Below are positions 1-41,198 of a stretch of 41,198 bases of DNA, in pieces. The notes beneath the pieces were generated by a model. The model was not told the origin of the DNA, searched no databases, and saw nothing but the letters and a program-made list of their open reading frames with translations. The DNA lies in the IMG/VR virus record IMGVR_UViG_3300033145_001026, positions 1 to 41,198 of that record; one strand, 5' to 3'. The DNA is from a virus. The translations under genes were made by a program, and so were the position numbers. How positions within the stretch are numbered: the stretch's first letter is position 1; each line of letters starts with the position of its first letter.

Positions 1-114
1 CAATTACCTGTTTTGGTTCAGAAGATGCTTTTTATATTGCGGGAGTGGTATTCCGATTGAGTAATCACTACCGGTATCAAAATAACAGGATAGTAGTTTA
101 TAGAAAATGGCTTA
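1..114. repeat. Terminal direct repeat, left copy (assembly overlap of a circular genome)
   Basis: Bases 1-114 are identical to bases 41085-41198. The same reading frame continues through both copies, so the repeat marks where a circular or circularly permuted genome was cut open. The unique circle is 41,084 bp. A real 114-bp terminal repeat on a linear virion is possible but less likely, because it would lie in the middle of a tail gene. Confidence 0.95.
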
Positions 115-2219
115 ATAATCCGTGGGTAAAAATAATTGACTTTTTTTGTGAGGAGAACTATGTTTATGGTCTGGGCGCAAAATACAAAGACGGCTATATT
201 TATCTTGCTTATATGACTGGTTATTACGATGGTTGGAATTATATATGGAGGCGGGCGCATATTAGAAAATGTAATGATAGTAACGGTAATTTAATTTCCC
301 ATAAAGAAAGTTATCTTATGTCCGGTAATGCAAAGCCATTTTATTATCCGATACATTTTGATATTGATGACGACGATTTTTTTCACTGGTTGTATATAAC
401 AGAAGAAGAAGGAGCATATTCCTGTTATAATATGAAAATACATTTTGTCAGCGGGGCTATAAGTCAAAAAATGTTTGCTGAAGCATCTTTGCCGATAGCA
501 GTATCACTTTTTTCTGATAGACCTTCGCCGAAGACAATACAAATAATTGTTAAAAGGTGGGGAACTCAATGGCAGATTTGGCGTTATGTAGATAGTTCTT
601 GGACATTGTATTCATCTGAAAATATCTCTGGTAGTTTTAATCCAAGCGAATGGGACTGGAGTATAATTCACAGTCAGGATGAAGATAGTGGGTCTATTGT
701 TGCTTATTCGGGATACAAAAATTTATATTGGTGGTCAACCGAAGATACGGAAACTAACGGGCATTTTGAATTGAATCCCGAAGATAGCGCAGAATGGGCT
801 ATCGCAGGAATAGCATTTGGCAATCCTTATGATACACATATTTATACAGAAAAAGATATTCTTGTTTTATTCTTAAAAAAAACGAGGGGTTCTTTTTCTC
901 ATCTTGTTAGAGATATTATAACTTTTACAGGTCAAATGGATACAACGGAATGGACGGTAGGAAAGAGCATTGCCTTGAATACAAATACCGCTGTTGGGAC
1001 AAGGTGCGGAAATTCTATTCGTAAAGATGCTTTTTTAGGGTGGACTGATTTTTTATTTGGGAAAATGATTGACAGCAATTTCTATTACTGTCCGAGGAAT
1101 TTTGCTCCGACAGATGTGACCTCGCCGACAAAAGACCTCAACACGGATACTTTTCATTCGGGGATTCTAAATATAGATTGTTACCTTTTTGATAATCTGA
1201 TTATTAAAACATATACAAGAACATCCGATAATGGAATAGATTGGGACGGCTGGGAGTTAATCAATGACGACGGGACTATCAATTCAACAGCAAAAAGATA
1301 TTTTCAATGGAAGGTTGTTTTTGAAAGTTCCGGCTTGGTTTACGGTGATATTGCATTGGCAAGTGCATATTTTTTCTGGGCAACGGGAATCGGGACTGCA
1401 AGATTTAAGAAAATTGATTGGAATTTTTCTTCGGCGAATATAGAGGAAATTCCTATATCTTTTTCAAATGAAGATAAGGGCGAGAAAATAAAATTCTCAA
1501 AAGTGGAAATAAAGGCAAACCCCTTTATATTGAATGTGAGCACTAAAATCTGGGACGGGGATATTGACTGGACTGCGGAAACAGGGAAAAGTTATAATTA
1601 TAATGTTGTCTTTGAAAACCCTGTTGAAGTGGACGCTGCTTACAAATTGAAAATCAACGGACATTATTATCCCGAAGGAGAAAGCACTTACGGCGGGATA
1701 ACAGTAATTTTTACACGACATCCTATCAGCCCGCAGGTTTTAATCACCGGCGTAAGCGATACGAATATCACAGAATATTTTATAGAGGGAAAAGAGTGGA
1801 CGCAAACATCCGGTAGGATATATTCGGTAGGGGAAGGGATTGAAACTTTACAGATTGAAAATAAATATTTGTCGGATTCCTTTTTGTCGCAGGATACCGC
1901 TAATAAGATTTACAGGGTATTATCAAAAATAATAGTGGGAGTTCGCAGGGAAATGACTTTACCTTATTGCCCGACGATGGATTTGGATAATGTCATAAAA
2001 ATAGAGGACGATGAATTGGATATTACAAGATTTTATCAGGTGCTTGAAATTTCTCACGATATAAAGGAAAAGAAAACAAAACCGAAATGTATTGAATTGG
2101 ATTTGTCAATATATTATAACCCTCTCTACTGGGAGGAAAGAGTTGCAGGTGTGCCAGTCAAATGGGGAACAACTGACGGCGGGACACCGTATTACTGGGG
2201 GGGTGCGAGATATGGTTAA
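1..2219 (+). CDS. Tail hub / tail-associated protein, C-terminal part (gene starts at 39812)
   Basis: This is the 3' portion of a gene that begins at 39812 and crosses the circle join. The joined protein is 1163 residues, and the GTG at 45 corresponds to internal Val440, so it is not a real start. The fragment covers residues 440-1163. It is rich in Trp, Tyr and Asp, fits an extended beta-structured tail-tip protein, and ends in a Trp/Gly-rich tail with PYYWGG. Around 1900-2100 the stretch ending LDLSIYYNP looks like the closing strand region of a baseplate hub. It follows the tape measure (37051) and the 39225 protein, the usual place of the Tal/hub protein that contacts the host and starts DNA entry. 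I recognise no lytic domain in this part. Role by position: high confidence; fold details: inference. Confidence 0.85.
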   Translation, partial: ITCFGSEDAFYIAGVVFRLSNHYRYQNNRIVVYRKWLNNPWVKIIDFFCEENYVYGLGAKYKDGYIYLAYMTGYYDGWNYIWRRAHIRKCNDSNGNLISHKESYLMSGNAKPFYYPIHFDIDDDDFFHWLYITEEEGAYSCYNMKIHFVSGAISQKMFAEASLPIAVSLFSDRPSPKTIQIIVKRWGTQWQIWRYVDSSWTLYSSENISGSFNPSEWDWSIIHSQDEDSGSIVAYSGYKNLYWWSTEDTETNGHFELNPEDSAEWAIAGIAFGNPYDTHIYTEKDILVLFLKKTRGSFSHLVRDIITFTGQMDTTEWTVGKSIALNTNTAVGTRCGNSIRKDAFLGWTDFLFGKMIDSNFYYCPRNFAPTDVTSPTKDLNTDTFHSGILNIDCYLFDNLIIKTYTRTSDNGIDWDGWELINDDGTINSTAKRYFQWKVVFESSGLVYGDIALASAYFFWATGIGTARFKKIDWNFSSANIEEIPISFSNEDKGEKIKFSKVEIKANPFILNVSTKIWDGDIDWTAETGKSYNYNVVFENPVEVDAAYKLKINGHYYPEGESTYGGITVIFTRHPISPQVLITGVSDTNITEYFIEGKEWTQTSGRIYSVGEGIETLQIENKYLSDSFLSQDTANKIYRVLSKIIVGVRREMTLPYCPTMDLDNVIKIEDDELDITRFYQVLEISHDIKEKKTKPKCIELDLSIYYNPLYWEERVAGVPVKWGTTDGGTPYYWGGARYG

Positions 2220-2230
2220 AAGGGGGAGCA

Positions 2231-2488
2231 ATGGAAATACCGAGTGATGATAGAATAGAAAATAAAAACCCGCCGAAAGACCCTGACGATAAAAAAGAAT
2301 TGAATGCAGTTCGGATGATGGCGATTCTTGATAAAATTGTGAACGGTAGTTACGACGGTTTCCGGCTTCCGAATTGGACAACAGCGAATAGACCTTCTCC
2401 GGCGGAATTAGGAGCAATAGGAATAAATAAGGATTCGGGGCATATAGAAGTGTATGACGGGCACAGTTGGCAGCCGTTAAATACGTAA
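2231..2488 (+). CDS. Small tail-fibre-associated protein
   Basis: An 85-residue acidic protein starting 11 bases after the tail hub stop behind a GGGGGAG ribosome binding site. The C-terminal half, RPSPAELGAIGINKDSG then HIEVYDGHSWQPL, resembles the short beta module often found in phage fibre proteins, where a proline-rich lead is followed by a strand pair ending in a Trp near the C terminus. The N-terminal 30 residues are charged and probably disordered or helical. The position between hub and fibre suggests a linker or fibre-attachment subunit. Family assignment is a guess from motif style. Confidence 0.6.
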   Translation: MEIPSDDRIENKNPPKDPDDKKELNAVRMMAILDKIVNGSYDGFRLPNWTTANRPSPAELGAIGINKDSGHIEVYDGHSWQPLNT

Positions 2489-2498
2489 GGGGGGGATT

Positions 2499-4232
2499 GT
2501 GAAAAGAAATATAATTTTAGGATTGTTTATAGCGGGGAGTTTATGGGCGGGAAAATTAGCAGAGGTTGAATACAGCACGATAACTTGGCAACAGGAAAAG
2601 TATATTTCAGGTTCGTATTCTTTTGGCGATTCTACAACGACAGCGAAATCAAATTACGGTGCTAAAATATCATCCACAGGTATAGAGGCAACGCTTATCT
2701 TACTTAACGGAAACAGCATAACAGACCTTTTTATTTCAACAGCAGGGGATACTATGAGCGGAACTTTACATATGGGGGAAAATATAATTGAAGATGCATA
2801 TTTAGAAGGTTCTTATTTAGTAGATACCTTATTCGCTGATGGGAATAAAATCGTTCAGCATAGCACTTCCCCGACTGCTAACGGTGATGTGTCAACAAAA
2901 GGATATTGTGATTATGCAATAAAAAGTTATGAAGGTTTCGTTTCAACTACGGGGGATACAATGAGCGGAAATTTGGTTGTCCCTAAAATAGATTTAATAT
3001 TAGGCGTTATAGAACAAAATGGGGATGAATTATTATTTACTGACGACATTGGAAATACATCTTTTGGATTTAATATTTCTACAACTGGCGAAGCCAATTC
3101 TTCATTAGGGTATTTGGCACTTGCTAATAACATAACAGGTCAATCAAATGTTGCAATAGGAATGCAAGCATTAGAAGATAATACAACAGGACACTATAAC
3201 ACGGCGATAGGTTGTTATTCTCTTATGAATAGTATTTATGGGAATTGTAAAGTTGCAATCGGATTTGGGGCATTAGAAAACAATACTACTGGTTCGGGGA
3301 ATATAGCAATAGGACATAATGCAGGATTTTATGAAACGGGTTCAGATAAACTTTATATTGAAAATTCAGATTCAAGTTCCCCTTTGATTTATGGCGATTT
3401 TGCTTCCAATTTTTTAAGGATAAATGGATATTTAGATATGGTTAATAATTATATTAAGAATGTCTCAACCTATCCGACAAATGTTGGTGATGTTTCAACG
3501 AAAGGATATTGTGATTATGTAGTTAAAGAGGCGACGAATGTAATATCGCAATTATATGCGGCATACAACGCAACGGCAACCTACGACGCTGACTTGAAAA
3601 AAGATACATTCACTTTTACAGGGCAGATTACATTTGCGGATAAGACGACATTTTCAAGTAATACTTTTACGACGGGATTTTCCTCTGCGGCAAAATTTTA
3701 CGGTGACATTTCAAATTGCACGGGACAGGCGGCGGCGGATAATCTTGGAAATCACACGGCGACTGAACAACTAAAAATGGGGAGTTATGATATTTTTACA
3801 TCGTCAGGAATTACGGGACTTGAAAAAATTGTATGGGCGGACGGCACGGTTCAGATTTCAAGTCCTCCGGCGGGCGGGAATGGTGTGGCAATTGAGTATA
3901 TCCAACTTCTCAGGGGTTATGGTGCGGCGGATATTTATAATAGTTCAGATACTCTTAAACCTTATGGGACTTGGTGGCAAGGGGCGGGAGTAAGCGGAGA
4001 TATTACGGGCTTTGATGTTTTTGTAGCGTCAACTACAACAGACGCTTTTACAGTTCGGATATGGATTGACGGTTCTAATTTTGAGGCATTTGCAATTTCG
4101 GCGGGTTCAACACATACGATTATATCAACGACGACAGCACTTTCACCGACGACAATAATCGGATGTGATTTTGAAGGGGTAAATGCCGCTGACCCTGCCG
4201 GTGGGGTTTCAATTATGGTAACGACGGAATGA
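2499..4232 (+). CDS. Tail-fibre-like surface protein with signal peptide and YadA-head-type repeats
   Basis: A 577-residue protein with GTG start behind a GGGGGG-type site. Residues 1-18 (MKRNIILGLFIAGSLWAG) form a typical Sec signal peptide: Lys/Arg, hydrophobic core, small residues. Two fibre modules carry GDTMSG (about residues 83 and 152), each followed by PT-x-x-GDVSTKGYCDY blocks, as in phage fibre repeats. Residues about 198-285 are tandem units of the form N-x-A-I-G-x-x-A-L-x-x-N-x-T-G, matching the left-handed beta-roll seen in YadA-like adhesin heads. The C-terminal 130 residues look like a beta-sandwich tip. It overlaps the next gene by 4 bases. A fibre needing export is unexpected, because phage fibres normally fold in the cytoplasm. 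It could be a virion fibre, or a protein placed on the infected host's surface. Confidence 0.8.
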   Translation: MKRNIILGLFIAGSLWAGKLAEVEYSTITWQQEKYISGSYSFGDSTTTAKSNYGAKISSTGIEATLILLNGNSITDLFISTAGDTMSGTLHMGENIIEDAYLEGSYLVDTLFADGNKIVQHSTSPTANGDVSTKGYCDYAIKSYEGFVSTTGDTMSGNLVVPKIDLILGVIEQNGDELLFTDDIGNTSFGFNISTTGEANSSLGYLALANNITGQSNVAIGMQALEDNTTGHYNTAIGCYSLMNSIYGNCKVAIGFGALENNTTGSGNIAIGHNAGFYETGSDKLYIENSDSSSPLIYGDFASNFLRINGYLDMVNNYIKNVSTYPTNVGDVSTKGYCDYVVKEATNVISQLYAAYNATATYDADLKKDTFTFTGQITFADKTTFSSNTFTTGFSSAAKFYGDISNCTGQAAADNLGNHTATEQLKMGSYDIFTSSGITGLEKIVWADGTVQISSPPAGGNGVAIEYIQLLRGYGAADIYNSSDTLKPYGTWWQGAGVSGDITGFDVFVASTTTDAFTVRIWIDGSNFEAFAISAGSTHTIISTTTALSPTTIIGCDFEGVNAADPAGGVSIMVTTE

Positions 4233-4954
4233 AAAAGATATTTATAATTTTATCCTTGTTTTTAGTAAGCAATATATTTGCGTGGTATAGAATAAAAGGG
4301 ACTCAAGGGGGCGCTGATAGTTCAACGGTGGGTAAATGGGATTTTAACGAAAGCACAGGTACAGTGGCTTATGATGTTTCGGGAAATGGTAATAACGGGG
4401 CGATAACAGGGGCGGTCTATTCAGTTGACGGTTTATGGGGGACTTGTTTGGATTTTGACAGAAGTGCGGTAGATTATGTTCTTTGTGATTATGACGCTTC
4501 TTTCCATTTAGCGAATACGGATTATACAATTGCATTGTGGTTGAAACGAGGAGATACAAGTGCTGACCAATATGATTTTGTTGATACAGTAGATGCGAGC
4601 GGAGGATATATTTTCGGTATGAATGAATCAAAATTAAGGTTTTGTGATGGTGGGTGGACATTTTCAAATGTTACAATATCAGACACCGATTGGCATTATA
4701 TTGGTGTTACTTGTATTAAAGACGATGATGTTTTGAAATTTTATGTTGATGGTTTATTAAAAGAATCGTTAGCGGGGGGTGGTTCAATAGTTGATGGAGG
4801 AAATACCTTAACAATCGCAGTAAGAAATTGGGGTGGTATTGATAGCAATACCGCTTTTGATGGGATATTGGAAGAAATTAAACTTGACAACAGAGCATTA
4901 TCAGCGGCGGAAATTATGGAAAAATATTTAGCACAATTGGAGACAATGAGATGA
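4229..4954 (+). CDS. Secreted LamG-like (concanavalin-type lectin fold) protein
   Basis: A 241-residue protein whose ATG overlaps the upstream stop (ATGA). Residues 1-18 (MKKIFIILSLFLVSNIFA) are a signal peptide. Residues about 30-230 match the laminin-G/pentraxin jelly-roll pattern: VGKWDFNESTG at the start, SGNGNNG, then FTIALWLK-like DYTIALWLKRG, WHYIGVTCIKDDD, LKFYVDG, and the closing FDGILEEIKLDNRALSAAEI. This fold usually binds carbohydrate or surface polymers. It sits between two other exported proteins and is probably translated with them. Expected job: glycan binding at the cell surface or on a fibre tip. The fold is well supported; the ligand is unknown. Confidence 0.82.
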   Translation: MKKIFIILSLFLVSNIFAWYRIKGTQGGADSSTVGKWDFNESTGTVAYDVSGNGNNGAITGAVYSVDGLWGTCLDFDRSAVDYVLCDYDASFHLANTDYTIALWLKRGDTSADQYDFVDTVDASGGYIFGMNESKLRFCDGGWTFSNVTISDTDWHYIGVTCIKDDDVLKFYVDGLLKESLAGGGSIVDGGNTLTIAVRNWGGIDSNTAFDGILEEIKLDNRALSAAEIMEKYLAQLETMR

Positions 4955-5664
4955 AAAAGATAGTTTTAATTTTAAGTTTTTGTGGGTTAAGTTTTGCCGA
5001 AACTTTTGTAGGTCAATATATTATACATACTACTTCATTCCCGCCAGTGGCATTAAATAATATGTTCCAGTATGCAGTAGAAAAATCGGTTGTATTTCCT
5101 CAGCCCGCTTCAATGGTAGAGTGGATTTCGGCGGTTAGTTCAGCGACGGCAAAGAGCGGATTAGTCCGAAAAACTTGGCGACACAGTGAGCCGGTAATTG
5201 ACGAAAGAACAGATGAAATTTTTGCAGAGTGCGATATAAGAGTTGAGGGATTTCATCCGATAGAGAATTTTATAAATCAAGGGAAAATTACAAAAATCGG
5301 ATACTATACTTTTGACCGGCACGGATATAATAGAGACCCTTTAAGCGCAGGGAATATTTACGAGGCGGCGGCACGGCGGAACGCTTGGCGGGATAAATGG
5401 AGATTTGAAGTGGAGGTAAGTTCGGTTAGTGTCGGCGATGAACTTATAATTGACGGCGATACTTATATTGTTGAACATACAACCCCTGCTGTTGACGGTA
5501 GCACGTCTTTAGTGCCAGGCACATCTTACTATTTTGACGGAAGCACTACTCCGATTGTTGTCGGGGAATATGACGAAGTAAAAGGCGGGTGGTTGACTGC
5601 GGTTACGGGATTTATTGTTGTTTTGATTTTGGGAGTAATCGCATTTTTACAAAAGAAAGATTGA
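4951..5664 (+). CDS. Exported membrane-anchored protein, unknown function
   Basis: A 237-residue protein, start overlapping the previous stop by 4 bases. Residues 1-16 (MKKIVLILSFCGLSFA) are a signal peptide. The last 27 residues are a single membrane span preceded by GGWL and followed by QKKD, giving a predicted N-out, C-in topology. The same GGWL-span-basic ending occurs in the protein at 6661. The middle region is mixed alpha/beta with no family I recognise. One Cys lies in the signal and one in the body (AECDIRVEG). It probably displays a domain on the outer face of the inner membrane. Exclusion of superinfecting phage is one hypothesis, with no direct evidence. Confidence 0.7.
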   Translation: MKKIVLILSFCGLSFAETFVGQYIIHTTSFPPVALNNMFQYAVEKSVVFPQPASMVEWISAVSSATAKSGLVRKTWRHSEPVIDERTDEIFAECDIRVEGFHPIENFINQGKITKIGYYTFDRHGYNRDPLSAGNIYEAAARRNAWRDKWRFEVEVSSVSVGDELIIDGDTYIVEHTTPAVDGSTSLVPGTSYYFDGSTTPIVVGEYDEVKGGWLTAVTGFIVVLILGVIAFLQKKD

Positions 5665-5666
5665 GG

Positions 5667-5695
5667 TTGAAATAATGGCATATTTTTGGTAAAAT
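5667..5695 (+). promoter_or_regulatory. Putative sigma70-type promoter before the 5712 gene
   Basis: TTGAAA at 5667-5672, 17 bases, then TAAAAT at 5690-5695. It lies in the only real gap (47 bases) of the 2231-7011 block, just before a gene start at 5712 with GAGGGGGAAAG upstream. Both boxes differ from consensus by one base. It may give separate expression of the jelly-roll protein and downstream membrane/lysis genes. Confidence 0.45.
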
Positions 5696-5711
5696 CAGAG
5701 GGGGAAAGAAG

Positions 5712-6659
5712 ATGAAAAAATTAAGATTATGTATGGGATTTTTGATGATGGCGGGAAGTTGTTTTGCGGCTGCTCCGGGAACGTGGTTTTTGAAACAGAT
5801 AACAGACGCAGGGACAGGAGATACTTATTACATTGCTCAAAGTTCTGACATCCTGTTAGGGAAACAGATTGATACAGAGACGGGTGATACTTATTATGTT
5901 GCTACGACAACGCAGGCGTGGGCTATAACAGCATACAACGCTGAAAATCTCGGTGGTTCGGCGGCGACAAACTATGTTCTATTATCAGGAGCAACAATTT
6001 ATGCAACGGTGGTAGCGTTAGATGCCGAAACTGCGGCACGGATTTTAGCGGATATTGCTTTGGGTATTTCTTCGGCGACAAACAGAACTGACATAGATAT
6101 TGCCTTGAGTTCAATCACGGTAAATACCGACGATATAACAGTTCTTAACGACGCAATGTCTGAATTTATTTCGGAGACAGATGAAGGAGTTACGGTATCA
6201 ACTCATTTAATTGTCAACGGAAGTTTATCAGTATCAAGTGGAACTTATATTTGTGCGTGGTCAACTTCCGCAGAGGTTCAAACAATAGATGCAGATGTGT
6301 ATGTTCCGATAGAGGGTATATATAATACAACTTTTGGTTCAAATTTCTCAAGGGATGGGAGCAGTGTAACATACATCGGAAACATATCAAATATGCCGAT
6401 AAGGGTTCATTTCACAATAACTGTTTTGAACGATTCTGCAAATGTTACGGTATTGCAAGTCAGACCTTATATAAATGGCGTTGCAGGACCGCAAACCCCA
6501 GATAAAACGAGAATAACAGCGGCAAGTTATGGTAGATGTTCGTTGAATTGTATCGGTAAGTTGAATTACGGCGATATTATACAAATCAGATATTGCACTG
6601 ATGATGGGGATGATTTAACTCCAGAAAAATCAAATTTGGTTATGCACGGAGTTTATTAA
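5712..6659 (+). CDS. Secreted fibre-like protein with C-terminal jelly-roll (C1q/TNF-like) domain
   Basis: A 315-residue protein with signal peptide MKKLRLCMGFLMMAGSCFAA. The mature N-terminus holds two near repeats, FLKQITDAGTGDTYYIA and LLGKQIDTETGDTYYVATT. A middle stretch (about 80-165) rich in Ala, Thr, Ile and Asp with regular hydrophobic spacing could form a trimeric stalk. The last 135 residues have the strand pattern of a trimeric jelly-roll head, as in C1q/TNF-like receptor-binding tips, ending with a conserved-looking VMHGVY. The layout is stalk plus receptor-binding head, as in fibres, yet the protein carries an export signal. It is one base from the next gene. Fold: moderate confidence; function: inference. 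Confidence 0.68.
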   Translation: MKKLRLCMGFLMMAGSCFAAAPGTWFLKQITDAGTGDTYYIAQSSDILLGKQIDTETGDTYYVATTTQAWAITAYNAENLGGSAATNYVLLSGATIYATVVALDAETAARILADIALGISSATNRTDIDIALSSITVNTDDITVLNDAMSEFISETDEGVTVSTHLIVNGSLSVSSGTYICAWSTSAEVQTIDADVYVPIEGIYNTTFGSNFSRDGSSVTYIGNISNMPIRVHFTITVLNDSANVTVLQVRPYINGVAGPQTPDKTRITAASYGRCSLNCIGKLNYGDIIQIRYCTDDGDDLTPEKSNLVMHGVY

Positions 6660-6660
6660 T

Positions 6661-7011
6661 ATGAAAAAAATATTAATAATTATTTTGCTGTGGATGGTTG
6701 CTGGATATATTTGGAAAGCAAAAGCAATAATGCTGAAAAAAACCCGCAGGTCAACAGCCAGAATTATTGCAGAAGAAATTGCACGCCGGAAAATGGAACA
6801 ACTGATAACCGGAAATGACATTGAAATTGCGGATGTGATTGTAACGACTAAAACAGAATTATCAGCGAGAAACGTGGTTATATCAACGAGTGGGACTGTA
6901 TATGAAATAAAAGAGAAAGACCCCGCAACAGGGGGCTGGCTTGTCGGCGTTGCCGGAATTATCGCAATTCTAATCAGCGGAATAATCTATTTATTCAGGA
7001 GGAAACAATGA
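6661..7011 (+). CDS. Small exported protein with C-terminal membrane anchor
   Basis: A 116-residue protein with an N-terminal hydrophobic signal or anchor (MKKILIIILLWMVAGYIW), a basic, helical body, and a C-terminal span framed by GGWL and RRKQ. The C-terminal anchor lines up with that of the 4951 protein at most positions (GGWL-x-x-V-x-G-x-I...LI-x-G-x-I), which points to duplication or a shared anchoring need. It starts one base after the previous stop and overlaps the next gene by 4 bases, bridging the surface block and the lysis block. No named family recognised. Confidence 0.68.
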   Translation: MKKILIIILLWMVAGYIWKAKAIMLKKTRRSTARIIAEEIARRKMEQLITGNDIEIADVIVTTKTELSARNVVISTSGTVYEIKEKDPATGGWLVGVAGIIAILISGIIYLFRRKQ

Positions 7012-7265
7012 AAAGAATATTAAACGGTTACTGGGGATTTATTGCTGTCATTATAACTTTGTTACTCGCAGGAGGCAGCGTTCTTGTAAAAGTTGGAAGT
7101 AAGAAAACACAAGTCAATAGAAACACATCTGACATTATAGAAATAAAATCAGAACAAAAAGATTTTCGCAAAGAAATAAATAAGAAATTTGAAGTAGTTG
7201 CGGGGGATTTGGGTTTGATAAAAGGAGCTCTCGGAATTAAAAAACAAGCGAGAGCAAGAAGATAA
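7008..7265 (+). CDS. Small membrane protein with coiled-coil tail (lysis-block; spanin- or accessory-holin-like)
   Basis: An 85-residue protein beginning inside the previous stop (ATGA). A span at about residues 8-27 (YWGFIAVIITLLLAGGSVLV) is followed by a polar helical segment with heptad-like spacing (NTSDIIEIKSEQKDFRKEI) and a basic end. This single-span plus coiled-coil design is seen in inner-membrane spanins and in holin-associated proteins. It stands immediately before two more membrane proteins and the endolysin, supporting a lysis role. No lipoprotein partner was found, so a spanin call remains tentative. Confidence 0.6.
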   Translation: MKRILNGYWGFIAVIITLLLAGGSVLVKVGSKKTQVNRNTSDIIEIKSEQKDFRKEINKKFEVVAGDLGLIKGALGIKKQARARR

Positions 7266-7266
7266 A

Positions 7267-7446
7267 ATGTTTTTCTTTAATCTATTTAGGCACTGGTGGA
7301 TTTCAGTTCTGATTGGAGTGATTTTATTTATTCTCGGCTTAATTCTTATCAATAAGGCAGTTTGGATTATCGGGTTAGTATTTATGGGGATAGGTTTTAT
7401 TTTATTGATAGGTTGGATTTGGTTTATAAATAATTTGGTAATATGA
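7267..7446 (+). CDS. Small two-span membrane protein in the lysis block
   Basis: A 59-residue protein starting with ATG two bases after the upstream stop, ending in an ATGA overlap with the next gene. Two hydrophobic spans (WWISVLIGVILFILGLIL and VWIIGLVFMGIGFILLIGWI) are separated by the short turn INKA. Size, topology and position fit a holin or antiholin, but no family motif is visible. It is densely packed between neighbours with no gap, which supports a real gene despite its size. Confidence 0.62.
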   Translation: MFFFNLFRHWWISVLIGVILFILGLILINKAVWIIGLVFMGIGFILLIGWIWFINNLVI

Positions 7447-7823
7447 AAATAAATATAAAAATTAACAAGGTTTTTCAGTTATATTCAATCTATAAAGTTG
7501 TGAAAAAACTTTTTAATAAAGATAAGAAAAAAGAAAAAACAGTGATTACAGAAAAACGATTCAGAATTTTAGCGGCAAGTTGGAAACTTTATGGATGGTT
7601 AAAAAAGGGGGTAGTGATGGAAGAATTAAGAAGAATGGTTATGAGGTATGTAAGGATTTTTATGTCAGCGGCGATTGCCGGTGGAGTTGGAGCAATGATA
7701 ACAGAGGGGCAGGCAGACCCTATCATAATTCCGTTTATCCCTATCGTGGCAGTTGTTTTCAAATTGTTTAGGGATTTAATCGGAAAAAGTCATCCGAACT
7801 GGGCGAAGTGGTTGCCTGTGTAA
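7443..7823 (+). CDS. Holin candidate with possible dual start
   Basis: A 126-residue protein. The N-terminal 55 residues are very basic (KKLFNKDKKKEK). The C-terminal part starts at an internal ATG at 7617, preceded by GGGGGTAGTG, and would make a 69-residue protein with hydrophobic segments around MSAAIAGGVGAMI and IIIPFIPIVAVVFKLF, ending NWAKWLPV. The short form has holin-like size and topology and lies just before the endolysin. If both starts are used, the long form with its extra positive charge could act as an inhibitor, as in known dual-start holins. That parallel is inference. Confidence 0.6.
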   Translation: MKINIKINKVFQLYSIYKVVKKLFNKDKKKEKTVITEKRFRILAASWKLYGWLKKGVVMEELRRMVMRYVRIFMSAAIAGGVGAMITEGQADPIIIPFIPIVAVVFKLFRDLIGKSHPNWAKWLPV

Positions 7824-7827
7824 GTAA

Positions 7828-8484
7828 GTGAAAGATTTTTTCAAGGGTATCCTTTACTGGATAACTTCGTATTTTTTCCCGTTTATGCGTCGGCAGATTA
7901 AGAGAAAAAAGCCCTGCACGCTGGACATCAGTTGTGATGTTAAAAAGATGGAGAAGTTTCTGGAAGTCCTGCTCCCCTTTTGTGATTTTGAAAACTTCAA
8001 CCGCTGGGCTATCTTCACTCACGCTTTTCACGAAACAGGCGGATTTAAAAAGGCAATCGGGAATAATTATTTCGGGATTAAAAAGCCGAAAAAATGGAAT
8101 GGAAAAGTAACAAGACTTTATACTCACGAGAATGTAAAGGCATTAAGTGGCGAAACTAAAGAACAGGCTCAAGAGCGCATTCAAAAGCGATGGGGATGTC
8201 CTATTGAGATTGTTAGTTTTAAAGATGGGTGGTGGAAAATAAGGATAACAGCAGAATTTGCCGACTGGGAAACATTGCCGGAGGCGCTGATATGGTATGG
8301 AAGTTTAATTAAACGGCTCTATTCTATATCATTTCTGAACAGGGAAAATCCCGAACATTATTTTATCGGATTGACGGCAGGAAAATATCTGTATGCATCA
8401 GACCCTCGTTATGTTGAGAAGTTAAAAAATATGTATGGCAAACTTCGGGCGAGTGAATACATTAAAAATCTGGTAGAAAAGTAA
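7828..8484 (+). CDS. Endolysin, glucosaminidase-type peptidoglycan hydrolase
   Basis: A 218-residue protein with GTG start 4 bases after the holin-like gene. It matches the bacterial glucosaminidase (FlgJ/LytG-type) fold: IFTHAFHETGGF (likely catalytic Glu69), then NNYFGIKKP, and the late YASDPRYVEKLKNMYG signature. It cleaves glycan strands of the cell wall between amino sugars. Residues 1-20 are hydrophobic and aromatic without a clear cleavage site, so it may associate with the membrane. No separate wall-binding domain is visible, as is usual for phages of Gram-negative hosts. It is the last gene of the rightward lysis block. Confidence 0.87.
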   Translation: MKDFFKGILYWITSYFFPFMRRQIKRKKPCTLDISCDVKKMEKFLEVLLPFCDFENFNRWAIFTHAFHETGGFKKAIGNNYFGIKKPKKWNGKVTRLYTHENVKALSGETKEQAQERIQKRWGCPIEIVSFKDGWWKIRITAEFADWETLPEALIWYGSLIKRLYSISFLNRENPEHYFIGLTAGKYLYASDPRYVEKLKNMYGKLRASEYIKNLVEK

Positions 8485-8570
8485 AAGCAATTTTATAAAA
8501 TCCGAAATAGTTTTGTCGTCAAGGAATAACACGAATTTTTAAAAATGGTTCAAAATGTCCTATTATTTTC

Positions 8571-8600
8571 TTGACAAAATAAACCCTTTCGTTGTATAAT
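8571..8600 (+). promoter_or_regulatory. Sigma70 promoter, consensus boxes
   Basis: TTGACA at 8571-8576, 18-base spacer, TATAAT at 8595-8600. It follows the endolysin stop by 86 bases, the first intergenic stretch of any size after the structural/lysis run, and should start the early/middle region at about 8607. It reads into the gene at 8653 through a 45-base leader, and on through the folded element at 8931-9075. Confidence 0.85.
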
Positions 8601-8652
8601 CGTATTGATGAAAAAGGCGGGAGAAAATCAGAAGAAAAGGCAGGAGGGAAAA

Positions 8653-8919
8653 ATGAAAAGTCAAAAAATGACTAAAGTGGATTACCTGAAAGTTGGCAAA
8701 GTCGTTGATAGAGTATTCAAAGAAAAATTGAATTATTCAGACCGTATGACTATTATAATGGACATCTCAGCGACTTGTGAAGATGTCGGACTTGATTTAG
8801 ATAAATTACTCGGTTTTGATAAGTTCAATTTTGGACACGACATCTGTGGAATTTCACAGAATATCAACAGAAGAACAGCAAAGATTGATAATTGTTTTTT
8901 ACCACGCAGTTCAAGATAA
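8653..8919 (+). CDS. Small protein of unknown function, first gene of the early region
   Basis: An 88-residue protein. I chose the ATG at 8653 because AGGAGG (8642-8647) sits 5 bases before it. An earlier TTG/ATG at 8605/8608 lies right at the predicted transcription start. The chain is mostly helical, charged and without Cys pairs until near the end, with LNYSDRMTIIMDISATCEDVG and the basic end KIDNCFLPRSSR. I recognise no family. As the first product behind a strong promoter it may be an early regulator or host-takeover protein, but nothing in the sequence shows this. Confidence 0.6.
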   Translation: MKSQKMTKVDYLKVGKVVDRVFKEKLNYSDRMTIIMDISATCEDVGLDLDKLLGFDKFNFGHDICGISQNINRRTAKIDNCFLPRSSR

Positions 8920-8930
8920 AATGAAAAAAC

Positions 8931-9075
8931 GGGGCGGCTTTCTTCCTGTAGAAATACAGGTAGTCAAAAATCTCTCCTGCCGAGTGAGTCGTCCCATATT
9001 TCCGGTTTCTGGGCTGGAATGGGGGCGTAATAATGGCAGGCGTATGCCTTTTAGCCAATGGTCTGCCCGTCCCCA
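8931..9075 (+). ncRNA. Strongly structured intergenic element (candidate regulatory or stable RNA)
   Basis: Three nested or adjacent helices are visible. Bases 8931-8938 pair with 8988-8995 (8 bp, two G-U). Inside, 8945-8950 pairs with 8955-8960 around a GAAA tetraloop. Then 9020-9027 pairs with 9068-9075 (8 bp, one G-U), enclosing 9035-9041 paired with 9061-9067 (7 bp, one G-U). A 4-bp TTCC/GGAA stem lies between. The element ends 8 bases before AAGGAGG (9084-9090) of the 9098 gene. A 54-codon frame (8921-9085) also passes through, with many Arg and Trp. The helices, G-U pairs and tetraloop favour RNA over protein. No known riboswitch or ribozyme core was recognised. Confidence 0.5.
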
Positions 9076-9097
9076 CAAACTTTAAGGAGGTAGTGAG

Positions 9098-9475
9098 ATG
9101 AACTTAAAAAAAGAGGATGTTTTGATTGTTCAAGCAAAGTTATTAGGTGGTTGGATTTGTGTGGATGAGAGATTACCCGAAGATGAGGCACTTGATAAGA
9201 TAATGGAAAGAATGAGAAACCCGAAAAGCATAATAAGTCCCCCGACTTCTGATAAGGAATTATTAAGAGATAGATTATTCGGAGGTTTTGAGTGTGCCGA
9301 AGATACAAACAGACGACATATTTACTTTGCACAAGCACATTATACTTTTATACACCCTGAAAGTAATGTTCCAATGGCTATTGAGGATAGAGCAAAAGTA
9401 TGGGAGGAACTTAAAGACAACAATAAATGGATTGGTGGAATAAATTTTGTTGAAAAGGAGATGCAAAATGAGTAA
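9098..9475 (+). CDS. Hypothetical phage protein
   Basis: A 125-residue protein with an excellent site: AAGGAGG at 9084-9090, 7 bases before ATG. Mixed helix and strand; features include WICVDERLPEDEALDKI near the N-terminus and FGGFECAEDTNRRHIYF in the middle. No family recognised. It is translated just downstream of the folded element at 8931-9075, whose shape could control access to this ribosome binding site. The stop overlaps a very short frame starting ATGAGTAA. Confidence 0.6.
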   Translation: MNLKKEDVLIVQAKLLGGWICVDERLPEDEALDKIMERMRNPKSIISPPTSDKELLRDRLFGGFECAEDTNRRHIYFAQAHYTFIHPESNVPMAIEDRAKVWEELKDNNKWIGGINFVEKEMQNE

Positions 9476-9497
9476 ACACACGAAAGGGAAGTGGTAA
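9468..9497 (+). pseudogene. Truncated 5' remnant of a small phage gene (MSKHT-type N-terminus)
   Basis: A 9-codon frame, MSKHTKGKW then stop, starts inside the previous stop behind AAAAGGAG. The opening resembles the common phage protein N-terminus MSKHTPGPW, which normally continues for some 80-130 residues. Here the frame stops immediately after the Trp and no continuation is seen in other frames before the promoter at 9520. Likely a gene lost by deletion that left its start site. A chance resemblance is possible. Confidence 0.35.
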
Positions 9498-9519
9498 AGC
9501 CCGACGGTAAAATTACCCC

Positions 9520-9548
9520 TTGACAGGTTTTTCGGCATTTTATAGAAT
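9520..9548 (+). promoter_or_regulatory. Sigma70 promoter with adjacent inverted repeat
   Basis: TTGACA at 9520-9525, 17 bases, TAGAAT at 9543-9548, ahead of the gene at 9579. Directly upstream, 9506-9517 reads GGTAAAATTACC, a 5-bp inverted repeat that could be a small operator touching the -35 box. The -35 is preceded by CCCC, as at 21322 and 24120. It probably drives the replication genes. Confidence 0.72.
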
Positions 9549-9578
9549 TGGAATAGAATAAGGAAGGAGTAATAAGGA

Positions 9579-9773
9579 ATGACGGAGAAACAAGACGACA
9601 TTCGGATAAAATTAACAAACAGACATCTCGCAAAATTATTTTCAAACATTGCAGTTTTGAAACTTCCTGAAATTGCTATCAACGAAATTAAACGAGAAAT
9701 CTGGTTTCTCTCTGAAGATTTACGGAATTTGTATAACGGAAAAAGTAATAAGGAAAACAGTAATGAGAATTAG
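9579..9773 (+). CDS. Small protein upstream of the replication initiator
   Basis: A 64-residue charged, helical protein behind GGAAGGAG. It has alternating hydrophobics (LAKLFSNIAVLKLPEIAINEI) and an Asn/Lys/Glu-rich tail, KSNKENSNEN. It overlaps the start of the initiator gene by 11 bases, so the two are probably co-translated. No family recognised. Position suggests an early regulator or replication accessory. Confidence 0.55.
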   Translation: MTEKQDDIRIKLTNRHLAKLFSNIAVLKLPEIAINEIKREIWFLSEDLRNLYNGKSNKENSNEN

Positions 9774-10449
9774 ATACTTAAAACCTTCGTTTTTTCTTAA
9801 CGAAATCTTGGCAGAACTCCCTTTTGAAACTCGCCTTGTTTATACAGGGCTATGGTGTTGTGCGGATAAGTTGGGACGGTTAGAGGACAGACCTCGAAAG
9901 TTGAAAGCCGAGATTGTTCCTTATGACGACACAGATATTGAAAAGCAATTATCACTCCTCGCCGGAAAGAAGTTTATAATAAGGTATGAGGTGGAAGGGA
10001 TAAAGTATATCCAAGTGGAAAAGTGGGATAAACACCAAAAGGTTCATCATACAGAGAAAGATAGCGAAATCCCCCCCATACCCCCTCTTAATGGGGAATC
10101 TAAAGGGAAAGGGAAAGGGAAAGAAGGAAAAGGGAAAAGGGAAACACCTAACGGTGAAAAACACGTTAAACAACCGTTATTTGAATTATTCAACGAAATA
10201 GAAAGTAAATTTGATAAAGAAGAATTACTCCTTAAAAAAGAGTTTTTATCTTACTGGACTGAAAAGTCAAAGGGCGGGCTTAAAGAACGCTGGGAAATGG
10301 AAAAGGTATTTGATGTTGCCAAGCGGTTCAGGACTTGGATAAGGAATAATATAAAATACGGTAAATTTTCAAAAACAAAGCGGGAAAAAGAGGATGATGA
10401 ATTTAAGCGGCGATTAGAGGAGGACGAAAAAAACTATGACAAAGGATGA
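9763..10449 (+). CDS. Replication initiator-like protein (winged-helix N-terminus, DnaD-like organisation)
   Basis: A 228-residue protein. The ATG at 9763 is chosen because the family typically opens with R-x-R-Y-L-K-P-S-F-F and because AAGG precedes it; an open frame extends to 9673 but lacks support. Residues 5-95 carry the phage initiator/replisome-organiser pattern: FFLNEILAELPFETRLVYTGLW, CADKLGRLEDRPRKLKAEI, and FIIRYEVEGIKYIQVEKWDKHQ, a winged-helix DNA-binding domain. Then comes a Lys/Gly low-complexity linker encoded by GGGAAA repeats, and a C-terminal helical domain (about 140-228). Such proteins melt the origin and recruit the host helicase. The repeat inside the gene may itself be part of the origin. 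Confidence 0.72.
   Translation: MRIRYLKPSFFLNEILAELPFETRLVYTGLWCCADKLGRLEDRPRKLKAEIVPYDDTDIEKQLSLLAGKKFIIRYEVEGIKYIQVEKWDKHQKVHHTEKDSEIPPIPPLNGESKGKGKGKEGKGKRETPNGEKHVKQPLFELFNEIESKFDKEELLLKKEFLSYWTEKSKGGLKERWEMEKVFDVAKRFRTWIRNNIKYGKFSKTKREKEDDEFKRRLEEDEKNYDKG
10102..10144 (+). repeat. Purine tract with GGGAAA repeats inside the initiator gene (possible origin)
   Basis: A 43-base run of only A and G. It holds three perfect GGGAAA units (10105-10122) then degenerate AAGGAAAAGGGAAAAGGGAAA. A C-rich run and a CCCC/GGGG inverted repeat (10081-10096) lie just upstream. In lambda the origin iterons lie inside the initiator gene O, so a repeat here may be a binding or melting site. The tract also codes the Lys/Gly linker, which could explain it alone. 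Confidence 0.5.
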
Positions 10450-10819
10450 ATTTTATAAACATTTCAAACTTATAGAAAATAATTTTATGACAATGGGATT
10501 AGATTTGAAAATGAAAATAAGGGAAAATACTCGTAACTTATCAGTCGGAGTTTGGGAAAAAATATGCAATACGCTTATCAATCAAAAATTTGAATTTCCG
10601 GCACATCCTATATTTAAGGATTTTATGGATTTGAAAAGAGAATATACAACGATAAAAGAGGAAAAATATTGTCTCCGATGTGAAGGAATAAATACAACGC
10701 TTGGGAATTTCTGCTCAAAGTGCGAGGCATTCCTGAAATCACCGGAAGGAATAGAGGCGGTCAAAGAAACACGGGAACGGTTAAAAAAGTTATTTGGAAA
10801 GTTGAGTTGTGAATTTTAG
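10436..10819 (+). CDS. Zinc-ribbon protein next to the initiator (possible replication accessory)
   Basis: A 127-residue protein overlapping the initiator by 14 bases. The N-terminal 75 residues are helical. A four-Cys cluster follows: CLRC at about 80-83 and CSKC at about 94-97, a zinc-ribbon spacing. The C-terminus is a basic helix. Genes in this place often load helicase or help the initiator, but I see no AAA+ motifs, so it is not a DnaC-type loader. Function unknown. Confidence 0.6.
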   Translation: MTKDEFYKHFKLIENNFMTMGLDLKMKIRENTRNLSVGVWEKICNTLINQKFEFPAHPIFKDFMDLKREYTTIKEEKYCLRCEGINTTLGNFCSKCEAFLKSPEGIEAVKETRERLKKLFGKLSCEF

Positions 10820-10828
10820 GAGAAAACT

Positions 10829-11194
10829 ATGATAAACCATTATCTAATAAACCCCGTCCCAAAGCCCCGTATGACGAGAGCGGATAAATTCCGAAAGCGT
10901 CCGGTAGTTTGTAAATATTGGGCTTTTAAGGACGAAGTGAGAAAGGCGGGGGTAAAATTTCCGCCTTCGGGAGCGACGATAATCTTTATCTTGGAAATGC
11001 CGAAATCGTGGAGTAAGAAGAAAAAGGCAAGAATGGCAGGGCAACCGCATACGCAGACACCGGACTTGGATAATTTATTAAAAGCACTTGGCGACGCTAT
11101 TTATGATAACGACGCTCATATTTGGCACATTGCGGGATTACAGAAACGCTGGGGAGCGGAAGGTCAGATAATGATTGATAAGGGGGAATTATGA
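10829..11194 (+). CDS. RusA-family Holliday junction resolvase
   Basis: A 121-residue protein matching RusA in length and order. The opening INPVPKPRMTRADKFRKR carries the basic DNA-contacting segment (KPR-M-T). The catalytic Asp cluster is in TPDLDNLLKALGDAIYDND (D79, D81, D89 and nearby acids), the hallmark of the family. RusA dimers cut four-way junctions formed in replication and recombination, so packaging can proceed. It sits between replication and exonuclease genes. The ribosome binding site AGGAG is 7 bases before ATG. Strong call. Confidence 0.93.
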   Translation: MINHYLINPVPKPRMTRADKFRKRPVVCKYWAFKDEVRKAGVKFPPSGATIIFILEMPKSWSKKKKARMAGQPHTQTPDLDNLLKALGDAIYDNDAHIWHIAGLQKRWGAEGQIMIDKGEL

Positions 11195-11472
11195 AAAGAG
11201 AAGAAGCAGAAACTTTAGCAGGGGAAATGTGCGAGGAATGTAAGTTTCGTTGTGAGGAAGGGGATAGAAATAAATGCGATGGATTTCGTAAAGAAGTTGA
11301 TGAAATTTTGAAACAAGAAAAGGATGTGGAAGCCGAGGCAAAAAGATTTCTGACGGCGGGCAAGGGGTGTAAACAATGTGGATTTAAAACAGCGCAGACA
11401 GAAAAATATCAAGGGTATTGTTTTCAATGTGCGTGTGAAAAAGGCATTGCTCAAAATCCATTTGATAAATAA
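11191..11472 (+). CDS. Cys-rich zinc-binding small protein
   Basis: A 93-residue protein with ATGA overlap with the resolvase gene. Cys pairs: CEEC and a nearby C in the first 35 residues, then CKQC and CFQCAC after residue 60, enough for two zinc sites. The centre is a charged helix (EVDEILKQEKDVEAEAKRF). No named family. It may bind nucleic acid or protein. It is followed by the broken HNH region. Confidence 0.6.
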   Translation: MKREEAETLAGEMCEECKFRCEEGDRNKCDGFRKEVDEILKQEKDVEAEAKRFLTAGKGCKQCGFKTAQTEKYQGYCFQCACEKGIAQNPFDK

Positions 11473-11491
11473 GTCCGCCAAGTGAAAAAGG

Positions 11492-11744
11492 ATGCATAAA
11501 ATGAGCAAAGGTTTATGCCGGAGAGTAGAGGGATGAGATTACCTCATCTAAATATAAGAATTGGCGAGCAAAAATATTCAAGCGAGATAACTGGACTTGT
11601 CAATTATGTAAAGATAGAAGCAGAAAAGGACACAATGTTATTCTTGAAGGCCATCACCTAAAAAGTTGGAAAAATTACCCGAAGTTGAGATATACATTGT
11701 ATAATGGAATAACATTATGCCACGAATGTCATTTAAGTAATTAA
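11492..11744 (+). pseudogene. HNH endonuclease gene, frameshifted or lacking a usable start
   Basis: Bases 11562-11744 encode a complete HNH core: WRAKIFKRDNWTCQLC, then ILEGHHLKSWKNYPKLR and NGITLCHECH, stop at 11742. Going upstream the frame is open only to the stop at 11526-11528 and holds no ATG, GTG or TTG before the core. The nearest start, ATG at 11492 (MHKMSKGLCRRVEG), is in another frame. Removing one G from the GAGGGA at 11528-11533 would join the two. So it is a frameshifted gene, a remnant, or uses frameshifting. The core is clearly related to the intact HNH at 12628. It lies between the 11191 gene and the RecB-like gene, typical of free-standing homing endonuclease insertion. Confidence 0.7.
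11494..11530 (+). promoter_or_regulatory. Hairpin followed by the GCCGGAGAGTAG motif (left copy)
   Basis: GCATAAA (11494-11500) pairs perfectly with TTTATGC (11512-11518) over an 11-base loop. The 3' arm runs into GCCGGAGAGTAG (11517-11528), then AGGG. The same 12 bases follow the long hairpin at 13596-13647. A 14-codon frame (11492-11536) lies across it. A second small hairpin, GATGAG/CTCATC, follows at about 11532-11548. Function unknown. Confidence 0.45.
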
Positions 11745-11760
11745 ACATGGGGAGGAAAAA

Positions 11761-12618
11761 ATGGAAAAAGAAAGGAAAGAGGTAAAAGTCCGTTTATGTT
11801 CTTGGTTTGACGAACACTGGTATCGGGTTTGTCTTTCAAATGATAAAATAGAATATTATCCGTCAACAACGACAAAATTAAGCATACTTGATAAACCCGG
11901 ATTGACCCGTTGGTATGGTGATATTGGCACTCGTGAGGCAAGAAAAAGAACTTTAGACGCTGGCGATAGAGGCAGTCGGTTACATAATGCTTTTGAGAAA
12001 ATGACAAGTGGGGCGGCAATAGTTTATCAACCTTTACAACATCCGAATTATGACGGTTCAGAACTTGCCGAAATAAAAAAGAAATATGGTGAAATTGTGA
12101 TTTTGGAAAAGCAAGATGAAATGCTCCAAGTATGGAAGGTGCAAAAATTATTTCAAATTCTGAATCCTATTTTTCTTGGTAGGGAGGTTATTGTATATTC
12201 TGAAAAATATAAAGAGGCGGGGACAATAGATATTCCTTTACAATTAAAAGGCGGGAAATACGAAGGGATAGACAGAAACATTATAGAATTAGAAGAAGGT
12301 ATTTACATTTCAGATTATAAAACTGGAAATCTTTACGATGAAGCAAAAATGCAAATTGCCTCGTATGTACAAATGTTTATTGAGAGATACCCAAAAAGGA
12401 AAAAGGAAGTTAAAGGAGGTCTTATAATTCATACCGGTGCAAAAAATAGAACCGGTATCCCCGGACTTTCACTTATCCCTATTCCTATGGCTGAAATCAA
12501 AAAAGATTTTGCAGATTATAGACATGTTGCGGCAATGTGGGGACGGAAACACCTCAATGATATGCCTCGTTTGTTAGATTTTCCTTCCCTAATTGCAATG
12601 AAGAAAATTACTACTTGA
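11761..12618 (+). CDS. RecB/Cas4-like PD-(D/E)XK exonuclease
   Basis: A 285-residue protein with the motif order of the RecB nuclease superfamily: GSRLHNAFE (His75), Glu142 in GREVIVY, GTIDIPLQL (Asp157), YISDYKTGN (Asp185 and Lys187), then QIASYVQMF (the Gln/Tyr motif). This set is metal-dependent and typical of phage recombination exonucleases that resect double-stranded ends, here probably together with the SSB-like protein at 13298. AUG follows GGAGG by 6 bases. No annealing protein (RecT, Erf, Beta-like) was recognised nearby. Confidence 0.88.
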   Translation: MEKERKEVKVRLCSWFDEHWYRVCLSNDKIEYYPSTTTKLSILDKPGLTRWYGDIGTREARKRTLDAGDRGSRLHNAFEKMTSGAAIVYQPLQHPNYDGSELAEIKKKYGEIVILEKQDEMLQVWKVQKLFQILNPIFLGREVIVYSEKYKEAGTIDIPLQLKGGKYEGIDRNIIELEEGIYISDYKTGNLYDEAKMQIASYVQMFIERYPKRKKEVKGGLIIHTGAKNRTGIPGLSLIPIPMAEIKKDFADYRHVAAMWGRKHLNDMPRLLDFPSLIAMKKITT

Positions 12619-12627
12619 CAGGGCAAA

Positions 12628-13293
12628 ATGAATTTGCAACAATATAGTATGAAAACCGTTAGCAAGCCCGAACAGATTTTTTTATGGGGAGAGGTTTCTT
12701 CTTTTCAAAAGAAAGAAGTTCATTCTGTGCTAACGGTTGCCTCTCCCCGTAAATATAATCAAGCCGGCGAAAATAATAATAATTGGAAACCTTATCAAAT
12801 ATGTAAATTCTGCGGCAAAGAATATAAAGGACGAAAACAGCAAAAGTTTTGTTCTTATAAATGTGTTGGGAAATATAAAACTGCGTATCATAAAAGCATA
12901 AAAATAAATAAAAAATGTAAATTATGTAGAAAATTTTTTTTAAGTTATCCGTCCGAACATCAAATCTTTTGTTCTCCATCTTGTCAAAATAAATATATGA
13001 GAGGAAATAAAAGGTATAATTGGAAAGGTGGTTTTTCTAAAGGAAGAAGAAATTATAAAATAGACAAAAAATATAGAATGTGGAGAGAAAGAGTTTTTGA
13101 AAGAGACGATTATACTTGTCAATATTGCAAGTTAAAAAGCGGTTGTGGAAAAACTGTTTATTTAGAGGCACATCACATAAAATCTTGGGCAGAATATCCA
13201 AAATTGAGGTTTGAGATTTCTAATGGAAAAACCTTATGCAAAGATTGTCATAAAATTGAAACGGCAGAAGAAATGAAAAATAAAAGGAGGTAA
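12628..13293 (+). CDS. HNH homing-type endonuclease with N-terminal zinc fingers
   Basis: Up to 221 residues. Two Cys-rich fingers (CKFCGKEYKGRKQQKFC and CKLCRKFF...FCSPSC) of the type seen in homing endonucleases are followed by RMWRERVFERDDYTCQYC, LEAHHIKSWAEYPKLR and GKTLCKDCH, the HNH nuclease site. The first 45 codons are doubtful: they overlap the crossing inverted repeats at 12654-12748 and look unlike family N-termini. No strong ribosome site precedes 12628 or the in-frame ATG at 12649. It is closely related to the broken HNH at 11562. Free-standing genes of this class spread by cutting unoccupied sites. Confidence 0.85.
   Translation: MNLQQYSMKTVSKPEQIFLWGEVSSFQKKEVHSVLTVASPRKYNQAGENNNNWKPYQICKFCGKEYKGRKQQKFCSYKCVGKYKTAYHKSIKINKKCKLCRKFFLSYPSEHQIFCSPSCQNKYMRGNKRYNWKGGFSKGRRNYKIDKKYRMWRERVFERDDYTCQYCKLKSGCGKTVYLEAHHIKSWAEYPKLRFEISNGKTLCKDCHKIETAEEMKNKRR
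12654..12748 (+). repeat. Crossing inverted repeats (pseudoknot-capable or switching RNA) at the HNH gene start
   Basis: Arm A 12654-12664 (AACCGTTAGCA) is the exact complement of 12728-12738. Arm B 12686-12694 (GGGGAGAGG) is the exact complement of 12740-12748. The order is A, B, A', B', so the helices cross: either a pseudoknot or two exclusive folds. A third hairpin (TTCTTC.../...GAAAGAA, 12696-12717, one bulge) lies between B and A'. The arms cover the first codons of the HNH frame. Such strict pairing suggests control of translation or a DNA site. Confidence 0.6.
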
Positions 13294-13297
13294 TTTT

Positions 13298-13582
13298 ATG
13301 TCTCAACCGGTGAAAAAATTTAGCAAGGGACGTATGGTTTTGTCTGTATGGAAGGGTAACTATGAGGGAAAAGAAACGACAAGTTTTTCTCTTCAAAAAA
13401 GTTACAAAAAGAAAGATGGCTCGTGGGCAAATTCAAACTTTTTTACCGAACCCGACCTCAGAGATGCAAACATCATTATTTCACACATCTGCGGAAAAAC
13501 AGTAAAGGAAAAAAAGATTGAACCGAAACCCGAACCTGCTCCTGAGCAAATGCCAGCAGGCGAGGAAGATGTTGATTTCTAA
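13298..13582 (+). CDS. Putative single-stranded-DNA-binding protein with SSB-like acidic tail
   Basis: A 94-residue protein, AGGAGG 7 bases before ATG. The body (MVLSVWKGNYEGKETTSFSL then QKSYKKKDGSWANSNFF) is a compact beta domain of the small phage type often next to recombination genes. A Pro/Glu linker (EPKPEPAPEQMP) leads to the acidic tip GEEDVDF, which copies the design of the SSB C-terminus (acidic residues, hydrophobic, Phe last) used to bind partner proteins. Length is short for classical SSB, so it could be a divergent ssDNA binder. It lies downstream of the RecB-like nuclease. Confidence 0.58.
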   Translation: MSQPVKKFSKGRMVLSVWKGNYEGKETTSFSLQKSYKKKDGSWANSNFFTEPDLRDANIIISHICGKTVKEKKIEPKPEPAPEQMPAGEEDVDF

Positions 13583-13665
13583 ATGAGGACTCAATGGTGG
13601 GGTGGTGAGCAAGTTGTATAAGACCGAAGATTGCTTACTACCCCGCCGGAGAGTAGGGGGAAATA
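13583..13665 (+). promoter_or_regulatory. 17-bp hairpin leader with short reading frame before the 13666 gene (right motif copy)
   Basis: Bases 13596-13612 pair with 13631-13647 along 17 consecutive positions with three G-U pairs and an 18-base loop. The hairpin runs straight into GCCGGAGAGTAG (13645-13656), GGGGG and ATG at 13666. A 12-codon frame (13583-13621, MRTQWWGGEQVV) starts at the previous stop (TAAATG). It has two adjacent Trp codons in the 5' arm and stops in the loop, a layout like an attenuation leader. The helix hides no obvious terminator U-run, so control of translation is more likely than of transcription. Function not proven. Confidence 0.5.
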
Positions 13666-14076
13666 ATGGCGAATTTTAAGGATTTTCGGTCAAAAATAGA
13701 CGCAGGATGGGAGAAGTATTGTTACGAAATTTACCCTGAAATGTCGGCGGCTTATGCGGAAACAATTAAAAAGATAAATGATAGTCCGATAGAAATTGAG
13801 GGACAGTTGGAAATTCTATCAACGCACTTACCGAGAATGAAGGACATTGAAGCAATGCAAGATATGTTTTTGGATATTGAGGCATACCGGAAATATACAA
13901 GCGAGGGAGAGAACGCTTTGCATCGGAAATTGAGGAATGATTTTGAGGTCGCTGAAGTAAGGGCAGTGAGAGATAAAATTGCAGGGCTTGTTAAATCTAT
14001 AGAGGTTAGAATTATGGTTCTTCAGTCAAGATTAAAAAGTAGTCGGAAGGAACAGGATTATGGCTATCAACAGTAA
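13666..14076 (+). CDS. Helical hypothetical protein
   Basis: A 136-residue, almost all helical protein with heptad-like hydrophobics (AGLVKSIEVRIMVLQSRL near the end). Contains WEKYCYEIYPEMSAAYAETI near the N-terminus. No family recognised. Its start lies behind the structured leader at 13583-13665, and it overlaps the HNH-type gene by 17 bases. Confidence 0.58.
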   Translation: MANFKDFRSKIDAGWEKYCYEIYPEMSAAYAETIKKINDSPIEIEGQLEILSTHLPRMKDIEAMQDMFLDIEAYRKYTSEGENALHRKLRNDFEVAEVRAVRDKIAGLVKSIEVRIMVLQSRLKSSRKEQDYGYQQ

Positions 14077-14359
14077 ATTCAAAACATTCAGCAATGAAGT
14101 GAGAGAGGCGGTTTTTAACGCTTATAATGGCTATTGTTCGGCAAAGGGTTGTTTGAATAAGGCAATAGAATTTCACCACAGAATAAAAAACAGCAAGGCC
14201 AACAGGGAGAAGTTTAAGTATTTTTTACAATCGCCTATGAATTGCGCCCCGACTTGCCGACATCATCACATACATAAAACGGTTTTTGAAATGCCGGAGT
14301 CCGTTGCGGTTGTTATAGAGGAATGGTTGAGAAAATTAAAGGAGAAAGAAGATGTTTAA
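14060..14359 (+). CDS. HNH-type nuclease, compact form
   Basis: A 99-residue protein with YCSAKGC, then IEFHHRIKNSKANREKF and MNCAPTCRHHHIHKTV: paired Cys, a central E-x-H-H and a late N-x-C-x-x-x-C-x-x-H region, the treble-clef HNH layout. Smaller than and different from the two homing-type HNH genes upstream, and tightly overlapped by genes on both sides, so more likely a resident phage function than a mobile insertion. Possible role: recombination or packaging nuclease. Substrate unknown. Confidence 0.75.
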   Translation: MAINSKFKTFSNEVREAVFNAYNGYCSAKGCLNKAIEFHHRIKNSKANREKFKYFLQSPMNCAPTCRHHHIHKTVFEMPESVAVVIEEWLRKLKEKEDV

Positions 14360-14597
14360 GTATGACATTATTTCTGAAAGTCAGCGACCGTTAAATTGTA
14401 AAGTGGGATTTTGTTTTGCGGGTAAAAATTATGAGATACCCCTCTTTCTGTTAAAGGCGGAGAAATTTTGCCCTTATTGCTTTGGGGAATTGAAATATAA
14501 GTTTTTCACGTCGGGGGCGGGAGAAGAATTACCGGAACTTGAATTTTGCGAGAATTGCGGTTATTCAAAAAAATATAGCGAGGAGGATAAATTATGA
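14352..14597 (+). CDS. Zinc-ribbon small protein
   Basis: An 81-residue protein with CPYC and CENC about 30 residues apart, a four-Cys zinc ribbon. The N-terminal half is beta-rich (CKVGFCFAGKNYEIPLFLL). Overlaps the previous gene by 8 bases and the next by 4. No family recognised. Confidence 0.58.
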   Translation: MFKYDIISESQRPLNCKVGFCFAGKNYEIPLFLLKAEKFCPYCFGELKYKFFTSGAGEELPELEFCENCGYSKKYSEEDKL

Positions 14598-14827
14598 CCA
14601 TAAGGATTACTTGGAGTGGCGAGGAATTGGAAGTTGAGTTTGATAAGAAAGAATTGGAAGTTGGGAGAGTTATTTGGCACAAAAAAAGAGATGGGGCTAA
14701 ATATATTAACATTACCGATTTACTTATCAACAATGACGATATAATGGGCGAGATTTTTAATTTATGTATGGAAAAAATCGCCGAGGAAGCGGATAACGCA
14801 GAGCCGGCAGAAAAGGGGGATAGATAA
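14594..14827 (+). CDS. Small acidic hypothetical protein
   Basis: A 77-residue protein starting in the upstream stop (ATGA). N-terminal beta hairpin (IRITWSGEELEVEFDKKELE), C-terminal acidic helix. No Cys pairs. No family recognised. The operon position suggests expression with its neighbours. Confidence 0.52.
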   Translation: MTIRITWSGEELEVEFDKKELEVGRVIWHKKRDGAKYINITDLLINNDDIMGEIFNLCMEKIAEEADNAEPAEKGDR

Positions 14828-14828
14828 A

Positions 14829-15206
14829 ATGACGCAAAAGCAGGCAGTAGAAAAATCGATTAAAATGTGGTTGTGGTTGGCGAAACATCCTGAAAAAAAT
14901 AAGAGAGATTATATGAATCTTTTCCACCCACGAACAGAAATAATTCACGATTGTTTTCTTTGTGAGGTTTTTTGGGTAAGGAACGCAAAGGACGAGAAAG
15001 AATGTTCAGAATGTCCTTTAAATTCTATTGAATTGCTATGTTCAAATGAGGAGGATGAGACAACTGCTCCGTGGGATTTATGGCTTATTGCAAAAGAGAA
15101 TTGTGAAATCAAAGAAATAAAAAAACAAGCAATGCGAATAGTAACCGCTTGCCGGCGTTGGAAAGCGAAGCGGGGAAAACCCGCTAAAAGGGGGAGAGAA
15201 AAATGA
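14829..15206 (+). CDS. Cys-rich phage protein (CxxC...CxxC type)
   Basis: A 125-residue protein. HDCFLCEVFW and CSECPL give a four-Cys site, with another Cys in ELLCSN; a conserved-looking WDLWLIAK follows, then a strongly basic tail (RRWKAKRGKPAKRGREK). The layout is familiar from unnamed accessory proteins of siphophages. The basic tail suggests nucleic-acid binding. Overlaps the next gene by 4 bases. Confidence 0.6.
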   Translation: MTQKQAVEKSIKMWLWLAKHPEKNKRDYMNLFHPRTEIIHDCFLCEVFWVRNAKDEKECSECPLNSIELLCSNEEDETTAPWDLWLIAKENCEIKEIKKQAMRIVTACRRWKAKRGKPAKRGREK

Positions 15207-15448
15207 GAAAAATAAAATATATTGATGAACAAGAAGTAAAAATAGGTGATATCTTTTTGCAAGACAGTTCCCATTTAAGGTATCAGGGTCAATATGAATT
15301 GATTAATATAGGTATAGACCGAGGATGGGCAACTATGGTTAAAAGAAAAAGATTATCAGACGGGCAGGTATTAACAACGGGATGGAATGCAAGCGGAAAA
15401 AGTTTAATCCGCAGGAAAAGAGAGAGTGAAAAGGTTAACCAAACATAA
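15203..15448 (+). CDS. Small basic hypothetical protein
   Basis: An 81-residue protein starting in the previous stop. Beta-rich opening (EVKIGDIFLQDS, YQGQYELINIGI) and many Lys/Arg near the end. Could be a small SH3- or PUA-like barrel, but no signature is clear. Function unknown. Confidence 0.5.
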   Translation: MRKIKYIDEQEVKIGDIFLQDSSHLRYQGQYELINIGIDRGWATMVKRKRLSDGQVLTTGWNASGKSLIRRKRESEKVNQT

Positions 15449-15477
15449 TCCAGCGGAAGGATGAGGAGGGGGAAAAG

Positions 15478-15690
15478 GTGAAAAGACCAGAGAGGAAAAT
15501 AAGTAGTGTATCGGAATGGCACGACGGATATAACAAATGTTGCGACGACTGGGAGAAGTTTTTGCCTGATACTATGGAAATAGCGGATATAATATGGGGG
15601 AATTGCACTAACAGCCCGAGGATAACATTGTCTGGTGTGCGACAAATTGCAAAAGCAATCTCAAAAAGATTAAAGGAGAAAAAACAATGA
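15478..15690 (+). CDS. Small hypothetical protein, GTG start
   Basis: A 70-residue protein. GAGGAGGGGGAAAAG precedes the GTG, a strong site that decides the start. Contains SEWHDGYNKCCDDWEKFLP and a basic last helix. No family recognised. Ends in an ATGA overlap. Confidence 0.52.
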   Translation: MKRPERKISSVSEWHDGYNKCCDDWEKFLPDTMEIADIIWGNCTNSPRITLSGVRQIAKAISKRLKEKKQ

Positions 15691-15875
15691 CGGTAAAATG
15701 CCCTGTATGTAATAACAAAATGGTAGTAAAATATATTGATAATGCCTCTGTGCCTGATGGCGACGGATGTGCTGATTATTTCAGCGAAAAATATTATTAT
15801 TGTGAAACTTGCGAACAATGGTATGATGAAGATTTGGACAGATGTGATGAGCCAATTCAAGAGCCGTTAATTTAA
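15687..15875 (+). CDS. Zinc-ribbon small protein
   Basis: A 62-residue protein with CPVC at residues 5-8 and CETC about 30 residues on, then an acidic end (WYDEDLDRCDEP). The ribosome binding leader AAGGAGAAAAAACAATGA is repeated almost exactly before the next gene (15873-15891), as if a start cassette was copied. No family recognised. Confidence 0.57.
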   Translation: MTVKCPVCNNKMVVKYIDNASVPDGDGCADYFSEKYYYCETCEQWYDEDLDRCDEPIQEPLI

Positions 15876-15887
15876 GGAGAAAAAACA

Positions 15888-17099
15888 ATGAGCAATGGAT
15901 TAAAGGCGTGTGAAGATTGTGTAGAGAGAATAGTAAATAAATTCATACTTGAATTTTGCAATGACCATAATGGCGAAATACGATTTCTGCGAAGTATCTT
16001 TTATGATGAAAAAGATGGTGCAGAAACAATAATAAAATTTATAAGAGAGAATTTTAAAATTGAAATTGCCAACCTTGCCAAGCGAGCCGCAAACCTTTCG
16101 TGGAAGTTGGAATGTGCCGATAAGGAGATTGAGGAATTGCGGGAATTGGATAATGAACTAACAAAAGCGGGTGAAGAATTAGGATTGGAAATTGCTGGAC
16201 TTAAATCTAAACTCGCCAAGAAGGACAATGAAATTAAGATACTCAAATTTGAACTTTCTTTAGATAACGAAGATGACAAATCTGTGGAGTTGGTTGATAA
16301 AGTAGTTGATTTACAAGGAGAACTCGCCGAGAAGGATAAGGAGATTGCGGAGTTGAAAGATAAATATAATTGCCCTTACGAGAAATCTAAATGTCCTCAC
16401 ACCGAAAGATATACTAAAATGATAATGAAACTCAAATTCGACCTCGCTGAGAAAACAGAAGAATTTGAAACTGTAATGAAGGTAATAGCCGAGAAGGACA
16501 AAGAAATCGCCTGCTTGAAGGATGTGGATGTGGGGGAGATTGAGAAAATAATTGACGACATTTTTTGGCAACACGCAATGCATATTCGTGATGATAAAGA
16601 TGGTGATAAATGGTTAATAAAAAAAATAGATTGGAATAAAGTGGTGAAAGCCATAGCCAAGTCATTAAAACCTAAAAAGACAACGGACGAGATAATTGAG
16701 AAAACATTTGAAAAGTTAATGGCAATGCCAAAAGAAAAATTAAAAAAGGAATTTGCTGAATATAAAAGTGGCGAGATTGCTGAACTTTTGCTTTATGCGT
16801 GGCAAGAACTTAATGGTAGGGACTTACAACCTAAACAGGATATTGTCGGGAAGGGAGTGAAAAAGGGGGTGTGGAAAATGGACAATAGGTTTTGGTTTCT
16901 GATATGGGGGAAGATAAGAGATTTTATTGGCGGTATAGGGTGGCATGTATTCCTGTGGTCGGTTGGAATGACAAAGGAAAAATATTGGGACACTATCTAT
17001 AAACAGGAAAAAGCATATAAAGAGGGGAGATTATACAGAACAGAGAAGTTGCCAAAGTGCGAGCAAAAGGAATCAGAGATGGCTGATAAAAGGGGATAG
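15888..17099 (+). CDS. Long coiled-coil protein with internal repeats
   Basis: A 403-residue protein. Residues about 55-210 form an extended coiled coil with repeated LAEKDKEIAELK-type units. A Cys island (NCPYEKSKCPHTERY) interrupts it, and CEDC occurs near the N-terminus. After about residue 320 the character changes: a Trp-rich segment (FWFLIWGKIRDFIGGIGWHV) that could be an amphipathic or membrane helix. An ATG at 16878 (MDNRF) after GGGGGTGTGG might start that part as its own 73-residue protein. Looks like a fusion of a repeat protein and a small domain. Function unknown. Confidence 0.6.
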   Translation: MSNGLKACEDCVERIVNKFILEFCNDHNGEIRFLRSIFYDEKDGAETIIKFIRENFKIEIANLAKRAANLSWKLECADKEIEELRELDNELTKAGEELGLEIAGLKSKLAKKDNEIKILKFELSLDNEDDKSVELVDKVVDLQGELAEKDKEIAELKDKYNCPYEKSKCPHTERYTKMIMKLKFDLAEKTEEFETVMKVIAEKDKEIACLKDVDVGEIEKIIDDIFWQHAMHIRDDKDGDKWLIKKIDWNKVVKAIAKSLKPKKTTDEIIEKTFEKLMAMPKEKLKKEFAEYKSGEIAELLLYAWQELNGRDLQPKQDIVGKGVKKGVWKMDNRFWFLIWGKIRDFIGGIGWHVFLWSVGMTKEKYWDTIYKQEKAYKEGRLYRTEKLPKCEQKESEMADKRG

Positions 17100-17102
17100 A
17101 GG

Positions 17103-17318
17103 ATGATAATAAGAATGAAACAAAATGGAAAAATTGTTAAAGTGGAAGTATCTGACGAAAAGTGTAGAAAGAGGAAATGTTTAAGAGTGGGACATTATAC
17201 TCATTATTCAGCGGCGGGGATGTCTGGTTGTTCTTCGTGGACAGATGAAAATTATTCTTGCCTAACGAGAGATAATTTCGGATGTCCAGATGACAAAGAT
17301 GAGGGAAAAACGAAATGA
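17103..17318 (+). CDS. Small Cys-rich protein
   Basis: A 71-residue protein with CRKRKC, then SGCSS, YSCLT and FGCPD, five Cys in all, and a basic/His middle (GHYTHYSAAG). It overlaps the next start by 4 bases. Probably binds zinc. No family recognised. Confidence 0.52.
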   Translation: MIIRMKQNGKIVKVEVSDEKCRKRKCLRVGHYTHYSAAGMSGCSSWTDENYSCLTRDNFGCPDDKDEGKTK

Positions 17319-17452
17319 CAGAATGCGACGTAAAAGATTGTAAATATCATAAAGACGGGAAATGCACGAAAAAGGATAAGGTGGTCGGCAGGGAAAAAGA
17401 AGACGCTGACCGCTTGCCGCAGTGTTATTCTTATGAGAAGGAGGAGACGTGA
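17315..17452 (+). CDS. Very small Cys-rich protein
   Basis: A 45-residue protein starting in the upstream stop and ending in a GTGA overlap with the next gene. Motif C-x3-C-x6-C (TECDVKDCKYHKDGKC), plus a late Cys in PQCYSY: a compact one-zinc knuckle. Its exact fit between two overlapping neighbours supports it as a real gene. Confidence 0.6.
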   Translation: MTECDVKDCKYHKDGKCTKKDKVVGREKEDADRLPQCYSYEKEET

Positions 17453-17868
17453 AATTAGAAAATCAGATTACGGGGTTAGAGATTTCAAAGAAGTTGGAAG
17501 AGGCAGAATTCCCGCAGGATAATAGTTTATGGTATTGGTGTAAATATAAATTAGTTAGGGGGATTTATGCAAAGGGTTTTGACGAACCAAAAAAGGGATG
17601 GAGATTACAATTTGGCAATAAAGAAGGGTATCGTGATGATTTTTCTGAAGTTGTCGCCGCCCCGACAGTTGCGGAATTAGGGGAGATGTTGCCTTACTGG
17701 GTTACTTGTAGAAAAGATATATCTGGTAAATGGTTTAGTTCATTACATAAAGCACCTTTTCACAGTACAAGTAAATATAATACCGAAGCCGACGCAAGGG
17801 CAAAGATGTGGTTATATTTGAAAAAGGAAGGATTATTGGGGGAGCAGAAAAACGGTGCGGAGAAATAA
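17449..17868 (+). CDS. Conserved-type phage hypothetical protein
   Basis: A 139-residue protein with GTG start overlapping the previous stop. The pattern of an N-terminal SKKLEEAEFPQDNSLWYW, a middle TVAELGEMLP and a C-terminal EADARAKMWLYLKKEGLL is one I know from unnamed siphophage accessory proteins, where the last segment also reads ADARAKM. No activity is known to me. Located in the dense early operon. Confidence 0.62.
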   Translation: MKLENQITGLEISKKLEEAEFPQDNSLWYWCKYKLVRGIYAKGFDEPKKGWRLQFGNKEGYRDDFSEVVAAPTVAELGEMLPYWVTCRKDISGKWFSSLHKAPFHSTSKYNTEADARAKMWLYLKKEGLLGEQKNGAEK

Positions 17869-17869
17869 A

Positions 17870-18034
17870 ATGAGGTTGCACACGCTCGTTTTCCTATTTA
17901 TCGGTGTATTGCTCCTCATCGGCTTGCTTATCTTTATTTTGAGCAGGCGGGACGGCGGGGATGGCGAGGGTTATTACGGCGATTACTGGACGATTAAAAA
18001 TAAGGACGACGAGCCGCCGCTGGGGATAGGATGA
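17870..18034 (+). CDS. Single-span small membrane protein
   Basis: A 54-residue protein. One hydrophobic span at about residues 6-24 (LVFLFIGVLLLIGLLIFIL), then SRRDGGDG and an acidic/aromatic tail (YYGDYW). The base composition of the tail is noticeably GC-richer than its neighbours. Ends in an ATGA overlap with the next gene. Might be an envelope-targeted early protein. Confidence 0.55.
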   Translation: MRLHTLVFLFIGVLLLIGLLIFILSRRDGGDGEGYYGDYWTIKNKDDEPPLGIG

Positions 18035-18642
18035 AACCTATAATCTTTAATTCCGAAAGCGTGAGGGCGATTTTGGAAAATCGTAAATTTCAAACGAGGC
18101 GGGTAATTAAGCCACAACCAGATTTGAGTATTTTGAAAAATCCAAAAGAGCCCTTGAAATTTAGAAAATGTCCCATATTAGGGGTTACACATAACCCTTC
18201 CGAATGGGGATTATATAGGAAAAAAGACAAAATTGGAGCTGTGCCTATATCGGGCTATAAATGCCCTTACGGAAAAATCGGACAAAAATTATGGGTGCGG
18301 GAAACTTGGGTTAAACAAATGGGGGGTATTATTTATAAAGCAACTGATAATAACAAATTTCCAAAATTCAAATGGAAACCCTCAATCTATATGCCCCGCA
18401 AATACTCCCGCATAACCCTTGAGATAACAAATATCAGGGTTGAGAGGGTTGCGGATATAACACCGGAAGATTGTTTTAGAGAAGGTTGTTCTGATTCTTT
18501 CAAAGTTGTGTGTTCGGCAATTATCTGGTTTCGGGAATTATGGAACTCAATAAACGGTAAAAAATACCCTTGGAAACTCAACCCTTTTGTATGGGTAATT
18601 TCGTTTAAGGTGGCGAAAAATAGAAAGGAGAGGACGGAGTGA
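18031..18642 (+). CDS. ASCH/PUA-like phage protein
   Basis: A 203-residue protein with signatures of a widespread phage family: KPIIFNSESVRAILENRK, FQTRRVIKPQP, GQKLWVRETWV, PRKYSRITLEITNIRVERV, and the end LWNSINGKKYPW followed by NPFVWVISF. The beta-barrel order and T-R-R-V motif resemble ASCH domains, which sit in the PUA fold and bind RNA or modified nucleotides. Actual role in phages is unsettled. Start in the previous stop (ATGA). Confidence 0.72.
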   Translation: MKPIIFNSESVRAILENRKFQTRRVIKPQPDLSILKNPKEPLKFRKCPILGVTHNPSEWGLYRKKDKIGAVPISGYKCPYGKIGQKLWVRETWVKQMGGIIYKATDNNKFPKFKWKPSIYMPRKYSRITLEITNIRVERVADITPEDCFREGCSDSFKVVCSAIIWFRELWNSINGKKYPWKLNPFVWVISFKVAKNRKERTE

Positions 18643-18872
18643 TTATCTCTTTAATACTGAAAGATTGTGAGTGGCATTATTATAACTTCTTGGAATTAAA
18701 TCAAGTAATAAAATGCGAGGAAGCCGAAGAAAAGGGGATGTGTAAAAATTGTCAATGGGCTTTTTCTTGTCATCCTATGCAGGAAATAAAAAACGGCATT
18801 TTTCAAAAATACTGCACTTTAGATTTCAGGAAAAAATATATGCCGAATTTGAAAATCGGGGATTTATGCTAA
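18639..18872 (+). CDS. Small Cys-pair protein
   Basis: A 77-residue protein with GTG start overlapping the previous stop. CKNCQWAFSCHP gives a clustered Cys site, with further single Cys at 10, 26, 59 and the last residue. N-terminal beta segment. Possible zinc or iron-sulphur binding. No family recognised. Confidence 0.52.
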   Translation: MIISLILKDCEWHYYNFLELNQVIKCEEAEEKGMCKNCQWAFSCHPMQEIKNGIFQKYCTLDFRKKYMPNLKIGDLC

Positions 18873-18961
18873 TCCTCTACATAATAATCAGTTTCGTGGC
18901 GATATATCTGGGGATTGTATGGGAGAGGATAGGAGCGAGAAAAAAGAGGGGGAAGAAATGA
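18866..18961 (+). CDS. Tiny single-span membrane protein
   Basis: A 31-residue protein. A hydrophobic helix (MLILYIIISFVAIYLGIVW) is followed by a basic tail (RIGARKKRGKK). It overlaps the upstream gene by 7 bases and the downstream gene by 4 (ATGA), so the chain of overlaps supports it. Positive-inside rule puts the tail in the cytoplasm. Confidence 0.5.
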   Translation: MLILYIIISFVAIYLGIVWERIGARKKRGKK

Positions 18962-19185
18962 AAAACGGAAGTGAAAAATTCTGGATGTTGGAAGCAATGA
19001 AAGATTATGGCGGGAGTTTCGTTAGAAATCTTGGTGTGGCTTGGCAGTGCGCCGATGAGGTTAATTCCGAGAAGTTAGAAAAGGCATTTCCCGAAATCAA
19101 GAAAAAGTATGTTGAAATGGGCGAGAGGTTGTGCCTTATTGAGAAGCAGAAAGAGGAAAGCCCTACAGCGGGGTCGCCAGATTGA
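18958..19185 (+). CDS. Small helical hypothetical protein
   Basis: A 75-residue protein. ATG 18958 is preferred over an earlier in-frame ATG (18919) because it follows GAGGGGGAAG and forms the ATGA overlap. Helical, with FVRNLGVAWQCADEVNSEKL. No family recognised. Confidence 0.52.
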   Translation: MKNGSEKFWMLEAMKDYGGSFVRNLGVAWQCADEVNSEKLEKAFPEIKKKYVEMGERLCLIEKQKEESPTAGSPD

Positions 19186-19203
19186 AACAGGGGGAAGGGA
19201 ATA

Positions 19204-19524
19204 ATGCAGAAGCCAATTTATAAGGAAAATAGTGTTAAATATAAACTATTGAAGATATTTGAGGAAAATGATTTTTTAACCTACGCCGACATTCGGGATT
19301 ATTTTGACCGCAACGGCAAAGGAATAAATAGTATAGACAGGTTTAAGCGTTTCCTTCAAGACGACGGATTTGTTATAATAAAGAGGCATAGGAACGAGAA
19401 CTGCTACGAATATAAATTGACGGGCTGGAAACCGCCGGAAGAAGAACCTTACACACCGGCAGGGAAGAAACCGCAGGCGGGAAGTGGGGATTTGTTTAAT
19501 GTAAACAGGTATTCTTATGATTGA
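19204..19524 (+). CDS. Winged-helix-like small protein
   Basis: A 106-residue protein. Residues 10-70 read as a winged helix: KYKLLKIFEENDFLTYADIR, DRFKRFLQDDGFVIIKRHR and a final strand YEYKLTGW. A Pro-rich tail follows (PPEEEPYTPAGKKPQ). Might regulate DNA-bound processes, or partner the methyltransferase it overlaps by 8 bases. DNA binding not proven. Confidence 0.55.
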   Translation: MQKPIYKENSVKYKLLKIFEENDFLTYADIRDYFDRNGKGINSIDRFKRFLQDDGFVIIKRHRNENCYEYKLTGWKPPEEEPYTPAGKKPQAGSGDLFNVNRYSYD

Positions 19525-20290
19525 AAGGCAAGAAAAATTAACGAAAATAGAATTATTTAATGACCATTTTCAAAATTATAAATCTTACCAGATACCTAAA
19601 GCGCAGTTGATTATTGCGGATATACCGTATAATATGGGCAATTATGCTTATGCGAGTAATCCGTCGTGGTATGTTGGTGGCGACAATAAAAAAGGTGAAT
19701 CAGATAAAGCAAACAAATCATTTTTTGATACAGATGGCTATTTCAATATTGCGGAATATATGCATTTTTGTTCTAAAATGTTAAAAAAAGAACCGAAACA
19801 AAAAGGATTATCTCCGGCTATGATTGTATTTTGTGCATTTGAGCAAATGCAAATGATTATAGATTATGGGAAAAAATATGAGTTTAACAATCATATGCCT
19901 TTATTTTTTATTAAAAACTATTCCGCCCAAGTTTTGAAAGCCAATATGAAAATACTGGGAGCGGTAGAACACGCTATAGTTTTATATCGTGATAAATTGC
20001 CGAAATTTAACAATGGCGGAAAAATGATTTTTAATTGGTTCAAATGGAAAAGAGACAATTCTGTTCCTAAAATACATCCAACACAAAAATCCATTCCAAT
20101 ATTGAAAAGATTAATAGAAATTTATACGGACGAGGGCGACGTTGTGATTGACCCCGTGGCTGGAAGTGGTGCGACATTGAGAGCCGCCGCTGAATTGAAT
20201 AGGAACGCATATGGATTTGAAATAAAAAAGAATTTTGTCAAAGATGCGAAGGAAAAAATGTTAGTAAATTTGCAGAGAAAATTATTTTAA
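19517..20290 (+). CDS. Orphan DNA methyltransferase (amino-methyltransferase, beta-type order)
   Basis: A 257-residue protein. Motif IV is DIPY at residues 35-38 (LIIADIPYNMG), a variant of D/N-P-P-Y. Motif I is near 212 as DPVAGSGATLRAAAELN, then GFEI. Motif IV before motif I is the beta-type order of N6-adenine or N4-cytosine methyltransferases. The replacement of the first Pro by Ile in DPPY is unusual but tolerated in some phage enzymes. No restriction nuclease is adjacent, so it probably shields phage DNA from host restriction or marks it for packaging. Confidence 0.86.
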   Translation: MIERQEKLTKIELFNDHFQNYKSYQIPKAQLIIADIPYNMGNYAYASNPSWYVGGDNKKGESDKANKSFFDTDGYFNIAEYMHFCSKMLKKEPKQKGLSPAMIVFCAFEQMQMIIDYGKKYEFNNHMPLFFIKNYSAQVLKANMKILGAVEHAIVLYRDKLPKFNNGGKMIFNWFKWKRDNSVPKIHPTQKSIPILKRLIEIYTDEGDVVIDPVAGSGATLRAAAELNRNAYGFEIKKNFVKDAKEKMLVNLQRKLF

Positions 20291-20303
20291 TGGACAATAA
20301 ATT

Positions 20304-20474
20304 ATGAAAAAGAAAAATCCCGTATTCCTTCAAAAGCCGGAGATATGCAAAAAGTGCCATTTTGAAAAATCCCGTAAATGCAGAATTTCACCTTGCACGG
20401 ATTGCCGGTATCTTATTGAAGGGTGTTTAACTTGTTATTTTTTGGTGAGGAAGAAAATTGTGGAGGGAAAATGA
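20304..20474 (+). CDS. Very small Cys-rich zinc-finger-like protein
   Basis: A 56-residue protein with CKKC, KCRISPCTDC and GCLTCY: seven or eight Cys in 40 residues. Strongly basic. Its ATG is 13 bases after the methyltransferase stop and it ends in an ATGA overlap with the next gene. Probably binds zinc and perhaps nucleic acid. Confidence 0.55.
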   Translation: MKKKNPVFLQKPEICKKCHFEKSRKCRISPCTDCRYLIEGCLTCYFLVRKKIVEGK

Positions 20475-20842
20475 TAAGAAAAAGAGCGGAAGAATATACG
20501 GAAAAACGACAATCATTTTTAATTACATTTGGTTCAAAAAGGATTGGTTCAGCGAAAGATATTGATATATCTTGCACAACAACCTACCAGGATTTTCTAT
20601 ATAAAAGTTATAAAACTGGCGAATTTATAAAAGTTAAAATATATTTTGTTACTCTTAACGCATATAAGAAAATGAAAAAATACAAAAAACTTTATATTTT
20701 GATTGCGAGGAATATTTATAAATCCTGCCGATTTTGTAATGCAAGAGTAATAAGATATTGTAAAGCAGAAAAATTAATTGAATTAGAATTTATTCCCGAT
20801 AGAAAAAGAAAGAATTGTATTACAATCAAGGGGAAAAAATGA
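20471..20842 (+). CDS. Basic hypothetical protein with a Cys pair
   Basis: A 123-residue protein. ATG 20471 is chosen over an upstream in-frame ATG (20423) because GGAGGG lies 4 bases before and it forms the ATGA overlap. Very Lys-rich, with CRFC in the second half. No family recognised. The basic charge suggests nucleic-acid contact. Confidence 0.52.
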   Translation: MIRKRAEEYTEKRQSFLITFGSKRIGSAKDIDISCTTTYQDFLYKSYKTGEFIKVKIYFVTLNAYKKMKKYKKLYILIARNIYKSCRFCNARVIRYCKAEKLIELEFIPDRKRKNCITIKGKK

Positions 20843-21015
20843 AATCACAATTAAGAATTATTATCATTTTGCTATTTTGGACAAACTTGATTTTGTCAAT
20901 TCAGTTGATTAGAAATTCTGCTGAAACAGCGCAGGCAGGGCAGATACAGAGAGTTGATATTGTGAGGGTTGCAGGCAACTGGATAGGTGGTAGGTTGCCG
21001 ATTCAAAGGTGGTAA
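20839..21015 (+). CDS. Small protein with N-terminal membrane span or signal
   Basis: A 58-residue protein with hydrophobic residues 5-21 (LRIIIILLFWTNLILSI) followed by a polar part (QIQRVDIVRVAGNWIGGRLP). The tail is short, so it is probably anchored with its C-terminus outside. ATG overlaps the previous stop by 4 bases behind AGGGG. Unknown role. Confidence 0.52.
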   Translation: MKSQLRIIIILLFWTNLILSIQLIRNSAETAQAGQIQRVDIVRVAGNWIGGRLPIQRW

Positions 21016-21016
21016 A

Positions 21017-21295
21017 ATGAAAATAAAATGTAATCTTTTTAATTTTAATAATTTGCCAAAAGATAAAAGAAAACGCCCTCATCCTATGATGAGAAAATAT
21101 AATATAAAAGCGAAAAATTATTTAGAGGCGATTTTGAAAACACTATCAAAACATTCCCCTCATTCTTTTAATGATTTGTCAAAGGCATTTGTAAATGTAA
21201 ATTATTCATATGATAGATTAAAAACGACGATGATAATATCTTCAATGTTTTGTTATAATTTAGTGGAATTATCCAGTATCAAAAAAAGGAAATAG
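21017..21295 (+). CDS. Hypothetical protein, possible small DNA-binding domain
   Basis: A 92-residue basic protein starting one base after the previous stop region, behind AAAGGTGG. LEAILKTLSKHSPHSFNDLS and a following helix give a helix-turn-helix-like pattern in the middle. No family recognised. It is the last gene before the 21322 promoter. Confidence 0.5.
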   Translation: MKIKCNLFNFNNLPKDKRKRPHPMMRKYNIKAKNYLEAILKTLSKHSPHSFNDLSKAFVNVNYSYDRLKTTMIISSMFCYNLVELSSIKKRK

Positions 21296-21321
21296 ATTAT
21301 CTTGTGTAAAAAAATCTCCCC

Positions 21322-21350
21322 TTGACAAATTAACCTTTCAATGCTATAAT
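21322..21350 (+). promoter_or_regulatory. Consensus sigma70 promoter giving a probably leaderless mRNA
   Basis: TTGACA 21322-21327, 17 bases, TATAAT 21345-21350. The gene's ATG begins at 21356, exactly where transcription should start, leaving no room for a ribosome binding site. The protein's N-terminus fits its family from this ATG, so the transcript probably starts with AUG. CCCC precedes the -35 box, as at 9520 and 24120. Confidence 0.88.
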
Positions 21351-21355
21351 ATAGT

Positions 21356-22555
21356 ATGTTGAAGGTTGTAGAAATTCCGATTTCAAAATTAAAATCAGCA
21401 AAATATAACCCCCGAAAATGGTCTGAAAAAGCAATATCTGATTTGCGAAATAGTATAAAAGAATTCGGGATGGTTGACCCGCTTATTGTTAATTCTGCAC
21501 CGAAACGAAAGAATATCATAATAGGTGGACATTTCAGAAACAAAATAGCAAAGGATTTAGGATATAAAACAGTTTCAGTGGTTTATATTAATATTCCTAA
21601 TATAGAAAAAGAAAGGAAACTCAATATCCGCTTGAATAAAAATCTTGGGGAATGGGACTTTGATTTGCTATCTGAATTTGACGAGGACTTATTAAAGGAT
21701 ATAGGTTTTGATAGTAAGGAACTTAATAATATATTTCAGTTAGAACCTAACGCAAAAGACGATATTGTGCCAGACCCGCCGAAAAAGGCAAAGTCAAAAC
21801 TCGGCGAGATATATCAACTTGGTAGACACAGGGTTATGTGTGGGGATTCTACGAAGAAAGAGGATGTGGAAAAATTGATGAACGGAAAGAAAGCAGATAT
21901 GGTTTTCACTGACCCGCCGTATGGTGTGGACTATGGTAAAAAGAATCGGTTTCTAAATTCCTTCCAGAAGGCTGGAAGGAATTTGAAAGACATTGCAAAT
22001 GATACGATTGGAAAAGATGAATTATTTACTATGCTTAATAAAACATTTACATTAGTAAATGAATACGGACAAGATTGGTGTAGTTATTATGTAACTGCGC
22101 CACAAGGCGGCGAACTCGGATTGATGATGATGATGATGATGATGAGCGGATTACCAACAAGGCACGTTTTAATATGGAATAAAAACCGTCAAAATTTCTC
22201 ACTTGGTAGATTAAATTATGAATATAAACACGAACCTATATTATTTTCTTGGAAGAAAACACATAAATTTTATGGGGGTGGACAATGTAAAAGTAGCGTA
22301 TGGGATATAGATAAAGAACTAAAATGCGATAAACATCCTACAATGAAACCTGTTGCTCTTATAGAAAATGCTATTCTTAATTCAAGTCAACGAGGTGAAA
22401 TTATAGGGGATTTCTTTTTAGGAAGTGGTAGCACACTTATTGCAGCAGAAAAAACAAACCGCATCTGCTACGGTATGGAGATAGACCCCATTTATGTAGA
22501 TGTGATAATAAAACGCTATCAGGATTATACAGGTAAAAAAGCAATTAAGTTATGA
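21356..22555 (+). CDS. ParB-domain DNA methyltransferase
   Basis: A 399-residue two-domain enzyme. N-terminal 1-95 is ParB-like (VVEIPISKLKSAKYNPRKW; IIGGHFRNKIAKDLGY). The C-terminal methyltransferase has motif IV DPPYGVDY near 186 and motif I GDFFLGSGSTLIAAE near 352, beta-type order, target N6-adenine or N4-cytosine. This fusion is common beside phage terminases. Residues 257-263 are seven consecutive Met coded by (ATG)7. Ends with an ATGA overlap with the small terminase candidate. The promoter places its ATG at the transcription start. No cognate nuclease is seen. Confidence 0.94.
   Translation: MLKVVEIPISKLKSAKYNPRKWSEKAISDLRNSIKEFGMVDPLIVNSAPKRKNIIIGGHFRNKIAKDLGYKTVSVVYINIPNIEKERKLNIRLNKNLGEWDFDLLSEFDEDLLKDIGFDSKELNNIFQLEPNAKDDIVPDPPKKAKSKLGEIYQLGRHRVMCGDSTKKEDVEKLMNGKKADMVFTDPPYGVDYGKKNRFLNSFQKAGRNLKDIANDTIGKDELFTMLNKTFTLVNEYGQDWCSYYVTAPQGGELGLMMMMMMMSGLPTRHVLIWNKNRQNFSLGRLNYEYKHEPILFSWKKTHKFYGGGQCKSSVWDIDKELKCDKHPTMKPVALIENAILNSSQRGEIIGDFFLGSGSTLIAAEKTNRICYGMEIDPIYVDVIIKRYQDYTGKKAIKL
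22124..22144 (+). repeat. (ATG)7 microsatellite within the methyltransferase gene
   Basis: Seven perfect ATG triplets in frame, making seven Met between the two catalytic motifs. Triplet changes would alter length but not frame. Such runs are prone to slippage. Confidence 0.95.
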
Positions 22556-22902
22556 AGAAACCTGCTGATAAAACAGCGAAAAAACAGCGTGTCATAGGTA
22601 AACCGTTCCCTAAAGGTGTATCAGGTAATCCAAATGGCAGACCGAAAGGAACTATTTCTATTACTGCGGCAATAAAGAAAAGATTGCAAGAAATACCAGA
22701 AGGGCAGAAAAAAACTTATTTAGAATTATTGCTTACGAGGATATTATCAAAGGCAATAAAAGACGGTGATACCAATATGATTAAACAGATATGGGCGTAT
22801 ATTGATGGGATGCCGAAACAAACGATTATAGGCGACCCAGATAATCCAATCAGTTTACTCTTTACTGATGCGGATGAATTCTTAAAGAAAAAAAAGAAGT
22901 AA
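22552..22902 (+). CDS. Small terminase subunit candidate
   Basis: A 116-residue basic protein just before TerL. PFPKGVSGNPNGRPKG is the hallmark of a phage/prophage family (GxSGNPxGRPKG) common beside terminases. The middle helices (MIKQIWAYIDGMPKQ) are also typical. It probably recognises the packaging site and oligomerises, but no pac site was found. Overlaps the methyltransferase gene by 4 bases and abuts TerL with zero spacing. Confidence 0.72.
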   Translation: MKKPADKTAKKQRVIGKPFPKGVSGNPNGRPKGTISITAAIKKRLQEIPEGQKKTYLELLLTRILSKAIKDGDTNMIKQIWAYIDGMPKQTIIGDPDNPISLLFTDADEFLKKKKK

Positions 22903-24108
22903 ATGGTTTATACTCCCGTTCCCGTTACAAGGGTCTTTAGGGAAATTTGGGCTTCCAAAGCAAAAGTAATTATCAACGAAGGCGGCGCAAGGTCAACGAA
23001 GTCAATAAGTTTATGTCAATATGTAATCCGCAGGTGTAGACAAAAAGCCAATGTAAAAGTATTGATTCTGCGGAAGACACGGGTTTCGCTCCGGCTGTCA
23101 ACTTATAAAGATTTCATTGATTTATTGCACCAATACAATATTTATGATGAGGCGTATCACAACAAGAGTGATTTAATTTATACCTTTCCGAATAGAAGTT
23201 TTGTAAGGTTTGGCGGGATGGATAATATATCGCAGGTAAAATCAACCGGCTGGAATATAGTGTGGCTTGAAGAAGCAAACGAATTTACAAAGATGGATTA
23301 TTTATTTATCAGGACACGGCTTTCGGTAGCAGGGGAAGAAAATAAAATATTGATGAGTTATAATCCAGAGATTTGTTGGATTCAGGATTTGGAAGGCAAG
23401 GCAGGTGTGCAGTTTATATTTTCAAACTATAAGGATAATCCATTCCTTGAAGAAAGTTATATCAAAATGCTGGAATCCCTCAAGGATGAAGATATAACAT
23501 ATTACAAAATCTATACACTTGGTAAGCGGGCAAGGGCAGGGAATATAATTTATGATGAATATATTATGGAAAAAGAGTTCCCGGCATTAAAGGATAACTG
23601 GTATGGATTAGATTTCGGTTACAATCATCCTACGGCATTGATAGAAATTGGAATGCAGGGCTGGGAAAGTAAGGATGTTTACTTAACGGAACAGATATAT
23701 CAAAGCCGATTAACGACCCCGGAACTGATTGATTTAATGAAAGATAAAATCCCGGAAGAAAAAAGGAAAAGAGTAATTTACGGAGATAGCGAAGACCCGA
23801 AAGCAATTCAGGAAATATACAGAGCGGGGTTTGATATAAAACCTGCGGAAAAAGGTCAAGGCAGTGTCCGGCAGGGGATTACGTTTACGAAACGGTTTAA
23901 GTATCACACTTTGCCAATGAATATAAATCTCAATAAGGAGGCGAAAAGATATAAATGGAAAGTTGATAAAGACGGCAATATTTTAGATGAGCCAGTTAAG
24001 TATAAAGATGATTGTATGAACGCCAAGCGATATGGATTATATACGCATTTAGCAGGGCAGAGAGAGGAAGCAGTAGCACACACAGGTTTGGATGTAAGCC
24101 CGGATTAA
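22903..24108 (+). CDS. terL: Terminase large subunit
   Basis: A 401-residue packaging motor of the PBSX/SPP1-like class. ATPase: Walker A variant GGARSTKS (27-34), Walker B IVWLEE (119-124), coupling motif SYNPE (152-156). Nuclease: YGLDFGY (Asp237), YGDSEDP (Asp295) and the late KDDCMNAKRY acid. Length is normal. It cuts concatemers and pumps DNA through the portal. This class usually packages by headful, which agrees with the genome appearing circularly permuted. Start directly follows the small subunit's stop. Confidence 0.97.
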   Translation: MVYTPVPVTRVFREIWASKAKVIINEGGARSTKSISLCQYVIRRCRQKANVKVLILRKTRVSLRLSTYKDFIDLLHQYNIYDEAYHNKSDLIYTFPNRSFVRFGGMDNISQVKSTGWNIVWLEEANEFTKMDYLFIRTRLSVAGEENKILMSYNPEICWIQDLEGKAGVQFIFSNYKDNPFLEESYIKMLESLKDEDITYYKIYTLGKRARAGNIIYDEYIMEKEFPALKDNWYGLDFGYNHPTALIEIGMQGWESKDVYLTEQIYQSRLTTPELIDLMKDKIPEEKRKRVIYGDSEDPKAIQEIYRAGFDIKPAEKGQGSVRQGITFTKRFKYHTLPMNINLNKEAKRYKWKVDKDGNILDEPVKYKDDCMNAKRYGLYTHLAGQREEAVAHTGLDVSPD

Positions 24109-24119
24109 CGAATTGCCCC

Positions 24120-24148
24120 TTGACATATAAAGGTAATCAAGTTATAAT
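24120..24148 (+). promoter_or_regulatory. Consensus sigma70 promoter between terminase and portal
   Basis: TTGACA 24120-24125, 17 bases, TATAAT 24143-24148, in the 91-base gap between TerL and portal. It would start transcripts near 24155, 45 bases before the portal ATG. CCCC precedes the -35 box. Likely main promoter for head and tail genes. The portal start has only a weak ribosome site. Confidence 0.87.
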
Positions 24149-24199
24149 CATAGTAACTTACGAGGATACAGAAGTATTCAGCGGAACTGGAAAATAAAT

Positions 24200-25498
24200 A
24201 TGTTTAATAGTAAATATAAAATCCTCGTAAAACAAGTAGGCAAACTTCAATTATTTATTGATGGGCTTATCGGTGAAATTGAAATACTTAAAAAATCATA
24301 CAAAGGGAATCCTTATCAGACATACAAGGCAATGGTTGAAGAATTATCAAAGAAAGCGGAAGGGATAGCGGACTGGGGTAATCAATTAACGCAGAATATA
24401 ATCGCTATCAGGTCGGCTTTCATAATGGCAAGCGGAATAAAATTCAGTATGAAGGATAAAACAGCAACGAAAGAATTTAAGTTCGTCAAAGAACTTTTTG
24501 ATTTTAATGATTTGGATGAAGAAAACCCGATTGAGTTCTGTAAAGAGGCAGAGATTGAAGGGAAATTTTTATGTAAATTATTTCCGAATTCAAAAGAAAA
24601 ACAGATAGAAATTAGGCACATAAGTTATACGCAGACAGACTATAAAATTTCAACAGAGGAAGATGATTACAAACATTATATAGGGGTTAAATATAAATAT
24701 AAAAAAGCAGATGGCAGTTTATCCACTGAACAAACGCTGGAAGAAAAGGAATTTATTTATAAAAGATTTGGCGGGAGATTAAGTAAGGTAAATGATACGC
24801 CGCCGAAACTCGGTGCAGCCCTGCGAAACATTGAGGACTTGGATAAATCATTGTGGGATTTGAGAAAAATAAATCATCTGTTTGCAAGCCCTACCCCGAC
24901 TTTTAAGTGTAAGGATAAAAATGAAGCAAATGATTTATATGACCGGCTTAAAAAGATAAATTGGAAAATAGGAAAACTTCTCGTATCAACGGCAGAATAT
25001 AAACTGGAAGGATATACGGGAACAGGGGTGGATGTTCTTCTGAAAGAAATAGAAGTTCAGGCAAAGATGATTTCAGGGACAACTGGAGTGCCAGTTCATT
25101 TTCTTGGATTACCTGATTTACTTTCTAACAGGGCGACTGCGGAAAATATGATGGAAATGCTTTATGCTTCAACGTCAAAAGAACGGAAAACTTGGATAGG
25201 CGCTTATGAGGAAATTATAGATAAAGCAATGTTAATGGCGAATATAAATTTTAAGCAAAATTATAAACCGGGAACTATCACGATTGAAATACCGTTTGTG
25301 ACGGCAGGGAAGATGAAAGAACTGGCGGAAGTATGGTTGCCACTTTATTCAGGTGGGGTAATATCATTACCGACGATGTTATCAAAAATTCCCGAAATTG
25401 ACCCGGAAGAAGAAATGAAAGCGAATGAATTAAGTGTAACAGAAAGAGGGATACAAGTAGAAGAAGAAAAAGAAGAGGAAGAAAGTGCCGAGACATAA
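24200..25498 (+). CDS. Portal protein
   Basis: A 432-residue protein directly after TerL. Wing and stem features of SPP1-like portals: ITYxxSxF-like NIIAIRSAFIMASGIKF, a middle beta domain with YKHYIGVKYKYKK, the clip/stem region MISGTTGVPVHFLGLPD then NRATAENMMEMLYAST. The C-terminus is very acidic (EEEKEEEESAET). Twelve copies form the vertex for packaging and tail joining. No ATG, GTG or TTG lies upstream in frame after the promoter, which fixes the start. The endonuclease start overlaps its 3' end by 14 bases. Confidence 0.93.
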   Translation: MFNSKYKILVKQVGKLQLFIDGLIGEIEILKKSYKGNPYQTYKAMVEELSKKAEGIADWGNQLTQNIIAIRSAFIMASGIKFSMKDKTATKEFKFVKELFDFNDLDEENPIEFCKEAEIEGKFLCKLFPNSKEKQIEIRHISYTQTDYKISTEEDDYKHYIGVKYKYKKADGSLSTEQTLEEKEFIYKRFGGRLSKVNDTPPKLGAALRNIEDLDKSLWDLRKINHLFASPTPTFKCKDKNEANDLYDRLKKINWKIGKLLVSTAEYKLEGYTGTGVDVLLKEIEVQAKMISGTTGVPVHFLGLPDLLSNRATAENMMEMLYASTSKERKTWIGAYEEIIDKAMLMANINFKQNYKPGTITIEIPFVTAGKMKELAEVWLPLYSGGVISLPTMLSKIPEIDPEEEMKANELSVTERGIQVEEEKEEEESAET

Positions 25499-26162
25499 AA
25501 ATAAAACAAGTTTTATAAAAGGAGACCCTCGGATTACAGGGAAGCAGCAGAGTAAAGAGCATATTGAAAAAAGAGCATTGCCATTGAGAAATAAAATAAA
25601 GGTTAAATGTGATTATTGTAATAAAAAAATAGAGATAGTTCCTTCGGTTCAGAAAAATTTGAAACATCATTTTTGCAATAGAAATTGTTATATTGACTGG
25701 TTTAGAAAAACAGGGTGGAAAGAAAGAAGTTATAATTTGACAAAAGAAGGGCGAGCAATTATATTAAAAGTTGTAGGTAATAACGGTAAGAAAATTTGGC
25801 GAAATAAAACACAACAAGAAAAACAAGAGTGGATAGAAAAAATGAGGCAATGCCAAAGAATTAGACCAACGAAACCTGAAAAGAAAATGATGGAAATAAT
25901 CAAAGAATATAATCTTCCATATAAGTATGTTGGTGATGGTTCTTTTTGGATAGGAAAAAATCCTTCTGTTAACCCTGATTTTATAAATGTAAATGGAGCA
26001 AAAAAAGTAATAGAAGTTTTTGGTGATTATTGGCATAGAAATGATAATGGGCGACGAGAAAAACAATTAAAAAATTATGGTTACAAATGTATAGTAATTT
26101 GGGAAAGTGAATTTAAGAAATTTAGTAAAAAAGAAATTATTAAAAGAATAATAGGAGGTTAA
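25485..26162 (+). CDS. Vsr-like (EDxHD-type) homing endonuclease
   Basis: A 225-residue protein. N-terminal 1-75 has a zinc knuckle (CDYCNKKI...FCNRNC) and NUMOD-like basic stretches; the C-terminal 140-225 is a Vsr-type nuclease: TKPEKKMMEIIKEYNLPYKY, NPSVNPDFI, KKVIEVFGDYWHRND, KNYGYKCIVIWESEF. The order E...PD...E-x-x-G-D-x-W-H matches the EDxHD family of homing endonucleases, as in I-Bth0305I. It is tucked between portal and protease genes, overlapping portal by 14 bases and carrying the next gene's ribosome site in its last codons. A lodged mobile element. Confidence 0.85.
   Translation: MPRHKNKTSFIKGDPRITGKQQSKEHIEKRALPLRNKIKVKCDYCNKKIEIVPSVQKNLKHHFCNRNCYIDWFRKTGWKERSYNLTKEGRAIILKVVGNNGKKIWRNKTQQEKQEWIEKMRQCQRIRPTKPEKKMMEIIKEYNLPYKYVGDGSFWIGKNPSVNPDFINVNGAKKVIEVFGDYWHRNDNGRREKQLKNYGYKCIVIWESEFKKFSKKEIIKRIIGG
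25737..25765 (+). promoter_or_regulatory. Possible promoter inside the endonuclease gene
   Basis: TTGACA 25737-25742, 17 bases, TATATT 25760-25765. It would transcribe the capsid protease, scaffold and capsid genes. In AT-rich coding DNA this may be chance. Confidence 0.3.
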
Positions 26163-26163
26163 T

Positions 26164-26448
26164 ATTCCATACCCATCGGAGCACGCATGCAGAATTAGAA
26201 ATCCTGATGATTTTGAGAAAAAATCTTTCCGGCGGATAGTCCGTGATAAACTGGCAATAATAATCGGCAGATTAAAAGGGAAAACAACTACGACAACGCA
26301 GGCATACAGGTATCCGATTAAAAACTGGACTGTAAGCGAAGCAAGGGCGCACTGTAAAGAAAACAAGGGAAGGTTTGAACCCGCATCAGGAAAGGTGCGG
26401 GATATGGGATATTATGAAAAGCCGGAGAATAATGAATTTATTCCCTGA
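26164..26448 (+). CDS. Small capsid-cluster protein with probable AUU start
   Basis: A 94-residue protein opening (I/M)PYPSEHACRIRNPDDFEKKS and continuing TTTQAYRYPIKNWTVSEARAH, a pattern well known from phage proteins beside the capsid protease, where the first residues are MPYP. Here the Met codon is ATT. It stands 5 bases after AGGAGG (26153-26158), ideal spacing. No ATG, GTG or TTG lies in frame before residue 80. So AUU is the likely start (as in infC); otherwise the gene is damaged. It directly follows the homing endonuclease, whose stop codon lies one base before this ATT. Confidence 0.75.
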   Translation: MPYPSEHACRIRNPDDFEKKSFRRIVRDKLAIIIGRLKGKTTTTTQAYRYPIKNWTVSEARAHCKENKGRFEPASGKVRDMGYYEKPENNEFIP

Positions 26449-26462
26449 TAGGAGAAAATGGT

Positions 26463-27635
26463 ATGCACAAAGTTGAACGCATAATCGCAGAAATCCAAAA
26501 TATGGCACGGGCTGAAATCTTATCTCTTATTTCAGCAAAAGAATACGAAAGGATAAAGAATATTGATAACGAGCCGGAATTTAGAGTATATGCGATTGCT
26601 CACGAAGGCACGGCGGAAGGGAAAATAATCGGTGCGGGATATGCAAAACAGAATTGGTTTAGGACTGCAATAAAAAAACTTGCTGAAAAAATTCAGGAAG
26701 GAATAAAGTTTTTTCATATGCACTCGGCGACAAGTAATTCAACGGAGAACAGACAACCGCTCGGAGAAGTGGTCGGTAAAGGTGTGCAGGAAATCGGCAA
26801 AAAACTTTATGCTCTGGTGGCGGCATATATTTATCCAGAGTTCAGAGATATGCCGTTGGATATAGCAAGTATTGAGGCAGATATTGTTTACTCAAAAGAA
26901 AATGGTAAAGTAAAAATAGACGATGTGAAAGATGTAACGGGAATTGCCCTCGGTAATTCTGCGGTAATTAGTCCGGGCTTTGCTGGAGCAACCCTGCTGG
27001 GTTGTGTGCAGGCGTTTGCGAAACAGAAAAGTAGCGGGAAAAAAGGAGACACGATGACAAAAGCGGAAGTAAAAGAGTTGCGGAAACAGATTGAGGAAGG
27101 CGAAGTAAAACCTTCTGATTTGTTTAGCGAAGATGAGTTGACGCAAGACCCTGGCGTGCAGGGGATGATTTCTAAAGCGGAGAAGAAAGCCGTAACTGGT
27201 GAGTATGAACACCGCAAAAGAACTGACGCTGCATTTGACAAGGCGAGAGCGGACTGGGACAAAGAGAAAAAGGCGTTAGAGGATAAGAACAAAGAACTTT
27301 CTACTTCTAATGCGAAGTTTAAGGTTGGCGACGTTTTCGCTGGGCTGGCGAAGGATAGAAAACTTGACGAAAAGCAGGTTGCTTTTATCAACAAGAACAT
27401 CGGTAGGTTTGAAGTTAAAGAAGCCGAAAAGGTCAAGGAAGAAATGGATACTTTTGTAACAGCGCAGTTAAAAGAGTATGACGAATTCAGCGAAATTGTT
27501 ACTGGCAAAAAACCCGAAGATAATAAGAGTGAAAAAAAGCCGGGAGAGAAAGGCACTGGTTCGGGTGATGATACGCCGCCTGAAACGAATGAGGAATATG
27601 AAGACGTTAAGAAAAACGATTTCATCCCAGAGTAA
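26463..27635 (+). CDS. Capsid maturation protease with C-terminal scaffold
   Basis: A 390-residue protein. Residues about 35-190 match phage capsid proteases of the type with FRVYAIAHEGTAEGKIIG, FFHMHSATSNST, IGEVVGK-like LGEVVGKGVQEIGKKLYALV, and VTGIALGNSAVISPGFAGATL. His (FHMH) and Ser (GNSAV) are the likely catalytic pair. Residues about 198-390 are a coiled, highly charged scaffold with acidic end (EYEDVKKNDFIPE). A second start at 27054 allows scaffold alone. The protease trims scaffold and capsid N-termini during maturation. Behind AGGAG. Confidence 0.82.
   Translation: MHKVERIIAEIQNMARAEILSLISAKEYERIKNIDNEPEFRVYAIAHEGTAEGKIIGAGYAKQNWFRTAIKKLAEKIQEGIKFFHMHSATSNSTENRQPLGEVVGKGVQEIGKKLYALVAAYIYPEFRDMPLDIASIEADIVYSKENGKVKIDDVKDVTGIALGNSAVISPGFAGATLLGCVQAFAKQKSSGKKGDTMTKAEVKELRKQIEEGEVKPSDLFSEDELTQDPGVQGMISKAEKKAVTGEYEHRKRTDAAFDKARADWDKEKKALEDKNKELSTSNAKFKVGDVFAGLAKDRKLDEKQVAFINKNIGRFEVKEAEKVKEEMDTFVTAQLKEYDEFSEIVTGKKPEDNKSEKKPGEKGTGSGDDTPPETNEEYEDVKKNDFIPE
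27054..27635 (+). CDS. Nested scaffold protein (in-frame internal start)
   Basis: ATG at 27054 in the protease frame, with AAGGAG at 27043-27048 and a 5-base spacer, and the protein character changes from protease to scaffold exactly here (MTKAEVKELRKQIEEG). The 193-residue product is mostly coiled coil with a disordered Glu/Lys/Gly-rich end. The same layout is known for lambda C/Nu3. Expected to guide capsid assembly and then be removed. Confidence 0.72.
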   Translation: MTKAEVKELRKQIEEGEVKPSDLFSEDELTQDPGVQGMISKAEKKAVTGEYEHRKRTDAAFDKARADWDKEKKALEDKNKELSTSNAKFKVGDVFAGLAKDRKLDEKQVAFINKNIGRFEVKEAEKVKEEMDTFVTAQLKEYDEFSEIVTGKKPEDNKSEKKPGEKGTGSGDDTPPETNEEYEDVKKNDFIPE

Positions 27636-27654
27636 CTCAAGGAGAGGAAATATT

Positions 27655-27810
27655 ATGTCCAAAGAACTTATTTTGAAAGAAGAAGAATTGAGTGTTTTAG
27701 AAAGAAAGATTGAAAAGTGGTTTACAGCGGCGGATTTGGAGCAGAGGGTCAAACTGAAAAAAGAAATTTCTGTTTTGAAAGAAAGAGAAAAACAGGAGAA
27801 GAAAAAGTAG
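27655..27810 (+). CDS. Small coiled-coil protein
   Basis: A 51-residue, very charged helix (LKEEELSVLERKIEKWF; EISVLKEREKQEKKK) behind AAGGAGAGG, 7 bases before ATG. Sits between scaffold and decoration genes. Perhaps a minor assembly factor. No family recognised. Confidence 0.58.
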   Translation: MSKELILKEEELSVLERKIEKWFTAADLEQRVKLKKEISVLKEREKQEKKK

Positions 27811-27824
27811 GGAGGTGAATTACG

Positions 27825-28184
27825 ATGAGTTCAGGATTTAGATTGAGAACGAATATTTTTGCGAGTATGAAAGTTACAGCGCCGTCTGGGGGATATACAG
27901 CAGGGGAGATGACGAAGGTGTCAGATACGGTTGGTGTGATTGTTGAAGCGGCGGCAGTAGGAAAAGATGCGGTTCTTGTCTATTCAGCAGAGAAGATAGA
28001 TGTTCCGAAATCGGCGGCAACGGGGATAACCTTTGCCAAAGGTCAGAAGGTCTATTATATCGGCTCAACGAAAAACGTGACAAATTCCTCAAGCGGTAAC
28101 ACGCTTTGCGGAAGGGCATTAGAAGTGGCTGGTGCGACGGATGAGAGAGTGCTGATAGATTTGAAGGGCAATGTTGCGGCGTAA
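27825..28184 (+). CDS. Capsid decoration/stabilisation protein (DUF2190-like)
   Basis: A 119-residue beta-rich protein: VTAPSGGYTAGEMTKVSDTV, ILVY-like AVLVYSAEKIDVPKSAA, FAKGQKVYY, GRALEVAGATDERVLIDL. This is the layout of small head-stabilising proteins placed right before the capsid gene. Ribosome site GGGAGGTGAATTA is identical to that of the capsid gene and complements the 16S end over 8 bases, so very high expression is likely. Confidence 0.82.
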   Translation: MSSGFRLRTNIFASMKVTAPSGGYTAGEMTKVSDTVGVIVEAAAVGKDAVLVYSAEKIDVPKSAATGITFAKGQKVYYIGSTKNVTNSSSGNTLCGRALEVAGATDERVLIDLKGNVAA

Positions 28185-28215
28185 GCAGCAACGAATATTT
28201 GGGAGGTGAATTAAA

Positions 28216-29211
28216 ATGAAGGGGAAGATTATAAGAGATTGGGGAAAAGTGGACTTTGGAAAGTCCGAGGATTTGAAAAAAGTTCTCGGCGCTTTTCAGA
28301 TGTTTATGAAAGCGATTGACAGGAACAAAGATTTGCACGGAGCATATCAGGCGTTCACGACGAAAGGCGACTTTCCGGCAGAGGTTCTGCAAATTCTGGA
28401 AAAATTTCACGCTGTTGGTGATTTTGATTTAGGATACGAGCAGGTCTTTGACATCAGGGATTTCACGGGAACGAAAGAAGCCGGATTTGAAATTCTGGAC
28501 GTTTCTTCATCTTTGATTTTTGAGAAAGTCCCGGTTGGCGACAAGGTGAAAGTTTACAAAGCAACGGGAAGTAAAATCAGCGTGGGCTTTGACCGCTACG
28601 GCGGAGGACTGGGCTGGGATAAAACGTGGATGGACGATGGTAAATACTGGGCACTTGAGGACACAGCGATTGAATTTAGGAACAAGGCATATCTCCGAAG
28701 GGCACAGGCATTTTACGCATTGATTGAAGCGTTATCAACCGGAAACAATGTAACGTGGCAAGCGCCGATTCCGACGACTTTACCGAACACAGATGCAAAC
28801 TATTCAGTCATCAGAGATGTAAATACAATTCAAGCAGCGTGCGATGCGATTCTGGCAGCGGTAAAGAATAAGGGATACGGAGTATCTGCTAACTCACCGT
28901 TTGTAATTCTTGCGCCGAATGTTTTGAGACCGAGAATTGAGAGGGCGATTGTGCATCTTAATCAGCCGTTTGCAGGGGCTTCAAAGGCACTTACTTACAA
29001 CGTGAAACCTGTTTACACGCTGATGTTGACGAGCAACACGGATTACTATGTAATCCTTCCGGGTAAGAAACTGAAGGGTGGATACAGGATGGACTTGACG
29101 CTCTACAATATGTTTCAGATTCTTTCTTACATTGAAACTATTGCGGGCTGGATGCGGTATGGCGGAGCAATCGGCGATACTGACCAGTTGAGGCGCTGTA
29201 AGACATCATAA
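28216..29211 (+). CDS. Major capsid protein (HK97 fold, Mu T-like)
   Basis: A 331-residue protein. Order and motifs fit Mu-like head subunits: FDIRDFTGTKEAGFEI, LGWDKTWMDDGKYWALED, then NSPFVILAPNVLRPRIERAI and YYVILPGKKLKGGYRMDLT, ending in ETIAGWMRYGGAI. Has the best ribosome site of the window (GGAGGTGA). GC-richer codons than early genes, usual for abundant proteins. Scaffold and decoration genes precede it. The hairpin at 29228 follows. Confidence 0.88.
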   Translation: MKGKIIRDWGKVDFGKSEDLKKVLGAFQMFMKAIDRNKDLHGAYQAFTTKGDFPAEVLQILEKFHAVGDFDLGYEQVFDIRDFTGTKEAGFEILDVSSSLIFEKVPVGDKVKVYKATGSKISVGFDRYGGGLGWDKTWMDDGKYWALEDTAIEFRNKAYLRRAQAFYALIEALSTGNNVTWQAPIPTTLPNTDANYSVIRDVNTIQAACDAILAAVKNKGYGVSANSPFVILAPNVLRPRIERAIVHLNQPFAGASKALTYNVKPVYTLMLTSNTDYYVILPGKKLKGGYRMDLTLYNMFQILSYIETIAGWMRYGGAIGDTDQLRRCKTS

Positions 29212-29227
29212 CCCTGTTTTTGAGCCT

Positions 29228-29269
29228 GTGGAGAGGGGCAAGCGTTATGAGCGTTCTGCCCTTCTCCAC
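29228..29269 (+). other. Long hairpin after the capsid gene (mRNA processing or stability)
   Basis: 29228-29240 (GTGGAGAGGGGCA) pairs with 29257-29269 over 13 positions with one G-U and a 16-base loop; three more pairs (29225-29227 with 29272-29274) close it beyond a bulge. No U-run follows, so it is not a typical terminator. A hairpin here can protect or end the capsid messenger. It occupies what would be the GTG start of an extended cupin frame, arguing against that start. Confidence 0.7.
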
Positions 29270-29284
29270 GCAGGGAATACAATA

Positions 29285-29632
29285 ATGCCTATAGATAAGC
29301 AGGGAAAAATCTGGGGAGAGACAACAAAGATTTACAATAATGATGCGTTCTCGGTTCATTATCTTGATATAAAAAAGGGCGGATACTGCTCGGAACATAA
29401 ACATAAAAACAAGGTTAATCTTTTTTATATCATTTCAGGGATTTTAATTGTCTCTATTTTTAATAGCGGCATTGAAGACAAAACAGAATTACAGGCAGGC
29501 GGGGTAATGGAAGTTCCGTGTGGGGTTTTGCATAAATTTGAAGCGAAGTCAGATGTTCAGTGCATTGAAATCTATCAGGCATTTTTGGATGAGAATGATA
29601 TTGAAAGGAAAACGCAGGGCGGAATAAAATAA
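29285..29632 (+). CDS. Cupin-fold sugar or small-molecule enzyme
   Basis: A 115-residue protein from ATG 29285 (the open frame extends to a GTG at 29228 inside the hairpin). Single cupin: YCSEHKHKNKVNLFYIISG is the first motif (G-x-x-H-x-H type with His pair), VMEVPCGVLHKFEAKSD the second. Such domains act as sugar epimerases/isomerases or metal-bound oxygenases. As first gene of a sugar cassette, a role in nucleotide-sugar or glycan chemistry is likely. Exact reaction unknown. Confidence 0.7.
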   Translation: MPIDKQGKIWGETTKIYNNDAFSVHYLDIKKGGYCSEHKHKNKVNLFYIISGILIVSIFNSGIEDKTELQAGGVMEVPCGVLHKFEAKSDVQCIEIYQAFLDENDIERKTQGGIK

Positions 29633-31029
29633 TGGGTATGATAGATATGTCTGATTTGCTGGAGCAGGGCAGGGAGAAAGTAAAAAAAAGTAAATGTATA
29701 AATATGACAGATGTTGCGGCGAACTGGGCGGAATTAAGATTGAGGTCGGATATGATGAATAACAGGGTGGATATAATTACAAAAGATAGTCCGAATAATT
29801 TTGCGGATATTATCACTGATAATATATGGAAAGGGCAACGATGTTTTATTATCGGCGGCGGAAAAAGTTTGAAAGGTTTTGATTGGAGAATACTGAAAGG
29901 TGAATTGACAATCGGAGTGAATATGGCTTTTATGAAAATATCACCGTCAATTTTATTTTCAACGGATTCAAGATTTTATGAATGGATTATACAGGGGGCG
30001 CTGGGCGAAGATGTGCAGAGGAAATTTGCGGACTATCAGGGGTTTAAGGTATGGCTAAACTTTTTTAAGTATAAATACCCCGACGCTGTTTATCAAGTGG
30101 ATAGTGCAGGTGAAAAAATACTTACATCTTCTCTTAAAGATGGGATAGGACACGGCTCAAATTCCGGCTATGCGGCGTTGAATTTAGCAATATGTTTGGG
30201 AGCAAACCCTATTTATCTTCTGGGATTTGATATGCAAGGCGACGGCAATGGTAAACAAGTATGGTGGCACGACGGATACCCGTTAAATCAGGGTGAAAGT
30301 ATTTTTACGCATATGATTGAGAATTTTGAAAGGGCGTCTGTTGAAATAAAAGACAGAGGGTTCAGGGTAATAAATTTGAACGATAATAGTGCTTTGAGAT
30401 GTTTTGAATTTTTAGAGGCGAAGGGTATTGAAAAAATTACAAGACCGATAATTGTATCATTTTATACGGAAAATACCGGCTATGAAAAGGAAATAAAAAA
30501 TCTTGAGAGGTCAATTAAAAAATTCGGCTTTGAATATGATTTGCAGGGGATAAAATCAAAAGGAGATTGGCAAACAAATACTTATCATAAGGCAGTTTTT
30601 ATGCGAGAGATGCTGGATAAACACAAGGGGCGGGATATTGCGTGGCTTGATTCCGACGCTGTGATACAAAAATACCCCGATAGGTTTAATAATTTCAAGG
30701 CGGACATCGGAATACATATTATTGACTGGTCTAAATACAGGAACAGCACGGAAAAACAATACGGGAATGCGGTAATATACCTGAAAAATAATGAGCGAAC
30801 AAAGAACTTTCTGGATAAGTGGATTGAGAAAAATGATAATACAAAACACTGCGACTGCGGAGAAGAAGTAAATTTCGGAATAGTGTTAAAAGAAATGGTC
30901 GCAAAAGATGAAATTACGCTGGAAGAATTTGGCGCCTCTTATTCGCAGATTTTTGATTTGATGAAAGCGGCTGGCGAACCGACGATAGAACTTTTTCAGG
31001 CGAGCAGGAGATTAAAGAATGAAAATTGA
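29632..31029 (+). CDS. Two-domain glycosyltransferase (DUF115/MAF-like plus GT-A-like)
   Basis: A 465-residue fusion. Residues about 65-260: CFIIGGGKSLKGFDWRILKG, TIGVNMAF, FSTDSRFYEW, HGSNSGYAALNLAICLGA, IYLLGFDMQG. This is the Rossmann-type DUF115 pattern shared with flagellin glycosylating MAF proteins and sialyltransferase-like enzymes. Residues about 270-440 have a nucleotide-sugar transferase pattern with LDSDAV near 340 as the metal-binding D-x-D. It should transfer sugar onto a protein or glycan. Placed between capsid and connector genes, its target may be a virion protein. Confidence 0.78.
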   Translation: MGMIDMSDLLEQGREKVKKSKCINMTDVAANWAELRLRSDMMNNRVDIITKDSPNNFADIITDNIWKGQRCFIIGGGKSLKGFDWRILKGELTIGVNMAFMKISPSILFSTDSRFYEWIIQGALGEDVQRKFADYQGFKVWLNFFKYKYPDAVYQVDSAGEKILTSSLKDGIGHGSNSGYAALNLAICLGANPIYLLGFDMQGDGNGKQVWWHDGYPLNQGESIFTHMIENFERASVEIKDRGFRVINLNDNSALRCFEFLEAKGIEKITRPIIVSFYTENTGYEKEIKNLERSIKKFGFEYDLQGIKSKGDWQTNTYHKAVFMREMLDKHKGRDIAWLDSDAVIQKYPDRFNNFKADIGIHIIDWSKYRNSTEKQYGNAVIYLKNNERTKNFLDKWIEKNDNTKHCDCGEEVNFGIVLKEMVAKDEITLEEFGASYSQIFDLMKAAGEPTIELFQASRRLKNEN

Positions 31030-31642
31030 TATTGTGATAGCGACTTACAAAAGGGAAGAAAAATTAAAGAGATGCCTTTGGTCTATCTTGGATAATAGTT
31101 ATTTGAAAACTACTTTTTACAGGATTTTTATTGAATCTGATTATAATCGGCTGTTTGTTTTCGGCATCTGGAATAAATATATCAGGATTTCAACAGCAGA
31201 TATTATATTCTGGTTGAATGATGATATTAAACTTTTCCCTGATTGCATAGAAAAGGCGGTTGAATATATGGTGGATAATTTCCCTGATACCGACGGAATG
31301 ATTACATTAAATCAAAGTAATATGGAACAGGGGCGCAAGGGTGGCGTTGGATTGGTCGGAAGAAAGTTTGCGGATAGGTTTCCTGAAAGACGGTGCTTTT
31401 GCCCTGATTACAAGATTTTTCACGCAGACGCAGAACTTCAAACCTTTGCAGAAAGCATAAATAAATTCAAATACGGGGAAGATGCAAAAGTTACGCATTA
31501 TCATCCTGCACTTTTCAAAAATGAAATGGATGAAACGCATATAAATTCAAGGAAAGAAAATTCAAGTTCAGATTTACAGGTTTGGCGTGAAAGAAAAGCG
31601 GATGGTCTTCTGTGGGGCAGAGATTTAAGGAAATTAAGATGA
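31019..31642 (+). CDS. Glycosyltransferase family 2-like protein
   Basis: A 207-residue protein. MKIDIVIATYKREEKLKRCL is the GT2/GT-A opening. IIFWLNDDIKLFPDCIEK supplies the metal-binding Asp pair, and AELQTFAESINKF may hold the acceptor-side acid. Shorter than usual GT2 (about 250), with the middle reduced. Overlaps the previous gene by 11 bases and the next by 4. A soluble sugar transferase of the cassette. Confidence 0.8.
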   Translation: MKIDIVIATYKREEKLKRCLWSILDNSYLKTTFYRIFIESDYNRLFVFGIWNKYIRISTADIIFWLNDDIKLFPDCIEKAVEYMVDNFPDTDGMITLNQSNMEQGRKGGVGLVGRKFADRFPERRCFCPDYKIFHADAELQTFAESINKFKYGEDAKVTHYHPALFKNEMDETHINSRKENSSSDLQVWRERKADGLLWGRDLRKLR

Positions 31643-32640
31643 AAGTTTTTATAACAGGTATTGCGGGTTTTCTGGGTAGTCATCTGGCGGATGCTATGCT
31701 TGCTATGGGACACGAAGTAGAGGGATGCGATAATTTAACAGGGGGATATACAGAAAACGTCCCGAAAGGCGCAAGATGTTATTTTGCCGACTGCACGGAC
31801 TTGAAGGATATGCAAAAAATAATAAAAGATGTGGATGTGTTGTATCATTGTGCGGCGTATGTTTACGAGGGATTAAGTGTTTTCTCACCGAGCGTAGTTA
31901 ATAAATCTATTTATCAGGCGACTTCAACGGTATTATCCGCATTTATTCAGAACAAAGGTAAGCGTTTTATTTTCCTTTCGTCTATGGCGAGGTATGGCAC
32001 AAATGCAGTGCCTTTTACGGAGAGTATGAGACCCCGCCCGCAAGACCCTTACGCTATTTCAAAGGTGGCAAGCGAAAAACTAATTGAGGTTATGGCGATG
32101 GTTCACGGCTTTGAATATGTAATTGCAGTTCCGCATAATATTATCGGGCAGAGACAAAAATATGATGACCCTTTCAGGAATGTAGCGAGCATATTTATAA
32201 ATAGAATGTTACAGGGAAAACAGCCGATAATTTACGGGGATGGAGAACAGAAAAGATGTTTTGTCTTCGTGCAGGATTGTATAAATCCGTTAAAGAAAAT
32301 GGCAACTCAAAAAAATATAGTTGGCGAAATAATTAACGTAGGTTCGGATGAGCAGTTTGTAACGGTAAACGATTTGGCGGTATTGATAGCAGAATTATTG
32401 AATTTTGATTTATATCCTATTTATGTTCCAGCACGACAGCAGGAAGTAAAATACGCAACTTGTTCATCCGATAAAGCAAGGGAAATGCTCGGTTATGAAA
32501 CACAATATACTTTAAAGAATGGCATAAAAGAGATGATAGATTGGATTAAGGAAAGGGGCAGCAAGCCCTTTGATTATCATTTGGAAGTGGAAATTATAAA
32601 TGATAAAACGCCGGAAACGTGGAAGGCAAAAACGATATGA
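31639..32640 (+). CDS. NAD-dependent sugar epimerase/dehydratase (extended SDR)
   Basis: A 333-residue enzyme from ATG 31639 (ATGA overlap). TGIAGFLGSH (Gly7-13) is the NAD-binding loop. Catalytic Tyr138 and Lys142 are in DPYAISK, with Ser in FLSSMARYG. The later PHNIIGQRQKYDDP and GDGEQKRCFVFVQD match UDP-glucose epimerase/dehydratase relatives. It makes a nucleotide sugar for the neighbouring transferases. Substrate cannot be told. Confidence 0.9.
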   Translation: MKVFITGIAGFLGSHLADAMLAMGHEVEGCDNLTGGYTENVPKGARCYFADCTDLKDMQKIIKDVDVLYHCAAYVYEGLSVFSPSVVNKSIYQATSTVLSAFIQNKGKRFIFLSSMARYGTNAVPFTESMRPRPQDPYAISKVASEKLIEVMAMVHGFEYVIAVPHNIIGQRQKYDDPFRNVASIFINRMLQGKQPIIYGDGEQKRCFVFVQDCINPLKKMATQKNIVGEIINVGSDEQFVTVNDLAVLIAELLNFDLYPIYVPARQQEVKYATCSSDKAREMLGYETQYTLKNGIKEMIDWIKERGSKPFDYHLEVEIINDKTPETWKAKTI

Positions 32641-33188
32641 ACCTTGAATTATTTGATAGTTTAATAAAGCAGGGAAAACCTATGCAGAACTTATGGGAGT
32701 GGAGATTTTTCCTTGAATTTATAGAGTGTTATTTCAAAAACAGGAACATAAAAAATCCCGTCGTTGCGGAGTTGGGTGCATACAAAAATCAGCAAAAGAA
32801 ATTTTATGAACAATTATTAAACGCAAGGCATATCGGGATTGATATTGCAGGCGGGACTGATATAAAAGGGAATACCCATACTCAGGAAACATTGGAAGCA
32901 TTAAAAGAGATGCTCGGCGGAAATGCAATCAATCTTCTTTTTATTGATGGTATGCACTTTTATAAAGATGCACGAGCGGATTACAATATGTATGGTTCAT
33001 TGACAAAAAATATAATTGCATTCCACGATATAAGTGAATCTTTATATACGCAGGCAAATATACAAGATGGGCGAGTTTCAAAACTTTGGGCGGAAATTAT
33101 AGCGTCGGAAAAACAATATACGCTTATGACTTTCAATAAATGGCAAAGTCAAGGTCAGTATGGAATAGGTTTGCTGATAAAGGAGTAA
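32637..33188 (+). CDS. Class I SAM methyltransferase (Methyltransf_24-like)
   Basis: A 183-residue protein from ATG 32637 (ATGA overlap). VVAELGAYKNQQKKFYEQL stands for the SAM loop, HIGIDIAGGTD the second motif, and LLFIDGMHFYKDARADY with IIAFHDIS the conserved acidic/His part of the methyltransferase-24/cephalosporin-hydroxylase-like group. Usually modifies sugars or small molecules. The normal GxGxG loop is reduced to ELGAYKN, so activity should be tested. Last gene of the cassette. Confidence 0.7.
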   Translation: MNLELFDSLIKQGKPMQNLWEWRFFLEFIECYFKNRNIKNPVVAELGAYKNQQKKFYEQLLNARHIGIDIAGGTDIKGNTHTQETLEALKEMLGGNAINLLFIDGMHFYKDARADYNMYGSLTKNIIAFHDISESLYTQANIQDGRVSKLWAEIIASEKQYTLMTFNKWQSQGQYGIGLLIKE

Positions 33189-33190
33189 AA

Positions 33191-33616
33191 ATGAGTTTAG
33201 AAGATAATAGTTGGGTAACAATGGCGGAAGCGAATACATATTTCGGAGAGAGAATTGGAGCGGGGAATTACTGGACTACGGGATTGGATAAAGAGCGGGC
33301 GCTGATAACGGCATACAGGCAGTTAAAAAATATGGAAGGATATGTTTTCCCAGATACTCCGACGGTAAATATGCAATATGCACAATGCGAGCAGGCATTA
33401 TTTCTGATTGCTTTTTCGGATGAGATATTCCGGCGAGCAAGCGTGCAGGCGCAGGGAGTTGTGGAGGCGGGAGTTGTAAAAGAAAAATATGTAATCAGGG
33501 AAGGCGTGCCGATTTGCGATATGGCGAAGGTGTTGCTGAAAAGTTGCGAAGACCCTGAAACAACAGGACATCACGCAATAGATTTGGAAAGGGATGAAGA
33601 TGAAGATGTGCTTTAA
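33191..33616 (+). CDS. Head-tail connector (DnaT-like/gp6-type)
   Basis: A 141-residue protein. ATG 33191 after AGGAG is preferred over an upstream in-frame ATG (33140) that lies in the methyltransferase gene. The opening NSWVTMAEANTYFGERIGAG and YRQLKNMEGYVFPDTPTVNMQ are the hallmark of connector proteins whose family is labelled DnaT-like. Acidic end DEDEDVL. It docks beneath the portal after packaging. Confidence 0.82.
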   Translation: MSLEDNSWVTMAEANTYFGERIGAGNYWTTGLDKERALITAYRQLKNMEGYVFPDTPTVNMQYAQCEQALFLIAFSDEIFRRASVQAQGVVEAGVVKEKYVIREGVPICDMAKVLLKSCEDPETTGHHAIDLERDEDEDVL

Positions 33617-33627
33617 GGAGGCAAAAA

Positions 33628-33795
33628 ATGAGTAAAAAAGTTAATCCAAGAGGAATTGCAAGACCGCAGGATGGCGGTGGAAAAGGCGTTGGAAGACCGG
33701 GTGGAATGAGGGGCGGAATAAATATAAATCCGTGTCCAAGTGGTGGTGTGGGATACGGACAAGGTGGTAGCAAGGGTAAAGGGAAAAATAGATAA
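33628..33795 (+). CDS. Small Gly/Lys-rich protein
   Basis: A 55-residue protein behind AAGGAGG: GGGKGVGRPGGMRGG and GGVGYGQGGSKGKGKNR, with one Cys. Such short Gly-rich frames are common between phage genes of this kind. Probably disordered. Role unknown. Confidence 0.58.
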   Translation: MSKKVNPRGIARPQDGGGKGVGRPGGMRGGININPCPSGGVGYGQGGSKGKGKNR

Positions 33796-33828
33796 AGGAA
33801 AATATCCCTAATTGTAAATGTAAAAAAA

Positions 33829-34773
33829 ATGTTTAGAAATTTGAGCAAAATTGAACGTGAGTTATATCTTACGGAAAAGATAAATCAGTTAGGTAGTATG
33901 TATGAGAAAATTCAGAACGAATTGATAGCAAAATTGAAAGATATTGATATAACTGCGTTTGAGAAATGGAGAACAGAGGCGCTGTTGAGGGAAACAAATT
34001 TGATTGTGAAGCAGTTGAATAATGGGACGAAAATATGGGTAAAGAAAAATATTCCCTTCGGTTATGAAAGGGGATTGGATATTGCGGGAGAACGGTTGAA
34101 AATTCTGGGCGTTACCGATAGTATAAATTATGACGCAACGATACATACATCAGGCGTGAATACTTTGGTGGATGAAGTAACTCTGGAACTTCTGGAAGCA
34201 AATGGGAGCATACGGAAAAATATAAACAGGTTTGTCAGGGCGACACAACAGAAAATACTGGAAGATAAGATGATAAGCAAAATGATAGCGGAAGGTATAA
34301 TCAGGGGCGAAGCACGTCGGACAATATCGGATAAAATTCTGATAGAATTAAGTAAGAAAATGGCAAACGGAGAATTTATAATAATAAACGGAAGACATTA
34401 TCAGCCGAAGCATTACGCACGGTTGGTTGCGAGAACCCGGATGCGGGAAGCGACAACGAGGGGGACAGTCTATACTTGTTTGCAATATAAAAATGATTTA
34501 GTGCAGTGGTCAGTTCACGCAGGGGCGTGCGAAATATGTCAGGTTTTAATGGGAAGGGTTTATTCAATAAGCGGGAATGATCCTGAATTTCCGATGTTAG
34601 GTGAACCTCCGCCGGTGCATCCTCATTGCGAATGCGTTGTAGTGCCGGTAACAAGACCATTTTTACAGCGTCGGTTGGGGACTGATTATAAAAATATTGT
34701 AGATTTAAGTATGAGCAAAATACCAGTTGAAACTTTCGCCGGTTATGAGCAGATTTTACACGGAGTTGCGTAA
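33829..34773 (+). CDS. MuF/SPP1 gp7-like minor head protein
   Basis: A 314-residue protein. LVARTRMREATTRGTVY is the core of the MuF family; GACEICQVLMGRVYSI and PPPVHPHCECVVVPV add the C-x-x-C plus H-x-H-C-x-C metal site seen in its C-terminus. N-terminal helical. A few copies are ejected or held inside the capsid, near the portal. Weak ribosome site before ATG (A-rich run), so a downstream TTG 33841 is a minor alternative. Confidence 0.85.
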   Translation: MFRNLSKIERELYLTEKINQLGSMYEKIQNELIAKLKDIDITAFEKWRTEALLRETNLIVKQLNNGTKIWVKKNIPFGYERGLDIAGERLKILGVTDSINYDATIHTSGVNTLVDEVTLELLEANGSIRKNINRFVRATQQKILEDKMISKMIAEGIIRGEARRTISDKILIELSKKMANGEFIIINGRHYQPKHYARLVARTRMREATTRGTVYTCLQYKNDLVQWSVHAGACEICQVLMGRVYSISGNDPEFPMLGEPPPVHPHCECVVVPVTRPFLQRRLGTDYKNIVDLSMSKIPVETFAGYEQILHGVA

Positions 34774-35087
34774 TGAATGAATATGCAGTTGATAAAATTA
34801 CAGTTCTTAAAAGCGGAGGACTTGATAAATGGAATAAAGCAAAACCGCCGACGGAAAAGACGATTGACGCAAGGGTGGATTATGATTTTTCGGTTAGAGG
34901 CGGGCAGATGTTAATAAGGACTATATCAGGGGAAGAAGTTGTGCCGTATGCGAGGGTAATGATAAGGGGACAGTATGATATTGATAATAAGGATAAAATA
35001 AAAATAGATAGCATAGAACACAGTATTTTGCAAGTTGTTTTGAAGAAAGGATTTGTCGTTGAGTTTACGGTGGTATATGTGAAATGA
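34773..35087 (+). CDS. Head closure (stopper) protein candidate
   Basis: A 104-residue, beta-rich protein starting within the previous stop (TAATG). VLKSGGLDKWNKAKPPTEKTI at the start and VVPYARVMIRGQYDIDNKDKI with a closing beta pair match small neck proteins in this location, one gene before the gp10-like protein. Placement decides the call. Confidence 0.62.
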   Translation: MNEYAVDKITVLKSGGLDKWNKAKPPTEKTIDARVDYDFSVRGGQMLIRTISGEEVVPYARVMIRGQYDIDNKDKIKIDSIEHSILQVVLKKGFVVEFTVVYVK

Positions 35088-35533
35088 AAACTGGAATAAA
35101 ATTTGATTACAGCGAAGTAGAAAAGAACTTGAAAAAGTTTGGGAAAATATCTATTGAAAAAGCAGAAGTGGGAATGGCAACAGCGGGGTCAATGCTTTTA
35201 AGAGATGCAATAATGGAAAAACCGACAGTCCCGATATTGGAAGGGGTTTTACGGGGTAGCGGAAGCGTTATTGTAGAAAATAAATTGATACAAACAGCGG
35301 CAAAGTTAGGATACGGGAAAGGTGAGCCGATTACGACATTTAAGAATAAGAAAAAAGGCGATATCACAGCGACGGCAGGATTTAATACTCCGTATGCGGC
35401 AAAAACTCACGAAGTAAAAATGAAATTTACCGAACCGTCGGCAGGGAGAAAGTGGCTTGAAAGTAAAATGAAAAGATTTAAGAAAGATTATTTTCAGGCA
35501 ATCGTTGATAAGATTAAGGAAACTTTCAAATGA
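35084..35533 (+). CDS. HK97 gp10-like tail completion protein
   Basis: A 149-residue protein. AGSMLLRDAIMEKPTVP, LRGSGSVIVEN, GFNTPYAAKTHEVKMKF and the end AGRKWLESKMKRF are the signature of the HK97 gp10/SPP1 gp16-17 group. Joins neck and tail. ATGA overlaps on both sides. Confidence 0.9.
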   Translation: MKTGIKFDYSEVEKNLKKFGKISIEKAEVGMATAGSMLLRDAIMEKPTVPILEGVLRGSGSVIVENKLIQTAAKLGYGKGEPITTFKNKKKGDITATAGFNTPYAAKTHEVKMKFTEPSAGRKWLESKMKRFKKDYFQAIVDKIKETFK

Positions 35534-35925
35534 TAAAAGAAATTACACAATATATTGCAACTGAAACAGGATTGATGATAGGGACGGATTTATTTGCTGG
35601 TTGGAGACCGCAGGATGTTCAGGATACCTGTTCTGTAATAATAGAAACAGGCGGGGATGGCGGGGCTATGTGGCTTTCGGATAGGCAGGATAAAACAATT
35701 CAGGTTTTAAGCAGGGCGAAGGATTATTATGATGCGAGAGGTGAAGCATATAAAATTTATTCCATACTCAATGCAGGAAAAGGATTGACATTGCCGGATT
35801 TAGGGGATGGAGATTTCAGGATAAATGTTTCGGAAGCGATACAGATACCAGCGAATATGGGACAAGATGAAAAAGGAAGGTGGGAGTTCTCAACGAATTA
35901 TATTTTGAGAATATCTCAAGAATAA
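35530..35925 (+). CDS. Tail terminator-like protein
   Basis: A 131-residue protein with LMIGTDLFAGWRPQD, VIIETGGDGG, KTIQVLSRAKDYYDARGEAY: pattern of the minor capsid/tail terminator family. It caps the tail tube and binds the neck. ATGA overlap upstream; AGGAGG follows for the tube gene. Confidence 0.8.
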   Translation: MIKEITQYIATETGLMIGTDLFAGWRPQDVQDTCSVIIETGGDGGAMWLSDRQDKTIQVLSRAKDYYDARGEAYKIYSILNAGKGLTLPDLGDGDFRINVSEAIQIPANMGQDEKGRWEFSTNYILRISQE

Positions 35926-35936
35926 GGAGGTAGAAA

Positions 35937-36437
35937 ATGGGACAGAGCAACATTAAGGATTTGGGTGCGTGTCAGATTTTGTTTGACGATGTGGATTTGG
36001 GTAAAACTTTTGGCGATGTGATTTTCAAGAGTGAAATTTCAGCAGAGCCGATTCACGAAGACCAAGAGGGGACAACCCCTGTTGATGAAGTGATGACGGG
36101 ACGGGCTGTATCGGTTGAAATACCGATGACGAGGGCGACTTTAGACCAGTTGGCGAAGGTAATCCCGAACGGTTCAATCGTAGGGGATGCGTTGATTGTA
36201 AAAAATCCTATCGGCACGACGCTGGCAGATAAGGCGAAAGAACTTATCTTGAAGCCGATTGTGGATAATTTACCGTCGTCGGATAGTTCAACGTGGCTGA
36301 CAGTTTTCAGTTGTGCGCCGAGAGAAAATATTGAAATTACTTACAACAATGCAGGGCAGAGAGTTTTCGGGATTACGTTCATAGCGTTTCCTGTAACGAC
36401 AAGCCCGGACATCGGAAATCTCTGGAAAATAGGTTAA
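35937..36437 (+). CDS. Major tail (tube) protein
   Basis: A 166-residue beta-rich protein right before the tail chaperones: LGACQILFDDVDLGKTFGDV, SVEIPMTRATLDQLAKVIP, FGITFIAFPVTTSPDIGNLW. Hexamers stack into the tube. The strong AAGGAGG site and location support abundant expression. Confidence 0.85.
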   Translation: MGQSNIKDLGACQILFDDVDLGKTFGDVIFKSEISAEPIHEDQEGTTPVDEVMTGRAVSVEIPMTRATLDQLAKVIPNGSIVGDALIVKNPIGTTLADKAKELILKPIVDNLPSSDSSTWLTVFSCAPRENIEITYNNAGQRVFGITFIAFPVTTSPDIGNLWKIG

Positions 36438-36465
36438 GCGAAGAAATTTTTAAGGAGCGTAAATT

Positions 36466-36774
36466 ATGCCGAAAAGAAATTTTGATGATGAGAGTGCTTT
36501 ATTTGAACCGATTGAATTCACGATAGAAGGGAAAGATTACAGCATAAAGAAATTGACGCCGGAGTTGATGAGTGCTTCGGTGAAAATTTCAAAAGAAGAA
36601 ACAAACCCCTATATATCGCTTACAAAGCAATTCTGTGAATTGACGGGCGAGAAGTATGATGTCGTAAAGAAGTATGATGTGCGGAAAGTAAGTGCAACGC
36701 TGACATTTATTTCGGAAAGTTTTTTGAATTCAGCAACAGGTAAAAAAAAAGTGCTGAATACGGAAGCGAAATAG
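36466..36774 (+). CDS. Tail assembly chaperone, short form (gpG-like)
   Basis: A 102-residue protein: IEFTIEGKDYSIKKLTPELM in the N-terminal domain, then TLTFISESFLNS. The frame ends soon after a run of nine A. It acts with the frameshifted form to coat the tape measure before tube assembly. Confidence 0.82.
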   Translation: MPKRNFDDESALFEPIEFTIEGKDYSIKKLTPELMSASVKISKEETNPYISLTKQFCELTGEKYDVVKKYDVRKVSATLTFISESFLNSATGKKKVLNTEAK

Positions 36775-37046
36775 CGGATATTGCGAGCATTTTCAGCGGC
36801 GGTGATATAGATGACTGGCTGAAAAAAGATGTCAGGGATTTAGATTTCTGGTATAAAAAAGGCAGGAGCATAAATTTGCGACATAGAATTGAAACAGTAA
36901 ATGATGTCAGGGCGGCGATGCTTGGCGGGAAATATTTCAGGGGACATTTGATGGCATTAGAAAGGGAATTACAGAAATTAACGGTAGGGAAAGCAGAAAT
37001 GATAAAACGTAACTGGGCGGAATTAAAAGTAACGGGTAGGAGTTAA
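36466..37046 (+). CDS. Tail assembly chaperone, -1 frameshift fusion (gpGT-like)
   Basis: Reading slips back one base in the A run at 36744-36750 (A-AAA-AAA-G), giving frame AGT-GCT-GAA and a 98-residue extension to the stop at 37044-37046 for a 193-residue fusion. The extension (FSGGDIDDWLKKDVRDLDFW; LRHRIETVNDVRAAML) has no own start and exactly fills the gap before the tape measure, as in lambda G/GT. The fused protein joins tape measure and tube subunits. Confidence 0.88.
36744..36750 (+). promoter_or_regulatory. Slippery heptamer for programmed -1 frameshift
   Basis: AAAAAAG-type slip site inside nine A (36742-36750), in frame as A-AAA-AAA followed by G. The -1 frame is open to 37046. 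Confidence 0.82.
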
Positions 37047-37050
37047 AAGT

Positions 37051-39228
37051 ATGGCTGGAGAATTTAAGGTCGGAACAGTTCGTGGGGATATGGTTCTTGG
37101 AACTGCGGACTGGGAAAAATCTATTCAAAAAGCAACTCTGGGGCTGGGCGTTATATCCGGTGCATTATTGTTAGTCGGTAAAAAAGCAGTTGGTATGGCA
37201 TCGGATTTTGAAATAGGGATGAAGGAAATATCAACGATGTTAGACGCAACGGGGAAGAAAAAACTCCCTGAATTTTCATCTGCTATGAAAAAGATGATGA
37301 CGGAGTTTGGTGAGCCGGTTGATAAACTCCAGCGTGGTCTTTACGATATTCTCTCGGCAGGTATTGACGCTTCAAAAGCAATAGATGTTTTAACGGCATC
37401 TACAAAACTGGCAAAGGCAGGCGTAACCGATACGGCGGTTGCGACGGATGCGTTGACAACGATAATAAACAGTTATGCTCTTTCGGCGGATAAGGCATCT
37501 GATATATCTGATTTGCTTTTCTCTATTGTAAAACGGGGTAAAACAACGATGGGGGCGCTTGCTCCCTCAATAGGGCGTGTAGCGAGTTTAGCAGCGAGTT
37601 CTGGGATGTCTTTGAATGATATGGGGGCTTCTCTGGCAACGATGACAAGGGCGGGCTTACAGACGCAGGAAGCAATAACGGCGTTACGGGGTATAACAGT
37701 ATCCTTCCTAAAACCTACGGATGAGGCAACAAAGGTTGCAGAGCAGTTTGGTATTGAATTAAGCGCAAATACGCTGAGAACAGAAGGTATGGGCGGGGTT
37801 CTGAAAAAATTGACAAATGCGACAGAAGAACAGCGGGCGGCAATCTTCCCGAATATCAGGGCGTTGGCTGGAATGAGTGCGATGCTGATGAATACGGAAG
37901 GTTTTATGCACGACTTAACTGTAATGACGGATAGAGCAGGAACTACGGATGAAGCGTTTGCAGAAATTATGGATAGCACGAAAATCGCAACTGATAAATT
38001 CAAACAAACAATAAATGCCCTTTGGATTGATTTAGGCGAAAAACTTATGCCGGAAATTAAAGAAGGGATTATAAAAGCAACAGATTTTGCGAAAGCGATT
38101 CTGAATATGGGTGAAGGAACAAAAATTGCAATTATAGGATTAGGTAAAATGATTTTTGCCGTTACTGGGCTTGGAACTGTTCTCGGTGTAGGTTATTTAG
38201 CGGTTGGAAAATTAAAAGGCGCTTTCATAGGATTAAATAAAGTGTTGGCAATATCCCCGATTGTAGCAATAACAACAGCGATCGCTCTTTTAGGAAAAGT
38301 GGCGCTGGATGTAGCGGGTAAAATTATTGACAAAAATCTTGCAATGGCAACATCTTATCTGGAACAGCAAAAAGCGGCAAGGGCTTCTCTTGAATTGAGA
38401 ATTGATTTACTTAAAAAAGAACGAGCCGAAATTTCTGCGAATTTAGAAGCAGGAAAAATAAGAGGGGACGAGGCATTACTTGCGGCGGAAAAAATAAAAA
38501 GGATGGGTGATGCAATTACCTTTTATGAAAAACAGTTAGCGGAACAAAGAGTTGAAATTGCGAAAGACGAAACAGATAAAAAAATACTGGAACAGCAACG
38601 GCTCAATGAACAAATGCTTATGGACGATATGGAAGCACAGGCATTAGGGCTTGAAGGTTATCAGGATTATCAGATGACATTGACGGCAATGGATAAAGAA
38701 TATGCAGAAAGTTGGAGTGCGGAACAAGATGCAAGGGCGGCAAGATTTCAGGCGTTTTCAAATTCTCTTGCTTCAGCGTGGTCAGGTTCTATGGCTCAAT
38801 TTATATTAGAAGGCGGGAAAGCGTCAGTTGCAATTAAGAATATTTGGGACGATATACGGCGGTATGTTGTAAATATGATTGCTCAAATGATAGCGAAGTG
38901 GGTTACATTTCAGGTATTAACTGCTGGGTTTGGGCTTGGTGGAGGTGCAGTCGGGAAATTTATGGGTTTTCAACACGGAGTAAAGAATTTCGGCGGCGGT
39001 GTGGCTTTAGTCGGTGAAGGAACAACCGGTGGAGAACTTGTTAATTTACCTCGTGGTTCTGATGTAATCCCTGCTCCTGAAACAAAAAGAATATTGAATA
39101 GCAAAGTGATGTCGCCGACAGTAAATATAACATTACAGGTATTAGACCCTGATTCAATAAGTGAAAGCCATTGGGAAAAAATAACGCAAAAAATAAAAAC
39201 AATATCGCAATTTGAGGAGAGAAGGTGA
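37051..39228 (+). CDS. Tape measure protein
   Basis: A 725-residue protein. Residues about 55-330 form the TP901-type core (FEIGMKEISTMLDATGKK, LYDILSAGIDASKAIDVL, TTIINSYALSADKASDI, MTRAGLQTQEAITAL, FPNIRALAGMSAMLMNT). Then hydrophobic segments (about 345-425), coiled coil (about 425-530), and a Gly-rich end with LVGEGTTGGELVNLPRG. Its length sets a tail of about 110 nm by the usual 0.15 nm per residue. It forms a channel for DNA. Ends in a GTGA overlap. Confidence 0.94.
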   Translation: MAGEFKVGTVRGDMVLGTADWEKSIQKATLGLGVISGALLLVGKKAVGMASDFEIGMKEISTMLDATGKKKLPEFSSAMKKMMTEFGEPVDKLQRGLYDILSAGIDASKAIDVLTASTKLAKAGVTDTAVATDALTTIINSYALSADKASDISDLLFSIVKRGKTTMGALAPSIGRVASLAASSGMSLNDMGASLATMTRAGLQTQEAITALRGITVSFLKPTDEATKVAEQFGIELSANTLRTEGMGGVLKKLTNATEEQRAAIFPNIRALAGMSAMLMNTEGFMHDLTVMTDRAGTTDEAFAEIMDSTKIATDKFKQTINALWIDLGEKLMPEIKEGIIKATDFAKAILNMGEGTKIAIIGLGKMIFAVTGLGTVLGVGYLAVGKLKGAFIGLNKVLAISPIVAITTAIALLGKVALDVAGKIIDKNLAMATSYLEQQKAARASLELRIDLLKKERAEISANLEAGKIRGDEALLAAEKIKRMGDAITFYEKQLAEQRVEIAKDETDKKILEQQRLNEQMLMDDMEAQALGLEGYQDYQMTLTAMDKEYAESWSAEQDARAARFQAFSNSLASAWSGSMAQFILEGGKASVAIKNIWDDIRRYVVNMIAQMIAKWVTFQVLTAGFGLGGGAVGKFMGFQHGVKNFGGGVALVGEGTTGGELVNLPRGSDVIPAPETKRILNSKVMSPTVNITLQVLDPDSISESHWEKITQKIKTISQFEERR

Positions 39229-39815
39229 AGTGGTTAGGTAATTTCAAAATCGGGATTGACAAGGATAATCTTTTTACGGTAGGACGAATGGTAAGTATTT
39301 TTCGCATTAACCCGATAGAACTTTGCACGGAAACAAGGGATGTGAGAGGTTATCTTAAAAAAGTATCTTTGGATAAAAAAGTGGATATAGTAGAAGTTTT
39401 TTGCTCGGATATGTCAACAGCGGTTAAAAATGAATTGCAGTATAATTTAATGAAAAGTAATTTGATATTTTTGCAGGCGTTTGAAACTGGCGAAGAAGAA
39501 AAGGAAGATAGAACGAGCATAAGCAGAACAAGCGTAAAAATTATGCCGACTTCAAAAAGATTTATCACAATTACAAGTGTAGTGCTGGCATCAGCGCCGA
39601 CAGGAACAAATTATTATACAGGCGGAAGTTTTGATGAGGAAACATATCTTATTACTCTTGGGGCTTCTTTGCCGGATGAAGGCGCAAATCAGGCAGTTAT
39701 TGTTTCGTATAATTACAAGGGCTGGAAAGGAAGCGTGAAAGAAACTTTTATTGAACCTTTATCGCCGAAGAAAATAGAGGTTTGGTCTTTGGGTTTCAAA
39801 TTAACAGGAATATGA
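39225..39815 (+). CDS. Distal-tail-position protein
   Basis: A 196-residue protein with GTG start inside the tape measure stop. By position it is the distal tail protein connecting tube and hub. N-terminal half helical/beta; C-terminal half beta-rich with YYTGGSFDEETYLITLG and VIVSYNYKGWKGSVKETFIE. No specific Dit motif is visible, so the name rests on order. Overlaps the hub gene by 4 bases. Confidence 0.65.
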   Translation: MKWLGNFKIGIDKDNLFTVGRMVSIFRINPIELCTETRDVRGYLKKVSLDKKVDIVEVFCSDMSTAVKNELQYNLMKSNLIFLQAFETGEEEKEDRTSISRTSVKIMPTSKRFITITSVVLASAPTGTNYYTGGSFDEETYLITLGASLPDEGANQAVIVSYNYKGWKGSVKETFIEPLSPKKIEVWSLGFKLTGI

Positions 39816-41198
39816 CGATAAAAGAAATTTATGATTCTGGAGAAGGACAGCCGATTTGTAAAATGGAATTGGACTTGCAGAACGTAGCGAAGGGTTCGGC
39901 TGTTTATATTGACGATGTTCTTAATCTTGATGCAGAAGTTATAACTGACGGGCATCGGGCGCATATAGATTCATCAGGTCAGTCACATTATTTTGAAGAA
40001 GCAGAGGAAGAATTTGAACTTCATCTTGATTTTGGTGGTCTGAAAACAATAAATAGAATAAATATTTTTTGGTATCCGAAATCAACATTAATCGGAGATA
40101 TATCCGGTAATGTGGTTGAAGAATTTGAAATTGAATATGCGACGACGCAAACTGATGGACTTCCGACAAGGTGGGAGCATTGGACTGGATTACAAGATAG
40201 AAGTTTGGAAATAGGACAGGCAGCAACAACTATTGTGAATGGTAATATTGCGGGTAATGAAAATTCTTATAATAGTTTTATGGATTTGACGGGAGTTTCT
40301 GCTTACGGAGTTCGGATTTCTTTAGCAGATACCGTAACGCCAACAAGGATATGCCAAATTGAAGTGTGGGAAAGCATAGAGTTGAATGATTTTCTGCGGT
40401 TTGACCTTAATAAAAAAAGAGATAATATTCTCGGAGTTTTCCATTCTTCAATCGGGAAGGGGACACAAGTTGCGGCGACAGAAGAATTTTACCCGCATAA
40501 AGGAAAGTTCAAAAATATAGATAAAGATAATATTCCCGAAATGCCTGCAAGGATTTACGGCGGGTTGAATAAGCAGGGTGTTGACTTGTGGGATATACAG
40601 GGACATTTCTGGGTTTTTGACTGGACGATTTTCAAGAGAAAAAAAAGGATTGAGTTCAAAGTCAAAGATAGGATTAAGGTTTTGAAAGATACAAAAGTTT
40701 TTCTGGGTATTGAAACGCTGAAAGATAAAAATAGGGAATGGCTGATTGAATGGATGGCTTTGGAAGCGGGGATTTCCGCCGACGAGGTTTCTCTTTTTGA
40801 AACTGAAAGAACCGTGCAGATGTTTTACCCTGTAAATAGTCCGATATGGGATGAAATGAACGAAATTTCAAAAGGTCTCGGTGATGTAAGTTTGTTTATT
40901 GACAATCATAATATTCTACACTGGGAAGTTTATTCAAATCCGCATAAATGGTATATGCCCGACGATACTGCGTGGGCGACAGCCACATTTATAAACACAG
41001 AGATAATAGATAATAAAGTAAAGCCCCGCTATAATGAAATTTACGATACTCCTTCTTATCCTGATTATGGTCTTGACCCGAAAACAATTACCTGTTTTGG
41101 TTCAGAAGATGCTTTTTATATTGCGGGAGTGGTATTCCGATTGAGTAATCACTACCGGTATCAAAATAACAGGATAGTAGTTTATAGAAAATGGCTTA
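39812..41198 (+). CDS. Tail hub / tail-associated protein, N-terminal part (continues at 115-2219)
   Basis: Residues 1-462 of a 1163-residue protein whose frame has no stop to the window end and goes on from base 115 after the repeat. Residues about 70-190 look like a discoidin (F5/8 type C) galactose-binding sandwich (ELHLDFGGLKTINRINIFWY ... ICQIEVWE). Residues about 280-390 match a baseplate hub: FKVKDRIKVLKDTKVF, LIEWMALEAGISADEVS, MFYPVNSPIWDEMNEISKGL, SLFIDNHNILHWEVY. A sugar-binding module grafted on the hub is likely part of host adhesion. Confidence 0.88.
   Translation, partial: MTIKEIYDSGEGQPICKMELDLQNVAKGSAVYIDDVLNLDAEVITDGHRAHIDSSGQSHYFEEAEEEFELHLDFGGLKTINRINIFWYPKSTLIGDISGNVVEEFEIEYATTQTDGLPTRWEHWTGLQDRSLEIGQAATTIVNGNIAGNENSYNSFMDLTGVSAYGVRISLADTVTPTRICQIEVWESIELNDFLRFDLNKKRDNILGVFHSSIGKGTQVAATEEFYPHKGKFKNIDKDNIPEMPARIYGGLNKQGVDLWDIQGHFWVFDWTIFKRKKRIEFKVKDRIKVLKDTKVFLGIETLKDKNREWLIEWMALEAGISADEVSLFETERTVQMFYPVNSPIWDEMNEISKGLGDVSLFIDNHNILHWEVYSNPHKWYMPDDTAWATATFINTEIIDNKVKPRYNEIYDTPSYPDYGLDPKTITCFGSEDAFYIAGVVFRLSNHYRYQNNRIVVYRKWL
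41085..41198. repeat. Terminal direct repeat, right copy
   Basis: Exact copy of bases 1-114. It lies inside the tail hub reading frame that begins at 39812, and reading on from base 114 into base 115 keeps that frame open to the stop at 2219. Confidence 0.95.

Follow-up and report, generated by a model that had tools for sequence, protein, structure and literature searches.

Five consecutive genes for putatively exported fibre-, lectin- and anchor-like proteins in the tail-fibre position of a siphovirus genome

Background

Why should five neighbouring genes, in the place where fibre genes would be expected in a tailed phage, all begin with what looks like an export signal? The question is raised by the virus record IMGVR_UViG_3300033145_001026, the whole of which, 41,198 nucleotides, was analysed here (the window). 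Its first and last 114 bases are identical, and it is therefore most likely a complete genome, circular or terminally redundant, of about 41.1 kb. It has a G+C content of 38%, and no tRNA genes were found in the record. A terminase, a capsid-like gene, a minor head protein and a tape measure are all present, and by this gene content the phage is a long-tailed siphovirus. One relative, IMGVR_UViG_3300033150_000609, has a terminase that is 96% identical. The features needed for the argument are as follows.

45..2219, plus strand: large tail-tip protein, C-terminal part; the gene spans the record ends and lies directly upstream of the five-gene chain
2231..2488, plus strand: fibre-base-like protein, 85 aa; no signal; stand-alone, just before the putatively exported genes
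2499..4232, plus strand: gene 1, 577 aa; signal, conserved N-terminal segment (about 58 aa), repeats, variable C-terminus
2499..2549, plus strand: predicted signal peptide of gene 1, MKRNIILGLFIAGSLWA; DNA identical in the relative
4229..4954, plus strand: gene 2, 241 aa; signal and LamG/concanavalin-like lectin domain
4951..5664, plus strand: gene 3; signal, variable ectodomain, conserved small beta segment, C-terminal membrane helix and basic tail (GGWL...QKKD)
5712..6659, plus strand: gene 4, 315 aa; signal, conserved N-terminal region (about 135 aa), variable C-terminus ending in a TNF/C1q-like jelly-roll
6661..7011, plus strand: gene 5; N-terminal signal or anchor, ectodomain of about 65 aa, C-terminal membrane helix (GGWL...FRRKQ)
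7008..7265, plus strand: next gene after the chain; N-terminal membrane helix and charged, coiled-coil-like tail; product probably lysis-associated
7828..8484, plus strand: endolysin (glucosaminidase; Pfam PF01832, 2.7e-9), within the lysis region 3' of the chain

After the tail-tip protein the order is the 85-aa gene at 2231, the five genes of the chain, small membrane proteins and the glucosaminidase endolysin. The chain lies where tail-fibre genes would be expected, after the tail tip and before the lysis genes, and its tips are variable.

Five consecutive export signals

The initial annotation described five open reading frames, each starting with Lys or Arg, a hydrophobic core and a small-x-small site of the Sec type, and all five are as described. 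The predicted signals, with ^ marking the predicted cleavage site, are MKRNIILGLFIAGSLWA^GK in gene 1 (2499), MKKIFIILSLFLVSNIFA^WY in gene 2 (4229), MKKIVLILSFCGLSFA^ET in gene 3 (4951), MKKLRLCMGFLMMAGSCFA^AA in gene 4 (5712) and MKKILIIILLWMVAGYIWKAKA^IM in gene 5 (6661). Cleavage is likewise a prediction, and the N-terminal helix of gene 5 may be left uncleaved, that is, may serve as an anchor. The start of gene 4 also fits a lipoprotein box, with Cys17.

A plain signal rule (a positively charged start followed by a hydrophobic core, with small residues at -3 and -1), which is our own and crude and not of the SignalP class, picked the five genes and the gene at 7008 from the 61 non-overlapping genes of the window, a run of six. 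The sole other call in the window is false, as it falls on the N-terminus of the epimerase at 31612, an NAD-binding region. Among the 355 genes of six control phages the rule made 12 scattered calls, none of them on an annotated tail or fibre gene, and the longest run was two (lysis genes). The background of the rule is about 2% for composition-shuffled bodies and 3-26% for shuffled N-termini, which are hydrophobic to begin with. That all five products would be exported via the Sec pathway is well supported by these predictions.

Architecture of the five proteins

In gene 1, the GDTMSG fibre repeats (two copies) and the YadA-head-type repeats named in the initial annotation are both present, together with STKGYCDY motifs, and these repeats match virion fibres; the YadA-head-type repeats are clear by eye and by homology, though they match no Pfam model. 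The LamG fold that had been proposed for gene 2 is recovered by Pfam Laminin_G_3 (PF13385) at 2.3e-17, with 64 bits against a gathering score of 27.6. For gene 4, a structure model of moderate confidence (mean pLDDT 66) agrees with the earlier description of a jelly-roll tip in giving a TNF/C1q-like beta-sandwich, which Foldseek matches to BclA/ExsF folds at E about 1e-6 and to C1q/TNF folds at E about 1e-5, and which also matches many phage fibre tips.

Genes 3 and 5 are different. The view that all five proteins are fibre- or lectin-like holds for genes 1, 2 and 4; the products of 4951 and 6661, for which no fibre family match was found, consist of a signal, an ectodomain and a strong C-terminal membrane helix. 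Their ends, each a GGWL motif followed by a helix and basic residues, are homologous, with alignment scores of 79 in the window and 95 in the relative, and none of 2000 shuffles scored as well. The structure model of gene 3 is of very low confidence and too poor to use. We infer from hydrophobicity that genes 3 and 5 encode membrane proteins, presumably with the binding side out.

Stop-start overlaps had been reported at three of the four joints of the chain. Two of them stand (4229-4232 and 4951-4954): genes 2 and 3 each overlap the preceding gene by four bases, and these overlaps and the close spacing of genes 4 and 5 are alike in the relative. The other two joints are gapped, by 47 bases at 5664/5712 and by one base at 6659/6661, and the third overlap (7008-7011) joins gene 5 to the following gene, outside the chain. 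Strong ribosome-binding sites precede genes 1 and 4. We take the layout to be two modules with an anchor at the end of each: fibre, lectin and anchor in genes 1-3, and fibre and anchor in genes 4-5. The pairing of fibre with anchor is suggested by gene order, by the coupled starts and by the homology of the anchors.

The overall topology of genes 3 and 5, with a signal, a beta-rich ectodomain and a C-terminal helix, is shared with one-piece spanins, and the chain adjoins the cassette of membrane protein and endolysin genes. One could therefore imagine that the chain belongs to the lysis machinery, with genes 3 and 5 as spanin-like envelope disruptors and the others as wall- or glycan-binding helpers. 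A u-spanin combines a lipoprotein signal with a C-terminal helix, however, and genes 3 and 5 have only the second half of this combination, as a lipoprotein box is absent from both; moreover, no known lysis system makes use of fibre repeats, LamG domains or C1q-like tips. We regard a role in lysis as most improbable.

Replacement of tips in two related phages

The gene order recurs in a related phage: the relative keeps all five genes in order, at 5233, 7104, 7816, 8410 and 10001 on its stretch (L004). The chain is known from these two genomes only. When viral contigs were scanned for kin of genes 1, 3, 4 and 5 and of the tail protein, with short exact peptides that miss distant relatives, this one relative came up, and a 10.7-kb fragment was recovered by its terminase only. 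No prophages were found in a terminase scan of genomes, and genes 3, 4 and 5 had no match among 50,697 phage records.

DNA similarity between the two phages breaks exactly at the binding parts. Conserved are the end of the tail protein, the gene at 2231, gene 1 as far as codon 58, the last part of gene 3, the first part of gene 4 and gene 5 (79% identical), while the remainder of gene 1, the whole of gene 2, the front of gene 3 and most of the end of gene 4 have been replaced. The relative's gene 2 is a LamG protein too (Pfam Laminin_G_3, 8e-20, 72 bits), with 26% overall identity. In the conserved parts dN/dS is 0.14-0.36, which indicates purifying selection (terminase, 0.08). Tips differ between the relatives, with anchors and N-termini retained, as is the case for receptor-binding modules.

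For genes 1 and 4, the two phages share the same signal down to the DNA, so that these signals are uninformative as a test of export. The starts of genes 2 and 3 are unrelated DNA in the two phages, and yet there is a signal in each: MKKIFIILSLFLVSNIFA in the window and MRIFLFLFFASLALA in the relative for gene 2, MKKIVLILSFCGLSFA and MIKYLFIFLFLPLPLLA for gene 3. We consider these unrelated starts, both apparently encoding signals, to be the best evidence for selection on export.

This has a bearing on the simplest explanation, that the proteins are ordinary virion fibres with hydrophobic N-termini that are not used for export. Their modules (repeats and tip in genes 1 and 4), the variability of the tips and the position of the genes are all as in virion fibres. 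It would be hard to account in this way for five consecutive signals, two of which have been swapped for unrelated sequences that are again signals, or for the second, C-terminal membrane helix of genes 3 and 5. Furthermore, homologous virion fibres begin with soluble attachment domains and lack a signal, and the proteins of the chain do not begin in this way. We therefore think it improbable that they are ordinary fibres.

Homologues in viruses and Bacteroidota

Signals are absent from the fibre and tail genes sampled in seven other viruses, most of which carry gene 1 repeats or relatives of gene 2 or of the tail protein. The gene 1 repeats are also present in 14 of 118 sampled Bacteroidota genomes, and there a signal was seen by eye at the start of 14 of 15 repeat proteins, one of which also has a C1q-like end. 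Since signals are near-universal in the Bacteroidota homologues and absent in the phage homologues, a signal combined with such repeats is, judging from these samples, the cellular form, and the phage chain appears to join the cellular form to a phage gene position.

The host itself is probably not a member of the Bacteroidota. Shine-Dalgarno cores precede 52% of genes here and 4% in Bacteroidota stretches. The Q-rule (PMC10653852) leads one to expect Gln after the signal cleavage site in Bacteroidota, and none of the five chain proteins has Gln after its predicted site. A Bacteroidota host was rejected on these two grounds.

These observations are also the main argument for the suggestion that the genes are acquired cell-surface adhesins, cargo of cellular origin that alters how the infected cell adheres, for instance to particles or to cells nearby. 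Both the signals and the one Bacteroidota protein with repeats and a C1q-like end are in keeping with a gain of cellular adhesins, and this part of the original proposal is strengthened; its other part, that the host was the source, is not, given the Shine-Dalgarno usage. In addition, the genes sit inside the region of late structural genes and have the mosaic make-up of phage fibres, and no integrase was found among the larger genes of the record, so that a benefit to a long-lived lysogen is doubtful. Lysogenic conversion was rejected for the same reason. It is quite unlikely, in our opinion, that the chain is adhesion cargo of this kind.

The signal-less gene at 2231

The product of 2231 matches the N-terminal region of far longer fibre-like families (in PHROG, positions 27-80 of the 334 of phrog_1325), and its phage matches include near-N-terminal positions in longer fibres. 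It is conserved in the relative, with a dN/dS of 0.08 over 45 codons. A frameshift fusion with gene 1 is ruled out because the two are in different frames and the run of G between them lies behind the stop codon. This run, seven G at 2489-2495 (five in the relative), is part of the ribosome-binding site of gene 1 and is a possible site of length variation.

A small protein of this type could be the base of a fibre that is finished outside the cytoplasm. The 2231 product would sit on the tail tip, and the exported products of genes 1, 2 and 4, held by anchors 3 and 5, would join the tails at or after lysis. The genes occupy precisely the position of tail fibres, with the tail tip before them and the lysis genes behind, as in TP-84; the 2231 product is similar to the N-terminal part of longer fibres and ends where the shaft would come next; and variable tips are typical of receptor-binding proteins. 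On the other hand, folding outside the cell and capture by tails after lysis would be required, and we know of no tailed phage that completes its fibres outside the cytoplasm, nor did the open-licence papers searched yield one. The 2231-type motif is also short and widespread, and phage zth2-2 has only this short fibre-base motif in common. Assembly of virion adhesins outside the cytoplasm, which the initial annotation had offered as one hypothesis, gains slightly from the stand-alone, signal-less 2231, and we consider it unlikely. Rather unlikely, too, is the specific form of split fibres, in which a base of cytoplasmic origin remains on the tail tip, and the fibre and lectin chains, once exported, are anchored in the membrane and joined to tails outside the cytoplasm.

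A proposed role in the envelope of the infected cell

We tentatively favour the explanation that the five genes encode phage-made, exported binding proteins that are displayed in the envelope of the infected cell, where they may mask receptors (probability roughly 0.4). Display on the infected cell fits best because two members of the chain are membrane anchors. A coat of binding modules had been among the first hypotheses, and it is this part that our analysis favours; the accompanying idea that the coat captures or blocks other phages is unsupported by any result.

In the proposed mechanism, all five chains would enter the Sec pathway, and genes 3 and 5 would sit in the membrane via their homologous C-terminal anchors, binding side outward. 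The repeat fibre of gene 1 and the LamG lectin of gene 2 would form one module with anchor 3, and the gene 4 fibre with its C1q/TNF-like tip a second module with anchor 5. Late synthesis of the set is probable from its place in the late tail-to-lysis region. Its most likely use would be to occupy receptor glycans on the cell and on its debris, which would spare progeny and rival phages from loss. Receptor masking, both against superinfection and against the loss of phages to fragments of lysed cells, is an established phage strategy (PMC9586334).

Against display, the genes are in a late position, whereas superinfection-exclusion proteins are usually made early (PMC9586334), and the chain stands where virion fibre genes would stand; besides the large tail protein, no further obvious candidate for a virion side fibre was found. 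Only two genomes carry the chain. If the host is diderm, passage beyond the outer membrane would need a further route, and none is visible here.

Comparison with known systems

The closest functional model for display on the infected cell is Llp of phage T5, a phage-encoded, exported protein believed to work at the receptor of the infected cell; the chain is phage-encoded too, and its products carry signals that would take them to the envelope. Where Llp is a single small lipoprotein whose target is a receptor protein (PMC9586334), the chain comprises five late-region proteins with fibre and lectin modules and putative binding, of which gene 4, the only one to fit a lipoprotein box, is a fibre-like protein of 315 aa. 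Adhesins of the PblA/PblB type from streptococcal prophages likewise derive from phage tails and have their effect at the cell surface, and a pneumococcal PblB has a predicted signal peptide (PMC4508584). These are large tail proteins of temperate phages, however, and no exported chain or paired anchors have been described there.

The virion fibres of cyanophages and of Pelagibacter and Roseobacter phages have YadA-like repeats or C1q/TNF-like tips and a similar genome position, but those inspected have a soluble start and no signal peptide. Secreted YadA-repeat proteins of Bacteroidota have signal and repeats, and in one case the C1q-like end, but they are cellular genes of a phylum that is probably not that of the host. 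The adsorption protein pIII of filamentous phages combines a signal, binding domains and a C-terminal membrane anchor. Genes 3 and 5 are similar to it in layout, with signal, ectodomain and C-terminal anchor, but the phage here is tailed, having a terminase, head genes and a tape measure.

In the open-licence papers examined, we found export signals of tailed phages on lysis proteins and one PblB only, and no earlier description of a chain of exported fibre-, lectin- and anchor-like proteins in the tail-fibre slot. The original remark that an unbroken chain of exported, fibre-derived proteins corresponds to no named system is supported by the conservation of chain and signals in the relative.

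If the products are on the infected cell, the receptor-binding repertoire of the phage would double as an envelope coat, and receptor occupation by fibres and lectins would join the known exclusion proteins. If they reach virions, tailed phages would be assembled partly outside the cytoplasm. In both cases, signal-bearing fibre genes strung together after the tail tip and before the lysis genes make a simple sequence signature, for which phages of uncultured hosts can be screened.

Other regions of the genome

No known defence proteins were matched by PADLOC. A middle segment of the large tail-tip protein (41025-41198 and 1-1098) has no DNA similarity between the two phages, and its flanks are about 90% identical; it is a second variable region and perhaps the receptor-binding part of the virion. 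A block of sugar-related genes lies between the capsid-like and head-completion genes (29228-33188) and includes a cupin-like gene, a sialyltransferase/MptE-like gene, a GT2 glycosyltransferase, an NAD-dependent epimerase and a methyltransferase-like gene. The portion covered by a viral fragment, L006 (to 32300), is kept there with 83% DNA identity. There are two DNA methyltransferase genes (19517-20290 and 21356-22555), the second of which is fused to a ParB-like domain. An endonuclease-like gene (25485-26162) directly follows the putative portal gene and is missing at that place in the relative and in L006; it therefore looks like a mobile insertion.
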